Below are positions 1 through 64,000 of a DNA stretch of 64,000 nucleotides, piece by piece. The position numbers and the translations under genes were made by a program. The notes beneath the pieces were generated by a model. That model ran no database searches. It was not told where the DNA came from and saw only the letters and a program-made list of their open reading frames with translations. The DNA is from Bryopsis sp. KO-2023 (lineage: Eukaryota > Chlorophyta > Ulvophyceae > Bryopsidales > Bryopsidaceae), in NCBI GenBank assembly GCA_030272585.1, contig BSYQ01000004.1:4712001-4776000 (forward strand), in the 5' to 3' direction. The number at the start of each line of letters is the position of its first letter. The first letter of the stretch is position 1.

Positions 1-1845
1 CCCCCTCCACCCCGTTTTCTCTATCTTTTTTTTTTTTACCTTGAAAAATTTGAGCGATGCTGGGATGGCGGGTGCCCGTGCTTCAGTCACCCATTTCTTC
101 CAAGTTTCGTCATTTCGCCGACCTTTGTTTAAATAAAAACAACAAAAACAACAACATTATTTTCTTAGGACTGGATCAACAACTTTTTCGCCTTTGGCCA
201 AGGTAAAAACCTGACGATTTCTCCTCACGCAAGTTTGTAGCATTGATATTGAAATATTTTGTAATATTCCCCCCCCCCCCCTCACCGTATCCTGCGGCCG
301 AGATTTCCTCCAAATTGGATAGAACGGTTTCGTCGATATCGAAAACCACCATGGCAGAATATTTGGTGGGGGAATCGTCCTCCCCTTCCAAAAGATATTT
401 CCTCGCATTCCTTATGGTGACTTCTGTGTCTGTCCAGTATTGCGAATTCTGTGAAAACGGGCATCGTTTTATCAGACATATTTCAATTTCGACAATCGAG
501 GCAGAAAAAAAAAGCCAAAAAGAAATTGAAGAAATGTTCCAAAAACCCCATCAAAATTACGATCGACGTAAACGAACTGGACGGCTGCTTTACACAAAAA
601 TAACAAGTTAAAAATGGAATGAAATGGAATCTCTCCCAAACAAATCTTCTCGGTTTGGGGATTAAAAAAGGGGGGGTTTTCTTCGGGTAAATTGTATCGA
701 AATTTTTGCTGCAGAACAGAAAAAAAATCCATTTGAAAGAATAAGGGGAGGAAAGCCAAGATGTGCACCTCATCTTTGATGTATTCGTCGAAAACTTTTT
801 CGCATCTTTTGGAGGTCATTCGTTTTTCGGGTTCCATGTGACCGCCGAACGGAGCCCTTCCTCCCAACGGATAAAGGCAATTTGATATGTCTATCACCGT
901 TTTCTTTTTGCCAGAGCTCAAAGCCACAATCTCAAAAAAGAAAAAAAACGATTTCACTCAATCTGCATGTCTGCATGTAATTTTTTCAGATTTAAAAACA
1001 CCCTCACATGCAGGCAATGATTTCAAGTGTGAGAAGCCCCAGTTTTGAAAAACAAAAAGTATTTCAATTTGGTATTTAAAACAGAAACTCCTCCCCCCCC
1101 CCAAAAAAAAAAATGAAAGAAAACTATTGCCCTTTTTTCTCCCCAAGAGAGCTAATCTGTTGGAAGAAGGAATGATACGAGGAATAATTTTATTTGATAA
1201 TAATCTTAGTTATTCATTTTCACGCAGACTATGTGAAAGCTGTCGAGCTGCAGTGAACTAAGTTAGGGAAAAGAAAGCGAAAAAAAGGCAGCTTCATGCT
1301 GATAGGGGTAAAAAAGAAATGAAGATAGAAGGGAACTGGGATTCCCAAAATAGGTCACAAAAGAAAAACAAAATTGCATTGATCTCTATTTCGGGCATCG
1401 CTTTTCCAGGGTTTCATGTGCTTGTGTTTGGAAAAAAAGGGAAAACAAAAAAAACAAAAAAAAAACAGCACTTGCGTTTGTGCACCATTTATGTTTTTCA
1501 AAAACTAACCACCCCTACTCACATTGTCCAAAAAAGACAAGAGAAGAAAGATTTTTGATTTTAATAATTTTCTCCATTCAGCTTCCCCCCAAAAAACAAC
1601 CATTTTAATGTCCCTTTTATCCCTGTGACTCATCTCTTCTTCCATCTTTTTTATCAAAGAATCTGTTTATTGGGCGTTTTTTTTTTCCAACGAACCTATC
1701 GACGCACCAGGAGAATGAAGAGAACGAGTGCAAGCACGCCGATGAAAATCTTCGAAAGACAGGCGGGGCGTAGTAGTCTGTGTCTTTTGCTGCTTCCGTT
1801 CTGTAAAAAATCAAAATCTGGGTCCGGATTTCGATCCATCTCCAT
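1..1845 (-). CDS. Membrane-anchored HAD-superfamily (class IIIB, plant acid phosphatase-like) phosphatase, 3' partial
   Basis: Four exons join in phase: 1845-1708, 930-769, 448-286 and 122-40; the gene continues off the left edge. Exon 1 encodes a short cytosolic segment (MEMDRNPDPDFDF...) and, with exon 2, one hydrophobic helix (IFIGVLALVLFILLIVALSS), so this looks like a type II membrane protein. Exon 3 carries the HAD motif I, VVFDIDETVLSN, with the two aspartates that act as nucleophile and acid/base in this family. Exon 4 has the W-x-x-W-V and APAIPASLKFF segment typical of plant acid phosphatases and vegetative storage proteins. A phosphomonoesterase facing the secretory lumen or outside is inferred. 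HAD motifs II-IV lie outside the window. The exon 1 assignment rests on phase and on the helix becoming continuous across a 777-bp intron; the rest is firm. Confidence 0.78.
931..1707 (-). other. Long first intron of the acid phosphatase gene
   Basis: This is A/T-rich sequence with homopolymer runs and no convincing exon. The donor is CTG|GTGCGT and the acceptor is T-rich TTTGAG|ATTGTG. Short open frames here lack codon bias and are probably chance. Confidence 0.45.
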
Positions 1846-2828
1846 CGTGCACGAATCACCCGCAACAAGCGCAACCGTTCGGGCAGCGAGTAGCTCTTGA
1901 AAAGCAAAGCAAAGAAAGGCAAAAACTAAAGATCGTTCAACGCAGATAAGTAGAGTGAGCAGACGCAGGGCTCGTGTAGCACGTTTCTGTAAAAACACAA
2001 GTTTTTCCTCTCCTTTTCCCCAACCCTAGAAGTGTGATGGGACAGACTCACGATTAGCTGATGATTAAACAGGTCATCAATATTTCGGGTAGGAATTTCT
2101 TTTCCATTGTTTTTCCTTGCAGAAAAACTGGTTTTTTTTCCCCCAACGACCCGATGGGACATGGACGCCTTTTCTCTGCTAAACAAATTCGGAATTTTCT
2201 TTTGTCGTTTTTTTTTTCCTGTGTTTCGAGACAGAAACATGTGACGTTTCTGGCACCCCGACTCCGCGACAGTTCGATATTCCGCCGCGGCCACTCTCCG
2301 TGGCGAAACGAACTCCCTCGATTGCACTACTATAGAACAAACATAAACTTTTCAGAAAAAGCGTCGCTCCGCGAGAAACTCATTCCCAGCTGCCAAGCGC
2401 TGCGACAAGGTGAAGGAGAGAACTGTGTCGTCCCCCCACCCCATCGAAAACAACAAACATCGAAGTGCTTTCCGAAACAACGGCTTGTTTCTCTCGCAAC
2501 CAAAAGTCGGAGTGGAAAAAGTGACGGGGACGTAAATGCTTGTTGTCTCGTCGACAGTCGTCAGAAGAAAAGTCGTCCTGGAATTCTATCCCCCAGCCAG
2601 TAGCGTTTCCAGTGTGGAATCAACGAGTTCAGAAGGGAGCTTCGTTCCACCCTGTTCTGTTTCGATGTCGGGTCTCCTTGTGCAGGGGCAAGAAACGAAG
2701 CCAAACCCACGCTTCTTTCCCCCCTGTGTTCCTGCAGCGAGGGACGCGCGACACTGCTTCCATGGCCGTTCGTTCAAGGGCTGGTTCGTGAATCCCCCAA
2801 CCAGACTGTGTTTTCTCGTATATGCAGG
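1846..2828. promoter_or_regulatory. Divergent intergenic region between acid phosphatase and KH gene
   Basis: The acid phosphatase (-) and KH protein (+) genes diverge here. No canonical TATA box stands out. Just before the KH start codon the sequence TTCTCGTATATGCAG|G reads as a splice acceptor, so a 5'-UTR intron is likely and the KH promoter probably lies in the GC-richer part around 2.2-2.7 kb. Long open frames on both strands in this interval have no recognisable content. Confidence 0.4.
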
Positions 2829-4670
2829 ATGGCTTCCCATCACTCCGACGATTCGACGCCAACCGAAAAAGAAGTTTCAAAGGCAGTCGCTGGTGTCAGC
2901 GGCCAGACACTCAGCACCACCCAGAAAATGGCCGTCAAGTTTCTGCTGAGCAATATCGCGGCGGGGGTGATCATAGGTCGCGGGGGCACAAACATAACGC
3001 ATCTCCAGCACCATTCTTGTGCAAGGTACGCGCGCTCCGTTTGTTTTGGGAGACACCCAACAGTGTTGATGCGAACAATGAGGACTGGAGCGCGCGTCGC
3101 TTGGCCTGGAGTTGAATGGGGTTCGTCTCAGAATTCGCCCACACAATGGCCCAGCACTCCTAACGACTGACGCTCCACACAGGATACAGCTCTCCAGGAG
3201 CAACGAATTCTACCCTGGCACCAGCGAAAGGGTCATGCTGATTTCAGGCACCGTGAAATCGGTGCTGACGGCTTTGCACCTCATCTTGACGAAGCTGGCG
3301 CCGAGCAGGAAGTCTGGCGCTCAACAGAAGTCACCCAAACACCGCCACGCGAGGGACTTGGGGTCGCACCTGAAAATCGTGATGCCCTCCATCGTGTGTG
3401 GTGCAATCATCGGGAAACGAGGCGAAACCATTCAACATTTTGCGGAGGACTCCAGAGCGACCATATCTGTGTCGCCGCAAGACCACATGTGCCAGAACAC
3501 TTACAACAGAATCGTTTCCATTTCCGGCGGCCTGCAACACATGTTGAGGGCTGTGGCCCTCGTGGTGTCGAAGGTCGCTGGTGACCCGAAGTATATCAAC
3601 AACATCAGCCTATCGGTAAACTACTCCAAAAACGAAAGCGGTGAGACTTCACCAGTATATGATTCTCCACACCCATTTCAGATTGTTTTGAACCACTGGC
3701 TGGACCTAGTCTTGAAGGCAACATAAATTAAGTAAAACTTCCATGGTCACTTTCAGGAACGGCGGAAAAAATTGAAAACAAACCCTCAGCGAGTGTGTTT
3801 CTGCGACTTTCTCTACGGGACGAATAGGAGTGGCAATTCTCGTTTGATTTTCACGCTTCAGGTTACTCCTACATGGCGCCAGGGAGTGTTCTTCCACCAA
3901 TGTACGGGCCTGGGGGTGTTCCACCTGGCGTGTTCCCTGGTGTTCAAATGATGGCGGGGCATGGACCCAGGATGGAGGTATCCATGGCGGTGCCTGACGA
4001 AAGAATTGGCGCGATCATCGGTAAAGGCGGCGAAATCATTACCCAGTTGCAGTCTCTGATTGGCGTCAAGATAATCATATCTGGCCGCAACGAGTTCGAG
4101 CCTGGGACGCGCAACAGGCTCGTGACCATCATTGGTCCAAGTGAGGGCTTGCATATCGCGCAGATGTTCGTGTCGATGAAGGTGGGCTCACATATAAGAA
4201 GTGGAAAGCATCTCTGGCTCGAAACCCTGTGCTCCATTGTGCTGGCGTGAAACCATTTTTGTTGCTGTTGGTGCAGGCGCTCCGGGTTCCCTTAGATTCG
4301 ATGGTTTACATGGAGCGCAAGTATAAGGTGAGCAACGAAATGATGCAAACTCGGGAAAAATCCCGACGTCGTTACTGGAAAACCTTTCTACAGATTGTCC
4401 TCGTCGTGCAGAATGTCGTCCAGGAACGATCAGGCATACTTTTTCACACAGCTCCTTCAGACAAACGCAACAGGGAAGCCTTTTGCATGTGTTTAAAAAC
4501 AAATTGTTTGTTGATTTCTCGATCAGGAACGGGCTATGTTCATGGCTCCTGGAGGATATCGACCTCCATACGCTTGGCATCGAAACGTAGACTACTCGTG
4601 GCAAAGGCAGTTCGATCAGAGAACCTCATCACAAGCTTCCATCGCCGGTGGCGATTCCCAGCACTTCTAG
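2829..4670 (+). CDS. Triple KH-domain RNA-binding protein (PCBP/Nova/BTR1-like)
   Basis: Five exons (2829-3025, 3183-3640, 3862-4181, 4277-4327, 4527-4670) give a closed 389-residue frame. It has three type I KH domains with intact GxxG loops: IIGRGG in KH1 (split by intron 1), IIGKRG in KH2 and IIGKGG in KH3. A Gly/Pro/Met-rich linker separates KH2 and KH3, and the tail is Gln/Ser-rich. The KH1-KH2-linker-KH3 layout is that of PCBP/Nova proteins and plant BTR1/PEPPER-type proteins, which bind pyrimidine-rich single-stranded RNA and control splicing, translation or stability. The target RNA cannot be deduced. The start is the first ATG after a probable 5'-UTR splice acceptor (MASHHSDDSTPTEK). 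All donors are GT and all acceptors AG, and the phases match. Confidence 0.9.
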
Positions 4671-5432
4671 AAATTCGACAAAACTGTGGAGGTTTGTTAA
4701 AAAAGGCAGATATTGTCGAAATGGTGATCAGGGAAGGTGGAAGAAGGGGACGGGTGGCGCAGGGATCAGGGCAAAAAATGCTCTGTTAGTTATAGTGACT
4801 AGGCTTTGGTAGAAGAGAGTATTGAACAAGACTGTAGGGAAGGATGTAGTGTAACCTTTTATCCAATGCATATATAGAAATCTATGTAAGTACCCGATGG
4901 TTTGTACCTTTTCAAGTTGTTTTGAAGGCTTCGTCCAATTTGGCAGCGTCTTTGGCTGGGACATGATCATTGTGCAAAATCGTAGAAAGTGAACAAGGCA
5001 GTTGGCCCCAACCCACGCACTGACGCACAGGACACTCAGCTTTACACAGTCAACTGATCAAAGAAAAACTACTATCAGTTCGTTAGTTTCGTTACTTTCT
5101 GTGTTTCTCCTGTGCCCCATGACTCATCCTTCCTCTGGACACTCTTTTCTCACGTCATTTCCCCAACCTGAACAACCCATTTCCTTCAGGCTTGTGCCTT
5201 GGTTTGAACGATTGGGGAACTTTTCACTCAATGAAAAGTTTGGCGTCCGGGTGGGATTTTTTGCCCATCCCGCCAGTTGCATGTCTTGCCACCATTTATT
5301 TCCTCATTCGTGTCATCAAGACTGGAATTAGTTTTCCTTATTGGTTGTCTTCCACCAAGAGGAGCCAGATTTCCCCCCACCCGCGCGAAGATCCAACCGA
5401 GTTTCCTTTCCAGCGCATTTCTGTCACCCACG
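4671..5432 (+). other. KH-gene 3' UTR and cyclophilin upstream region
   Basis: No further coding is seen. The first ~300 bases are probably the 3' UTR of the KH gene; the remainder is promoter/5' UTR of the cyclophilin gene. No clear polyadenylation hexamer or TATA box was identified. Confidence 0.4.
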
Positions 5433-7507
5433 ATGGGCGCCGCCGCCAGCAAGGAAGATATCGTCGCCACGGCGAAGTCGGACGTGGAGTTTTTCCCTCC
5501 GCTCGGCAAGCCCAACCCGGTACTTGCCCATCAACCCCTCGTTCTGATGGACACCATTCACTCTTTCGCTTTCTGCGCACGGATCAGACAATAATGACGT
5601 GCAGTCTCCCGAATGCGTACGAAATGGCTGCAGATCCCTGATCGCAAGCCCTTGTTTGTTCACCACAGGAAAATCCGGTGGTGTATTTCGACGTCAAGAT
5701 CGGGCGAACTGGGGAGGGCACTCCCCTGGGGCGTGTGGTGATGGAGCTGAAAGCGGACGTAGTTCCCAAAACTGCGGAAAACTTTAGAGCGTTGGCGACT
5801 TCTGACGAGCCTGGATTCGGTTACAAAAACAGTCGGTTTCACAGAGTGATTCCTCAATTCATGTGCCAGGTAAATGTAAATGTTCGATTTCATGAAAAAA
5901 TCAGAATTTTGTGTTTTCAAATTTCGAAAAAAAATCCAACTTGAAGGGGAGTGGTGAATTGCAGTCCGGACAAGAGGCATCTGATTGTTAATTTGATCAG
6001 TCTTCTTTTTTGACCGTATGATTTTTTGGAATTCTCAGTTATGTTTATTTTTATTTATAACTCTCAGCAACCCTTGCTTTTTTACTTTTGTTTTTTCACT
6101 TTTTCTTTGAGTTTTGTTGGGGGTTGCATTTCAGGGTGGAGATTTCACCAACGACAATGGCACGGGAGGAAAGAGCATCTATGGAAACAAGTTTGCCGAT
6201 GAAAATTTCGAGCTGAGGCATTTGGGGTCGGGAATTCTGTCGATGGCAAATGCAGGACCCAACACGAACGGTTCTCAGTTTTTCCTATGCACCGTCCCCA
6301 CGCCTTGGCTTGATGGACGACACGTGGTTTTCGGACAGGTGGGTTGTCAAAACAATGAAGTTCTAAATCAGGATATTTGCTGCTTAGTCGTTTTGCACCT
6401 CTTCACATGCTGGATTTTTTGTTCATGTTTTTGTTATGGAGTTCAAAATCAGGATTTTTGTTTTTGTTCATTTTTTTTTATACCTTTCAACATAACCAGG
6501 ATTTTTGTTTTTGTTCATTTTTTTTTATACCTTTCAACATAACCAGGATTGTTGTTCTTTTTTTCTTAAACATTTATTCAAGTGTGTAAATAAAGACGCC
6601 CACAAACCGTCAAGAAACTGAAATTGGAAGGAAAAAAAAAAAACGAAAAAGAAGTCGATTGAGGATGCCACATTATGGCTCTGATGTTAATGCAATTTCC
6701 ATGTCCACTTTGGGATATTTTTTTTTCCATTTCTTTTGCCCGGCAGGTGATTGAGGGGTTCAATGTGGTGAAAGCGATGGAATTGTGTGGCTCTAAGAGT
6801 GGGGACACCGGTGATTTCGATGTCATGATCGCAGATTGTGGGGAACTGAAAGGTGGGTATCAAAAAAAAAAAACGATTTTTTTTTCTTAGGGGAACTGAA
6901 AGGTGGGGAACCAAAAGACAAAAAGAAAAAGTTTTTGTGGGGAGCTGAAAGGTGGGGACCAGAAAAAAAAGAGAAGAAAAAAAGCCCCATGTCAAGTGCG
7001 ACTTCCTAGCATTTTTTTGCTCCTCCTCGTGGGGTGTACAGTGCTTGAAAAAGAAGCAAATGGAGGAGAAGTTACCATTCAATTGCCGAAGGAGGGGGGT
7101 TGGATGAGTCATCCATAGTTTTTGTTTGTTTTTTTTTTTGCTGAAAGAATCCAATAGGGCTTGGGTCAAGGGTTCAACAAATGGCTGTCGATCATCCGAC
7201 CCTATCTCTTCTATGTTTTCTGTGCTGTACTTTTGGTACACTTTTTTCCATTGTTGAGAAATACCACATAAGATTTTCTAAAAACGAAAAGCAAGACAAG
7301 TTTTTTTTTCAGTTTTTTTTTTATTTTAAAATAAAATTAATAAAATCACATATTTTTTTTTTTTGCCAATCAGGAACAACTGCAAGTCTGACTACCCCTG
7401 GTGCGGCCTCCAAGTCGCCCTCTTCATTGGGTGCCACTTCCTCCATGAAATATTCCATTTTGAAGCCCGAATTCATGGGGGCTGCGCTCGCCTCTTCCAC
7501 TTGGTGA
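5433..7507 (+). CDS. Cyclophilin-type peptidyl-prolyl cis-trans isomerase with N-myristoylation signal
   Basis: Five exons (5433-5519, 5669-5869, 6135-6338, 6747-6852, 7374-7507) make a 243-residue protein. The cyclophilin domain is complete: FHRVIPQFM (catalytic Arg/Phe/Met), GSQFFLCT, and [10 protein letters not shown] with the ligand-binding Trp and His. It ends at IADCGEL as usual. The N-terminus, MGAAASK, fits the MGxxxS/T consensus for N-myristoyltransferase, so membrane attachment is likely. It is followed by a ~25-residue extension before the fold starts at [11 protein letters not shown]. The last exon adds an unusual Ser/Thr/Ala-rich C-terminal tail of ~43 residues ([16 protein letters not shown]...). 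Prolyl isomerisation in protein folding or signalling is the family role; the membrane site is inference. The last exon join is in phase but is the least certain. Confidence 0.9.
6449..6548 (+). repeat. 47-bp tandem repeat in cyclophilin intron 3
   Basis: The unit beginning AGGATTTTTGTTTTTGTTCA and ending in CTTTCAACATAACC occurs twice back to back, followed by a partial third copy. It lies wholly inside the intron and looks like replication slippage. Confidence 0.7.
6838..6965 (+). repeat. Triplicated exon-end/splice-donor segment of the cyclophilin gene
   Basis: The segment GGGGAACTGAAAGGTGGG at the end of exon 4 is repeated twice more downstream (near 6890 and 6940, the last with GAGCTG). 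Each copy has a potential GT donor and is separated from the next by A-rich spacers. Only the first copy is in phase with exon 5 through the predicted join. Confidence 0.7.
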
Positions 7508-8200
7508 GCGAACTGGGTCGATTATCCTCCTCCTTGTTTTTTGATATCAAGGTGCAGAAATTTTCAATGTTTTCATGGAGATTATGCGAATGTGCTTTCT
7601 GAAGTTGGCACAATTGTCAATATCTGTTGAAATTATGGTCCCCCACCCATGGCATTGTACAAGGTGGTCATTTCTTGTCCGCTCCTTCCTCCAGTTTTCA
7701 TCGTGTCCTTTTTTTTCAACTTATATTACCACACTGTCTCATTTATTTTTTTATTTTTATTTTCACACACAAAAAGAAAATAAAAATAATAAATCACACC
7801 GTCTGATTCTCTTTCTTTCTTTGGATCACACAAAATATCTTTTTTATCACTCTTTTTTCTTGCTTAATTTCTTGATTCTTCTTAATTCTTAGCTTAACCC
7901 CGCTGCGTTGGTCATTGTGCTGGGTGGATGCTTCATTTGCACACCCCAAGTGTTCGTAAAAAAAAATTATTAAAAAAAAAATAAATCTCGATAAAAATGA
8001 AAAAGACAAAACATGCTTTGTTTTTTTGTTTTGTTTTGATTCAACTAGGTTTCTCAGGAGAGCACCTCGAGCATCCCAAACCATGAGGTCCGTTGCTTTG
8101 GCTCGTCAATCGGCCCGATCCTCTTTGAAGGCTGCGGGTGCAGGTGCTGGACTCAGACTCGGTTTCGCATAATAGTATTATCCCGCCTTATTTTATTTTT
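7508..8200 (+). other. Possible small gene or unassigned exons
   Basis: Two stretches look exon-like. Around 7893-7950, flanked by a T-rich acceptor and a possible donor, one frame reads PAALVIVLGGCFICTPQVF, a hydrophobic helix. At 8061-8171, after TTTCTCAG, one frame reads RAPRASQTMRSVALARQSAR and ends ...GAGLRLGFA before TAA. The phases of these two pieces do not join cleanly, and I do not recognise the protein. A small membrane, perhaps mitochondrial, protein is conceivable. Confidence 0.25.
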
Positions 8201-11200
8201 TTTTAACTTTGGTGGAATGATATTGTTATTTCGGAAAAAAGGAGAGGGCGGGAGGGAAACCTCGCATGTCTTTTTTTTCCTTTTTTCTCTATCACCACGA
8301 TTTTGGATGCATTGCTTTTTTTCTTTCTTTTGGGAAATCGATTTTGTTTTTTGTTTCTTTTTTCTGCCATTGTAACGGATTCGTTGCAAGAAAGCTGAGG
8401 AGCCTTGCTTATCGACGTTGCAGTGTCGACATGAAAAGAATAAAACCTTTCGTTTTCGAGAAAGGAGCCCATCTGTTTTTTTTTTGTCTACCCATTGTTT
8501 TCTTTTTTTTGCTTTGGAATGGAAGCCTGTTGTTCGGCCAGGTTTTTTCACAATCCAGAACGGAAAGCATTTTCATTAGAGATAGGAGGGGTAAAAACCT
8601 CACTGATTCCAGTGAAAAACTGAAGGGAAGCTCACTGCCCAAACGCACTGACATTCTAGCAGCTTCCTGAAACTGCTCGGAACGGCTCGGAAACAAAGTA
8701 ACCTGCCTAAACAGAACCACCCCTCATCACAGCCATCCAGTGAATGAATTCTGTGTCGATTATTTTTGGGGAGTGGATAATTGCAGTCACATTTGCGCAT
8801 GAGCAGCCCCAGGTTGCACTCCCCCTGTTGTATCCATTATCTAAAGTTAGCAGCCACCTGGGGAGTGTGTCGCGCATGCATTCAACTGCTCAAGAATATA
8901 TTGCATCTGTTGAATTCACATGTCTGCAGTAAAAAAAATTACGACACCTGTTCCAACCAAGAACCCCATCCCATTTAACTCTAGTAGTTCTTCAGGGCTT
9001 TTTTTTTCAGCTCCAGGCAAACTTTTTTTTCCCAATCAATTTTTTCTCAGGACCCTATTTTTTGCCTCTTTCTTTTTTTCATTTGTTTTTTCAGAAACCA
9101 AACAATTTCCTTTGAACTACTTGGATGCACTTGAAACACACCAAGTCACCCCTAGTTTGAAGGGCTTCTTGTCCAAACGCTTCAAACCTAACTTTCCCAC
9201 TTGCACATGACAGAATTTCGAAGAAATTTGAGCTAAGAAATCAGAACAATGGTCCTGTTTTTTGTGTCAAGTGGTTCAGAAAAAAGTATAATATTCCCCT
9301 GAGAATGTTGAGAATCAATGGTGGGTTTTTTTCTGGTAGGAGAGTTACTCCTGATCAAGGGCTGGCATTTGTGGTGTTCACCAGAATTGGCCATACCAAC
9401 CTGGTGGCAATATTGCAATAACCCAGAATCTCAGCTGTCCATTCACTATGTCGACACTTTACCTCCTGTTCAAGGTTTGCAACCCTGTGATACATGCTCG
9501 GAGTGTAAAGAGCTCGGGATGGATGGGGAAGAAAACTGCTAATGAAAATGAGTTGGCTCAGGGTGTGTGTTTTTCCCTGACTATTTCCCAATGATTTGCT
9601 GTTGGAAATCATATTCTGGGAGTGGGTGCTGATCCTGACATTTCAAGGTCTTATGTTCAGCTTTGTATAGCTCCTGCGAACATTTCATAGTGTTGCAGCG
9701 ACAAAAAATTCCTGTGTTGATGAGCCCAAACTGAAGTAGGGATTGGTGTGTTACTGAAATGTGGAGGAATAGAGACAATGCATGTGAGCAAAAGAAGTGG
9801 ATAGGATGAGAGGGTTTGTCATGTTGTTGTGTCAGACCCAATCGAATGAGATGATTTATAGTATAGATCGGATCTTGGCAGCAAGGATATAGTCTTCTTC
9901 TTGGTTGCATCTAGGTCTTTTTGTAAGCTTCGATATGCTGTTTGATGTATGGCTGAAGTAACAATGTACAATGAAGTGACTGAGTGTGAGGCGACTGTCG
10001 ATGTCAGAAGAGGAAATGGACAAAAGGGAATGAGGGGTTTGTGTATGTGGAGTTTCTTTGAGTTAAATGGGCTGTGTGGAGTTTCTTGAGTTAAATGGGC
10101 TGTTGGTCCATTTCTGTTTGGGGTTAGTCAGCACTTGTACAGGGAAGAAGGAAGTTCCCTGTAAGAAGCAAGTGAATTAAGGGCAGTACTGTTTCAGGCA
10201 CTACTTGTCTTAGGGCTTAAAAAGGACAAAGGAAACAGTAACACTTGTAATATGATTTCTTCGAAGTGATTCTCGAATGGTTTTCACGGTGTATTTGGTT
10301 TGAGATGTAATCATGGCAACATCAGGCGACATGTAATCATTGATTGATTGATTGATTTGGTTTGAGATTTTGCTGTAAGGTTTCCTGTAATCAGTTTGCA
10401 CTCTTTAAAACCCGTATGTTCTTTGTGATATCGATCAGACTGTTTGGGATGCGAAAAAGAAGAATGTATTGTATGACTCAATCTAAATCAAGTTTCTGTT
10501 GTAAATTCCCTGGTGGCTTTGTGAAAAACCCAAACTATCCTGACTTCTAATCAGGATCTCCCCAAGGTGTTCAATATACCATCAGCTTGGAAGAGATTTT
10601 TTCTTGTTGTAAATGAAGGATTTTGAAAGAGGGAAGGGTCGTTGGTTTCGTGGCGATGGAGTGAGACTTTCAGGATGCATCCAGAGAGAATCACAAAGTT
10701 TTGCCCAGCATCCAACAGTTTTTTTTGGACTTCTGTTTCCACTGTCGCAAAAACTCCAAAAAACCTTTTTGGCCAGAGCAGATGGGGTGTTGCAAGCACT
10801 CGTCTGCATTACGAGGAATTGCACGGCGTTTTGTTTCAGATTTCCACTATCTGGGCCTGTTCCCGCCTTCTCACCCCACCCCACCCCACCCCACCCCCTT
10901 TCAGGCGATTTCCTTTTTTTTTATTTTAAAGATTTGTCCTCCTCTAGCGAGCTCCAGGCTACCTCTCGATCAGGGACTTGGAATGGGAAGATCGAGGCTT
11001 CCTTGTTGGGAGAAGACACCCATCTCTTCTGCTTCCCCTATTGAGCCCCGTTCCCAGCATCCTCTTTTGAAAGTCTTTCATCTCTTGACCACCCAACTAA
11101 TGACTCCAGGATCTGTACAATTTTCCTTGTTTGCTTACCTTGCATCCAGGGTCCCTACAGAAAATAATTCCATCCCCCCCCCCCCCCCCTCTCATTGCAC

Positions 11201-11777
11201 TGAATACTGGTCATACTACGCCCCAAGCTGGTTGGGAGGTTGGGGGAGGGGGAACGGGGGAAAATTTCCTGGAGTACAATCGATTGGATTGATTTCACTC
11301 CCCTCCCATTCAAGCCTCGAGAGGAGGGTTGACGGGAATCTAGGTTGTCAAATCGAAGGTGCTTTTTGGAAACTGGACCATATCGACACAGCATCTCCTT
11401 GAAGAGACTGGATATCGACCATGAGAATCCCCTAAATGGCTCTGGTCTTGCAATTCAAATACATTTGCAACTGGAGTATCATCCACGGACCCCCCCCCCC
11501 TTCCTCCAAAACACATTGTTATCCAATTCTCTCCCAACATTCCGAAGAAGAGAAAAACCACGCCGAAAAACCCACAATCGTGTGAGAGCGTCTGTGTTTA
11601 AACAGCAATCCATCACAATATGTTTTTATAAAACTCCTTCCCCCCCCCCCTTTGTGAATGCCCCGTCGCATGCGTGTGGGTACCACCCATTTCTTGCAAT
11701 TTTTTCCAGTGTTTTTTGGGTTTGAATCTCCATCCCAGTTACACTCCAATTTCTCTTTTTTTGATTTTTTTTTTTTC
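8201..11777. other. Gene-poor interval with homopolymer tracts and a dispersed repeat
   Basis: I find no supported coding exon here. The interval contains many T or C homopolymers, a (CCCCA)n run near 10876, and one copy of a dispersed repeat at about 9300-9440 listed separately. Short open frames have no domain or codon signal that I can defend. Confidence 0.4.
9300..9440 (+). repeat. Dispersed repeat A, copy 1
   Basis: About 120 bases (…ACTCCTGATCAAGGGCTGG… through …GCAATAACCCAGAATCT) match the reverse complement of roughly 34430-34560 with scattered substitutions. It is probably a fragment of a decayed mobile element; no ends or coding function are recognised. Confidence 0.7.
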
Positions 11778-12358
11778 TCAGTCGAACAAACTGAAACCCA
11801 TATCCTCGTCTGCCTCTTCTTCCTCCTCCTCTTCTTCCTCTTTTTTATCTGCTTCTGCGTCGGCACCACCGCCGCCACCCCCTCCGCCGCCGCCACCACC
11901 ACCGCCGGCCGCCATGACGCTTCCTCCGATGATGTACTGACAGACCGCGGAAGACGGGGTCACCATGTTAAAGTTGCAGGAAATACCCCCACCCGAGGAG
12001 TTATCGATCGCAACCTGCACAGGCCACCACCACAGACTCGATCACCACAGCCCCGTGCTCCAACGTTTCTTACCAGCGAAAATTGACGCCCCAAAAAATA
12101 CTTCATCCTCCCCATTTTTCTTGAGAAGAAAATGAATCCCCCCAGCAACTCCACCAATCAATAGAATTCCCGGTGGGAGCAGGAATTTAAGATTCGCTAG
12201 GTGTTGATCAAGTCGCAAGGACGCTTCCCCACCTGCTTGAGCGCCTTTTGCAACTCCCATTGGCTGTCTGCTTCCACGCTCGACACCTCTTCTTTGTCGT
12301 AGCAGGTGGCCGTCCATGACCCACCGCTCTCTTTGCAAATAAAAGTGAAAACGCCCAT
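11778..12358 (-). CDS. RPP3: 60S acidic ribosomal protein P3 (plant-type stalk protein)
   Basis: Two exons (12358-12233 and 12014-11778) join in phase 0 to give 120 residues, the usual length of plant P3. The N-terminus MGVFTFICKESGGSW and the middle segment NFNMVTPSSAVCQYIIGG match the plant P3 signature. It is followed by a Gly-rich hinge and an acidic tail ending EEADEDMGFSLFD, the conserved stalk C-terminus that contacts translation factors. P3 joins P1/P2 and P0 in the lateral stalk of the large cytosolic ribosomal subunit. P3 is known from the green lineage, so it is a good taxonomic marker here. The Gly hinge (14 consecutive Gly codons) and poly-Glu run are simple-sequence expansions. 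Confidence 0.95.
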
Positions 12359-12649
12359 CGTTGCTCGTTCAAGCTTCCCCGCTGCCGTCGACACACACAC
12401 ACACCGTCCGCGCAAAAACGCTCCCCAAAAAACACGAAAAAAGTGTGGAGCGAGAGGAGAGTGGGTTGAATGAACCGATCCGTTCGTTGAGTAATTTTTT
12501 CTTAATTTTCCCTCCCCCCTTGATCCTTGGCATGACGTCCGATGTTGGAACCTCTCACGTAAAAAACGTTTTTGACGTCCCTGGCGCATATTTCGTGTTT
12601 CCGCAATCCAAAGGCGCGCGCGGAAAAAAAAAAAGCGAGAATCGCGGAA
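12359..12649. promoter_or_regulatory. Shared divergent promoter of P3 and the adjacent membrane protein
   Basis: Only ~290 bases separate the two start codons, which face away from each other. The interval holds a CA run (ACACACACACAC), a TGACGTCC element near 12533 that resembles a CRE/bZIP site, and a second GACGTCC near 12575. No TATA box is evident. Bidirectional promoter function is inference from layout. Confidence 0.45.
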
Positions 12650-13048
12650 ATGAACTCCTCGATCCCTAAGCTACGAGAAGGAAGCCACCTCAGTTTGCAC
12701 TCGCGACACGCTACCCGACCGGGATCCTTCCCTCGCACCTCTCCGTCCCAGAGGACGCAGATTTTCCCCCCCGTGGCGTCGAGGGATGGTCGTCGAGGCT
12801 CGGAATGTTTGCCGCCGGTGAACGTTGCGGGTGGGGAGATCTACGAGCTGTCCAGCGGCGGGTTGTTTTCCGTCGTCGGTGTGGGGATCTTGTGGGGGGT
12901 GGTGGGATGCAGCAGTCTGTACGCCACGTGGTCGATGGTGCAAGCGTTTCTCAGCGCCGCGAAAATCGTCAACTTTCGGCAGGATAAGCCGAAACGAGAA
13001 GAGGAGGAGAGGCAGGAAAGGATCGATAAGCTGTTCGGCAAGAAATAA
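12650..13048 (+). CDS. Small single-helix membrane protein, probably organelle-targeted
   Basis: A single exon of 132 residues starts at MNSSIPKLREGSHLS. The first ~60 residues are rich in Ser, Arg, Thr and Pro and poor in acidic residues, as in a chloroplast or mitochondrial transit peptide. One hydrophobic helix follows (LFSVVGVGILWGVVGCSSLY), then a charged tail (KREEEERQERIDKLFGKK). I do not recognise the family. GC content and codon use are like those of confident neighbours and unlike the flanking DNA, which supports real coding. A plastid membrane location is inference. Confidence 0.65.
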   Translation: MNSSIPKLREGSHLSLHSRHATRPGSFPRTSPSQRTQIFPPVASRDGRRGSECLPPVNVAGGEIYELSSGGLFSVVGVGILWGVVGCSSLYATWSMVQAFLSAAKIVNFRQDKPKREEEERQERIDKLFGKK

Positions 13049-14073
13049 TGGAATATTTGATTTCTCAATGAGAGGATGTATATTGGTAGAGACTGAGGGA
13101 ACAAGGATGGGTTTTTGGGGGCTTTCATTTTTTTATTTTGTTTTCTTCTTTTCCAAAGCAGATTTTGTTAATGTACCTGTTTTTTTATTTTGATTTCTCT
13201 CGTCTTTTTTATTATGGTCTTTTATAACTTGTGGGGAAGGATCATGATCCCTTCAACGAACATGGCAGTTTGTCTTTTTCATCATCCTGCAAACTTTTCA
13301 AACTTTGGTGGATTGGGGTGGGGTGGGGTGGTTGATTTTCTCGATGCATTCTCCGGGTTTGGGTCTTGTGGATCTTGGAACTCACAGTACCACATTTTGC
13401 AGTGCTTTTTCTTTTTTTTCAAGAAAACTCACAAACATAAGATTATCCAGCGGGAATGGGGATGGGGATGAGCAGGTTGACAGCAGCACTTGGGAATACT
13501 TTAGATGGTTTCAACAAAGCCACACTGGCTTCACTGGATGACAAATCCAGGATCCATACCAACAATATTGTTTGCGAGTTCATGGCAGCCAGTCATCTGA
13601 GCCAGCTGATATATTTTTTTGTGGAATTCTTCAGAAGCTTGTCCATTGGTATCCTTCTTCCTTCCCAGTTTTTTTTCATGGATTCACACAGTCGTCCGAC
13701 GGGATCGCCACTGGAGGGCTCTCCCTTGTCGTGTTTGGAAAAAAAGCAGAACAGTAATTGATTGAAACCTTACATTCATTACTAGAAACTAAAAGAGACC
13801 CCATTCTCCACCAAGAAAAAAAAAAAACACCACCAAAAATCTTCAGAAGAAACGAGGTCTGAACACAAAGCCTATCACTTTGAAGGCTGGGGAGCCAGAG
13901 AGAAAAAAAACAAAACCCTAACCTTTCTGTTTCCCTCATTATAAACTGACTGCCCCCCGAGCACCGGGATCAACTTTTCCTAAACACCCTTTTTCAAGTG
14001 GACAAACAAACTAGACCCGGACACAGAGGGGTTTCCCCATAGAATTAAAAAAATATAACCCTTTTTCCAAGAC
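13049..14073. other. Intergenic, no supported gene
   Basis: This is A/T-rich and contains a (GGGGT)n run near 13318. One frame around 13456-13640 (…RLTAALGNTLDGFNKATLASLDD) looks mildly protein-like and follows no clear acceptor. I cannot support an exon. Confidence 0.3.
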
Positions 14074-16134
14074 TCACTTCACATCCATCTGACCACCGCT
14101 CATTGGAGTCAACACCAGTGGGGGGCCAGACTGCGGTTGCACGAAGCTTCCAGAAACACCGCTCCCTATCGACTTCCCTGCCGAAATATCCTCCGCCCCC
14201 AAATCTCTTCTTACCTCCCCTCCACCCACGCTTCTGTCGTTGCCACCCCGGCCTTCCGTCGAGTTGCAGAAAGGTGGCAACCCCTCCCCCTCCTTCGACT
14301 GGATCGGGGGTGGCAGACAACTCAAGCTAGGACTGCTTTCGACAGGTTTTCCCCCACCCTCACACATAGCACCCACCAAATCGTCCAGCATTTGATTCCG
14401 TGACACTTTCTGACGCTTCCGATCGGCCCCCTCCACCCCATGTGGGGCATTAACCAAGCCCACCCCACCACCATGAACGAGAACCGTCTGGGGAACCATA
14501 TCGTTGCTGTTCTGGTCAATAACGCTGGGAAGCTGCCCGGAAGCTGCCTCTACAGTTCGCCCCATGCAATCCTGGCTTTGCCGCACCCTTTCCACAAGCT
14601 CCAGGTGATGGTGTCTAGCCATTCGTCTCCGTTCGCTCATTGGGATATGGGCTTTTGGGGGTGCCTCCAACTGCAGTTGAAGTGGCAGTGGGAATGCGTT
14701 GCTTTCGGTGGTTCCAGTGGTGGTGGTGGTGGAGGTAGAGGGGACAATGGCTGTGTGTAATCCATCCTGCCCACCTCCAGAGCCAAGGAGCTGGGCAACC
14801 TGCGCCACTTGCCCAAGAGTATGGGTTGCGGTGCTTCCAGCACACCGGTCCACCACCGCCCTGATCTCAGCTTCCCTCATGTCTGACTGCATAACGCTGG
14901 GCTCTTCTGGACCTGCTGCGGTCGCGGTTTCCACCACCGCCTGTTGCATTCTCACCAGTTCCATGTCCGCCAAGTTGGCCAGCTCGTTCAACCCGCTGCT
15001 CTGAGGGTAGGAGGCGTGATGCTGGATAATCCCCATCGGCAACAAAAGCCCTTGGCCCACTTGATTCGTCGTCGACGACGCCATCGCTTCTTGTTGACCT
15101 CCGGAACTCGCTTCCGCTCTTTTCGCCTTTTGCCTTGCTCGCCACCTCCGAACCCTTTCTCGATTCTTGGCTCGTTGATCTTCCAGTTTGCGTTGGCGCT
15201 CGTCGACGTGGAGGGCCTCCTCGCAACGCCGAACCGCCAGCGTCAGATTGTGTTGACGTCCCGCTGACGATGGGGTCGGGAACTTCGACACCGTTTCCGC
15301 CGCTTCGGTAGCGTCGGGCGGGATCGGAACTTCGCAGGACGACTTGTGGTCGACGTCGTCAGGCGAAGGCTCTCCATCCTCCGCGTCTAGCTTCTTTTTC
15401 TTTTGTCGTGCACGGTAGCGCCTGGCGCGCTCCCTGTTCTTCTCCCTCACTCTTTCAAGCCTCTCTAGCTCCAGCGGGCCCGCCACTCCCAGACCATCCC
15501 GCTCGATGGCCGGCACTCCAGCCACGCACAAAGCCACCGCGGACGACGGCGATGGGTTCGGGGGGTTCATCGAGGGTAAGCCCAATTTGAGCAACGCGGC
15601 CCTGGGAAGCTCCGCTTGAACTTTTTCCACTTGACGGTCGAGCAACTTCGCGGCTTTCTTGCGAGCGCGCCACCTCCGAGCCCGCTCCCTGTTTTTTTCT
15701 CGCTGCTTCTCCGTTTTCTGACGCTGAGCCTCATCTTCCATCAGCAGCGACCCGTCAACCGTCGTCATGCCCCCCTTGCTCCCTCCAGCGATGTGGGTGC
15801 CGTCGACGGCAACGATCGGCAAGCTTTGGAAGAGCCAATTATCGTAGGGGTTCGCCGTTCCGAGCGCGCCCGCATGCTGTGGACCTCCCCGAACATCTCG
15901 AGGGGTGAGCTGAAACTGAAAACTTGCTTTTTCTTGCGCCAGGCCTTCTTGTTTTGACGTTTGCGGGTTACTCGCGTCACGCATGCTAGGGGGGAACAAA
16001 CGATAGTCCAACTGGTGCAGGTCACGCGTGACAATCTGTCGGCAGGGGTGAAGGAGGGCAACCGGGAATGGTGCATGCGTGCGTTGCGTGTGTTTTTTTT
16101 CCTTTTTTGGGGGGCTTGAGCGCAGATGTTCCAT
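14074..16134 (-). CDS. Protein with three bZIP-like basic motifs and no leucine zipper
   Basis: This is an uninterrupted 686-codon frame. Three near-identical basic blocks (residues ~145-160, ~230-246 and ~321-337) read KNRERARRWRARKK, KNRERARRYRARQK and KNRERVRRWRARQK. They match the bZIP DNA-contact pattern N-x2-x-A-R-x2-R, each preceded by an acidic/Arg helix, but none is followed by a heptad leucine zipper. The rest is low-complexity Ser/Pro/Gly/Thr/Gln sequence typical of transcriptional regulators. Nuclear DNA or RNA binding is inferred. A later methionine (…PPSMRDASNP, codon 51, at 15983) may be the true start, since the first 50 codons read through an A-rich stretch. No introns are evident. 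I do not recognise a known family with this triple arrangement. Confidence 0.75.
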   Translation of the reverse strand: MEHLRSSPPKKEKKHTQRTHAPFPVALLHPCRQIVTRDLHQLDYRLFPPSMRDASNPQTSKQEGLAQEKASFQFQLTPRDVRGGPQHAGALGTANPYDNWLFQSLPIVAVDGTHIAGGSKGGMTTVDGSLLMEDEAQRQKTEKQREKNRERARRWRARKKAAKLLDRQVEKVQAELPRAALLKLGLPSMNPPNPSPSSAVALCVAGVPAIERDGLGVAGPLELERLERVREKNRERARRYRARQKKKKLDAEDGEPSPDDVDHKSSCEVPIPPDATEAAETVSKFPTPSSAGRQHNLTLAVRRCEEALHVDERQRKLEDQRAKNRERVRRWRARQKAKRAEASSGGQQEAMASSTTNQVGQGLLLPMGIIQHHASYPQSSGLNELANLADMELVRMQQAVVETATAAGPEEPSVMQSDMREAEIRAVVDRCAGSTATHTLGQVAQVAQLLGSGGGQDGLHTAIVPSTSTTTTTGTTESNAFPLPLQLQLEAPPKAHIPMSERRRMARHHHLELVERVRQSQDCMGRTVEAASGQLPSVIDQNSNDMVPQTVLVHGGGVGLVNAPHGVEGADRKRQKVSRNQMLDDLVGAMCEGGGKPVESSPSLSCLPPPIQSKEGEGLPPFCNSTEGRGGNDRSVGGGEVRRDLGAEDISAGKSIGSGVSGSFVQPQSGPPLVLTPMSGGQMDVK

Positions 16135-16738
16135 TCTTTCTGATCATGTAAAAAAACTCGTTTTCTTTTTTCTTTTAAGAATTGCTCTTGCTTACTTTTC
16201 CCTTTCTGGAATCTTTGATTTTTTTTTCCGACACTTGAGCAGGTTGCTATGGCTGACCACTGGGGACTTGTTTCAAGTGTTGATAAAGGAGCTCTTTCTT
16301 TCTTTTTCCCTCTTTCTTCTTTTTTTTTCTGGAAAAAAAATCTGAAAAAGAGGCTGCATTATTTTCTGAGAACACGACCCTTCCCCTTGTGTGGGGGAGG
16401 AGGTGTCAGGCAATGGGAATAATCATGTTCTGATTTGGAAATAAAAGCAATATGTGGAGGGGTGGCATTCCTTCTCCTTTCCACTGAGCTCCCCTGTGTG
16501 TGTTTCTTTTTTTTTTTTTGGAAAGAGGCGACCAAAAGCGAGGTAAAAGCTGTAGTCAGAGTCCGTGTTCTAAAACGGTCGAGAGGGCCAACGCACGATG
16601 TGCTGCTGGTCGGTCATGCGGTAAACAGCCGTCATCCCGGACGTCGGCTCCGTCAAATCGTGGCTCTACAATTGCCAACCGAGTCCCGCTGGAATTCGAC
16701 CGCTGTTATTTTCAAGTCTTCCTCCCGGGTTTATCTGG

Positions 16739-17575
16739 ATGGCCGCTCAACTCGCCGCAGCAGCCGTTGGCGCTAATACCAAGCCTCTACTGGGAGACAA
16801 GGAAGAAGAAGGCAAGATGGACCCGGTTTCCAAGTTTAAGACGTGGTTTTGCTCCAACCCGTTGGCCAACCTCCCCATGCTGCTGTTGGGAGTGGCTGGG
16901 TTCTTCTGTATTATTTGGGCCGCTCTTAACCAATCGTACCTCGCCGTCGCCATCGTCGGGTTCGCCGCGCTGGCTGGCGGAGGTTACCAGCTGTGGGCCC
17001 TGCGCAACCTTGCGGCGGAGGTCGACACGTTCTCGAAGGAGAATGAGAAACTGGAACACACCGCGAACCGCTTGGGCCACGAAGTCGAATTCCTGGGGAC
17101 CAAGAAGGATGAACTCACGAGCCACGTGACCAAACTGGAAGGCACCGTGGGCGAGCTGAAGTCCGTCAGCGAGGGCCTTCAAAGCGAGCTGGAGCAGTTC
17201 GGTGCCGTGCAGGCGTCGTTGGAAAAGTTCGCTGCGGATGCCGGGGGCGGGCTGGAGGAAATCCTCGGCAACGCGACCAAGCTCCAGAACAAGCTGCAGA
17301 CGCAGGCCGCGCAGAACGAAAAAGCGCTGCTGGGAAAGATTGCTCAAGATCTCGAGTTTCTCGACCAGGATGTCGGTATGTCGAAGGTAGAGTTCGCGGA
17401 TTTCATGGGCAGAGTCCCCACGCACTTGCAGGCCAGGTTCAACGAACGAGGTCTGACTTTCGAAAAGGTCGCCGGAGACGATGGTGTCATCGACTTCATG
17501 GAAATCGAGCAGATGATCAGCACTTTGATGGAAGAGAATTCCAACAAGCTGGCTGGAGTCACTGTACAGACTTGA
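16739..17575 (+). CDS. Membrane protein with two N-terminal helices, coiled coil and EF-hand-like C-terminus
   Basis: A single exon of 278 residues. Two adjacent hydrophobic helices (LANLPMLLLGVAGFFCIIWA and LAVAIVGFAALAGGGYQLWA) are followed by a long heptad-rich stretch (EVDTFSKENEKLEHTANRLG through LQNKLQTQAAQNEK). The end includes FEKVAGDDGVIDFMEIEQMI, which resembles one EF-hand loop with acidic ligands. The architecture suggests a hairpin membrane anchor carrying a long cytosolic rod. Family not recognised. Codon bias is strong (GC-rich third positions) and contrasts with flanking A/T-rich DNA, so it is probably well expressed. Confidence 0.85.
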   Translation: MAAQLAAAAVGANTKPLLGDKEEEGKMDPVSKFKTWFCSNPLANLPMLLLGVAGFFCIIWAALNQSYLAVAIVGFAALAGGGYQLWALRNLAAEVDTFSKENEKLEHTANRLGHEVEFLGTKKDELTSHVTKLEGTVGELKSVSEGLQSELEQFGAVQASLEKFAADAGGGLEEILGNATKLQNKLQTQAAQNEKALLGKIAQDLEFLDQDVGMSKVEFADFMGRVPTHLQARFNERGLTFEKVAGDDGVIDFMEIEQMISTLMEENSNKLAGVTVQT

Positions 17576-19930
17576 AAAAACAAAGAAGAAAAAGAAAAAA
17601 ACCCCAGGGGGGCGAAAGAAGGACACTGAGGATGCGAAAGAAGGACACTGAGGATGCCATTTCTTTTTGTACAGAAAAAAAATAGGAAGGAAAGAAAGAA
17701 AGAAAGAAGAGAGTAAAACAAGAAGAGAAAGAATCTCTTTTAATGCAGTGTTTCCCCTTCGAAAAAGAAAAAAAACAAACATTTACAGTAAAAAAAAAAA
17801 ACAAAAGAAACTTTTTTTTTCCCCCTCTCTAAAGCCCTCTTGAGATTCCTCCACCCCTCGAGGTCTGTGTTGGAATCGAAAGCAAAAACGGGGAAAGTTT
17901 ATAGATGAAATTGAAGGAGGGGGGAGGAGGGGGAGAGAGAAAAAGTTGCATGTTTCTTTTTTGGTCGTTTTGGGGTCTTTATTTTGTGTGCTAAGCTTGT
18001 ATTTTGGGAAAAGAATCGAACGCTTTTTTTTTCTTTGTTATTTTGGAAGTTTTCTATCAAGCGATCGGGAAAGGGGGAAGAAAAAAAAAGCGCCAGGGAA
18101 AAAAAAAGGTCAGCAAAACTAGGGCGAATCGGGGATAAAAAAGGACAGCTTGGTTTTTCGGTGTTGTTGTTTTTGGTGTTTGGTTCTTTTTTTTCTGAGA
18201 GGAAGGGATCGATGCGGAAAAAAAGGGGGGGGGGGGGAATGCTGTTTGCAGTAGTTTTTTCCCGCTTCTCTTTTTTTTTTCTGGGGGAAAGTTATGTACA
18301 GGGAGCCAAAAAATGAAATCGTTGTAAGGAAAAAAAGAAGGGGATTTCAAAATGAAGGAGTAGAGAACATGATTTGTGGCGGTGTGGATTGACGGTCGGT
18401 TTCATTTGTGGGGTTTTTCTTCTTTTTCCTTTCTTTTTTGATCCAAGCAGTCGCTTTTGCTGAGGAATCCGATGGAAGAAAAAGAAAGGATCAGTTTTGT
18501 CTTTTTTTTTGTAAGATCTGTTGCAAGTGCCAATAGTGGGGTTTTCTTTGATCTAAAAAACAAAAAAGAAATAGGAAAACGAGGGGGGTTTGGAGAGAGT
18601 GGGGGTAAGCAGCAGCAGTACAATATATATAATGACTCGCATCATCTAAAAAAAAATATACCTCTGTTCAAAGGGCCAAAATCCGTTTCTTTTGTTGTTT
18701 TTTTTGCTCTGTTTTTGCTTTCCCAAAGAGACAAGACTTTGTGATTGATGAGTGGCTGTCCTAACTTTTTTTGTTTTCCTTCGTTTTCTGTTTTGCTTCT
18801 AATTTTCAAGGACAGATTTTAATTTTGTGTTCGTAAGAGTGCATGGTGTTTTTTTTTTAATGTTTATATTAAATATAATTTGTCAAGTTTAAAAGAAAAA
18901 GATTTATTCCTGCATGGGATACATTCATCTTTTCCTGGCTACTTTTTTTCCCTTTTCGAACAAAGAACTTCCTCTGTTTTATTGTCTTAGCTGTTTGTTT
19001 TTTTCCAAGTCCTCTCTGTGGTTTTGTTGAGCAAATTGGAAAAAAGAACAGACTTGCCAATGCTCTTGTGAAAAACCGTCAGACGTTGGGATGTTGCAGA
19101 ACACCTCTGCTTTTTTGCACAAAACGTTCGCAGTTCATAACCCCAAGTTTTTCCCATTGATTTTTTTAATTATTCGTCTTGGGGACCGTCTGGGAGTTGC
19201 AGCTTCGAAACTCTTTCACATGTGGAGCCACCCCATGTCTGTCTGTGAAGCGAACCAGTCATTTTCAGAACACCATCCACCGTTCTTTTCCCCTTCAACT
19301 CCTGACGAATTCAATCAGTGAGAGAGGGACTGCACGCCAGGAAGGCCCTTCAGTAAGCGTCTCAACACAATCGAATTCCCCCCCCCCCCCCCACCACAAA
19401 ACATCCTTTCCCTCCCTTTTCTTGAATCGATTTAACGAACGGCGGATTGAACCCATCACTCGTTCCAAGAGCCCGCTGCCCCACCAAACACCCCTCGGCC
19501 TCAATTGATGCGATATCTTGTGAAAAGAACCTCACACCAGCTGTCATACTGCATCTCCCTTCCCAATCACCCAGCCACACCACGCTGGTCCCTCTAAAAG
19601 GCACCGAAACTCCCTTTACTTTCTTCGCTGTTGTGCATATATCCGTGAAACCGGCAGAGCGTTTTCTTTTTCTTTCTTTGGCCCTGTCGTCGACCTGGGG
19701 CCTTATCGCGCGTATTTGACACCATCTCCTCACTCACCGAAAAAAACCCGACGCTCTGTACCTCGAATAAGCGTTGATTTTTTCCGAATAAGTTTGAGAT
19801 TCTCGAGAGGGGGGAGGGGGAAACGGGTCCAAAAAAAAAAACAGACATAGCGCTGGAAAGAGAGAGAGAGAGGGGGGGGCACATAGAGTGTTGGCTCTAG
19901 ACACGGCAAGCTTAGTCAGGCGACTTCGCC
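17576..19930. other. Gene-free A/T-rich interval
   Basis: It contains a doubled GCGAAAGAAGGACACTGAGG unit at ~17617-17656, GAAA runs, and long poly-A, poly-T, poly-G and poly-C tracts. No exon is supported on either strand. Confidence 0.4.
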
Positions 19931-19940
19931 ATATATAAAA
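19931..19940 (+). promoter_or_regulatory. TATA box of the secreted/type I membrane protein gene
   Basis: ATATATAAAA lies 37-46 bases upstream of the ATGATG start at 19977. That spacing puts a transcription start roughly at 19960-19965 and argues against using the ATG at 19941. Confidence 0.6.
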
Positions 19941-19976
19941 ATGATTTTTGTAGAGAGCGCGCGCGAAAGAAATAGG

Positions 19977-22466
19977 ATGATGTCGGTGGAAAGGGTGGCC
20001 ATGCTCGCGATTGGATTGACGATCTTAGCAGGAACGACGGCGGGGGCCAGGGATTCGACCTACGGGACGATTTCCCACACTTTGACGCTTCCCCCTGATG
20101 AATGCGTCGATCTGGAATTCTTGGTCCCCAGGGGGCAGTACTTAGCCACTCTCGATGTGTCGGGATTTCCACCGGAATGCGCCGCCACAGAAACGCTCAG
20201 GTACGATTTTGGATTTTGGATTTTCGATCGGTCAAAGATCAATGGTTGGGTTATATTGGGAACAGAGGAGATTTTGGACTGCGTGTTGATCTCGTGAAGC
20301 AAAAAAGCGGCATGGAATCTCTTCCAGGATTGCATCATAGATCTCATGATTATGCATGCATGCATCCCATTATGAGTTAGGTCGCGCATTCTAAGGGGAC
20401 ATGTCGGGGCGATTAGCCCTAGCCGTTCAGTATTGTTATACTTATTGTTGTTATACATCCCATGGATGCATGGAGGATACCTGGATTTGCTGATGTTCGT
20501 TCTTTTGGTGATGGACTCGGATGATGATGAGCAATTTGACTTTGAATTTGAAATGTTTTTGTTTCTTCTTGTTTTGGATGCAGCATGACAGACCAATTCT
20601 ATTCGGATTCCAGTTGTCTGTATTATGATCAATCCAGCACGAGTGCAGGCAATCGAGACGGATGCGTAACAGCGACCAGTGTCGACGATATTTGTCGCAA
20701 TGTAGGTGGTCGATCAGTCAGTCATATGCTCGTTTGACAACGTAGATCCTGCTCTGAACGTCTTTTGCACGTTTCGAAGAATCAGCATAATATTTTGTGT
20801 GTATTATTTTTTTATCATTTATTTTCCAAATCGAATATAAACAAAATATATGAATGCGAGTAATTTCTGGCATCCAAGGTGAAAGCTCCTGAGGAAGGAC
20901 CATGCTATTATCTCAAAAAATTTCTTTCTTTTATCTTTTAAAATTTCTTTAGTAATAACTAATTGACTTGATGACTTCAAAGGATGATTTCTTGAATTTT
21001 CTTTTTCTTTTTTTCTTTTGCCCTGAAGTGGGGACACACAGGGGCTCCATTCGAAGGAAATTTCACGCTCGCAGGTTGGTTTATCTATAAAAAAAAATAT
21101 CAACATCACATATTTCAATAATTCTCGATGATTCCTTCTGTTGCGAAACCGTTCCGACTGAGATCTGAGATTTCTTAACACAAACAATATGGAAAATTCT
21201 GCAGGAGGATCAATTATTTTTGTCAGTCCCCCCCCCCCCTCTTTTTCTTGTACTTGGAGATATGGAAACGGAGTCAATGTTGGGTGTTTCCCATTTACAG
21301 TTTTTATTTTACTATTTTTATTATTCCTTTTTTATTTTTTCCCCTTGCTGCATCAAATGTATGCATATCTATGTATTTGCTGCAGTTGTTGAAAGAGGCA
21401 TTTGTGTGTGTATGTGTGTTTGCGCAAAAAAGAGCATCATTGCTCCGATGTGATATATTTTGCTGGATTTAAATCCTCGTGTCCAGTGGAGGTGCGATTG
21501 AGACTTTTGGTAAGTTTTTTTGAAAAAAAAAAAAATTAAGAAATCTTTCCAACTCCAGATTTTCCAATAGCAAATGTTTTTGTTTCTTTTTATGTTTTTC
21601 CCATCAGCTGTATTGTTTGCTTTTTTTTTTTGCCCTTTTTTTTTGGCATATTTAATCAAAAACAAAACACACACACATAAAAACTCAGCCTCTTCTTTTC
21701 TTTTTCTTTATGCGTTCAGATCAAAATGTCAGACTTAACCGAGGAAACCAGAGAGTTCTGCAAGGCCATCGGGGATGCCAAAAAAGGGCTGAACGAACTG
21801 TTCTATCTGGTCGTCGGAATGATGATTGGATTGCCCATGATGTTGGTAGCTCTGGGGGCGGCCTGCTGCTGTTGCTTCCTCTGCCCCAGTTGCCCTGGGC
21901 ATAAACTCGTCAGCAAGGTGGGCTGTTTTTAACCACCCCACCCCCCCAATAAATAAATGAATGAATGAATGAATGAATGAATGAATGAATGAATGAATGA
22001 ATGAATAAATAATTAAATAATTAATAAAATAAATAAAAAAGGAAAGAATCTATTATCTGCCTCTCTATCTCTATCGAATCGTAGCCAACTTTTACCAGTC
22101 TGACAATCTCCTCCTTGCACACTTGTTCCGTTTTCATTAGGGCGTTGTTTTTTTTGTTTTTTTGTTTGCGTAGAGTTGCTTTGAGATGATGGGGCGGGAT
22201 TTTGTTCAACCAATTGCAAAATCCAAAAAAATTTGATAAATTGAATTAAATTGAATAAAGTGATTGTTACCAGTCTTGCTGTTTTGTCGCTGATCGTTTG
22301 GTATGTGTTTTTTTTGACCCCATTCTTTTTTTTGCCCCTGGCACAGGATCCAGCAGTTGTTCCCATGGGCTATCATTTGATTTCTCATAAATCAAGCGCA
22401 GCGAGTGCCCCTGCCGTGATAGTGGTCCCTTCCAGTGATGCTCCTGAAAGTCCTGAAGCCACATAA
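19977..22466 (+). CDS. Secretory-pathway type I membrane protein with Cys-containing ectodomain
   Basis: Supported exons are 19977-20200, 20584-20701, 21029-21074, 21720-21917 and 22347-22466; one or two short exons between 21200 and 21520 remain unresolved. The N-terminus MMSVERVAMLAIGLTILAGT is a typical signal peptide, with likely cleavage after TTAGA. The ectodomain has several Cys (PDECVDLEF, FPPECAATE, DSSCLYYDQ, DGCVTATSVDDICRN). Exon 21720-21917 encodes an amphipathic lead-in and one transmembrane helix (LVVGMMIGLPMMLVALGAA), immediately followed by CCCCFLCPSC, a juxtamembrane Cys cluster suited to palmitoylation. The tail is Ser/Ala/Pro-rich and ends ESPEAT. It could be a small surface receptor or adhesion protein; family not recognised. 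Confidence 0.7.
21950..22040 (+). repeat. AATG/AATA tetranucleotide microsatellite
   Basis: A run of (GAAT)n flanked by AATA-type variants lies inside the last intron of the membrane-protein gene. Confidence 0.9.
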
Positions 22467-24068
22467 TTTTACAGTGAAAGTTAAAAAAAAATTCCCATTA
22501 TTTTTTTGTTTTTCGGGGGATAATTACTTGTGGGAATTATATATATATACGCATGTACATATAAATATATGTATATATGTTGTGGCTATGTTTTGATAAA
22601 TAGGGAACAAAGGAGGGGGAAAAAAGGGATTTTGGGGAAAAAAAGGGGGGGAAAAAGGAAAGAGAAAAAAAAGAAATGAAAAGGAAAAAAAAAAAGTGAA
22701 GGAGCAAGGGGTGGAAAAAATATACATATATTCATAAGGAGAAGAGGAAAAAAAAAATAGAAGAAAAAAATGTATCTGTCGAAACAGAAGAAAAAAAGGA
22801 GTGTATGAGAGAGAGAGGGATAAAAAAAAGAGGGGAAAGAAAAACATGGGTAAGGGTTGGGTTGCAAGGGTTGCATTTTTTTTTTGTTCTATTTATTTTT
22901 TTTCTGTTGGGTAATTCGGGAAAAAAAAGGAAAAAAAAAGGAAAAAAAAAGAAAAAACACTGAGAAAAACCAGGGGTAGGTTTTTTAATTGGAAGATAGG
23001 GATTTGCAGTGAGATATTATTTAAGAATACAAAAAAAATCTGAACTGCTAGTTGCGTTGTTTTTTTTTGGTTTTTTTTGCAAACATCAAATGCTATGTTG
23101 GATGAGAGAGAAAAACAAGGGGGGGGGGATGGGAAGGGAAAAAAATGAAGGACTGTGTCGTGGATAATTCTATATTCTTGGCACATATGGAGGGGTTGGA
23201 AAAAAAATGGTTGTAAAAAAAAACAAATTGACAAAAAGAAGGAAAGTCAAACAAGAAAAGAAAAAGAAGAAAAAGAAAAAAAAAGGAATGGTGGCTGAGT
23301 GGTTTTATTTTTTTCGTTGAGAAGGGAGGTTTTGAGTGAAAGTAACATATCTTCTCCCTGCTTCATTTGTTTTTGTTCGTTTCGTTTTCGATTTTTACTG
23401 GTTCGCGCGCGTGCAAATCTTATCCAAACATTTTCTCTGCAGGTGTGTGAATTTTTTTGTCGGTGGCAGTGTTTTTAGTTTTTGGATTTTTTTTGTGTGG
23501 GCGGGTGTTTGTTTTTTTTCCCTTGAAGAACTTGTATGGGAAAGTGGTTGTCATGTTTGTCAGGCTTTTGAAACATTTGTGGCACAAGCACAGCATCGGA
23601 TATATCCTCCTTTGCAGCTGAAACGGCATTTATTGGTTCAAGCATATAAATTCTGAGCAGTGGTGGTCTGCCTGCATCCCTGATGGTTCGCATTTCATAG
23701 ATATGTTTTTTCCCCGCAAGAATAACAAAGAAAAAAAACCGAGGGCTCCTTGTGCCAAAAGTAACGCCACACAAACTGCTTTGCCAGCTGTTTTTCTCTT
23801 TTTCAATATTTTGATCTATTATTTTTTTTTTGGGGGGGGGGTTTGGAGGATTTTTGCATCATCTGCTCTCTCTCTCTCTCTTTGCTTGCTTTCCTTCGAG
23901 CACCCTCTCTTTCTGTTTTGTGGTGGTCGGTGTTGATGGCTTGCTGGTGAAAAAGCGAAGAAAGGAAACTCAGGAATCTAGCACACCAGCACCACCCATT
24001 CCTAGTGCAATGTCCCCTCCATGCGCCAATCCTTTCCATTCCACTGCTCCAAAGACTTGTGAAACGTT
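22467..24068. other. Low-complexity A/G- and T-rich interval
   Basis: It is dominated by GGAAAAAA-type purine tracts at 22.6-23.3 kb. No exon is supported on either strand. Confidence 0.4.
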
Positions 24069-24084
24069 TTGAGAGTTTTTAAAG

Positions 24085-24200
24085 TGAGGTGTTTCACATG
24101 GTTACTTTTCGACAAAAAGGTGTTCAGATGGCAGACATTTTATCCTTGCGCCAAACCAACATCCAGCCAACCCATAAATATAAAAATGGGCACATTAAGA
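24085..24200 (+). repeat. Dispersed repeat B, copy 1
   Basis: It resembles 34830-34970. Shared segments include TTTTATCCTTGC, ACATCCAG and the 3' block CATAAATATAAAAATGGGCA (first base variable). The copies have diverged by indels. The conserved A/T block contains a TATAAAA-like motif. Confidence 0.65.
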
Positions 24201-24905
24201 GAAACAGAGTGCAGTTTCGTTTTGACCCTCTTTCTCGTAACAGGGTGCGCCGCCAAAAACACACAAATATCTATGCTTTGTTGTTGCGTTGAATCGGACG
24301 GGATGGCGCTGCGTTCAAGATGGGGTCGAATTATGATGTTCTTCACTGTGGTTGTTGTAGTCTCGTGCCTAACGAGGGCACAAAATCTGTTTTCATTGGC
24401 ACAAGCTGAGGATTTTGCCGGTTCTACGATTCTCAAACAAGTTATCAACTGCTTGGGATTCGATCAGAGCAAAACAGCATTGCCTCTGGGGGCTGGCACC
24501 CCCAGCTGGCGCTATCAGATCCTATCGGCGAAACTTCTTCACCACATCGCAGAAAGCAAACCAAAACCAACCCCAAAAAAACAAATGAACTCAAATAGAA
24601 AGAAGGTACCAGAAAGCAAACTAAACCAAACCAACCCAAACCAAAAAAAGCAGAAAGCAAACGCCCCCTGAAGAGGAAATAATCAACAAAAATGCCCGAG
24701 CGAATAATGGTCGCAATTTAGGATGGACATTTCTTTTTCCAGATCAGCCAGTGGGGGGGGGGCACAGCTCGTCGTGGAGAAAAAAAAGGGCTGGCAGATT
24801 TTGTTTGAGGGGGAAAATCCAGGTTGACTGGATGACTGCCGTGGTGGTCGCGGGCATCCTTGAATGGTTTTAATAGATTCGCCGCTGCGAAAACGGGAGG
24901 ACGTC

Positions 24906-27900
24906 ATGGAATCGGGAGCGGCGTGTCTGGGCTCTCGAGTGGATGTTTTGCTTTCGAGCGCCACTCCGGAGGAAACGCAAGAGCACTACCAAAAAGTGCG
25001 TTACGTTGAAATTCCTTGGAAAATTTGTCCATGGCTTGCAGTTCGAGGAGGAAAAAAAAGAAGGATAAAAAGAGACCAGGAAGAGTTCCTCTTCCCTCCC
25101 TCTCATTCGTTTATTTTTATTTTTATAGTATTATTTATTTTTATTTTTTTTTTTGGGGGGGGGGGGCTGGATGCTTCCAGTGGATTTTATCTAGGAATTT
25201 GATCCATGATGATTTTTTCTGTTCTCACATTTTTGCTCACATTTTTTGCCTCTGAATGTTTTTTTTCAGTTTCTTTAGTGGGCCATGCCTTTTGCTTGTG
25301 AGGGGATATATTGTGTCCACCCTTTGTTCGCTGTGGATTCATACCACAGTGTTTTTTTTCAACTTATTTTCACTGAAAATACGGTGTGTAAAGACCACCA
25401 AACAGCTGAGCAGTTGGCTACCATATACATATGAAGGTTATAGATAAAGGAAAAATATAAAGGTTTGAGGGGCTTTTTTTTCCACCATGGACTTGCTCTT
25501 TTCGAATAAGCCAGGTTGACCTCCTGGAAGTTTGTGCTGGGGCTGTCTTGGCTTGGCAAACCAAAAGCAGAAGGAGATATGTTGCATACATATATTAGCA
25601 GCCCTTGGCCTGGCCTCTGTGCTGTTTTTGAACGACTTATCAGCGATCAAAGCAAGGGTTTATTTCGTTCTCTCCTCGATATTTTATATATTATATATAT
25701 TGAAGATTTGATCTGGTTTATTTCTGCAGCTATGTGGGGACTCCTTCGAAGTCAGACATTCGACACCCGATGAAAAAGGCAAAGGTCTTTTCGCAACGAG
25801 GGACCTTCCTGGAGATTCCGTGTTGCTGCATGAGTCTCCATTAGTGAGTAAATTTCCTTGCACATAACTTTTATAATTCGATATTCATATGCTTTTTGCT
25901 GGGTTTTTTTTGTTCATTTTCTCGCCATGAACACCCTCTGAATGCCGCCCCATATTCCGAGGTTTTTTGGTTTTTGTTTTTTTCACGATCGCCACCTCTG
26001 TTCTTTCGTATGGTTTGAATCGTCGCATATTCCAGAAAGAAATCAAAGGGCATGGAAGTCGATGTTTTCAGAAACCATTATGGGCATTTTTTGTAGGTGG
26101 CGATTCAAGAGGTGGACAGCCGCACAGGAGCCGTCGTTTGTAGTCATTGCCTGGAGCATGTCGGTATGATTTCCTCCAGAGAAATATTTACATATGTATA
26201 TGGTCCAGCCACCAGGTTTTCATTTTCACTTCAGACATAAGTGAGAAGGGGGCTCCACCCACCAAATCCTTTGCGTGTGTGTAAACATTTCAATTGTCCA
26301 AATATTAATATAAACAATATATATATATATATATATATCTCACTGGAACGGAAGAGTGAGTTGTGGAAAAGAAAAAAGGTGAGAAAACAACAGCAGTCGA
26401 TGGAGAATAAATCCAGGTGTCGAAACACACATGGCCGCTGGGATTAGCTGTATTTTATATTTTGTTTGTTGGAGGGAAAAAAGATGGAAAGGGTTGTGGC
26501 AATTGCGAAAAAAGGGGTTTGGGGGGGGGGGCCGACTTTTGAATTGTTTTTTTTATTCTAGGTGGTCTGGAATATCAATTATCGTGGTGGCTGATGAACA
26601 TGAAGTCGGAGGAAGAGGACGAAGAGCTGGGAGTTGTGCAAAGGGCGTTGATGGAGGGCTTCCTTCATTTTCCGTTTGCCGAACATCTCCAGAAGTCACC
26701 TCCTGTGAGAAAACCCATAAACTGCGTTTATTTGTAGCTTTTGTTTTCTGTTTTAGTGATATCTAGGATGTTGTTTGAGTGTATTTGTTGCAGGTTTTTT
26801 TTGGGGTGGGGAGGGGAGGGAAAATCAAGAAACTATATATTATAACAGAAAAAGAGAATTTGAGGGTTTTTTGTGCTGGGATGTATACATCAATGTTTTC
26901 TTTTCCCTTAAGAAAAGGTGAAAAATGCCCCTGGTCTTCAAGTTAAAAAAACACAAGAAACAGATAATTAAATAAATAAAGGGCAACTAAGTCGGCGATG
27001 TTTGTGAAAACCAACTATAAAAAAAAAGGCAGCTATGCAAACCACAACAAAAAACTGTAATGGTAACAACATAATAATGACCAAAAAATGGCTCCAAAAA
27101 ATGTTCCCAGAAATATTTCTTTGAAGGTTTCTCATCGATAATAACGTGAAACGAAAAAAAAGTTCGATTGAAGAAGAATAGCACTTTTCTTTTTTTTTTT
27201 TTTATGGTCAGGTGATGTGTTCCAATGTCTGTGGGGATATATATTGCAGTGAGAAATGTAGAGCGGATGCTTGGGGAGAATATCATCAGTTGCTGTGTGT
27301 TGGACCCACGAACAGTGAAGAGGAAACTAGCGAAATTCGTTTCGAGCATGCGCAAAACATGATCAGGTTTGTTTAAAAAAAAACTCGGATCCACTTTGAT
27401 CGCAACTTGGATTCTTTTTTTTGTAATCCTGCATGCATCTTTTGTGTGTTTGTTTGTTTTTATTTTTTTATTTTTTATTCTCTTTTTTTGTTTTGTCATT
27501 ACATCTGTGTGTTTCTATGTTTTTGGTGGTGTTTTTTTTGGAGGGTTAATTTTGGAAACTTCGATATGAATCATTCTTGTAAAAAAGTTATTTTGATTTC
27601 GTTCCATTGCATTGTAACTTCTTTTATTAATTTTGTTTGAGGGTGATGTGTTGCAGTTCGCTAATCTGGAAGGTTTTTTTTTAGATGATGACATGGGGAG
27701 GGGGGGGGGGCAAAAAGTGAACAAAAAAGTTAAAATAAAACATAATAAATAAGCAAAATGGCTGTCTCAGTGAGTGAGAAACAAAGAAAATATATCCCAA
27801 ATTTGATCAGCAAATCGGAACGAAATTTTTAGTGCGGACCTTTCAGGAATGGAAATCGTGGCATGGCCTCCATACCAGAGCTTTGCATCGACCAGCCCGC

Positions 27901-29806
27901 CATGCAGGAATTCGAAAAATTCTCGCTGCAAACCAACGGGATATTTCTGTTGGCAGCTCGACTATACGCGAAAGTGTTGATGAAATCCGTGAAAATATTG
28001 GAGCAAAACGAGGTGCACCTGTCTGCGGCCAGCGAACAGGAGTGCTGGGAAGCCTTGCTGGAGGCGTGGGTTCCTGTGAAACATGCTTGGAAAGTGATTT
28101 GGTGGGAGGGGGTGGCCATCCCAGAGGATGTCACCGACGGGGAAGAATTCAGAAATGACTTACGGTAAGAATTCAACCGATGACTCCTATTTTTTTCGGT
28201 TTTGAATTCTTCTATTTAACACCATTTGATTTTTCCCTATTTTTCCCTATTTTTCCCTATTTTTTCCTTTTTTTTTCAATGTTGTTTTTCAATTTTCCGG
28301 GTGGTTTGTGGAGCAGTGGTGATTTGAATAATGAAGATGGAGTGTTTTTTTTTGATATGATAGATTTGTTGAAAGAAATTTGTTGTGATTGTTTCTGGGT
28401 GGAGGTGGGGGTGGTGTTTCTCGCATTGAAGGCAATTGCTTTGTGATTTTTGTGGCCGAAAAGGAATCTTTCCACCCATGCCGTTCAGCTTCTCCAGAGT
28501 GCCATCCCTGCAAGTGAGCAATTCCCTGCTTTGTTCCATCCCAAGGTGAGAGGGTTCACCCTCCGTTAATTTTTTATATTTTTTATATTATTACTTTATT
28601 TATTTATTTATTTTTATTTATTTTTTTGGGGGGGGGTCAGATATATGTTCGTGTGTTCACAAAGACACACAAGAACTTATGTTTTGTACTTTTTTTTTCT
28701 TTAATTGTGAAGAAAATGGCCACAAACACACACAGTGATTTTTTTTTCCTTTTTGTTTTGTTTTTCCTTTTTTTTCGGAAGGTTGCACGAAAATTGAACC
28801 ATGTGGCTTGTTGATAGCAATTAGCTTTTTTTGCCTTTTTTTTTTTTTTTTGATAACTTTCTTAATTTTTTTTCTTGTTGAATAGGTATTTGCGAGCGTG
28901 ATCGGCATGTTCGAGCAAAACAACTTGACGATCGATGTGCCTTCACCTTTGGAACTGTATTTGGATGATTTGGACGAAGGGGAACACAAAACGTTGCATT
29001 CCTTGGGCATAGTGAAAGATCTGCTGTCTGAAGCCGCTGAATTTCCTTTGGAGGTATCCAATTTTATTTATTTTTATTTCTTTAACTTCGACTGAACCGA
29101 AGATAATTGTGTTCTCACACATGGAGGGAAACATTTCAAAATTCTGCACCAAGGACTGTGTCGGTTAATTTTAACATTCCAATTTTTAATTTTAAATCGA
29201 CCGGGAAAAGCGCCTCTTGCAGGAAACCAAGAAATCAAGAAAGAAAACTTGTACAGCAACTAGGTGACTTGTCTGTGAACAGGGTCGATTCTGGTGTAGA
29301 TCACTCGCATCGCAGACATCGTCGCATAATAATAATAATTTCATTTAATTTTCCCACCCAATTTTTTTATTTCTCCTTTTCGATGATCCCTTTGAACCAT
29401 CAATAATCGAAACAAGACGGGAAAACAAACCAAAAATGAAAAAATGAGAGAGTCAAAAATTCAATATTTGTGTTTATGACCGATTTCATAAAAAAAAAAA
29501 CCGGGTTTCTTGCCGGGTTTTTTTTTCCCGCTTTAGGGCACCGGATATTTCCCCATCACTTGCTGCATAAATCACAGCTGCGTTCCAAACGCGATGGCCA
29601 TCCGGAGGACGGGGGAGGACAAAGACCGAAACGTTTCCCTGATCTCCCTGAGAAACATTTCGAAAGGGGAGGAAATCTGCATCGCTTACGTAGACATCGA
29701 CTTGGAACTGCATGAGAGGGAGACCCTCCTGAGGGACTACGGGTTTTCCTGCCGGTGCGACAAATGCACCAAAGAAAGGAAAGCCGCCGTGCTGCCGAAA
29801 TGGTGA
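24906..29806 (+). CDS. SET-domain lysine methyltransferase with MYND-like zinc cluster (ATXR2/SMYD-like)
   Basis: Nine exons (24906-24995, 25730-25843, 26097-26163, 26562-26704, 27212-27366, 27847-28164, 28464-28545, 28886-29053, 29537-29806) give a closed 468-residue frame. Domain order is an N-SET motif (GKGLFATRDLPGDSVLLHE, ~50-65); a split Cys/His cluster (CSHC, then CSNVCGDIYCSEKC...HQLLC) that interrupts the SET domain as in SMYD proteins; a helical middle; the SET core with INHSCVPNA (~390) and the GEEICIAYVDI segment; and a post-SET FSCRCDKC. These bind S-adenosylmethionine and the lysine channel in the family. The closest known layout is plant ATXR2/SMYD5-type; histone or non-histone lysine methylation in nucleus or cytosol is inferred. 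All splice sites are GT-AG and all phases match. Confidence 0.92.
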
Positions 29807-31165
29807 ATTTGTGGTATCTTTTTTTGAATTTTTTTTTGGGAGGAGGGGGGGGGAGGAGAGAGGAGGAGGCTTTCCCGTAGAGGAAGGAAATGTGTTCGTT
29901 TTGATGGTGGGAAGATATTCTTCGTGTCGATTTTTACATGGATCTATCTGTGTGATTTTGGATGGGAGAGGGGGGGGGGAGGGGGGAAAGCTTTGGTGGA
30001 AAAATCAAGTGGACGCTTTTCACACAGGAAATTTGTTTTTGATGGTGGAAAGATATTCTTCATGTTGTTTTTACATCGATTCATCCTGTGCGATTTTGGA
30101 TGAGGGGGGGGGGGGAAGGAGGGAAAGCTTTGGTGGGAAGAAAAAGGAGTAGACAACTTTGCCAAGCGAAAGATAGCATCCCTTTTTGGTGGAGATGGGT
30201 TGGGTTTTTTTGGGGGGGGAGGGGGAGGAGGGGGGGGGGGAGGAGACAAGCAGAATTTGAAGAGAAGTCAACCGATTTGATTTGGATTTGGGACGATGAA
30301 GTGCAGCCGAAATCGTCAGATGATTTGAGTATTGTTGTAGGGAATAAGTGAGAGGATGGAAAAGGAGAGTCGATTTTCTGTTGATGTGGGGGGGGGGGGT
30401 TTACTTGAATTTCTTTTTTTTTCCACCACGCAGCCAACGAGTTGAAAAGAAAAGAAAGGATGTAATCCGCTGTTCAGTGGGAGCTGTGTTATCATAACAA
30501 TATCTTCTTTTTTCCCGGGGGGGGGGGGGGGGGGGGGTTCTGGCATCTAACTGATGTCCTTCTGGAGATAAAATATATTCTAGTAGTTCCCCATGCAGAA
30601 GCAGACATTCGTCTCTGTCTTCAAACGACCTCATGGTGTTTTGCCTGGCATTGAAATCTGATTTCTTGATCCAATTGGGCCTTGCATGGTCCAGCAGAGC
30701 ACCCCTGTCTGTTGCAATTGCACAGGGTTCTCTTGAATCCCCTGTCGAAGCACATTTCCATGCCATGTCCAGTGCAAACCTAGATCTGAGCGCTCCCTGC
30801 ACAACTCTTCGAGGCCAAAAAGTGGCCAACAACAGAGTATCAACTTTTTCTGGGCGGTATGCTCCCCTTGCACATGCCATGAACCAGCTCAAACATGAGC
30901 TACTTCGGTCCGCCCCCTCTAGGTTGAATCGCTTCGGACACCAGCATGGCCTCATAGGATTTGCATGAATTTCATGAGCATGTTTGCGCAAATGCTGGAT
31001 GAATCTGGCACAGCATTGTCGTACATTCGCCGGGAACGCCCTACTTATGGTGTAACTGTGGCGGCAAACTCCCTCGCTTCTATTGTGTTCAAACCGTCTC
31101 GTCTGCAAGCATACAGCGTGGCGTTTTAAAGGAGCTCTCAAAGTTTTCAGTGCGTGTAAAGCAAG
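29807..31165. other. Intergenic region with imperfect repeats and one long antisense frame
   Basis: At 29880-30120 a block (TGGTGGGAAGATATTCTTC … TGTGNGATTTTGGATG … poly-G … GGAAAGCTTTGG) occurs twice, about 135 bases apart. At 30401-31141 the minus strand is open for 246 codons (…GACARGAYRPEKVDTLLLAT…), with a shorter open frame opposite (…NNRVSTFSGRYAPLAHAMNQ…). Neither matches a family I know, and a poly-C/G run interrupts the minus frame, so I do not call a gene. Confidence 0.35.
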
Positions 31166-33195
31166 ATGATCTTCAACGACCGGTGAGTAGATCGTCGTCC
31201 TCCTCTTTTTTGTTGGCGCTTGAATCTATCTGTCGTTTTGAAAACAGGTTCGACCGTCTCGAAAACAAGTTCGAGCTTGTTTCCGACGGTCTCCTATGGG
31301 CGCTAGGTGCCCTGATCTGCCTGTGCATGTTGGATCACGTCCGCAACCAATATGGAGAACTGGTAAGTGGTGATTGATTATCAATGAGCTTTGACGGTGT
31401 CTTCGCTAGAAGCGGTGTCGGCAGTTTCTGTCAACGTGTGGGGATTGGATTCCCTTGAAACTGACACTTTTTCTTAAACTTTTAGCGTGCCAAGGACCAG
31501 CAAGTAAACGCTGCCAACATTGCAAGTGCCGAGCCACAAGCGGCAGCAACAGCGGCAAAGACGACGTCATCGGGCCGAAATGCGACCGATGGAGAAGCCG
31601 CCAAACTGGCATCAGTGGGGACGACGTCATCGGGCCCAGACCCGACCGAAACAGAAACCGCCAAAGTCGCAGCCATCGGGACAGCAAAAGCGCAAGTGGT
31701 GTTTCGATTCAAAGCAGCAAAGGAAACCCGCCCGTCCAGCAAGTATGCACTGGTCTTTTTATTTCTGTACAAGTATCGGTTCAAATTAATCTTTTTTCTA
31801 TATTTGGATTTCAATATCGAACTGTGTGTTTCTTTATTTTCTTTGGGGGGTTAAACCCCAAGTTTGGAAAGAAACTGATTTCAGAAGTGGGAAATGAAAA
31901 GTCAGTGCAATGTCCGATATATTCGACCAGGTGCTGATCAGGTCATGAAAAGATGATTAAAAAAGATGAAAGTTGTATGACTGGGGAACCATGAATCAAA
32001 ATGAGGTCTTCGATTTTTTTTCCTTTTGTGCAGACAGGCATGATTGGGTGAATGTGTGTCTCAGGACCAGGACTGCTCAGAAAAGCCACCAAAATAGCAC
32101 CAGCTCAGCAAAGATTGGCTCTGCAACCAGGTTTGTACAAACCAGACTTCCACCACCGAGGAAAAGCCGCCAGGGTAAGAGTTTTTTTTTTCCAGCCCAC
32201 TTGGATTGTGAGGCAGTGACCTTGAAAAATCCTGAATATGTTTTTGTGTATCTTTTTTTCCTTCTTGGAGGTCCACCTCGAACGGTGTTCTTTCTCTTGC
32301 GTTAATTTTTCCATGTAGATTTGAAACGGAATGGCAGAATCTTTGATTCATGCATGTGAAAAGATAAACTTTTTACTTTTCATGAAGCAAAATATTGGAT
32401 TCCAATTGGGAACCAACCAGTTTTTTTGTTTTTTTTCTTTTTGCGAATTCAGATACCGACCCCAAACCAAGCAAGCCAGAGGTTGATCAGAAGCGGCGTG
32501 CTGCCGACCCTAGAGCAAGAAAGTCGAAGGCTGATCCACAGCCCACTGTCCTTCGTAGAAGAAGAATGCCAAAACCCGGTCCAAGAACCATCCTCAGGGG
32601 AATTGTGAATCCACCTCCACCGGGAACCCGTCCAATGAAGGCCCCTGCCAAAGCATCGGAACCAGAATGGTATGCCCAAATGGTAGCTGTACTTTTAATA
32701 TTTGTTCCTTTTTGGATTCAGAATTTGACCCCTTGTTTTTTCTTTGAGGATGAGAAACTCTGCCCTCTTTTCTCCTTGTCTTTTTTCAATAACATGCATG
32801 CTCGTCGTAAGGAAAAAATGAAAATCTGTTCACCCTTTGGGGTCCTTCATAATTTTTTTTTCCTGTAGAAGGAAAAATACTGCAGACCTCAACATATGTG
32901 TTGCATGTGTTGTCTTGGAGCAGGCCCAAATACAAACCTACCTGCAAGGTGAATTTCCGAGTTTACCGTCGTGCGAAAAGAAGCGCCGGGCAGAGTACCA
33001 ACAACGCCAGTACCGCCACCACCAGCAGGTAACATGATTTCTCCCTTCTGCTTCTCGTAATTTTTTCGATCGATATCTTGCACAGGTTTATTGAGTTCTG
33101 TTTTTGGGGTGTTCTGGTTGCAGAAACTGAATCCCGTCAAACTGCTGAAGAAGAAAACAACTGCCAATCACATGTTGAAAAGGATAAGGAGGTGA
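31166..33195 (+). CDS. Novel single-helix membrane protein with Ala/Thr-rich repeats and strongly basic tail
   Basis: Seven exons (31166-31182, 31248-31362, 31486-31742, 32065-32174, 32453-32682, 32924-33028, 33124-33195) close a 301-residue frame. A short N-terminus (MIFNDRFDRLENKFELVSDG) precedes one hydrophobic helix (LLWALGALICLCML). Exon 3 holds two imperfect ~22-residue repeats beginning TTSSG. The C-terminal half is very basic and Pro-rich (RRRRMPKPGPRTILRG, KKRRAEYQQRQYRHHQQ, KKKTTANHMLKRIRR), suggesting nucleic-acid or acidic-surface binding. No homologue recognised. The short anchor-first layout resembles the coiled-coil gene in the palindrome arms, but similarity in sequence is weak. 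Every intron is GT-AG with matching phase, which is strong evidence of a real gene. Confidence 0.72.
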
Positions 33196-34429
33196 GTTGG
33201 CAAACCAGCAAGCCATCGCTGCAACCTTGATCCGATTCCCTACACAGCCAGGTGCCGCCAAGTCTGACAGCTGCTGTCGATTGGACCGAAGGCAGATCTG
33301 GAGGACCAAGAGAAAACTGGAGTCGGATCCGGTGTGTTTCTTCCAGCTGGCTGATGTCTCCTGAAAAAGTCTGCCCAGTGTTGCATTTCTTTCGTCTCTG
33401 TGGATGAGTCGCATTGAACAACCATCTTCAGGGGCTCCAAAGAACAAAAAAAAAATGGGAGGTGGCACAGTCTTCGTTACATGGTTTTCTTTGTAATATT
33501 TTGAGAAAATGCTTCTTTGTGAGTCAGTGGTTCCAACTGAGGTTTTTTTTTTTTCTTTGGGTGTTTTTTCTGTCACTTCCTATAGCAATTTGAAGCATCA
33601 TTCCCTCCCAATAGTTCAGAATCAACCCTATTCTAAACTTTGTCAAAGATGGATGGAATTAGACGAATAAATAAACGGTAGCAAGGAAATGATAATGAGG
33701 TTATCAGAAATTGCTTCCCAACAACATTTATGACACTCAGAGACTACCCACTTCAATTCGCTGTATTTCCACTGAAATTCTTTATTTTACAAGGGCGCAC
33801 AAGGTGGTAGGCCGAAAAATTACCCAGGGTGGATGCCCTATCTTTGCCAGAGACAGTGGTGGTCTCCTGGAACATCAGCATGTTTGTGGTTTTATCTTAG
33901 CATCCCAAAAATCACAATCGATCGACCATAATAGCAGGAGCAAGGACGATCCATATCCTCAGTATAATTTAAGATTTTTTTTTACTCAGGTTTTTTTTAA
34001 CAGTATTGTAGAGCATTTGGCTGAGAGTGCTTTGTCAGACTCAAACAAAGGGTACAACATTTCGGATGCCAAATGCTATTAGATTGCCTTCTACTTCTCA
34101 ATGGGGCGTCACCATGTTCATCCATAATGTGGGTATTTGTTTGCTGGAAAGGAATGGTGCTGGTGTGAATGCTGGACAGAACTCTTGAAGAGTTACACCA
34201 TAGCGCTTAGCAAGAGTCTTGGAGCGAAGCGTATTGCAGCCTGGCCTGCCTCCAGAGACTTTCCACAATAATGTTACAGTGGGAGGATTGCGAGATGGTT
34301 CCACCCAACTGAAACATTGCAGTGCATGCTTCTTTACCCATCCCAGTCCAAGGATGAGCAGCTCTAAGCCAGCCTCTTTTTAATAATGGAATATCGCGAG
34401 CACGCTGACTAGCAGTGTTGTGCCAACAT

Positions 34430-34560
34430 AGTTAGATTCTGGGTTATTGCAACATTGCCACCATGTTGGTGTTGGTCAATTCTGGTGAATACCACAGGGC
34501 AATTCCATCCCTTGATCAGGAGTAACCCTCCTGCCAGAAAAAACACCATCAATTCTTCAT
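34430..34560 (-). repeat. Dispersed repeat A, copy 2
   Basis: This is the reverse-complement partner of 9300-9440; the shared core reads TTACTCCTGATCAAGGG and GTTGCAATAACCCAGAATCT on this strand's complement. The surrounding minus strand (34,300-34,100) is open and reads GRPGCNTLRSKTLAKRYGVT, perhaps a relic of the element's coding part. Confidence 0.7.
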
Positions 34561-34829
34561 TTTCTCGGGATTCCCATTTGTCATCAGCCAAAGTAGCTCA
34601 GCTCTTTTTGCCGATTCTTCCAGCGATTTGCTTGCATCATCCCCTCACAATTGGTCCAGAAACCAGTTTTCAGAGGTAGCACACTTGCAAGATTTTTTTT
34701 TTTTGGGGGGGGGGGTCTCATGCATCGCTATTTTCCAAGAGGTGGAGAGATTTGAGTTGAGAGTTATCCCAGCTTCTTTTTGAAGTTTCTCCTACCAAGC
34801 GAGAAGAAAAAAATACATACTTTAAAAGT

Positions 34830-34975
34830 GAGTTGTTTTGCACAGTTGCTTCTCGACAAGCGGATCTTGACCTTACAAAAAGGTGACTCCAAACACACAG
34901 TGAAGATGTTTTATCCTTGCACCTGACTGACATCCAGTCAACTTATAAATATAAAAATGGGCACATTAACAATAC
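34830..34975 (+). repeat. Dispersed repeat B, copy 2
   Basis: Partner of 24085-24200 in the same orientation, with the same conserved A/T block followed by ATGGGCACATTAA. Interruptions relative to copy 1 suggest an old insertion. Confidence 0.65.
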
Positions 34976-37391
34976 ATACAAGTACACACTGCCTCCCCAA
35001 AACCCAGCCCCCACAAGGCAAGGCTGCAAAACCTAGTGGAGGTTCAGATGAAATCAAACACAAGACAATACATTGGTTTTTAGTCATTCAAACCAATGCA
35101 GTCCCATTTAATGTGGATGCCAGAAAACACACACTGGAGCATCCAAGAACGCAATCGTCACAAACCAATCGATCCCATCAGTTAACGCTTGCGAAGTCAC
35201 CTCGACCGTCAATTCAATCACCCCACAGGCCCAGCCAACCACCCCAGAAAGCCGCACCTTCGGTGCCCCTCAGGTTCAACAAATCTTTGCCAAACACCTA
35301 CCCCGCTGTTGGTGGAGGATCGACAGGATCCTGCTACAGCATTGGCTTTGCAACACAACTGTGATGCCTGAGTCTTACTCTTGACAGTTCGATCTGGGGG
35401 AAAGAGGCCATGTATTGTGATCCACAAAATGCCAGCTTTTGTTGACCCTACCGGGGAGGGAGGCCTTCCTTATGCTGTAACGCTCCCCAACGTCGGCTTA
35501 GTCCCTGCCACTCACAGAAACTGTTGGTTTGACCTGTAGTGGGGCTGTGAAATTGTGAATTGGGTGGGCCCCAACGTCATGTGAATACGACATGAGGGGA
35601 AAAAAAGGAAAGCATAAGTGAGAAATAAAATAAGCTTGGGTGGGACGTAAATTGAGTGGTCTCTCGGAGTTCCCATCTTTGGTGACCCCCATGCGTTGCT
35701 CTGGTTCGCTATCCTTCCACCGAGGCAGGCGACCGGTGATCGCTGCTCGGTTTCCCGCCTAGCGCTGTGCCCGACTCGTCACCCACGACACCGTCCAACC
35801 TTCAGGCTGGGCGGCATCGTGGCCCCACCCCTTGGCAAGGACGAACCATCCACGCTCAGCACGGGACCGCAGACGAGAGCCCTTGATCCACACTCAACAG
35901 TCCCCGCTCGGGCAACAGGCGGGCGCTACCCCACTCGACAACTTATCTATGGGATTTGAATTAGTCGCAAAAATGAAAGTGGGGCAATTGTCGAGTGAGG
36001 CGTCAAAAGCAAATGTCAGTTCTGCAACATGCCGCGTCAGCAATAGCCTGCGTTCGAGAAGCACACAGCGTGGCCCGACGGTTCAACCAGGTGGCTCGCG
36101 CACCTCATCTTCAAGAACCTAGATCGGCTCATCCAAACGATTCGGTCCGGCTGCGAATGAGATGGAGGGGGCGGCCTGTCAGACTGTGATGGTTGAATGA
36201 AAGGGAGAGAAAATTCCGCCAACTCTGGAATTTGGAATTTGGAATTTTTACAACAGTTAATCATTATCATTATCCACTGACTCTGGAATGGAGTTGAGCG
36301 CATGGAATATGGGGAAGGGAAGATTTGTTGAGGATTGATCGATTGGTTATTTACATTTTTATTTTTTTCATCCACCTTGTATGTTTTTGGAAATGTGCAT
36401 GTACATGGGAGATCACATGGCATGATTATTTTGTGATTATTATTTTTTTTTTTTATGTTGGTGCTTCTGGCAGAAACTTTTCAGTTGAAAAGAAGGAAAA
36501 GCATGTGTTGTGATGGGTAGCGATTCACTAATCTGTTGTGGGGGATTCTTTACAATGGATGAAATATTTCATCTTCCCCCCACACGCATCATGACTGACT
36601 GGGGTAAGCAACCAGTGAAAAAACTCCCAGATGATCCGCAAGTCAAAGTCAAGACCTACTTCCGCAGCTTGGATATCAGCCAAGCCACTTCTGCCCCAAT
36701 TGCACAAGCAGCTGCCAAACCTTCCTTTTTCCCCCTTCTTTTTCTTCTTGTCTGGTCTTTTTGATAGATTTATCTGAACAGCAAGGGCATGACACCAGTG
36801 ATGAGCTTCCCGGTCGAGACGATGTTATTGCATTTTTGATATCAACATGTTTTGGCCTTCACATTGTTGTTGGGGCTCCTGGCTCCGATTTTCGCTCCAG
36901 TTGGACAGTGGAATCTCATCTTCACCATGGATATGAATCCTTCATTGGTTGCTTTCTTTAAAAAGCCCAAGAAAGATGGCGGGAAATGGGACTGCAGTCA
37001 GGCTGAGCAGGAAGAGCTGATTATTTTGGTGTCTTAGAGATAACCAGCAAGTTTTCAGACTCCCCCCCTTGGGACTGCACCAATTTCAATTTGCAGACAG
37101 TGGAATTTGCACGAGTTTTTTTCCACTTACAAGACGGCTTACAAGTGTGGAAGGTGAACACTGGACTTACACAGGGATTAGGAGTCAAACCCCTGACCAT
37201 TGAGTTTGAGAATAATGGGGAAATTCAATGTCTAAGAGGAGTTGATCAGGAGATTTTAGCTCAAAGTGGCCTCCTTGGCTTCGGATCTTTATTATGGGAA
37301 TCCAACAAAACAATGATGTCAGCCTGTGGGAAGAAAAAAATCAAGTTTTTTTTTTTAAATCATGACACACAACAAATACTGTTCTGATACT

Positions 37392-37848
37392 CTCGATGAG
37401 TCAGGTGACTCTTTCAGATTCATATCCATCTCATTACCACGTAAAAAACACATGTCTCTACGTCCCCCGTTTGTTCTTCGCCGATTTCAACACAGCCCGC
37501 CATGTGTTACATACAAAAATCACCCCCCGCCAACACTATCCTTTTTTTTTGTTTTTTTTTAGTGGGAGATAGAGTCTCCCATTCATTTTTCTCTTTGGAA
37601 AATTTGGAAATTCTCATACCCTCGATGAGTCAGGTGACTCTTTCAGATTCATATCCATCTCATTACCACGTAAAAAACACATGTCTCTACGTCCCCCGTT
37701 TGTTCTTCGCCGATTTCAACACAGCCCGCCATGTGTTACATGTAACAATCACCCCCCTCCAACACTATCCTTTTTTTTGTTGTTGTTTTTAGTGGGAGAT
37801 AGAGTCTCCCATTCATTTTTCTCTTTGGAAAATTTGGAAAGGATCTAT
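37392..37848 (+). repeat. 229-bp tandem duplication (two copies)
   Basis: The unit starts CTCGATGAGTCAGGTGACTC at 37392 and again at 37621. The copies differ mainly in the length of a T tract and a few substitutions (TACAAAAATC versus TGTAACAATC), indicating a recent duplication. Confidence 0.9.
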
Positions 37849-39488
37849 TTTTGTAATCTTCCCACAAGTCTGACTTTTTTGCTTGATGAATCCCCAGGCA
37901 GTCCCCCTAGGTTTGAACCCTTTTTCAAAATTTTCAAAATCGTTGAGGGAAAACAAAACATTTTTTCTGGCCAAAGAAATCCGATGAGCCAAGAATATCA
38001 CTGAAAAGAAACAGAAGTAATGAATGGAAGGTTTCCACCCTCCAAGAATCCACTGTCAGTGTGGGTTCAAAACGCCTTAAATGCCTTGAGCAATTGGTTA
38101 ATGATCCCCATTCCCCCATTTTTGTCATAACCTGTGAAAAGCAATCATTGCAGCTGCAACATTCCTTGATTTTCTTTCTTTTCCTTGCACATGTAGCCAG
38201 AGCGTCGGATTGTTCCAATCTGACACACCCTGTTCAGTTAAGGAATATATTACTCCCTCTCTTTTATCGGCGCTTCTGCACCCCACAGCCTTCATAATCC
38301 TGGAAGCAGCCAACCCACCCAAAATAAGTAAAAAATTGAAAGATAATTTATTCATTTTGATTTCAGCTGGTGGGTCGACAAGGTGGGCAGGAAATGAACA
38401 TATGCATGGCAAAATAATAAAACATGACTCAGTGAACATGCCTACCTGATGAGATATCCGCTGTTGTGAAGTTTAGTTCATTCACTGACACACAAATGTT
38501 GAGCGATTAACTTCAGGACTTCTGTTCTGGCCTCATGCAAGCACACAACCGCAATCATTGTGTTTTTTCCTTTCCTGCACATTTGGGATATATGCTTCTT
38601 TCATCAATCCTGAAAACAAGCAAAAAAAACACACCAAGTGAAGATCTCAACATCCAGTTTCATTAATATAAGAAAAACATCACAGAAATTAACATTCAAA
38701 AAAGCAAAAAGTGAGTAAGCTCAGAAAATGAACCAATTACCATGATCTGGTGGATTGAAATTCCAGGCGCATCAACAGTTGAGTTATGCTTTGGGATGTT
38801 TTTTTTTGGAGGTGTTGGCAGTCCTTTGCCATCTCTTCCATGCGGCTGACCACCCCCCTCGCTCAAAACATTCCGTATGCGCACAAAGGGTCTTTCACCC
38901 CGTCATCTCCTCTTGCTTCCCTGGCCTCCTTTTCAGACACCTCCCAGCCGCTTTCCAAAAATCCCAATACCCACTTTTTGGGCCCACACATTCACCTTTT
39001 TTTCTCCGTGCTTCGCGTTTCGAAGACCCTCCATCCACCTGACCGAAATCCTGGCTTCATTTAAGCCCTCCTGATTCCTCCACCACCAAACACTGAACAC
39101 ACACATGCATCTCAGCCACTACATCCAGCAGATATATAAGTAGATCCTTAGGCATCCAGCACAGCCCTCTTTCATGCTCATTTTTTTCCAGTTTTGTCAA
39201 CCAAATCAGCACTCTTGCTGCAGCTCAATTTTTTTCTGTTGAGCTATCTTTTTCTTACTTTTCCCACCCTGTAAATCCCCCACACAGAATGGTGGTGGGC
39301 TTTTTCTGGATTTGAGCAGATCAGCATCTTGCTTTTGATGGAATGCATGTGTCACATGCATGAAACATCTAAAACAAGGATTCATGTTTTTCCCATGATT
39401 TCGATTTCGAATTTTTTTTTGAGGATTAGTTCAAATCAACCACAGAAGTTTCAGGAATTTCAATCATTGTTTTTTTTTTCACACTCAC

Positions 39489-40500
39489 ATCCGATGTTGG
39501 CTCTGTCCATCACCCCACAGTTCCGCAAAGCCATGGCCAGAAACACGACTCCCTAAAAACAAGAAGTCCAGCAACATGTAACGTACTTAGTATATATAAA
39601 TGTATTTCACAGAAACATCTGGAAGGGAAGGTGGAGGGAATATACCGAGTTATCAAAAAAAAAAAAAAAGGACATCATTTTTTTCTTGGAAAAACAAAAC
39701 ACTTCATTCATACCAGCAGCTCCTCCTTCCGCACCAAAGCTTGCTGCTGGTCCTTGAGCTGAAAAAAATATAAAATAAATTACAAACACTCGTACCATTT
39801 GCATTCAAAAGGAGCATCAAATAACACAGAATCGATCATTCACTCACTACAACTTTCTCCTCCGATATCCACTCGGTGTCCATGTCGAGGTTTTCCCTGG
39901 CCTCCCTGAGCTTCCCTCTCTCGGACCTGAGCTTCGCTTGTTCCGACCGGATCTGTAGGATTTAAAAAACACATTTTTTTTTTTTACACACACATATTAT
40001 AGGTCGAATCCATCAATTGCTGATGATTTAACTTGAAATCAACTCACCTCTCCATTGCAGAATCGAATCCCCTCCGACCTGCTCCTCTCCCAGTACAAGA
40101 TCTTGCGATCCTGCATCTCGAACACGTGGTCGATTTGATCGATATGCTCCATGAGTCCTCGGTCTGGGAAAATTGCGAACGAACGTCAACGAGAAACGTC
40201 AGCGAAAACCGCGCGCAAGGCGCCGAATTTTCTAAAGCATAGGACGAGATTGCGCCCTTTGTGACGACATTTGCGCCCTTGTGACGACACTTGTGACGAC
40301 CCTTTCGAAATTCGTCCATAGCATAGCAGACACTTACTCCTCTCTCTCGTGCGCTCCAGCTCGTCCCTCAGTGCCTCGCTTTTCAGTTCTCCCCTGAGTC
40401 CTTCAATTTTTTCCTCCAAAGCTTCGCACAATTCGAACATTTTCGCGAAGGCACCGAGAGCAGCGAGCATTATCGCCACGACAGCAAGACTGACGAGCAT
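39489..40500 (-). CDS. Membrane-anchored coiled-coil protein, left palindrome copy (3' end unresolved)
   Basis: Five exons in phase: 40500-40338, 40163-40048, 39952-39848, 39758-39714 and 39552-39489, then a GTGAGT donor. The N-terminus has one hydrophobic helix (MLVSLAVVAIMLAALGAFA). After it comes a long charged heptad region (ELCEALEEKIEGLRGELKSE), then KILYWERSRSEGIRFCNGE, then SEQAKLRSERGKLREARENL. Later exons probably include 38880-38750 (…GRDGKGLPTPPKKNIPKHNS) and ~38330-38180 (…CRSADKREGVIYSLTEQG), both preserved in the right arm. Family not recognised. Conservation of frames, splice sites and a 3-base in-frame indel between the two copies supports a functional protein. The promoter-proximal region has been split by a retroelement insertion 12 bases upstream of the ATG. 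Confidence 0.72.
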
Positions 40501-40512
40501 TGTATCAAGAGC

Positions 40513-40656
40513 TGTTGGAACGACCCAATCGAAGTGAGGCTTTATAGTACAGATCTGGGTTTGTAGTACAGATCTGTCCACCAGTTTTAGGATATAGGGT
40601 GAACACTCGGTTGTTTGTTGGTCTTTTGTAACCTTCTCGTTTTCCCCAATTCAACA
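40513..40656 (+). repeat. 5' LTR of the TRIM-like element
   Basis: TG…CA termini with an inverted TGTTG/CAACA end. It sits 12 bases upstream of the ATG of the minus-strand coiled-coil gene, so it may supply or disrupt that gene's promoter. Confidence 0.88.
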
Positions 40657-41136
40657 TGGTTTCGGAGCCAGGTTCGCCCTGGGAAAGTGCGCTCTAGGGA
40701 GGGCGCAAGTTGTGGAGCAAGTCGCACAAACAGTGCGCAGTTAGTCACATCGCAACACCCAGGTGGCGTCCAGAACGTCAAGTGGAGTGGGTGCGATCGA
40801 TGGGACCTTCTACTAGGAGGCACAGAGCGACTGGCAAGCCACGAGAACCGTCGCTGAGGGTGGGGGGCTATGGGCAGCACAACCTGACGCAGGCGTGGAG
40901 AAGTGTGACCGCCAAGCACTCTTCTCGGAAGCAAGAAGACCCGTCGTGCGTGTACCACGACGTAAAAGATCTCTCCTCACAAAGCACACACTCGGCATAC
41001 GACACATCCCCTGACTTCCTTGGTACTCTCGAGCTACACTGATTGGGGAGCCACGTCTGCATCGAACCAGGTCGAGGATTGTGAGTTCGAAGGAGGCGTT
41101 TGGGCTGCGCTGGGTTAAACAAGCCCTGAACTGAAC

Positions 41137-41600
41137 AGAGATAGGACTTTCCGGTTACGGTACCGTAAACCGTACCGTAACCCCACTCCGGTCACTTACG
41201 GTTACGGTAGTTACGGTCCGGACCGGAGTGGTTTTCGTGCTCGGAACCGGACCACCGTACCACTCCGTACTGCTCCGGTACCGGACCGTACCGACCGTAA
41301 CCACCGTACCAACCGTAAACCGTAAATAGTAACCCCCGCAGGGTCCCGAGAACCCAAAGGAACCCAGGGGGATTCGAACCCACGACCTTACAGACTACAG
41401 CCTAACGCTTTAGCACTGAACCACACTACTTCACGGTGATTCAGGGGCTACCGTAGCTATACCGTACCTGTTCCGTACCGTAAAAACAACATATTACTCC
41501 GGTTACGGTACGGAGTTACGGCCGTAATACGGAACCGTAACTCGACCGTAACCGGACCGGACCGTAGCCGGACCAGAATTTTGGCCCAAGTCCTATCTCT
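41137..41600. mobile_element. Fold-back element with tRNA-like core, nested in the TRIM
   Basis: A 464-bp block is bounded by perfect 13-bp inverted termini (AGAGATAGGACTT / AAGTCCTATCTCT) and flanked by the 9-base direct repeat GAACTGAAC, with one extra G on the right. Subterminal DNA on both sides is a dense mosaic of CGGTTACGGTA / ACCGTAACCG words that can fold back. Nine-base duplications are typical of Mutator-like elements; assignment to that superfamily is inference. Confidence 0.7.
41368..41440 (-). other. tRNA-like (Pol III B-box) sequence in the fold-back element
   Basis: On the minus strand it reads …GTGGTTCAGTGCTAAAGCG… then GTGGGTTCGAATCCCCC. This gives an A-box-like and a perfect B-box (GGTTCGAATCC) about the right distance apart. 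The acceptor stem does not pair, so this is a tRNA-derived module, not a functional tRNA. Confidence 0.6.
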
Positions 41601-41927
41601 GGAACTGAACATACCTACGATGAAAGGTATCGAGAGTGACGAAATCCCCAAGCCAGATCGAGGATTGTGAGTTCGAAAGAGGCGTTTGGGCTGCGCTGGG
41701 TTAAACAAGTCCTGAACTGAACATACCTACGAAAAGTAGCGAGAGTGGCGAGTATAGTATACAGGGGTAGTTTTCGTTCAGATTGTGTTCAGTGGGAAAA
41801 AGAAAGTTTTTGATTGAGGATGAGTATCATCCTGTCAGAAAAAAAATATATATGGGCCCACCACGCATTTCATTGTGGGGAAACTTGAACAGAGTTCAAG
41901 GGTCGGAGTTTTATGCGCCGTGAAGCG

Positions 41928-42071
41928 TGTTGGAACGACCCAATCGAAGTGAGGCTTTATAGTACAGATCTGGGTTTGTAGTACAGATCTGTCCACCAGT
42001 TTTAGGATATAGGGTGAACACTCGGTTGTTTGTTGGTCTTTTGTAACCTTCTCGTTTTCCCCAATTCAACA
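41928..42071 (+). repeat. 3' LTR of the TRIM-like element
   Basis: Same length and, by eye, the same sequence as 40513-40656. It is followed by GAGC, the target-site duplicate. Confidence 0.88.
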
Positions 42072-42889
42072 GAGCACAAAAAAAAACCGAACACAAGAAA
42101 GGAGGCGAATCGGAGGGTTGGGCACATAACTCCATGTGCTGCAATCTGAGTCTGTCTGTCTGAACTGCATGTGGATAATAAGGTGAAAAGATTGGACTGG
42201 GGGAACACTCTGTATAAGGCGGGAAAAAGAGAGGAGGCAAAAAGGAGGGACAATCTCTTCCACAAATCAGCACAAGCAAATTACAGACATGTCACAACCA
42301 TCCAATAACATCCCAACCAGCCAGCTGGGTCTTGAGCCAAGCTTTCGCCCAGAAGTTGGGCAACTTTCACAGACCACGACATGATCAAGAAATTGAAAAG
42401 AGGTCCTCCTCTCTGATAAACAAGAAAAAAAACATGAAAAAAATAGCAGACTTTACATCAACATCAAAGATGCAAGCCATATGATCACAGAAGCACAATT
42501 TTTCAGAGATCCTTCTCCTCCACAATCTACGAAAGTCCAGAGAAAGCTGGCAAGTTCCCCCATCCTTGTGCAACCAGGACTCTTCTTCTCCCAAACTCAG
42601 GGCTCGACCCAGCAGTCCCAGCCTTGTATCAAACCTCCTCTTCTTGAACTGCATGATTATTCTCTGAATCAACCAGAATAGCAAAACGTGAAATCAGTTA
42701 CGAATTTTGATACTGGTGGCAACTCTGTGGTGGTCTATGCAAAGCCTACTTTCAAGTGGGGAGTCTCATCTTTTGTTGGTGGGGAAAAGAAATTATAGGT
42801 GGGGGTGAAAAAACAAAGAAAAAACAGTCAAAACTCACTGGTTGAAGGAAAACAGGGGTGGATAGAAGGATTAAAAAAAAAAAATTAAC

Positions 42890-43403
42890 AGACTTACCCC
42901 GACGATACGGCCAGCGCCACCGAAAGATCCAGTGGGCGTGGGTGCTCTGGAGCAGGGGTCGGAGTTGGAGCAGCCGTAATCGCCGCCTTGGCAGCAATCT
43001 TTCCCGCAGAAACCACCACCGCAAAGCCTCACTTCTTACCACCCTGCGATCAGAGATATTCATCATGTCCCTCACAGACATCGCACACAACTCTTGGAAA
43101 CGATCGACGAGCAGCGCCGCCACAACAATTGCTCACCTGGGTTTCCTCCACGATAATCTTCTTGACCGGTGGGATAGATCCGCTTCTTCGACCACCACCC
43201 CCTCTTCGCGCCGCGATCCACGAGCTTTTCTACTGGTTTGACCTTCGTGTATGTGGCGGCGGCGGCTGCGCTATTGCCTACCATGACAACTGGTCCACGA
43301 TTGTCGCACCCCATTCTCCAAAAACGCAGCTAAAATACCACAGCATCGATTCTTTCGAATGGAGAGTTGCGAAGATCACGAAGCTGACGGCTGTGCTCCT
43401 CAT
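42890..43403 (-). CDS. Putative small secreted Cys-rich protein, left palindrome copy (splicing uncertain)
   Basis: An ATG at 43403 opens a frame with a signal-peptide-like start (MRSTAVSFVIFATLHS). About 500 bases downstream, one frame before a clear GTAAGT donor reads LCGGGFCGKDCCQGGDYGCS followed by NSDPCSRAPTPTGSFGGAGR, a compact six-Cys module. The one base difference from the right copy in this exon is synonymous in this frame (TAC/TAT, Tyr) and non-synonymous in the other two. An intervening exon at ~43240-43147 ends at a good GTGAGC donor, but the exact acceptors and phase are not settled; one reading ends in a short GGKK* instead. Secretion and disulfide structure are inferred. Confidence 0.4.
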
Positions 43404-44156
43404 GGTTGTAAAACTGAAGTCGAGTTGTAAACAGAAAAACTCCAGTGTCTCGATCTACACAAACAGTGGTATCAGCTTAACAGGGGAACTTGACGTTTTC
43501 GATACCGCTGGGGCGCGTTTAATCCAACCCGCCTGCATAGTTTTCTGGCCAAGGGCCAGATCCTGGAAATGAGGAACCCTGTCACAATCAATGAATCAAC
43601 TCCTCGAAAGGACGTCCAGTGCCCCACCTCTATTTCTGTAATCCCATGTGGCAAACTTAGCAAGAATAAGAACCCCTCCCCAGACTATCACAGTCAGCAC
43701 AGGCACTCCAAAAATACCTTCAATTATGTTTCTTTCCCATTTTTAACCATTTTTGTGGCAATACCAATGCAATGTTGGGGTGCAAAAGTTGGTTTCATTA
43801 TCACTGAATTCTGTTCTACAGGGGAGAGTTTTGAGGTTTGCAACTTGCTTAAACAAAAAAACAGCGCAGGATTTCTGAGGTTGATTGAATTTGGGTGGCT
43901 GCCAACTGAGGTTCAAGGGGTATTGTTAGTGTGTCTGCAAATGTCTTTCCTCCCTGGTTTCATTTGTGCCAATGCATGTTTTTCTGCATTCCTTTCAGAA
44001 TATTTTTTTCCCTAACTTCACAATGGAATGTCAGGTCCAGGTTTTTTGACACGGCCACCTTGGTTGGAAGAACTTGGTTCGATTTCATTCGAAAACCGAA
44101 AATCAAACACCAGACCCCCCGGATCAAACAGCTGTAGGATTCCTATCCGGCAAGCT

Positions 44157-46482
44157 GGTTTAGTGGTAGACTGGTATGTATATATACATATATATATATT
44201 CGCAGAAAATATCAAGCGAATATCACTGATACAAACATATTTCATTTTTTAGGTGTCCAGCCTTTTTCGCCCCAAAGCTGAAATTTATTCCAGTGAATGA
44301 GATCACAGAGAAGTTGAAATCCAGCCAAGACTCCAATTCCCCATAGCTTCCATTCCTCATCTTAGGCAAGCGAGAATTTTGTGCCCGTAGCATTTAATGG
44401 GTTTTGTCTAAAAATCTATTTCAGACGGTTGGTGGAAATGGGAATAAATATATAGATATAAATATGTGTGTATATTGGGGAGATGATAGTTGTAAAGCGA
44501 TGAGTAGGACCAGGGATATTTGGGGGACTATGGATTCAGATCACTGGAGGAAGGATTTCGCAGGGAGAGGCGTAAAATATGAGTGTCAGGAGATAACTTT
44601 TCAATGTGGCAAGGAATTGTATGGAAATATGGGATTGTATTATTACTATTTTTTGTGAGGATGACATTGTACAATGTACAACAATTGCCCACACCCAGAA
44701 TAAAAGGGGGAATCGACTCGATTCTACTTGCACCATTCGATGGTGCAAGTAGGGCCAGATTAATTTGAGTCGGTTTCATTTCAACATTTCATTTTGTGTC
44801 AGGGAGGATATGAAGTGGTCTTTTCTTGTGTCACAAAAAAAAAAAATCAACCAGAAAAAGCATGTTTTGGCCTTTTTTTCACATCAAGTCAGTCATCAAG
44901 GGTACCTTTCTTATGCAGCTCCTGAAAATCAAGTGTCATGGTTTTTTTCAAAAAGAACACCACAAGAAACAAAAAACAAGTCGAATGTTCGGTAGCTTTC
45001 ATCTTTTTTCAGTTGAGTACGCTTTCAAGTAAAGATGTCTCATGTCTTTTTTTTTCGTTACCACACAATCGATCGAATCGAGCCTACAGCACCAAAAAGA
45101 CAATACGGAACAACAGCCAAATCGAACCCCCCCCCCTCCAAACCTCATTTAAGAAAAAGACATCCAAACACCCCCTTCCCCTTCCTAAAAAAATTAAGAG
45201 CCTTGACTGACATATTCAATGATCTAAGGAAAAGAAAAGAGAAAGTTTCACTCACCACTCTTTTTTGCACACATTTGCAATTTAAATTGTCCATCTTCCA
45301 TCGGTTTTTTGCGATGCTCTTGTCTTTGTTCCTTTTTTTTTTTACATATTGAAAAAAAAGACACAAATAGCCACCTTTGTTTGTGCCAGGTCAAAAAATA
45401 TATCGTAAACACAGCTCTTCAGATTGAGAAAGCGATGGACATACCTTTGGGCATCCACACATTCTAATCTGATGGAATGGGTAAGGTTTTCCATCAATTT
45501 TTCATGTCTTGAAAATCCTCTGTAACAATTTTTTAGCCTGTTAAACAAGAATAAGCATCGATTGATCGTACCTCTTCCGAAAAAAGTGCAAAATGCAATG
45601 TTGCTTCTCTGTTGTGTCTGACTTTTTCCACAGATTTTTCCTCCCCTCAATACCCACATCATCTTGCACCCAGAAGCCCAGCAAGTGCTTGTTGATGTAA
45701 TCTACAAGGGGAAAAAAAAACACTGATCAAGTCTTTCCTCTACAGAAAAAGTCGTGTTATTTTTTTCTGCCAAAAATGTTGCTGAGAAAACTCACTTAAC
45801 ACACAGTCATTGGCCGACCAGCTATGCATTCCATCGATAATATTTCGTATTTCTTATGACCTTCATGTTGGCGGCATTCCCACTTGACAACGGACCTGGT
45901 GTGGATTTCCCGTTGTCTGATTATTTCGGGAGTGAATCGTTTTGCTTTCTACCTTGAAAAAAACAAAAAAACAAAAAAAGCAATGACGCATGATTCAATA
46001 AAACACTCACACAGATTGGCCTGCCTCCACCAAGCCAACGCTGTTTGATCGCCCGTGCAGATAGTCACAGCCACTGGCACTCCAGGGATCTTTTGACCTT
46101 CACCAGATGCATCAGGGGCCTGTGCTGCAAAAAAAAAATGAAGTTGACATTGACATTGAAAAGAAAACAACAAAAGAACAATAAAAATATAACAAATATA
46201 ACAAATGTATATACAATTGAATGAACCCCGTAATGATTTGAGTTGAGCAAACAAGCAGGTTGCCACAGAGACCTGCATGCATCTTTTTCCTTACTCAAAT
46301 GCATTCTTAAATCCAGTTCTTCTTGGTTTCCGAAAATTTGGAACAGATCACAGCTGTACATGTGATGCCCTTTTTGTTTTGAATCACTGTCAATAAAAAG
46401 TTTAAATATGTTTGTATCAATGAATAAAAAGCTTGATACTTTTTGCAAATACCTGTGGAGTTGCCCCTGATCAGTCAAGCAG
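44157..46482. other. Palindrome spacer (loop)
   Basis: 2.3 kb of single-copy DNA separate the two arms. It has one plausible 3' exon at 44253-44346 (+) that reads CPAFFAPKLKFIPVNEITEK before a stop. The sequence at 44669-44760 (ATTGTACAATGTACAACAATT and TGCACCATTCGATGGTGCA) forms two short perfect hairpins. No complete gene was recognised. Confidence 0.4.
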
Positions 46483-46911
46483 CTTGCCGGATAGGAATCC
46501 TACAATATTGTTTGATCCGGAGGGTCTGGTGTTTGATTTTCGGTTTTCGAATGAAATCGAACCAAGTTCTTCCAACCAAGGTGGCCGTGTCAAAAAACCT
46601 GGACCTGACATTCCATTGTGAAGTTGGGGAAATAAATATAATGAAATGGATGCAGAAAAAACATGGGTTGGCACAAATGAAACCAAGGAGGAAAGAAATT
46701 TGCAGACAGACTAACAATACCCCTTGAATCGCAGTTGGCAGCCACCTAAATTCAATCAACTTCACAAATCCTGCGCCGTTTTTTTGTTTAAGCATGTTGC
46801 AAGCCTCAAAACTCTCCCCTGTAGAACAGAATTCAGTGATAATGAAACCAACTTTTGCACCCCAACATTGCATTGGTATTGCCACAAAAATGGTTAAAAA
46901 TGGGAAAGAAT

Positions 46912-47132
46912 TTTTTATCGCTCAAAGGTACATTGATGGATCCAGAAACTGGATGAAGCAAATGCCTGGCCCCACAGATGAAACTCGAGGAGGAGGCCAC
47001 CGTTCATAAGATGCTGGGCGACCTGCCAGAGAAAGTCAAGCACCCCCACTATAGTGAGTCAGACCACACCAAGTCCATTTTCTTTCTGCCAGACATCAGG
47101 AGGTTGGGTGTTGATCTATTTCATTATGAATT
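46912..47132 (+). other. Arm-specific insert with an exon-like frame
   Basis: This segment is absent from the left arm. After CCCCACAG a frame opens with MKLEEEATVHKMLGDLPEKV and continues KHPHYSESDHTKSIFF… to a stop near 47138. It reads like real protein but I do not recognise it. Confidence 0.3.
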
Positions 47133-47559
47133 TTTTTGAAGGTGTTTTGTGCTTGCCTGTGCTGATCGTGATAGTCTGGCAACCGCCTCTCCAGATAATG
47201 TGTGCTGGGCGAAGCTTTGTGGTGAGCTACAAATTCTCGGAAACAAGGGCGCTTGCGGCCTGTTATCTTGGCTGAGGTTTCCACATCGGACTACAGAAAT
47301 AGAGGGGCACTGGCCGTCCTTTCGAGGAGTTCGTTCATTGATTGTGACTGGGTTCCTCATTTCCAGAATCTGGTCCTTGGACGGAAGACTATGCAACGTT
47401 GTGATGTGCACAGAATAAGGGTGCATGGGGAGGGGGTTGGATTAAACGCGCCCCAGCGGTATCGAAAACGTCAAGTTTCCCTGTTAAGCTGATACCACTG
47501 TTTGAGTAGATCGAGACGCTGGAGTTTTACAACTCGACTTCTCACTTAGTTCAACAACC

Positions 47560-48062
47560 ATGAGGAGCACAGCCGTCAGCTTCGTGATCTTCGCAACTCT
47601 CCATTCGAAAGAATCGATGCTGCGCTGTTTTAGCTGCGTTTTTGGAGAATGGGGTGCGACAATTGTTGACCAGTTGTCATGGTAGGCGATAGCGCCGCCG
47701 CCGCCACATACACGAAGGTCAAACCAGTAGAAAAGCTCGTGGATCGCGGCGCGAAGAGGGGGTGGTGGTCGAAGTAGCGGATCTATCCCACCGGTCAAGA
47801 AGATCATCGTGGAGGAAACCCAGGTGAGCAATTGTTGTGGCGGCGCTGCTCGTCGATCGTTTCCAAGAGCTGTGTGCGATGTCTGTGAGGGACATGATGA
47901 ATTTCTCTGATCGCAGGGTGGTAAGAAGTGAGGCTTTGCGGTGGTGGTTTCTGCGGGAAAGATTGCTGCCAAGGCGGCGATTATGGCTGCTCCAACTCCG
48001 ACCCCTGCTCCAGAGCACCCACGCCCACTGGATCTTTCGGTGGCGCTGGCCGTATCGTCGGG
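47560..48062 (+). CDS. Putative small secreted Cys-rich protein, right palindrome copy (splicing uncertain)
   Basis: Paralogue of the left-arm copy. It has the same signal-peptide-like start (MRSTAVSFVIFATLHS), a middle exon ending at GAAACCCAG|GTGAGC, and a Cys-rich exon at 47933-48062 ending CGTATCGTCGG|GTAAGT-type donor. A stop in one frame of the middle exon (GTCGAAGTAGCGG versus GAAGAAGCGG on the left) either rules out that frame or marks this copy as a pseudogene. The C-x4-C-x3-CC-x6-C-x5-C spacing is kept. Confidence 0.4.
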
Positions 48063-49808
48063 GTAAGTCTGTTAAACTTTTTTTAAAATCCTTCTATCCG
48101 CCCCTGTTTTCCTTCAATCAGTGAGTTTTTTCTTTGACTGTTTTTTCTTTGTTTTTTCACCCCCACCTATAATTTCTTTCCCCCACCAACAAAATATGAG
48201 ACTCCCCACTTGAAAGTGGGCTTTGCATTCCCCAAGACCACCACAGAGTTGCCACCAGTATCAAAATTCCGATCTCACGTTTTGCTATTCTGGTTGATTC
48301 AGAGAATAATCATGCAGTTCAAGAAGAGGAGGTTTGATGATACTGTGAAGGGATTGCTGGGTCGAGCCCTGAGTTTGGTTGTCATGGATGCATAAGGATG
48401 AGGGAACTCGAAAATTTTCTCAAAGAATTGTGGACTGCTGGAAAGATCTCTGAAATATTATGTTTATCTTTTGAGATCGTGATCGTATGGCTTGCGTCTT
48501 TGCTGTTGATGCAAAGTCATCTATTTTTTTGGCATTCGTATTAAATTTTTATTTATTTCATGAGAGAGAGAGAGAGAGGAGGAATTTCTTTTCAATTTCT
48601 TGATCCTGTCGTGGTCTGTGGCTGCACAATTTCTGGGTGAAACCTCCGGCTCGATTTTCAAGCTCGGCTCAGAACTCTTGGTTTATTGGGATGTTATTGA
48701 ACGATTGTGGCTCGGGTGACATGTCTGTAATTCGCTTGCGTTGATTTGTGGAGGAGACCGGGTGCGTATCTACCCCCCCAGCAATAGTGTGACCCTGCGC
48801 TTCGAGGGACACATCAGCACACAACTGAAAGGACGGCACCCCAGTCCGACATGATGTCACGTCGCGCGAGCGAATTGCTGGGTGTTGCTGGGCGCAAGAT
48901 CCTTGGCAGTATCCAGCCGATAGAATGAGGCAAATCCCAGGGAAACGAAATTTCCCTGAAAGTATCTTCCACCCAGCAATTTCGCCAGCAATCACCCCCA
49001 CCCAGTGTTACCGAGAGCCGCCATGACGCACCGCGCTTTGAGAACAGTTTTCCTTGCTGTTGGCACGAGGTGGGTTGCGAAGGAGATTCGTGGTTCATGA
49101 ATGCACGCATCCCAGTGGCAGAACTCCGCAACGCCACGAATTCGCACCCGGAAGACGCACCAGAGAATGTCCTTCTTCAAAACTGGCCTTCAAAAATTGG
49201 ACAGACTCTTTGCGCAGTCGGGTCGTCCTTACGAAGAAATAAAGTTTCTCCCCTTCTGTGTGGTTGAAGCAAAACGAACTGCAAATTTTGTGCAACGGTT
49301 TTCTCAGCAGTGCAAGACCCTAAACACCCTAAATTGAAGAGCTGCGTGCCTTCCACTCCAGTGACATGCAGCAGGATGCTAGCTAGGCCAGGCCCACATG
49401 CAGATCTTGTGGGCATTTTGGCCCAAGGATTGAAAGCTGTTGCAGGTGAGCAAAAATCGCAACACAATAATATTAGATAATAGTATATACGTATCAATGG
49501 TATATACTGTGCACATATATACCATTCCAATATGAAATGCTGTTTTTTTTGCTTTGTGAATTGAGGATCTGTCTGGTCGATCAGCCACTGATTGTTCAGA
49601 CGTTAAAGCTTTTGATTGAAACGATTCTTACACTTGCTGTGAATCTGCGATTCTGGCGTCCGATATTCCGGAACTCAGGTTGGCTAATTTCCCCGAACAC
49701 ATGCTGATTGCTTTTGTTGCTGTCCTTTTGAAAAAGAGATACATGATACCCAACACTTCCATAATAGTTCAAAAATTCAAATAAATGTTGGCACGTTTAT
49801 CTCTTCAG

Positions 49809-50812
49809 GCAAATTTTCAACGGATTCGATGTTGATGCCTTTATTGCATGTGTGTTTGACAGAAAACGGCCTAGTACCCTTCGAGCGAGAACGGCATGTC
49901 ATATGTGGGAACTGAAAGTGAAAGACATGGAGCCTTTGTTTTCTTCGTATCCGACTCTGAAAGAGACTCTGATGGAGGGCTACAGAGTGTCCGTGGTGAC
50001 GAGGTTGAACAGGCAATCTTTGAAACACGCCGCCTTGGAAGACAAAGTGGAGGCCGAGCTGGGAGCGGATCTGAGCGGCCACGAAGCTTTGGATTTCAGG
50101 AGGGAACTCTGTGAGTTTATTTCAACACACGAAAAATTCATCTCACCATGCATCATCAGCATCATCGGGATTTAGTCGGCATCGATGTGCATCACTCTTG
50201 ATGATGATGATGTGCATGCATCACATCACATCACATCAACCGACGGATCCTGAAGACACCCTCTCGGTTCCCTCGCCCCTGTCGCCCATGACCCCCATCC
50301 TGAACATCACCGAACCCAGAAACATCATCCACCACTGGTTGCTCACCTTGCGAGCCAATGGAGTGAACGGGATGCTGGAATTCACTGAAAGAGTGAAAGC
50401 TTGGAAAGGTGGTGGCAACGGACCACAGGGTGGCAGCCTGTCAGACTTTGCGAACTTGCTGAAGGATTTCGATCTGAAACCTCGGCAAGTCACGGCTCTG
50501 TTCTCGCATTTGTGCCCCTCGGACTCCGGACTGGTGGATCCCAGCAAGCTGATCGATCTGATTCGTTTTGCCACCATTTCTGCACGACGGCAGCACATTT
50601 TGATCGGAATTTTCGAGAAGTTGGATGTCAACATGACGGGGACGGTGGATGTGATGGAGCTGGTGAAGGGGTTTCAAGTGGGGCTCCACAGAGGTGGACT
50701 CCATCGCGAGATTTCAACTCGAGAAATCGAGTTGTTCGATTCACTAAGGCGCAATCAGAGGATGCGGAGCCGGTGCCAAAGAGGTGCTTTCGATAAACGA
50801 ACGGTTGGTTAG
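49809..50812 (+). CDS. EF-hand-like protein, C-terminal exons (5' part unresolved)
   Basis: Two exons (49809-50110 and 50256-50812) join in phase. The first encodes RARTACHMWELKVKDMEPLF followed by a helical, charged segment; the Ala-x-Thr-x-Cys…W-E-L pattern is reminiscent of the C-terminal part of a cyclic-nucleotide-binding fold, but only weakly. The second holds two EF-hand-like units: LFSHLCPSDSGLVDPSKLID and IFEKLDVNMTGTVDVMELVK, the latter with a recognisable Ca-loop pattern D-x-N-x-T-x-T-x-x-x-x-E. Upstream exons, perhaps at 49171-49310 (MSFFKTGLQKLDRLFAQSGR) and 49590-49680, could not be joined with confidence. Function unknown; calcium sensing is plausible. Confidence 0.6.
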
Positions 50813-51441
50813 TGGAGTTTAGCTCCCCTTAAGAATCAATCAATTTTTTTTTGGAAAAAGTGGGTGCCTCATGCAAATTAATTGATTGACAGAAATGTTC
50901 GATGATTAAAGCTTTAATGGAAAATTGAAAAACGACGGGAACCACAGCGGAGAAATTTGAGCTGGAAGAAAATCAGAATGAACTCTATTTGAAGAAGCAA
51001 GATAATCGAAAAATAGAAAGGCAAATCCAATTTGATTAAACTAGGTTTTTGGTGCCTGGGGGCAGATGCAAAAAAAAAAATGAAATTGCAAACAGATTGA
51101 GGGGTCATCTACGCGAGTTTAGTTTTGTGTGCTGAAAATGGTCATGGAAACCCCCCAAAAAAACAAAGTCGCCATTGTTTTGTCCCAAAAATAGAAATCT
51201 GATTGTATCAACCAGCACACAGTATGTAAACTAATGTTCGAAACAAACCTTGTGAAAACCTACCGAGATTTATTTCAACTGCGACGTGTTCTTTTCGCTC
51301 CTCATTTACAAAAAAACACAAAAGATCTCTTCCCCCCCCCCAAAAAAAAAAGGTTTCCCTGTACCACCTTTTACTACAACAAATTCCGTTTTCTTTCTCC
51401 AATTTTGCCAAAGGCAATTCTCAGTGTGTTGTTTCGGCCAG

Positions 51442-52266
51442 GCAGAAAAAGCAGCACAAGCACCCCCGCCCCCACCCCCTCCTCCAGTAGTCGAGGAGCA
51501 AGCGCCTCCGAACAACGGGCTGTTGGCTGCAGGAGATGCGGTGGCAGGCGTCCTGTTGTTTTTCTTCACCAGACTGGGCTCCGGGGCTTCCTTTGCCGAT
51601 TTGGATAATGTATCGGTGCCGCTGGATGTCGCACTCACAAATGGGAAACCCACGGTCGTGGAGTTCTATGCAAACTGGTGCGGGTTTTTTCAATTTCTTT
51701 TTTTTTTGGGTGTGTGTGTGTGTGTGAATGTGTATCCAATTGTCATCAGCTGAGGAGCAATTAAGAAAATCTCAGAAAAAAAATTTGCTTTTATATATAT
51801 ATATGGTTGGATAAGCGATTTGGATGAGTGAGTCCTCCTGGGATTACCCATGCAATTCTTGTCAGCATTTTTTCTGGAGTTTGTCAACACCAGTTTCTTC
51901 TCAGTTTACCTTCTGCATAGAGAGGTAGCTAGATATAGACATTGTGATGATCCAGTGTTTTTGGGTTTTTTTCCCCCTGAGTCAGCCTATAAATTTCCCT
52001 GAACACGGAAATACACGGCCTTTTGGCCGTGTGAAAAATAATTTCAATTCAAGAATATATAGATGTGCTTCAACATATAATTTTGATTAATTTCTGCGGC
52101 GATCCGAGCAAATTCTTAGGCTAGAAAAATGCTGGCCCTAACGGTGGCTTGTTTTGATTTTTTTTTCCTGTTGCAATCCAGACTTGAGGTTTGTCGGGAA
52201 ATGTTGCCAGATGCTGTGGCCTTGGAAGCCGAATACGCCGGAAAAGTGAACTACGTCACCCTGAAC
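51442..52266 (+). CDS. HCF164: HCF164/TxlA-like thylakoid thioredoxin, two internal exons (partial)
   Basis: Exons 51442-51683 and 52182-52266 join in phase. The first has a Pro-rich linker, a hydrophobic helix ([20 protein letters not shown]) and the block [19 protein letters not shown]. That block is characteristic of HCF164/TxlA, a membrane-anchored thioredoxin-like protein that faces the thylakoid lumen and is needed for cytochrome b6f and c-type cytochrome maturation. The second continues [20 protein letters not shown] then VNYVTLNV, again family-typical. Start and C-terminal exons were not found; the expected cis-Pro region is not visible downstream. The junction yields C-G-L-E-V-C in place of the usual CxxC, so either the splice site is wrong or the site is altered. 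Confidence 0.7.
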
Positions 52267-52529
52267 GTTCGTTTTTTCATGTGGACGGAAAAACAAATGC
52301 TGGGAAACAAACGAGGTGGCATCGATATTTTTGGGGACTTTTTTTTTTGTTAATTGTTTTGATCTTTTTTTTTTTTTTTTTGGTGGCTCTGGCAACAACA
52401 GAGCCTGAAGGGGTTGCAGGTCAAAAGTCAGAGTCGGCACCACTACATGTTTTTTCACTTTTCGACGCTGGGATGTGCAGAGCAGGATGCGAACACGGAC
52501 GGAGGTGGTCATGATGATGTTGAGGGCGT

Positions 52530-53189
52530 TCAATGGAGTGGACCGTGACTGGAAGAGATGGAGGTCGTGACAAACAGAAACGAAGCCACTCGAAAATCAT
52601 TATCGCCTCCTGAGGGGAGTTTTGGCATATATCTCCTAAAGATGGTGTCGGTGCCGGGACGCTGGGAGCTGGGGCTGGCGTAGGTGGAGATGATGGGGGG
52701 TGTGGGGATGGAGGAAATGTTGGATATGGTGGCGGGGGTGGAAATGTTGGAGGTGGCGACTGGTCGGCCGGAGCTGGGGCTGAGGGCGTAGGAAGGGGAA
52801 GGTCGCTGAATAAAGAAGAAACAATAACGATACAGTCGATCCTCGCAGGATTCAAATGATAGTGGAACGTAGGCATTGAAGGTGGCAGCATTGATGTAGG
52901 GGACTGTATGTTGATTTGGGGGGTCATATTGTACAAATGCCCTGGATTCAGCTCCAACATTGCCACCACCTCCAGCACCGTTAGATCCAGCTCCGGGCCC
53001 AGCTCTGGCGCCCTCATCTCTCCCCCCGATTCCACTACCCAGGTCAGTGTGTCCCTGACTCAACCTTGGATGCCGCTTTGAATTTGATGGGATCCGGCAA
53101 CCTCTTTGGATGTGTATGGGGAAAACGCCATGGAGTCCACTTTCGTCACTTGCGTTTAGAGCTCTCGTATTATCAGGCAAGCAACACAC
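52530..53189 (-). CDS. Uncharacterised Gly/Pro/Ser-rich open frame
   Basis: A 219-codon frame on the minus strand reads …GSNGAGGGGNVGAESRAFVQ and YDPPNQHTVPYINAATFNAY, then a Ser/Pro/Thr-rich stretch. A T-rich acceptor-like site at the STOP-free position ~52807 would shift it into a Pro-rich frame (PPPTFPPPPPYPTFPPSPHP), as in cell-wall-type proteins. Either reading is unproven, and the opposite strand is Gly-rich and also open. Confidence 0.3.
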   Translation of the reverse strand: MCCLPDNTRALNASDESGLHGVFPIHIQRGCRIPSNSKRHPRLSQGHTDLGSGIGGRDEGARAGPGAGSNGAGGGGNVGAESRAFVQYDPPNQHTVPYINAATFNAYVPLSFESCEDRLYRYCFFFIQRPSPSYALSPSSGRPVATSNISTPATISNISSIPTPPIISTYASPSSQRPGTDTIFRRYMPKLPSGGDNDFRVASFLFVTTSISSSHGPLH

Positions 53190-54724
53190 TTTCTTCTATT
53201 GGTCCTCAGCAATTATGGTCTATGAAAGAGCCCACAACTGGGAATCTGTTGCCGATAGGCAGTGATTTTTGCGATCATTGTTATTGCAGGCATTGATTGT
53301 TGCAATTGAAGACAATATTTCGACAGTGGAGGCTGGTGTGCAAGGGCAGCTCAAAATTCAACAAGGGAATCTGCCCTCACCCACTTACTCCTCTCATTAC
53401 TTGTGATAGGAAGGAATTTTTGTTGCTTTTGGGAAGTCTGGGGGGGGGGGGTTCAACTAGCTAAATGGGATCAACAGCAAATTCGTCCTCAATCTTCTCT
53501 CTGTGTGTGATCTCATCATTCCCTGGAAATTTTTCTGTGCAGGGAGCAATCGATACCCTGGTCGGATTCAGGATGGCCAGCAGCCGATTGCAATCCCCTG
53601 GCAGCAAACACTCCAAAGCAATGTCTACATCTCAGGAGGATAGAAAAGGGGATATATGGAGCGCCCGAAGTTCGCTTTGATGATGAGGAGGATGACCTCA
53701 TTACGTAAGCTTGCAGCCATCAATCTCTGATCGATGCCACCTGTCACCTTCCAACAGTGATGCACCTGTTGCTGGGAAAAGAACAAATTTAGAAATACAG
53801 TCATGCTGCCTTCGTTTTTCCAATGTTTTTCCTCTACATGTCTTGCAAACAAAAGCATCTTTTGAACCAGTCGTTTGGTGTGCCCTTTTTTGATGGCAAA
53901 AGAAAAAAAAATAATGTCCTGTGTTTCGCTTCCAGCAGCAAACAAGCTGTTGTTGTTTGTTGTTGCTGCTGTTGCAGCAAGTCCCCATTCCAAAAAAAAA
54001 ACGAAAAGAATCGTGTATGCACCGGTATCATTATACTCATATTTTTAATATATTGTCTACTATTTTAGTATTTGGACAGGCTTGCGCAATGGAATTGTAT
54101 ATTAGATGGGGCCCTTTTTTTCTAAGTAGGGTTGGTTGCTGACTGGCGGCTCTACTACATCGAAAACATCTGTGCTTTTTTTGTATGCCCATCAATCACT
54201 TCTGACTGGATAAGGGCAATAGCAGGCGAACCGAAGCTCTGCACCCTGGTTGCCCAAGCCTTGCAACGGGAGCGCAGCCATGGAGCACAACAGAGGACAG
54301 ACTTTTTTATTTATATTCGGGTTGGATGTGCACCAAGGTTCACTTGGCGATGTTCAAGGACAGCCAATTGATGGTGGTTGGCGTTTTTCTATTCGTTCAG
54401 TTGAGTTCATTTTTGTTCTGGGACAGATATGTTTGCCGGAACTGGGGCCTGGGTGAAAGCCGGAACTGGGGCCAAGGTTGCAAGGAACACGATGGATGAA
54501 TCCAAGGAGACAATGTCAAGTGTAGCCTGTCCTGACAGGTGTGCTCGTAGTAAACGAGATTCAGTTAATTGAAATGGAAAAGACTTGTCTGATATGGAGC
54601 GTCGCTTATGTTGATTCCTAAAGCAAAAAGACCAGGCTTGGTAAAAAATCCCGCATAGAAGGAGGCTGCACCCCCCGCAGATTTTTTTCGAAATGTGTTA
54701 CATCAGGAAAAAATTGCCCCAATA
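52813..54724 (+). other. Unassigned region with exon-like pieces on the plus strand
   Basis: After TTATTGCAG, 53291-53400 reads ALIVAIEDNISTVEAGVQGQ. Near 53635-53708 a frame following CATCTCAG reads EKGIYGAPEVRFDDEEDDLI before TAA, a plausible acidic C-terminus. These could be 3' exons of the thioredoxin gene or of another gene; the phases do not settle it. Confidence 0.3.
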
Positions 54725-54973
54725 CTATCTGGCGGGCATGTCCCCATTTTTAATTCGCTCTATAAGCTTCATTATGGACAAATTGTTTTTCTTGCGATAA
54801 TCTTCCATCGTTTCAGCCACTTGATTTCCATTAGCATCGTTTGCTTTCTCCTCGAAAAATTTCCAAAGCGGCCGGCGCCTAAAAGCCTTATCTTTTTCGG
54901 TACTTTTCAACTTTTTGTTTTTAATTTTTTTCCATTCTTCATACAAGTCCATCACTGATTTTGGTCTTGTAAT

Positions 54974-55066
54974 GAGCTCGAGCTCGGGCTCCGGTTCCGG
55001 TTCCGGTTCCGGTTCCGGTTCCGGTTCCGGTTCCGGTTCCGGTTCCGGTTCCGGTTCCAGTTCCAG
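54974..55066 (-). repeat. GGTTCC hexanucleotide repeat encoding Glu-Pro repeats
   Basis: About a dozen tandem GGTTCC units lie within the last Crypton exon and encode a (Glu-Pro)n stretch between the two GCR1_C-like modules. In-frame length changes would be tolerated. Confidence 0.92.
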
Positions 55067-57199
55067 TTCAGGTGTGTGTGTGTTTCCCACGTAGGTCTCA
55101 AGGATCTCAGCCCAGTCATCGTCAACAACAGGGTCCACAGACAGCGTTCCAACTGCAGTTGCATCCACCACTCCATCCACCGCTCCAACTACCGCATCTG
55201 TCGCAGCTGCAACGGCCGCCACATCCAGCAAATCTACCACCATATCGGGCACATCCAACAAAGCCACTGCCGCGTCTCCCACTTCCCTTGTCACCTCCCC
55301 CATCGTCTCGGTTGGAGGGACTTCGTCATTTTCCGGGACTTCTGGTGGGCCATCAAACTCTTTTCAAATCAAAGAAAGTACGAATAATTTAACAAAATGA
55401 AACCACTCGAAAAATGAACAAAATCAAGTGAATCAAATCAAGTACAAGGACTTACCGTTTAGTTTCAGCCTTTTCCTATCATCATGGATACCATCACTTG
55501 ACCTTTTCTGCCCTGTGCGCTTGATCCCTCCCCTCCTCCACTCAATTTTCTCACCCCGTATGTTTATGACAGGCGTATTGTCGTTTTGAATTCTCAATTG
55601 AAATTGATATATGGTCAATTTGTTATCAATTCTTGCATTTTCAACCGCATGGACAACTTCGGATCTCCGAAAGCCTGTTGCATTTTTGATTTCCTCCAGA
55701 AATTTAATCACAATTTTTCTCTTGAAAATTTTGTGTGTAAGCGCTGTGTTGTTTTTCCTCCAATCAGAAAAATTCTGTTCCATGTAGGCAATCGAGACGC
55801 CCCCATTCAAACCATGATTCCACTCTTCGTCCAGCTCTACGATTGACACCAATTTTTCCTTCAAATGCAAGGTGGGCTGGGGCTGGGGCGGGGGCTGAGG
55901 CGTGGGCTGGGGTGGGGCCGGGGCCGTTTTTTTCTCCATTGGGGGGTCAGATAGAAGTTTCAAAATCAACCGCCGATTTTCGTTTATTTCCCTCAGCATA
56001 TCGACTGAGATTTTTTCGAGAGAATCTTGCAAGCTTTCGACCTACAAATAACAAGGGAAAATATGTACACATTTAAATATTTTTAAACCATTAAATTTAA
56101 ATTTCTGCAAGCATTTTAGAGATTTCAAAATAAATTCCAAGGCATATAAGTTATTGATACTTACACCATTGTTTTCTCTCGTAGGTACAAAGTCTTCACA
56201 ATACTGCTCGACCTGTGCCGCCCACACTTCGAAACCCGGGTCAAGGAAAGCTGGGTGACGAAAGAGGTATGACGTAGGAAAGCTCCTAAATATATGAATG
56301 AGTGTTTAATCTTAAGAATAAAAATCCAGCCCAAAACAAGTAATCCTTTTAGATCCATAAATGTACAACTGTATATAAAAGAAAAATTGGTGAGAAAGTG
56401 CCTTGTGTCCTAACTAACTATGTAAAAATAGGTTCTGTGAGAAATAATTGGAATAGGAAGAGAAATATTCCTATGCTAGCTGAGTATTTCGAGCCGAAAT
56501 ACTGACGCACCTGCGCAAAAATACGGCGTCTTGCAGAATGACGATCCGAAGATAATCTAACACATCGAGGAAACTTTCAGCTGCAATATCTCTAGTGTTC
56601 GAACTCTTGTTCATCTCTTTGATTTTTTCTTTGAGTTCGCCTGTGATTTCTGGAAATATCAGTTTCTGCAAGTGGATGGGAGGGACAAGATGGCCCCGAA
56701 CGCATCTGTATGCCTTGCGATCCACCCCATAGCCGGCTGCTGCAATCAGCGCGTCCAGAGGTAAGTTGGTGAGATAGCTTTTAAACAAATGGTCCATCCG
56801 CCATCGACCTAATCTTCGAATGTCTGTTTCAGAAGCTCTACATCCCATTAAAAAACAAGGTGACTTAATTGTTTTTTCGATATTAAGGACCATAAACAAC
56901 ATTTTTGCAATTCGAGTGGAAACAAAAAACAAAGTCTGTGACTACAATTATATAATTTGTGAGCTTCAAAGAATTGATTTCAAAATTATAATAGATTCTG
57001 AAGAGAGTCGCGAACTGAAAATACTATTTTTACTGTACGGTTTTAACTATTATTCTCTTTTTTTCTGCAAGAGAAGTGGGTCGCCAGTTTTTACTGTTTT
57101 CCTTCAGGCCAACAGGACTTTATTGCATACTGGAAGAATGACGATCAGTTCCCTCGAAAGAGAGAGGTAAAAAATTTACAGTTTATCTTGTGATCAATT

Positions 57200-57775
57200 T
57201 TGTTTCTACCTCTCCCAAAAATCTATGAATGGTGGGTGTTAGACATCCCCCCCTCCCCCCTCGAAAAAAACAAAAAACAAAAAACTGTGGACATGTCGAT
57301 ATGTTTCGCTTCGTGCCATTCAGAGCTACACTATAAGGAACCCCCCATTAATTCTGTGCATGGTTCTGGATTTTTGCCTTATTATTTCAAAACCACTTCC
57401 AGGCGTCAGTGATGAGCTACATTCTGGATGTCTGAAATGAGGTGAAAATTTTTCAGATGGAATAAAATGACTGGAGCCACTTGTGTTCTTGCCCTTTCTT
57501 AAAACTAATACATGGTGGGTTGCAGCCTGCCACTGGCTTACCCCCACCTGAATAACAACTTTGCATATGTTGATGTGTTTCGCTTTGTGTCATTCAGAGT
57601 TAGAAATTTTTTATATTTCCACAGTAGGGAAAAGCCTATCGATTCTGTGAATTTTGCAGGCCCGATTGCTTTTCAACTTCCAAACGTCATCGAGGAGGCA
57701 TAGTTGGGCTGGCGCGAAAATCCAGGCGTTATTGAGGAGGCATAGTTGGGCTGTCACGAGAAAGGTAAAATTCTA
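57200..57775 (+). repeat. Degenerate duplications in Crypton intron 8
   Basis: Two diverged copies share TGTTTCGCTT(C/T)GTG(C/T)CATTCAGAG (near 57300 and 57577). A shorter direct repeat, GAGGAGGCATAGTTGGGCTG, occurs at ~57692 and ~57736. Both lie in the long intron between the His-x-x-Arg exon and the Tyr exon. Confidence 0.7.
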
Positions 57776-58567
57776 TTGTTCATTCGCACCCTTTTTTTTC
57801 AAGATCCCTTGCTCCAGAGCCACGGGGGGCGTGGGTGGTTTTCGTGCTTGATATCCCGTTGGCTCGAAATGCCGCATTGAAATTGCGATGCATCTGACTG
57901 TAACTGAGAGGTTCCTTTGCGTCTTGGCCATGAATTAAGTGATAATCGTACCTGAAAACGAATAAAGTTTAATATTTTAGATGTTTACATTTTATATTTT
58001 ATATTTTCTATATAAATGCAATGATTTTGTTTTGTTTTGCTGTTTTTTTTTTTCTTACCACTTCTCCTTGCTAGTGAGATCAGGGGTGGGTAATGTTTTC
58101 GATAGGTCCAAAGAACTTAGTAGGTGAAAACCCACCCCTCCTACTGCACATAGGGCAGGGTCACGATGACGAAGAAAACCGGTGTATTCCGTCCGGTTAT
58201 TCTGCAAAAAAGAGGAAGGATGGATTAGACCTGCTTTTTTCTTTTTCTTTTCTTTTTTTTTTTAAGTACTTACTGAATTTGTCTTTCCCTGTTTCATAAC
58301 AGAAACCAAAGCAACGGCATCGTCAGGCCCCACTCCCTCGACGCGGTGAAGCAATAGGTCACAGAGCTGTACATTGCGCTGATCGTCGCCCCTGCCAAGG
58401 CCCGCGTTCATAAACAAGAACGAGCATCGATCACGAACATCACGGTAAGTATTTTTTTTCAGAAACCACTCAGATACCCCCTTCAATTGAAGTGATGTAT
58501 AACCATCGGCGAGGGAATTCGATTGTCGATCAGAGTACGCCCTACACACGTATAAATAAAATGAAAA

Positions 58568-58625
58568 AGTGATATGACCGGTGGTGAGGCTAATCTCTTA
58601 TCCCAGTTCGAATCTGGGTATCACT
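58568..58625 (+). other. tRNA-like hairpin lacking ~14 nt
   Basis: It has a perfect 7-bp acceptor-type stem (AGTGATA/TATCACT). Directly abutting is a perfect 5-bp T stem with the canonical loop (CCCAG TTCGAAT CTGGG). The remaining 27 bases are too short for both D and anticodon arms. It reads as a truncated tRNA relic inside the Crypton intron, antisense to the recombinase gene. Confidence 0.5.
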
Positions 58626-58689
58626 TCTATCTTTTCCGAAGTGTAGGTGGAAGTTTGGGTGGGAGTTTTTTTCTCACGAAAATCCTATT

Positions 58690-59870
58690 CTTTTCCTTGC
58701 AGTTGTTTCACAACCATGTACATGTCATTTTCTGTTGCTTGCAGTTGTTTTTTATTTTGAAAAAAAAAAAGGAGACACATTTGTCATGTTTTCATATTCT
58801 GGATGCCACCTGATTTTTAGTCCACAGAAAAATCGATTGTTTAATCAGTTGTGTTGTTTTCCTTTAATGGCTGCCAAAAAACCGATTGTTTTCCAAAGAG
58901 AGGGAAAAAAGAGAAACAATAGAAAAAAGTCCAAAGGAAAAGAAAAGAAAAGACTATAATGCTTGCAGTTGTTTTTTTTGTTGCTTGCAGTTGTTTTTTA
59001 TTTTGAAAAAAAAAAAGGAGACACATTTGTTATGTTTTCATATTCTGGGTGCCACCTGATTTTTAGTCCACAGAAAAATCGATTGTTTAATCAGTTGTGT
59101 TGTTTTCCTTTATTGACTGCCAAAAAACCGATTGTTTTCCAAAGAGAGGGAAAAAAGAGAAACAATAGAAAAAAGTCCAAAGGAAAAGAAAAGAAAAGAC
59201 TATAACGCTTGCAGTTGTTTTTTCTGTTCTTGCAGTTGTTCTTTATTTTGAAAAAAAAAAAGGAGACACATTTGTTATGTTTTCATATTCTGGGTGCCAC
59301 CTGATTTTTAGTCCACAGAAAAATCGATTGTTTAATCAGTTGTGTTGTTTTCCTTTATTGACTGCCAAAAAACCGATTGTTTTCAAAGAGAGGGGAAAAA
59401 GAGAAACAATAGAAAAAAGTCCAAAGGAAAAAAAAAGAGAGAAACAATAGAAAAAAGTCCAAAGGAAAAAAAAAGAAAAGATTGTAATGCTTGCAGTTGT
59501 TTTTTCTGTTCTTGCAGTTGTTTTTTATTTTGAAAAAAAAAAGGAGAGACATTTGTTCTGTTTTCATATTATGGCTGCCACCTGATTTTTAGTCCACAGA
59601 AAAAATCGATTGTTTTCCACAGGGAGGGAAAAAACAGAATCAATAGCAAATATTCCAAATAATAAAAAAGAAAAGAATGTATTCCTTGAAGCATTTTTTC
59701 TTTTGTTTCACAAGAAAATTAGGAACGGGACACATTTCTTCTATTTTGTTAGTATGACTGCCACGTGATTGTTGATTAACAGAAAAACTGTTTATTCTTT
59801 AAAAGAGGAAATAAAGAGTAAAAAGAAAATCCAAAGGAAAAGAAAAGAAAATACTAGAACACTTCGGTTT
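58690..59870 (+). repeat. Tandem array of ~245-bp units in Crypton intron 5
   Basis: The unit begins TTGCAGTTGTTTTTTATTTT, contains GGAGACACATTTGT and CACCTGATTTTTAGTCCACA, and ends with a GAAACAATAGAAAAAAGTCC A/G-rich block. Four clear copies start near 58734, 58980, 59225 and 59512, and a degraded fifth lies at ~59690-59870. The array swells the intron between exons 5 and 6 to 1.55 kb. Confidence 0.88.
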
Positions 59871-60880
59871 TATTTTTTTTTATTTTACTTTAATAGGAAG
59901 AGCAAAAAAAACAAAAACTGTTCCATTCTTTTTTCTGTTTCTTTTTCTTCTCTTTTCTTTTCTTACTTCCGTTTCCTCCCTTCTTCGTTCCTTTTACAAA
60001 GATCGTTAGCCAAGACGACCTCGGGAAATTTTCGGAGGGGGATATAATATTCTTCTTTATCCCCCCTTAGTACAAATTGTTCTCTGTACTTGTAGGAAAC
60101 CGCCTTTAAGCGATTCTCAAAAACACTCAAGCTCTACATCAGAAAAAAAAAAAATAATAATAAAAAAAAAAATATATATATATATATATATTATAAATTC
60201 CAGATTCCATTAAACAAACACACATCTACTTTTTTTTAGATCTTACCTTGCTTTTTTCTGACAAATGAAGAAGATATGCCGCCACTTTGTTTCGTGTAAC
60301 CTTATCATCATGGCCTGATCTGTTGCACCACTCCTATCGCCAAAGGAAATAACAAAAATTATAGCTTTAAAAAAGTAAAAGTTAAAAAAATGAAAATAAA
60401 AACTGAAACTAGTACTGAATTAATTTAGAAGGAAGAAATTAATTTAAAACTAAATTTGTTTTTGTTTCTTACCTCCCAACATCGAAATCCAGTAGAATAA
60501 CTTTTTTTTGTATTCGGCTTCATTCCTGCCCAGTGCGCTTCTACGATCGATTTCCTTGTGGCTTGTCCTCCTCTATATAATAATAATAAAATAAAAATAA
60601 AGAAAGAAAAACTGAAAAAAAAAATAAAAAATTAAGATAAAGATAAAGATAAAAAATTAAAGTGCTCCGAAAAATGTGCCTACTCCAGAATTCCAGGAAT
60701 CCACTCCTCCGCAATCGCATCATCATGATTGAAGTCATTATCATCCAGAACTGACCAATCTTCAGAAAGAAAACGAAAGCAAAGAGAGTGTAAAAAAAAG
60801 GAAAAAAAAGGAAAAAAAAAGGAAAAAAATAGCAACAGTTGCCAAGGAGAAAGCACCCAATCACACTCACTTGTGTCCAT

Positions 60881-61195
60881 CCTCTCTCTCTCTCCCTCTC
60901 CCTTTCTCCTTCTCACTCTTTCTCTCACACTTTTTTCCTCTCACCCAAATGCGCACTCTCTCTTCCCAAAACTCACCCACGCTCGCTCACCCACGCTCGC
61001 TCGCTCGCTCGTGCGTCAGCTGGCGGCCAGGGGCGGCTGGTGTATCCTTGCAGCGTGCGGGTCGGGCAGCGAGGTGACCGGTGCTGATCGGATCGCGGTC
61101 CGACTGGCGTCATCGCGATCGCCGTACTGCGAGGCGCGATCGCGAAACGCGCGACATTTCTAGAGAGCCACGTCGGATCGCTGGGCGCCCGATTC
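60881..61195 (-). promoter_or_regulatory. Upstream region of the Crypton gene and junction with the palindrome arm
   Basis: It contains a pyrimidine microsatellite (CTCTCTCTCTCC…) and then a GC-rich stretch with CGATCGCG words (61070-61160). That composition differs sharply from both the Crypton introns and the palindrome. The element's 5' boundary could lie here. No TATA box was recognised. Confidence 0.35.
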
Positions 61196-63925
61196 CGTCC
61201 CTCCCATTTGCCTCTCTTTTTGCCGCCTCATACAGAGTGTCCCCCCAGTCTAATCTCTTCACCTTATTATCCACATGGAGTTCACATTTTGACAGACCCA
61301 GATTATAGCACATGGAGTTCTGTGCCCAACCCCTCGATTCGCCTGCTTTCTTGTGTTCGGGTTTTTCTGGCGTTCGGATTTCTGGTGGTCTCTGCTTTCT
61401 GGTGGTCTGTTTTTTTTTTCTGGTGGTCTTTTTTTTTCCCGGAGAGGCTCTCGACGATGCTCGGTCTCATCGTCGTGGCGATAATGTTCGCTGCTCTCGG
61501 TAGTCTGGGTTTCCCATCAAGGGTGGTCGCCTTGATGGAGGTCATCGACCACCACTACAGCGTCCAGGATGAAAGCTTATCGTTCATCGATAGGCTCTGG
61601 GCGTTGATGTTGGTCGTCGACGAGCACTATCGAGCTGACTTTGCCGATGTGCCGGAGGACGCAATCGAGGATCTGGAGGAAGAGCTGGAGCGCGAGCGAG
61701 AGAGGCGTAAGTGTTGTTGCAGCTCTGCATGGACGAATTTCGACAGGGTCGTCAAAAATGTCGTCACAAGTGTCGTCAGAAAGGCGCAAATGTCGTCAGA
61801 AAGGCGCAAACGTCGTCAGAAGGGCGCAGTTGCGTCCCATGCTTTAGAAGATTCTTTGCGCGGTTTTCGCCGACGTTTCTCGTTGACGTTGGTTCGCAAT
61901 TTTCCCAGACCAAGGACTCCTTGAGCACGTGGATCAACTCGACCACATGATCGAGCTGCAGGATCGCAAGATCTTGTACTGGGAGAGGAGCAGGTCGGAG
62001 GGGATTCGATTCTGCAATGGAGAGGTGAGTTGATTTCAAGTTAAATCATCAGCAATTGATGGATTCGACCTATAATATGTGTGTGTAAAAAAAAAAAAAT
62101 GTGTTTTTTAAATCCTACAGATCCGGTCGGAACAAGCGAAGCTCAGGTCCGAGAGAGGGAAGCTCAGGGAGGCCAGGGAAAACCTCGACATGGACACCGA
62201 GTGGATATCGGAGGAGAAAGTTGTAGTGAGTGAATGATCGATTCTGTGTTATTTGATGCTCCTTTTGAATGCAAATGGTACGAGTGTTTGTAATTTATTT
62301 TATATTTTTTTCAGCTCAAGGACCAGCAGCAAGCTTTGGTGCGGAAGGAGGAGCTGTTGGTATGAATGAAGTGTTTTGTTTTTCCAAGAAAAAAATGATG
62401 TCCTTTTTTTTTTTTTTTGATAACTCGGTATATTCCCTCCACCTTCCCTTCCAGATGTTTCTGTGAAATACATTTATATATACTAAGTACGTTACATGTT
62501 GCTGGAATTCTTGTTTTTAGGGAGTCATGTTTGTGGGCATGGTCTTGCGGACCTGTGGGGTGGACAGAGCCAACGTCAGATGTGAGTGTAAAAAAAAAAC
62601 AATGATTGAAATTCCTGAAACTTCTGTGGTTGATTTGAACTAATCCTCAAAAAAAAATAAATTAAAAAATCGAAATCATGGGAAAAACATGAATCCTTGT
62701 TTTAGATGTTTCATGCATGTGACACATGCATTCCATCAAAAGCAAGATGCTGATCTGCTCAAATCCAGAAAAAGCCCACCACCATTCTGTGTGGGGGATT
62801 TACAGGGTGGGAAAAGTAAGAAAAAGATAGCTCAACAGAAAAAAATTGAGCTGCAGCAAGAGTGCTGATTTGGTTGACAAAACTGGAAAAAAATGAGCAT
62901 GAAAGAGGGCTGTGCTGGATGCCTAAGGATCTACTTATATATCTGCTGGATGTAGTGGCTGAGATGCATGTGTGTGTTCAGTGTTTGGTGGTGGAGGAAT
63001 CAGGAGGGCTTAAATGAAGCCAGGATTTCGGTCAGGTGGATGGAGGGTCTTCGAAACGCGAAGCACGGAGAAAAAAAGGTGAATGTGTGGGCCCAAAAAG
63101 TGGGTATTGGGATTTTTGGAAAGCAGCTGGGAGGTGTCTGAAAAGGAGACCAGGGAAGCAAGAGGAGATGACGGGGTGAAAGACCCTTTGTGCGCATACG
63201 GAATGTTTTGAGCGAGGGGGGTGGTCAGCCGCATGGAAGAGATGGCAAAGGACTGCCAACACCTCCAAAAAAAAACATCCCAAAGCATAACTCAACTGTT
63301 GATGCGCCTGGAATTTCAATCCACCAGATCATGGTAATTGGTTCATTTTCTGAGCTTACTCACTTTTTGCTTTTTTGAATGTTAATTTCTGTGATGTTTT
63401 TCTTATATTAATGAAACTGGATGTTGAGATCTTCACTTGGTGTGTTTTTTTTGCTTGTTTTCAGGATTGATGAAAGAAGCATATATCTCAAATGTGCAGG
63501 AAAGGAAAAAACACAATGATTGCGGTTGTGTGCTTGCATGAGGCCCGAACAGGAGTCCTGAAGTTAATCGCTCAACATTTGTGTGTCAGTGAATGAACTA
63601 AACTTCACAACAGCGGATATCTCATCAGGTAGGCATGTTCACTGAGTCATGTTTTATCATTTTGCCATGTATATCTTCATTTCCTGCCCAGCTGAAATCA
63701 AAATGAATAAATTATCTTTCAATTTTTACTTATTTTGGGTGGGTTGGCTGCTTCAGGATTACGAAGGCTGTGGGGTGCAGAAGCGCCGATAAAAGAGAGG
63801 GAGTAATATATTCCTTAACTGAACAGGGTCTGTCAGCTTGGAGCAATCCGACACTCTGGCTACATGTGCAAGGAAAAGACAAAAAAATCAACGAATGTTG
63901 CAGCTGCAATCATTGCTTTTCACAG
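61196..63925. repeat. Right arm of the large inverted repeat, outer part
   Basis: Reverse complement of ~42260-42072 and 40500-38113, without the TRIM insertion. Homology ends at ~63925, next to TTGCTTTTCACAGGT. The upstream part contains a thrice-repeated TTCTGGTGGTCT motif at 61380-61437. Confidence 0.88.
61457..62581 (+). CDS. Membrane-anchored coiled-coil protein, right palindrome copy (3' end unresolved)
   Basis: Exons 61457-61706, 61909-62024, 62121-62225, 62315-62359 and 62521-62581 join in phase. The N-terminal helix (MLGLIVVAIMFAALGSLGF) is followed by an acidic region not found in the left copy (FIDRLWALMLVVDEHYRADF, then EDAIEDLEEELERERERR). From exon 2 on the two proteins are nearly identical. 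Exon 5 is 3 bases shorter than in the left copy, in frame. Intron 1 carries a ~21-bp minisatellite (GTCGTCAGAAAGGCGCAAA). Downstream exon candidates (63190-63330, 63763-63870) are also preserved. No family recognised; the N-terminal swap suggests diversification of the extramembrane segment. Confidence 0.72.
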
Positions 63926-64000
63926 GTGGGTTTGTTTTTATCGGTTTTACCCCAAGAAGAAGTCGTAGGATAATTTTCTGACAGGTACATTATTAAAAGA

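Follow-up and report, generated by a model that had tools for sequence, protein, structure and literature searches.

A probable Crypton-type transposon carrying host-gene fragments in a bryopsidalean green alga

What is an intron-rich tyrosine recombinase gene doing in the genome of a green alga, and does it belong to something larger? The gene lies in a window of 64,000 nucleotides from Bryopsis sp. KO-2023 (contig BSYQ01000004.1); positions given without a contig prefix refer to this window, and the copy that it holds is called the C4 copy. The best explanation of the locus as a whole, to which we would give a probability of roughly 85%, is a Crypton-type tyrosine-recombinase DNA transposon of a bryopsidalean nuclear genome that moves through a CCG core and that pieces of host DNA have entered stepwise. 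Host-gene pieces are an unusual cargo for Cryptons. The element matters for this reason and because a review published in 2026 on how plant transposons capture genes describes Cryptons as unreported in plants (PMC13317346); the hosts given in Table 1 of Kojima and Jurka (2011) are fungi, animals, and stramenopiles (PMC3212892). What is new, then, is a bounded Crypton-type element in the green lineage, with host-gene fragments, tandem GCR1_C domains, and a 3-bp CCG site. The green-lineage origin, already claimed in the initial annotation, agrees with the affinities of a host protein encoded in another part of the window, whose best named match (53%) is from the bryopsidalean Ostreobium quekettii.

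The recombinase gene occupies the minus strand from 60880 to 54725, with all 11 introns of the GT-AG type. The initial annotation had proposed twelve exons without a stop or frameshift between these same limits, and the spliced model bears this out, but the protein is 893 amino acids long rather than 852, a difference of 41 residues. The parts of the gene and its domains are as follows.

60871..60880, minus: exon 1, with the ATG (spliced model, as for all exons)
60684..60759, minus: exon 2
60473..60572, minus: exon 3
60247..60333, minus: exon 4
59967..60133, minus: exon 5
58542..59966, minus: intron 5, with tandem repeats of about 246 bp at 58728-59615 (spliced model and repeats)
58274..58541, minus: exon 6, with catalytic Arg197 and Lys233 (also alignment)
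58059..58201, minus: exon 7
57790..57951, minus: exon 8, with catalytic His324-x-x-Arg327 (also alignment)
56511..56837, minus: exon 9, with catalytic Trp350 and Tyr359 (also alignment)
56165..56285, minus: exon 10
55456..56041, minus: exon 11
54725..55359, minus: exon 12 and stop
56231..58456, minus: NDC10_II domain, residues 176-465, across exons 6-10 (Pfam, E 1.3e-44)
55631..55864, minus: first GCR1_C domain, residues 547-624 (Pfam, 48.7 bits, E 9.5e-13, cut-off 23)
54794..54979, minus: second GCR1_C domain, about residues 810-871 (Pfam, 24.8 bits, E 2.6e-5, cut-off 23)

What kind of recombinase is it? A chance domain match can be rejected, since NDC10_II reaches E 1.3e-44 in the spliced protein and both kinds of domain are also found in the unspliced DNA (54725-61197, X at stops), where NDC10_II scores E 2.4e-19 and GCR1_C E 4.3e-14 in one of the six frames. 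The catalytic Arg, Lys, His-x-x-Arg, Trp, and Tyr noted earlier are all present, and R197, K233, H324, R327, W350, and Y359 are invariant columns among 13 aligned sequences (the recombinase and 12 homologues). Likewise, the two C-terminal modules that had been called GCR1_C-like are both GCR1_C above the Pfam cut-off, and the internal duplication proposed for them holds. A profile search against solved structures matched the yeast CBF3/Ndc10 structures (E 5.4e-9), which were the first two of 37 matches at E up to 1; the remainder (E 0.0088 or more, profile 453-590) were taken as coiled-coil chance. The same search with the single recombinase sequence gave no match. Kojima and Jurka describe the CryptonF recombinase as a tyrosine recombinase plus GCR1_C (PMC3212892). 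The profile search that the initial annotation had suggested as a check on the Crypton placement gives NDC10_II plus GCR1_C, which fits this description, so that an assignment to the CryptonF type, as judged from the domains, is supported.

Where else is such a protein found? Proteins with NDC10_II and GCR1_C occur in Riccia sorocarpa, Amoeboaphelidium protococcarum, and Phytophthora nicotianae, at 28 to 32% identity. A wider profile search for homologues yielded six proteins, three of them new (both protein searches scored the 8000 candidates with the most words in common), and for this reason the recombinase tree lacks named fungal CryptonF references. In this tree of 17 rows and long branches, built with 13 of the 15 homologues (P0011 and P0027 were left out), the copies on C4, C11, and C12 group together (90/80).

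The true unit is larger than the recombinase gene alone; it is a 12.44-kb element extending from 48758 to 61197, inside whose right end the recombinase starts, 317 bp in and pointing inward. The initial annotation had proposed a search for other copies, and this revealed a second, near-identical one on C3 in which the recombinase frame is open. The C3 and C4 copies share exactly the same stretch, and between them there are 18 substitutions and 11 length differences (0.15% substitutions).

48758..61197, no strand: whole mobile element, 12,440 bp (extent common to C3:6592513-6604976)
48758..48760, plus: left-end CCG (C4/C3 homology starts here; matches at C8:2270500 and C19:29394 start at the same base)
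61195..61197, plus: right-end CCG (C4/C3 homology stops here)

Might the 12.4-kb block simply be a segmental duplication that happens to contain a recombinase gene, rather than a transposon? Only two near-identical copies were found, and the block contains large host-like stretches, both of which would suit a duplication. However, the two copies have unrelated sequences on either side, four left-end matches start at the identical base (two of them in addition to the two full copies), and a paralogue of the C4 insertion site precisely lacks the block and has a single CCG left. A segmental duplication is thus very improbable. The paralogue in question, on C8, is an empty-site form of the kind that the initial annotation had suggested looking for, and reads GGAGGAGA-CCG-TCCCTCCC, with one CCG where the filled site has one at either end of the element. 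The paralogues of the left-hand and right-hand flanks are separated by 3 bp at three of four other places and by a few base pairs at most at the fourth; the three empty paralogous sites that were read have CCG once and TTG twice. One of them is inside the window.

42251..42253, minus: unoccupied paralogous insertion site, reading TTG (flank paralogy)

CCG is present at each end of both full insertions, and the preference for it rests on these two events, as only two complete insertions were found. Crypton terminal direct repeats are described as 4 to 6 bp (PMC3212892), and a repeat of 3 bp, being shorter, makes a 3-bp target duplication formally possible. Could a DDE transposase with 3-bp target duplications move the element, with the recombinase as a passenger? 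The repeat does resemble such a duplication, and a Mariner-Crypton composite is on record from Fusarium (PMC3212892). Against this, the CCG is identical at both insertions and terminal inverted repeats are absent: the best 15-mer of one end matches the complement of the other at 9 of 15 positions, and of the 108 inverted repeats, the 25 listed include no terminal pair. Nor did any transposase, reverse transcriptase, or other integrase come up when the element was scanned with Pfam over its full length in six frames (48758-54724 and 54725-61197; X at stops, E up to 0.5), although a domain divided among short exons might escape such a scan and a transposase may act from elsewhere. A passenger role for the recombinase is therefore very unlikely. 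When the element ends were joined, no significant inverted-repeat recombinase site was seen, 8 to 19% of random joints scoring equally. The search for a relic right end found none. When five diverged loci were searched loosely for the end motifs, with up to 4 mismatches allowed, the two matches obtained were taken as chance, and none of the 16 matches in a pattern scan of viral contigs was confirmed.

Is the recombinase still at work, or is it now dead or adopted by the host, with an open frame that reflects recent insertion only? In the C3 copy all splice sites are kept and the frame is open for 913 amino acids. Exons 1-11 have no substitution, the length changes in exons 11 and 12 are all in-frame, and the three substitutions in the exon-12 repeat are, by DNA-level alignment, one silent and two that change Pro to Leu. 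Two copies as recent as these (0.15% substitutions) would need no selection to stay open, and one block of a diverged copy on C11 contains an in-frame stop, ahead of the first GCR1_C. Yet this C11 recombinase, only about 60% identical, has retained its catalytic residues along with both GCR1_C domains and most of the exon breaks (those in common lie near residues 91, 147, 236, 285, 338, 446, and 487; two extra ones lie near 420 and 600), from which a lineage long under constraint may be deduced. Movement, for its part, is evident from the C4 and C3 copies. A dead or host-adopted recombinase is accordingly an unlikely account.

What does the other half of the element contain? It holds nested pieces with matches at three host loci, one FemAB-like, one EF-hand-like, and one thioredoxin-like; within the element, the EF-hand and thioredoxin labels are Pfam matches below cut-off.

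49091..49243, plus: stretch common to C9:526630-526782 (95%)
49245..49459, plus: FemAB-like fragment, upstream part, profile 82-133 (Pfam, 20.5 bits scanned alone, cut-off 27; DNA 88-91% to C1:2922683-2922973)
49632..50691, plus: EF-hand-like host locus fragment (92-94% to C1:6564116-6565366; EF-hand_6, 21 bits, under the cut-off of 25)
50691..52466, plus: thioredoxin-like host locus fragment, nested in the EF-hand-like one (89-91% to C8:3415077-3417923)
52470..52556, plus: EF-hand-like fragment resumed past the nested insert (95% to C1:6565366-6565456)
52730..53064, plus: stretch common to a tandem array at C6:5999-6002 kb (DNA match)
53066..53415, plus: FemAB-like fragment, downstream part, profile 262-338 in two frames (Pfam, 31.2 and 18.7 bits, cut-off 27; DNA 83% to C1:2921215-2921627)
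54228..54272, plus: further short match to the FemAB-like locus, 45 bases (91% to C1:2921163-2921207)

One other FemAB-like locus was found by the search, at C1:2921106-2923340, covering profile 4-369 in five blocks; the pieces in the element fall within profile 82-338. The direction of transfer, as far as these sequence matches go, was probably from host to element. The match at C1:2921-2923 kb had also been considered as a possible shorter element and was rejected, being the FemAB-like locus itself.

How might such an element move and acquire its load? For the Crypton-type transposon preferred here, the recombinase, with its core domain and two GCR1_C DNA-binding domains, would pair the two element ends, and Tyr359 would cut and rejoin them at the 3-bp CCG core, releasing a circle with one CCG. 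Entry of this circle into a CCG in new DNA would leave CCG at both ends without loss of target. The host pieces may have entered stepwise as genomic DNA, probably via repair of breaks within the element: the FemAB-like piece first, then the EF-hand-like one, and last the thioredoxin-like fragment inside the latter. Once in place, they would travel with the element whenever it moves.

In a single chromosome-scale algal genome there is thus a precisely bounded element, present twice in nearly the same form and with an open recombinase gene each time, together with an empty site and fragments of host genes. Three questions now come within reach of testing. By what means does a Crypton recombinase that has a pair of GCR1_C domains recognise the ends on which it acts? 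Does host DNA get into Cryptons through the repair of breaks? And did tyrosine-recombinase elements with cargo arise more than once?

How does the algal element compare with known systems? As CryptonF of fungi and oomycetes is described, the two have in common a tyrosine recombinase plus GCR1_C, short direct repeats and no inverted repeats at the ends, and a low copy number; the algal element differs in its green-alga host, a repeat of 3 bp rather than 4 to 6 bp, two GCR1_C domains, 12 exons, a length of 12.4 kb, and its host-gene fragments (PMC3212892). Pack-TYPE plant transposons, in the account available, similarly capture and shuffle host coding DNA, but they are non-autonomous, whereas the algal element has its own tyrosine recombinase and lacks terminal inverted repeats (PMC8903248). 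The DIRS and Ngaro tyrosine-recombinase retrotransposons carry a reverse transcriptase by the recombinase, unlike the algal element as scanned in six frames. The proteins of Riccia, Amoeboaphelidium, and Phytophthora share its domains and are known here as proteins alone.

Starship captains, like the algal recombinase, point inward. Starships of the Pezizomycotina, as they have been characterized, also resemble the algal element in that the recombinase gene sits at one end, the cargo is of host type, and direct repeats flank the whole (PMC12134995). They differ in that the captain is a DUF3435 protein (PF11917), a domain absent among the algal recombinase's Pfam matches up to E 1, and in that they carry accessory genes and range from 15 to about 700 kb in length, in contrast to 12.4 kb with broken fragments (PMC12134995). 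One tentative speculation, to which we give somewhat less than even odds, is that green-algal Cryptons are a second lineage of tyrosine-recombinase elements with cargo, independent of the Starships and a small counterpart to them, which repeatedly takes up and spreads nested host-gene fragments. If so, recombinase-driven exon shuffling would occur in the plant lineage.

A 12,440-bp Crypton-type unit (the element) is common to contigs C4, which holds the window, and C3 of the same 91.09-Mb, 28-contig assembly. The two copies, at window 48758-61197 and C3:6592513-6604976, differ by 18 substitutions and 11 length differences, and when 74 kb of C4 was compared with 50 kb of C3, every match with an E value of 1e-10 or lower lay inside the element. 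Both copies have the same left end, CCGGGTGCG, and the same right end, CGATTCCG. With the left 200 bases as a query, five matches were obtained: the two copies and three others.

C19:29394, element bases 1-156, 69% identity
C8:2270500, element bases 1-37, 95% identity
C8:2274458, element bases 33-89, 96% identity

The last is perhaps the continuation of the C8:2270500 end beyond a 3.9-kb insertion. All four matches that contain the terminus start at the same base. Matches to the right 317 bp were found only in the two copies, a 45-base hit to simple sequence aside; the recombinase ATG lies 317 bp within this end, and the gene is directed inward.

What did the target look like before insertion? 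CCG stands at both ends of the element in the C4 and C3 copies (n = 2 insertions). The left flank of the C4 copy has paralogues at four other places, and the right flank has paralogues at the same four.

C8:2827642-644, empty site, flank halves 3 bp apart
C8:2836755-757, empty site, flank halves 3 bp apart
C4:4754251-253, empty site, flank halves 3 bp apart
C8:3062719-722, flank halves adjoin, a few bases missing

Three of the four, with letters read, are GGAGGAGA-CCG-TCCCTCCC, AGAAGAGA-TTG-TCTCTCC, and GGAAGAGA-TTG-TCCCTCC, and the occupied C4 site is GGAGGAGA-CCG...CCG-TCCCTCCC. Judged by sequence, the first of these paralogues most likely has the look of the C4 site before insertion. No paralogue of the C3 left flank was found. 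The element also sits within one arm of an inverted duplication (window 38130-43882 versus 46758-48757 plus 61198-63927); the other arm, in the same window, is without the element, and the four matched stretches are 83 to 97% identical.

The initial annotation had described an apparently intact, intron-rich recombinase gene, and rebuilding it by exon (window 60880-54725, minus strand) bore this out: 12 exons with GT-AG introns form a single open frame of 893 amino acids. The catalytic Arg, Lys, His-x-x-Arg, Trp, and Tyr it listed are all invariant columns in an alignment with 12 homologues (R197, K233, H324, R327, W350, and Y359). Pfam assigns NDC10_II to residues 176-465 (E 1.3e-44) and finds two GCR1_C stretches in the whole protein. 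The proposed GCR1_C duplication holds as well, each C-terminal module scored singly exceeding the cut-off of 23 (48.7 and 24.8 bits). Against solved structures, a profile of the recombinase and the 12 homologues gave 37 matches, two of them Ndc10, the yeast CBF3 subunit A (E 5.4e-9), and the other 35 at E 0.0088 or higher. Intron 5 contains tandem repeats of about 246 bp (window 58728-59615).

The gene of the C3 copy keeps every splice site and a 913-amino-acid open frame. Exons 1 to 11 carry no substitutions, and exon 11 differs in length without loss of frame; the repeat in exon 12 likewise differs in length in frame and has three substitutions, which are one silent and two Pro to Leu in the DNA-level alignment. 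When the proteins are aligned, the differences are two repeat lengths only.

The recombinase has relatives elsewhere. Named homologues come from Riccia sorocarpa, Amoeboaphelidium protococcarum, and Phytophthora nicotianae; because of the Riccia homologue, the family is present in at least one land plant, at the level of predicted proteins. Among viral contigs, a single scan confirmed none. A metagenome homologue of 1,031 amino acids (P0009) has a long additional C-terminal region absent from most aligned sequences. The best named match of a host protein at window 16625-17572 is from Ostreobium quekettii (53%), which makes the host a green alga belonging or close to Bryopsidales.

Within this genome, a search with the catalytic part returned 58 matches at exon level, those of the window among them, and the NDC10_II profile gave 13, with none in 14 control genomes. 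The look for other copies that had been proposed turned up, besides the C3 copy, diverged relatives on C11 and C12. The C11 copy (1745.7-1751.9 kb) agrees with C4 in its catalytic motifs, in having two GCR1_C domains, and at most exon breaks, and has two additional breaks and one in-frame stop; the C12 relative is more distant. A 17-row tree pairs the C4 and C11 copies with support of 98/97 and places C12 next to them at 90/80. At about 30% identity there is also a second subfamily, made up of three insertions with unrelated flanks and the common terminus TATCCAGAATATAACTGG.

C2:7540349 (locus L047)
C2:7586892, inverted (locus L048)
C7:252305 (locus L049)

Against NDC10_II (cut-off 26.3), the catalytic exons of this subfamily reach 23.8 bits once joined, and its placement in the tree, on a long branch, is unsure. 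These NDC10-like recombinase elements are at least 9.6 kb long, and the two C2 copies, inverted relative to each other, are 99.97% identical.

What does the rest of the element carry? Six-frame Pfam scans of its whole length, with X at stops, found beyond the recombinase domains only FemAB_like and sub-cut-off matches (EF-hand_6, Thioredoxin, PARP-type repeat, and DUF2615; weak). Compared with the genome, the non-recombinase half is a mosaic of at least 73 matches, counts here being lower bounds because 40 of 136 candidates were scored.

49245-49459 and 53066-53415, FemAB-like pieces (profile 82-133, 262-298, and 295-338)
49632-50691 and 52470-52556, EF-hand-like fragment (label weak in the element), 92-95% identical to C1:6564116-6565456
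50691-52466, thioredoxin-like fragment (label weak in the element), 89-91% identical to C8:3415077-3417923

Smaller stretches are shared with C9 (95%) and a C6 tandem array. A short interspersed repeat at window 51789-52070, within the thioredoxin-like fragment, has at least 29 matches on ten contigs (69-83% identity).

The FemAB-like pieces score 20.5, 18.7, and 31.2 bits singly, in profile order (cut-off 27), and at the DNA level they and another 45 bases (54228-54272) are 83 to 91% identical to C1:2921163-2922973. The 11 FemAB_like matches in the genome fall only at this C1 locus and in the two element copies; the locus covers profile 4-369 in five blocks, the first under the cut-off, with a gap at 39-47. 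The C1 EF-hand-like locus is contiguous exactly where the element's fragment is split. At C8, the thioredoxin exon scores 25.7 bits over profile 30-88 (cut-off 23.5) and extends past the element's break point; the element's copy of it has no Pfam match, and the exon before it in the element reaches about 17 bits (16.6-17.6, same cut-off). The C8 counterpart of that earlier exon does not figure among the matches listed. Since the thioredoxin-like stretch interrupts the EF-hand-like one and both lie between FemAB-like pieces, the fragments are nested, each inside the next. We infer that transfer ran from host to element, since the fragments are nested, the host's FemAB-like and thioredoxin loci are fuller, and the element's frames are broken. 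Intron-like sequence is kept between the exon-like parts, which, at the sequence level, speaks for uptake as DNA. Aligned with the host loci, the pieces show three internal length gaps, of which two fall where the element has simple repeats, one ATCAC-rich and one (TA)n. The pieces were present well before the last jump, since they are 83 to 95% identical to the host loci versus 99.85% between the C4 and C3 copies, length differences aside.

How should the element be classified? It has the domains of a Crypton, and no terminal inverted repeat was found at its ends; its direct repeat, at 3 bp, is below the 4 to 6 bp given for Cryptons. On this evidence, it works like a Crypton, and it is filed as Crypton-type with CryptonF architecture rather than placed firmly within the CryptonF clade. 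Among the titles and abstracts listed by searches of mostly open-access literature, there was no report of a Crypton element in green algae; the Bryopsis papers among them are seaweed studies, mostly floras, in which the red alga Cryptonemia probably explains the match. A May 2026 review (PMC13317346) treats Cryptons as undescribed in plants. Compared with the Starships, as PMC12134995 presents them, the element is without DUF3435 but similar in layout and cargo.
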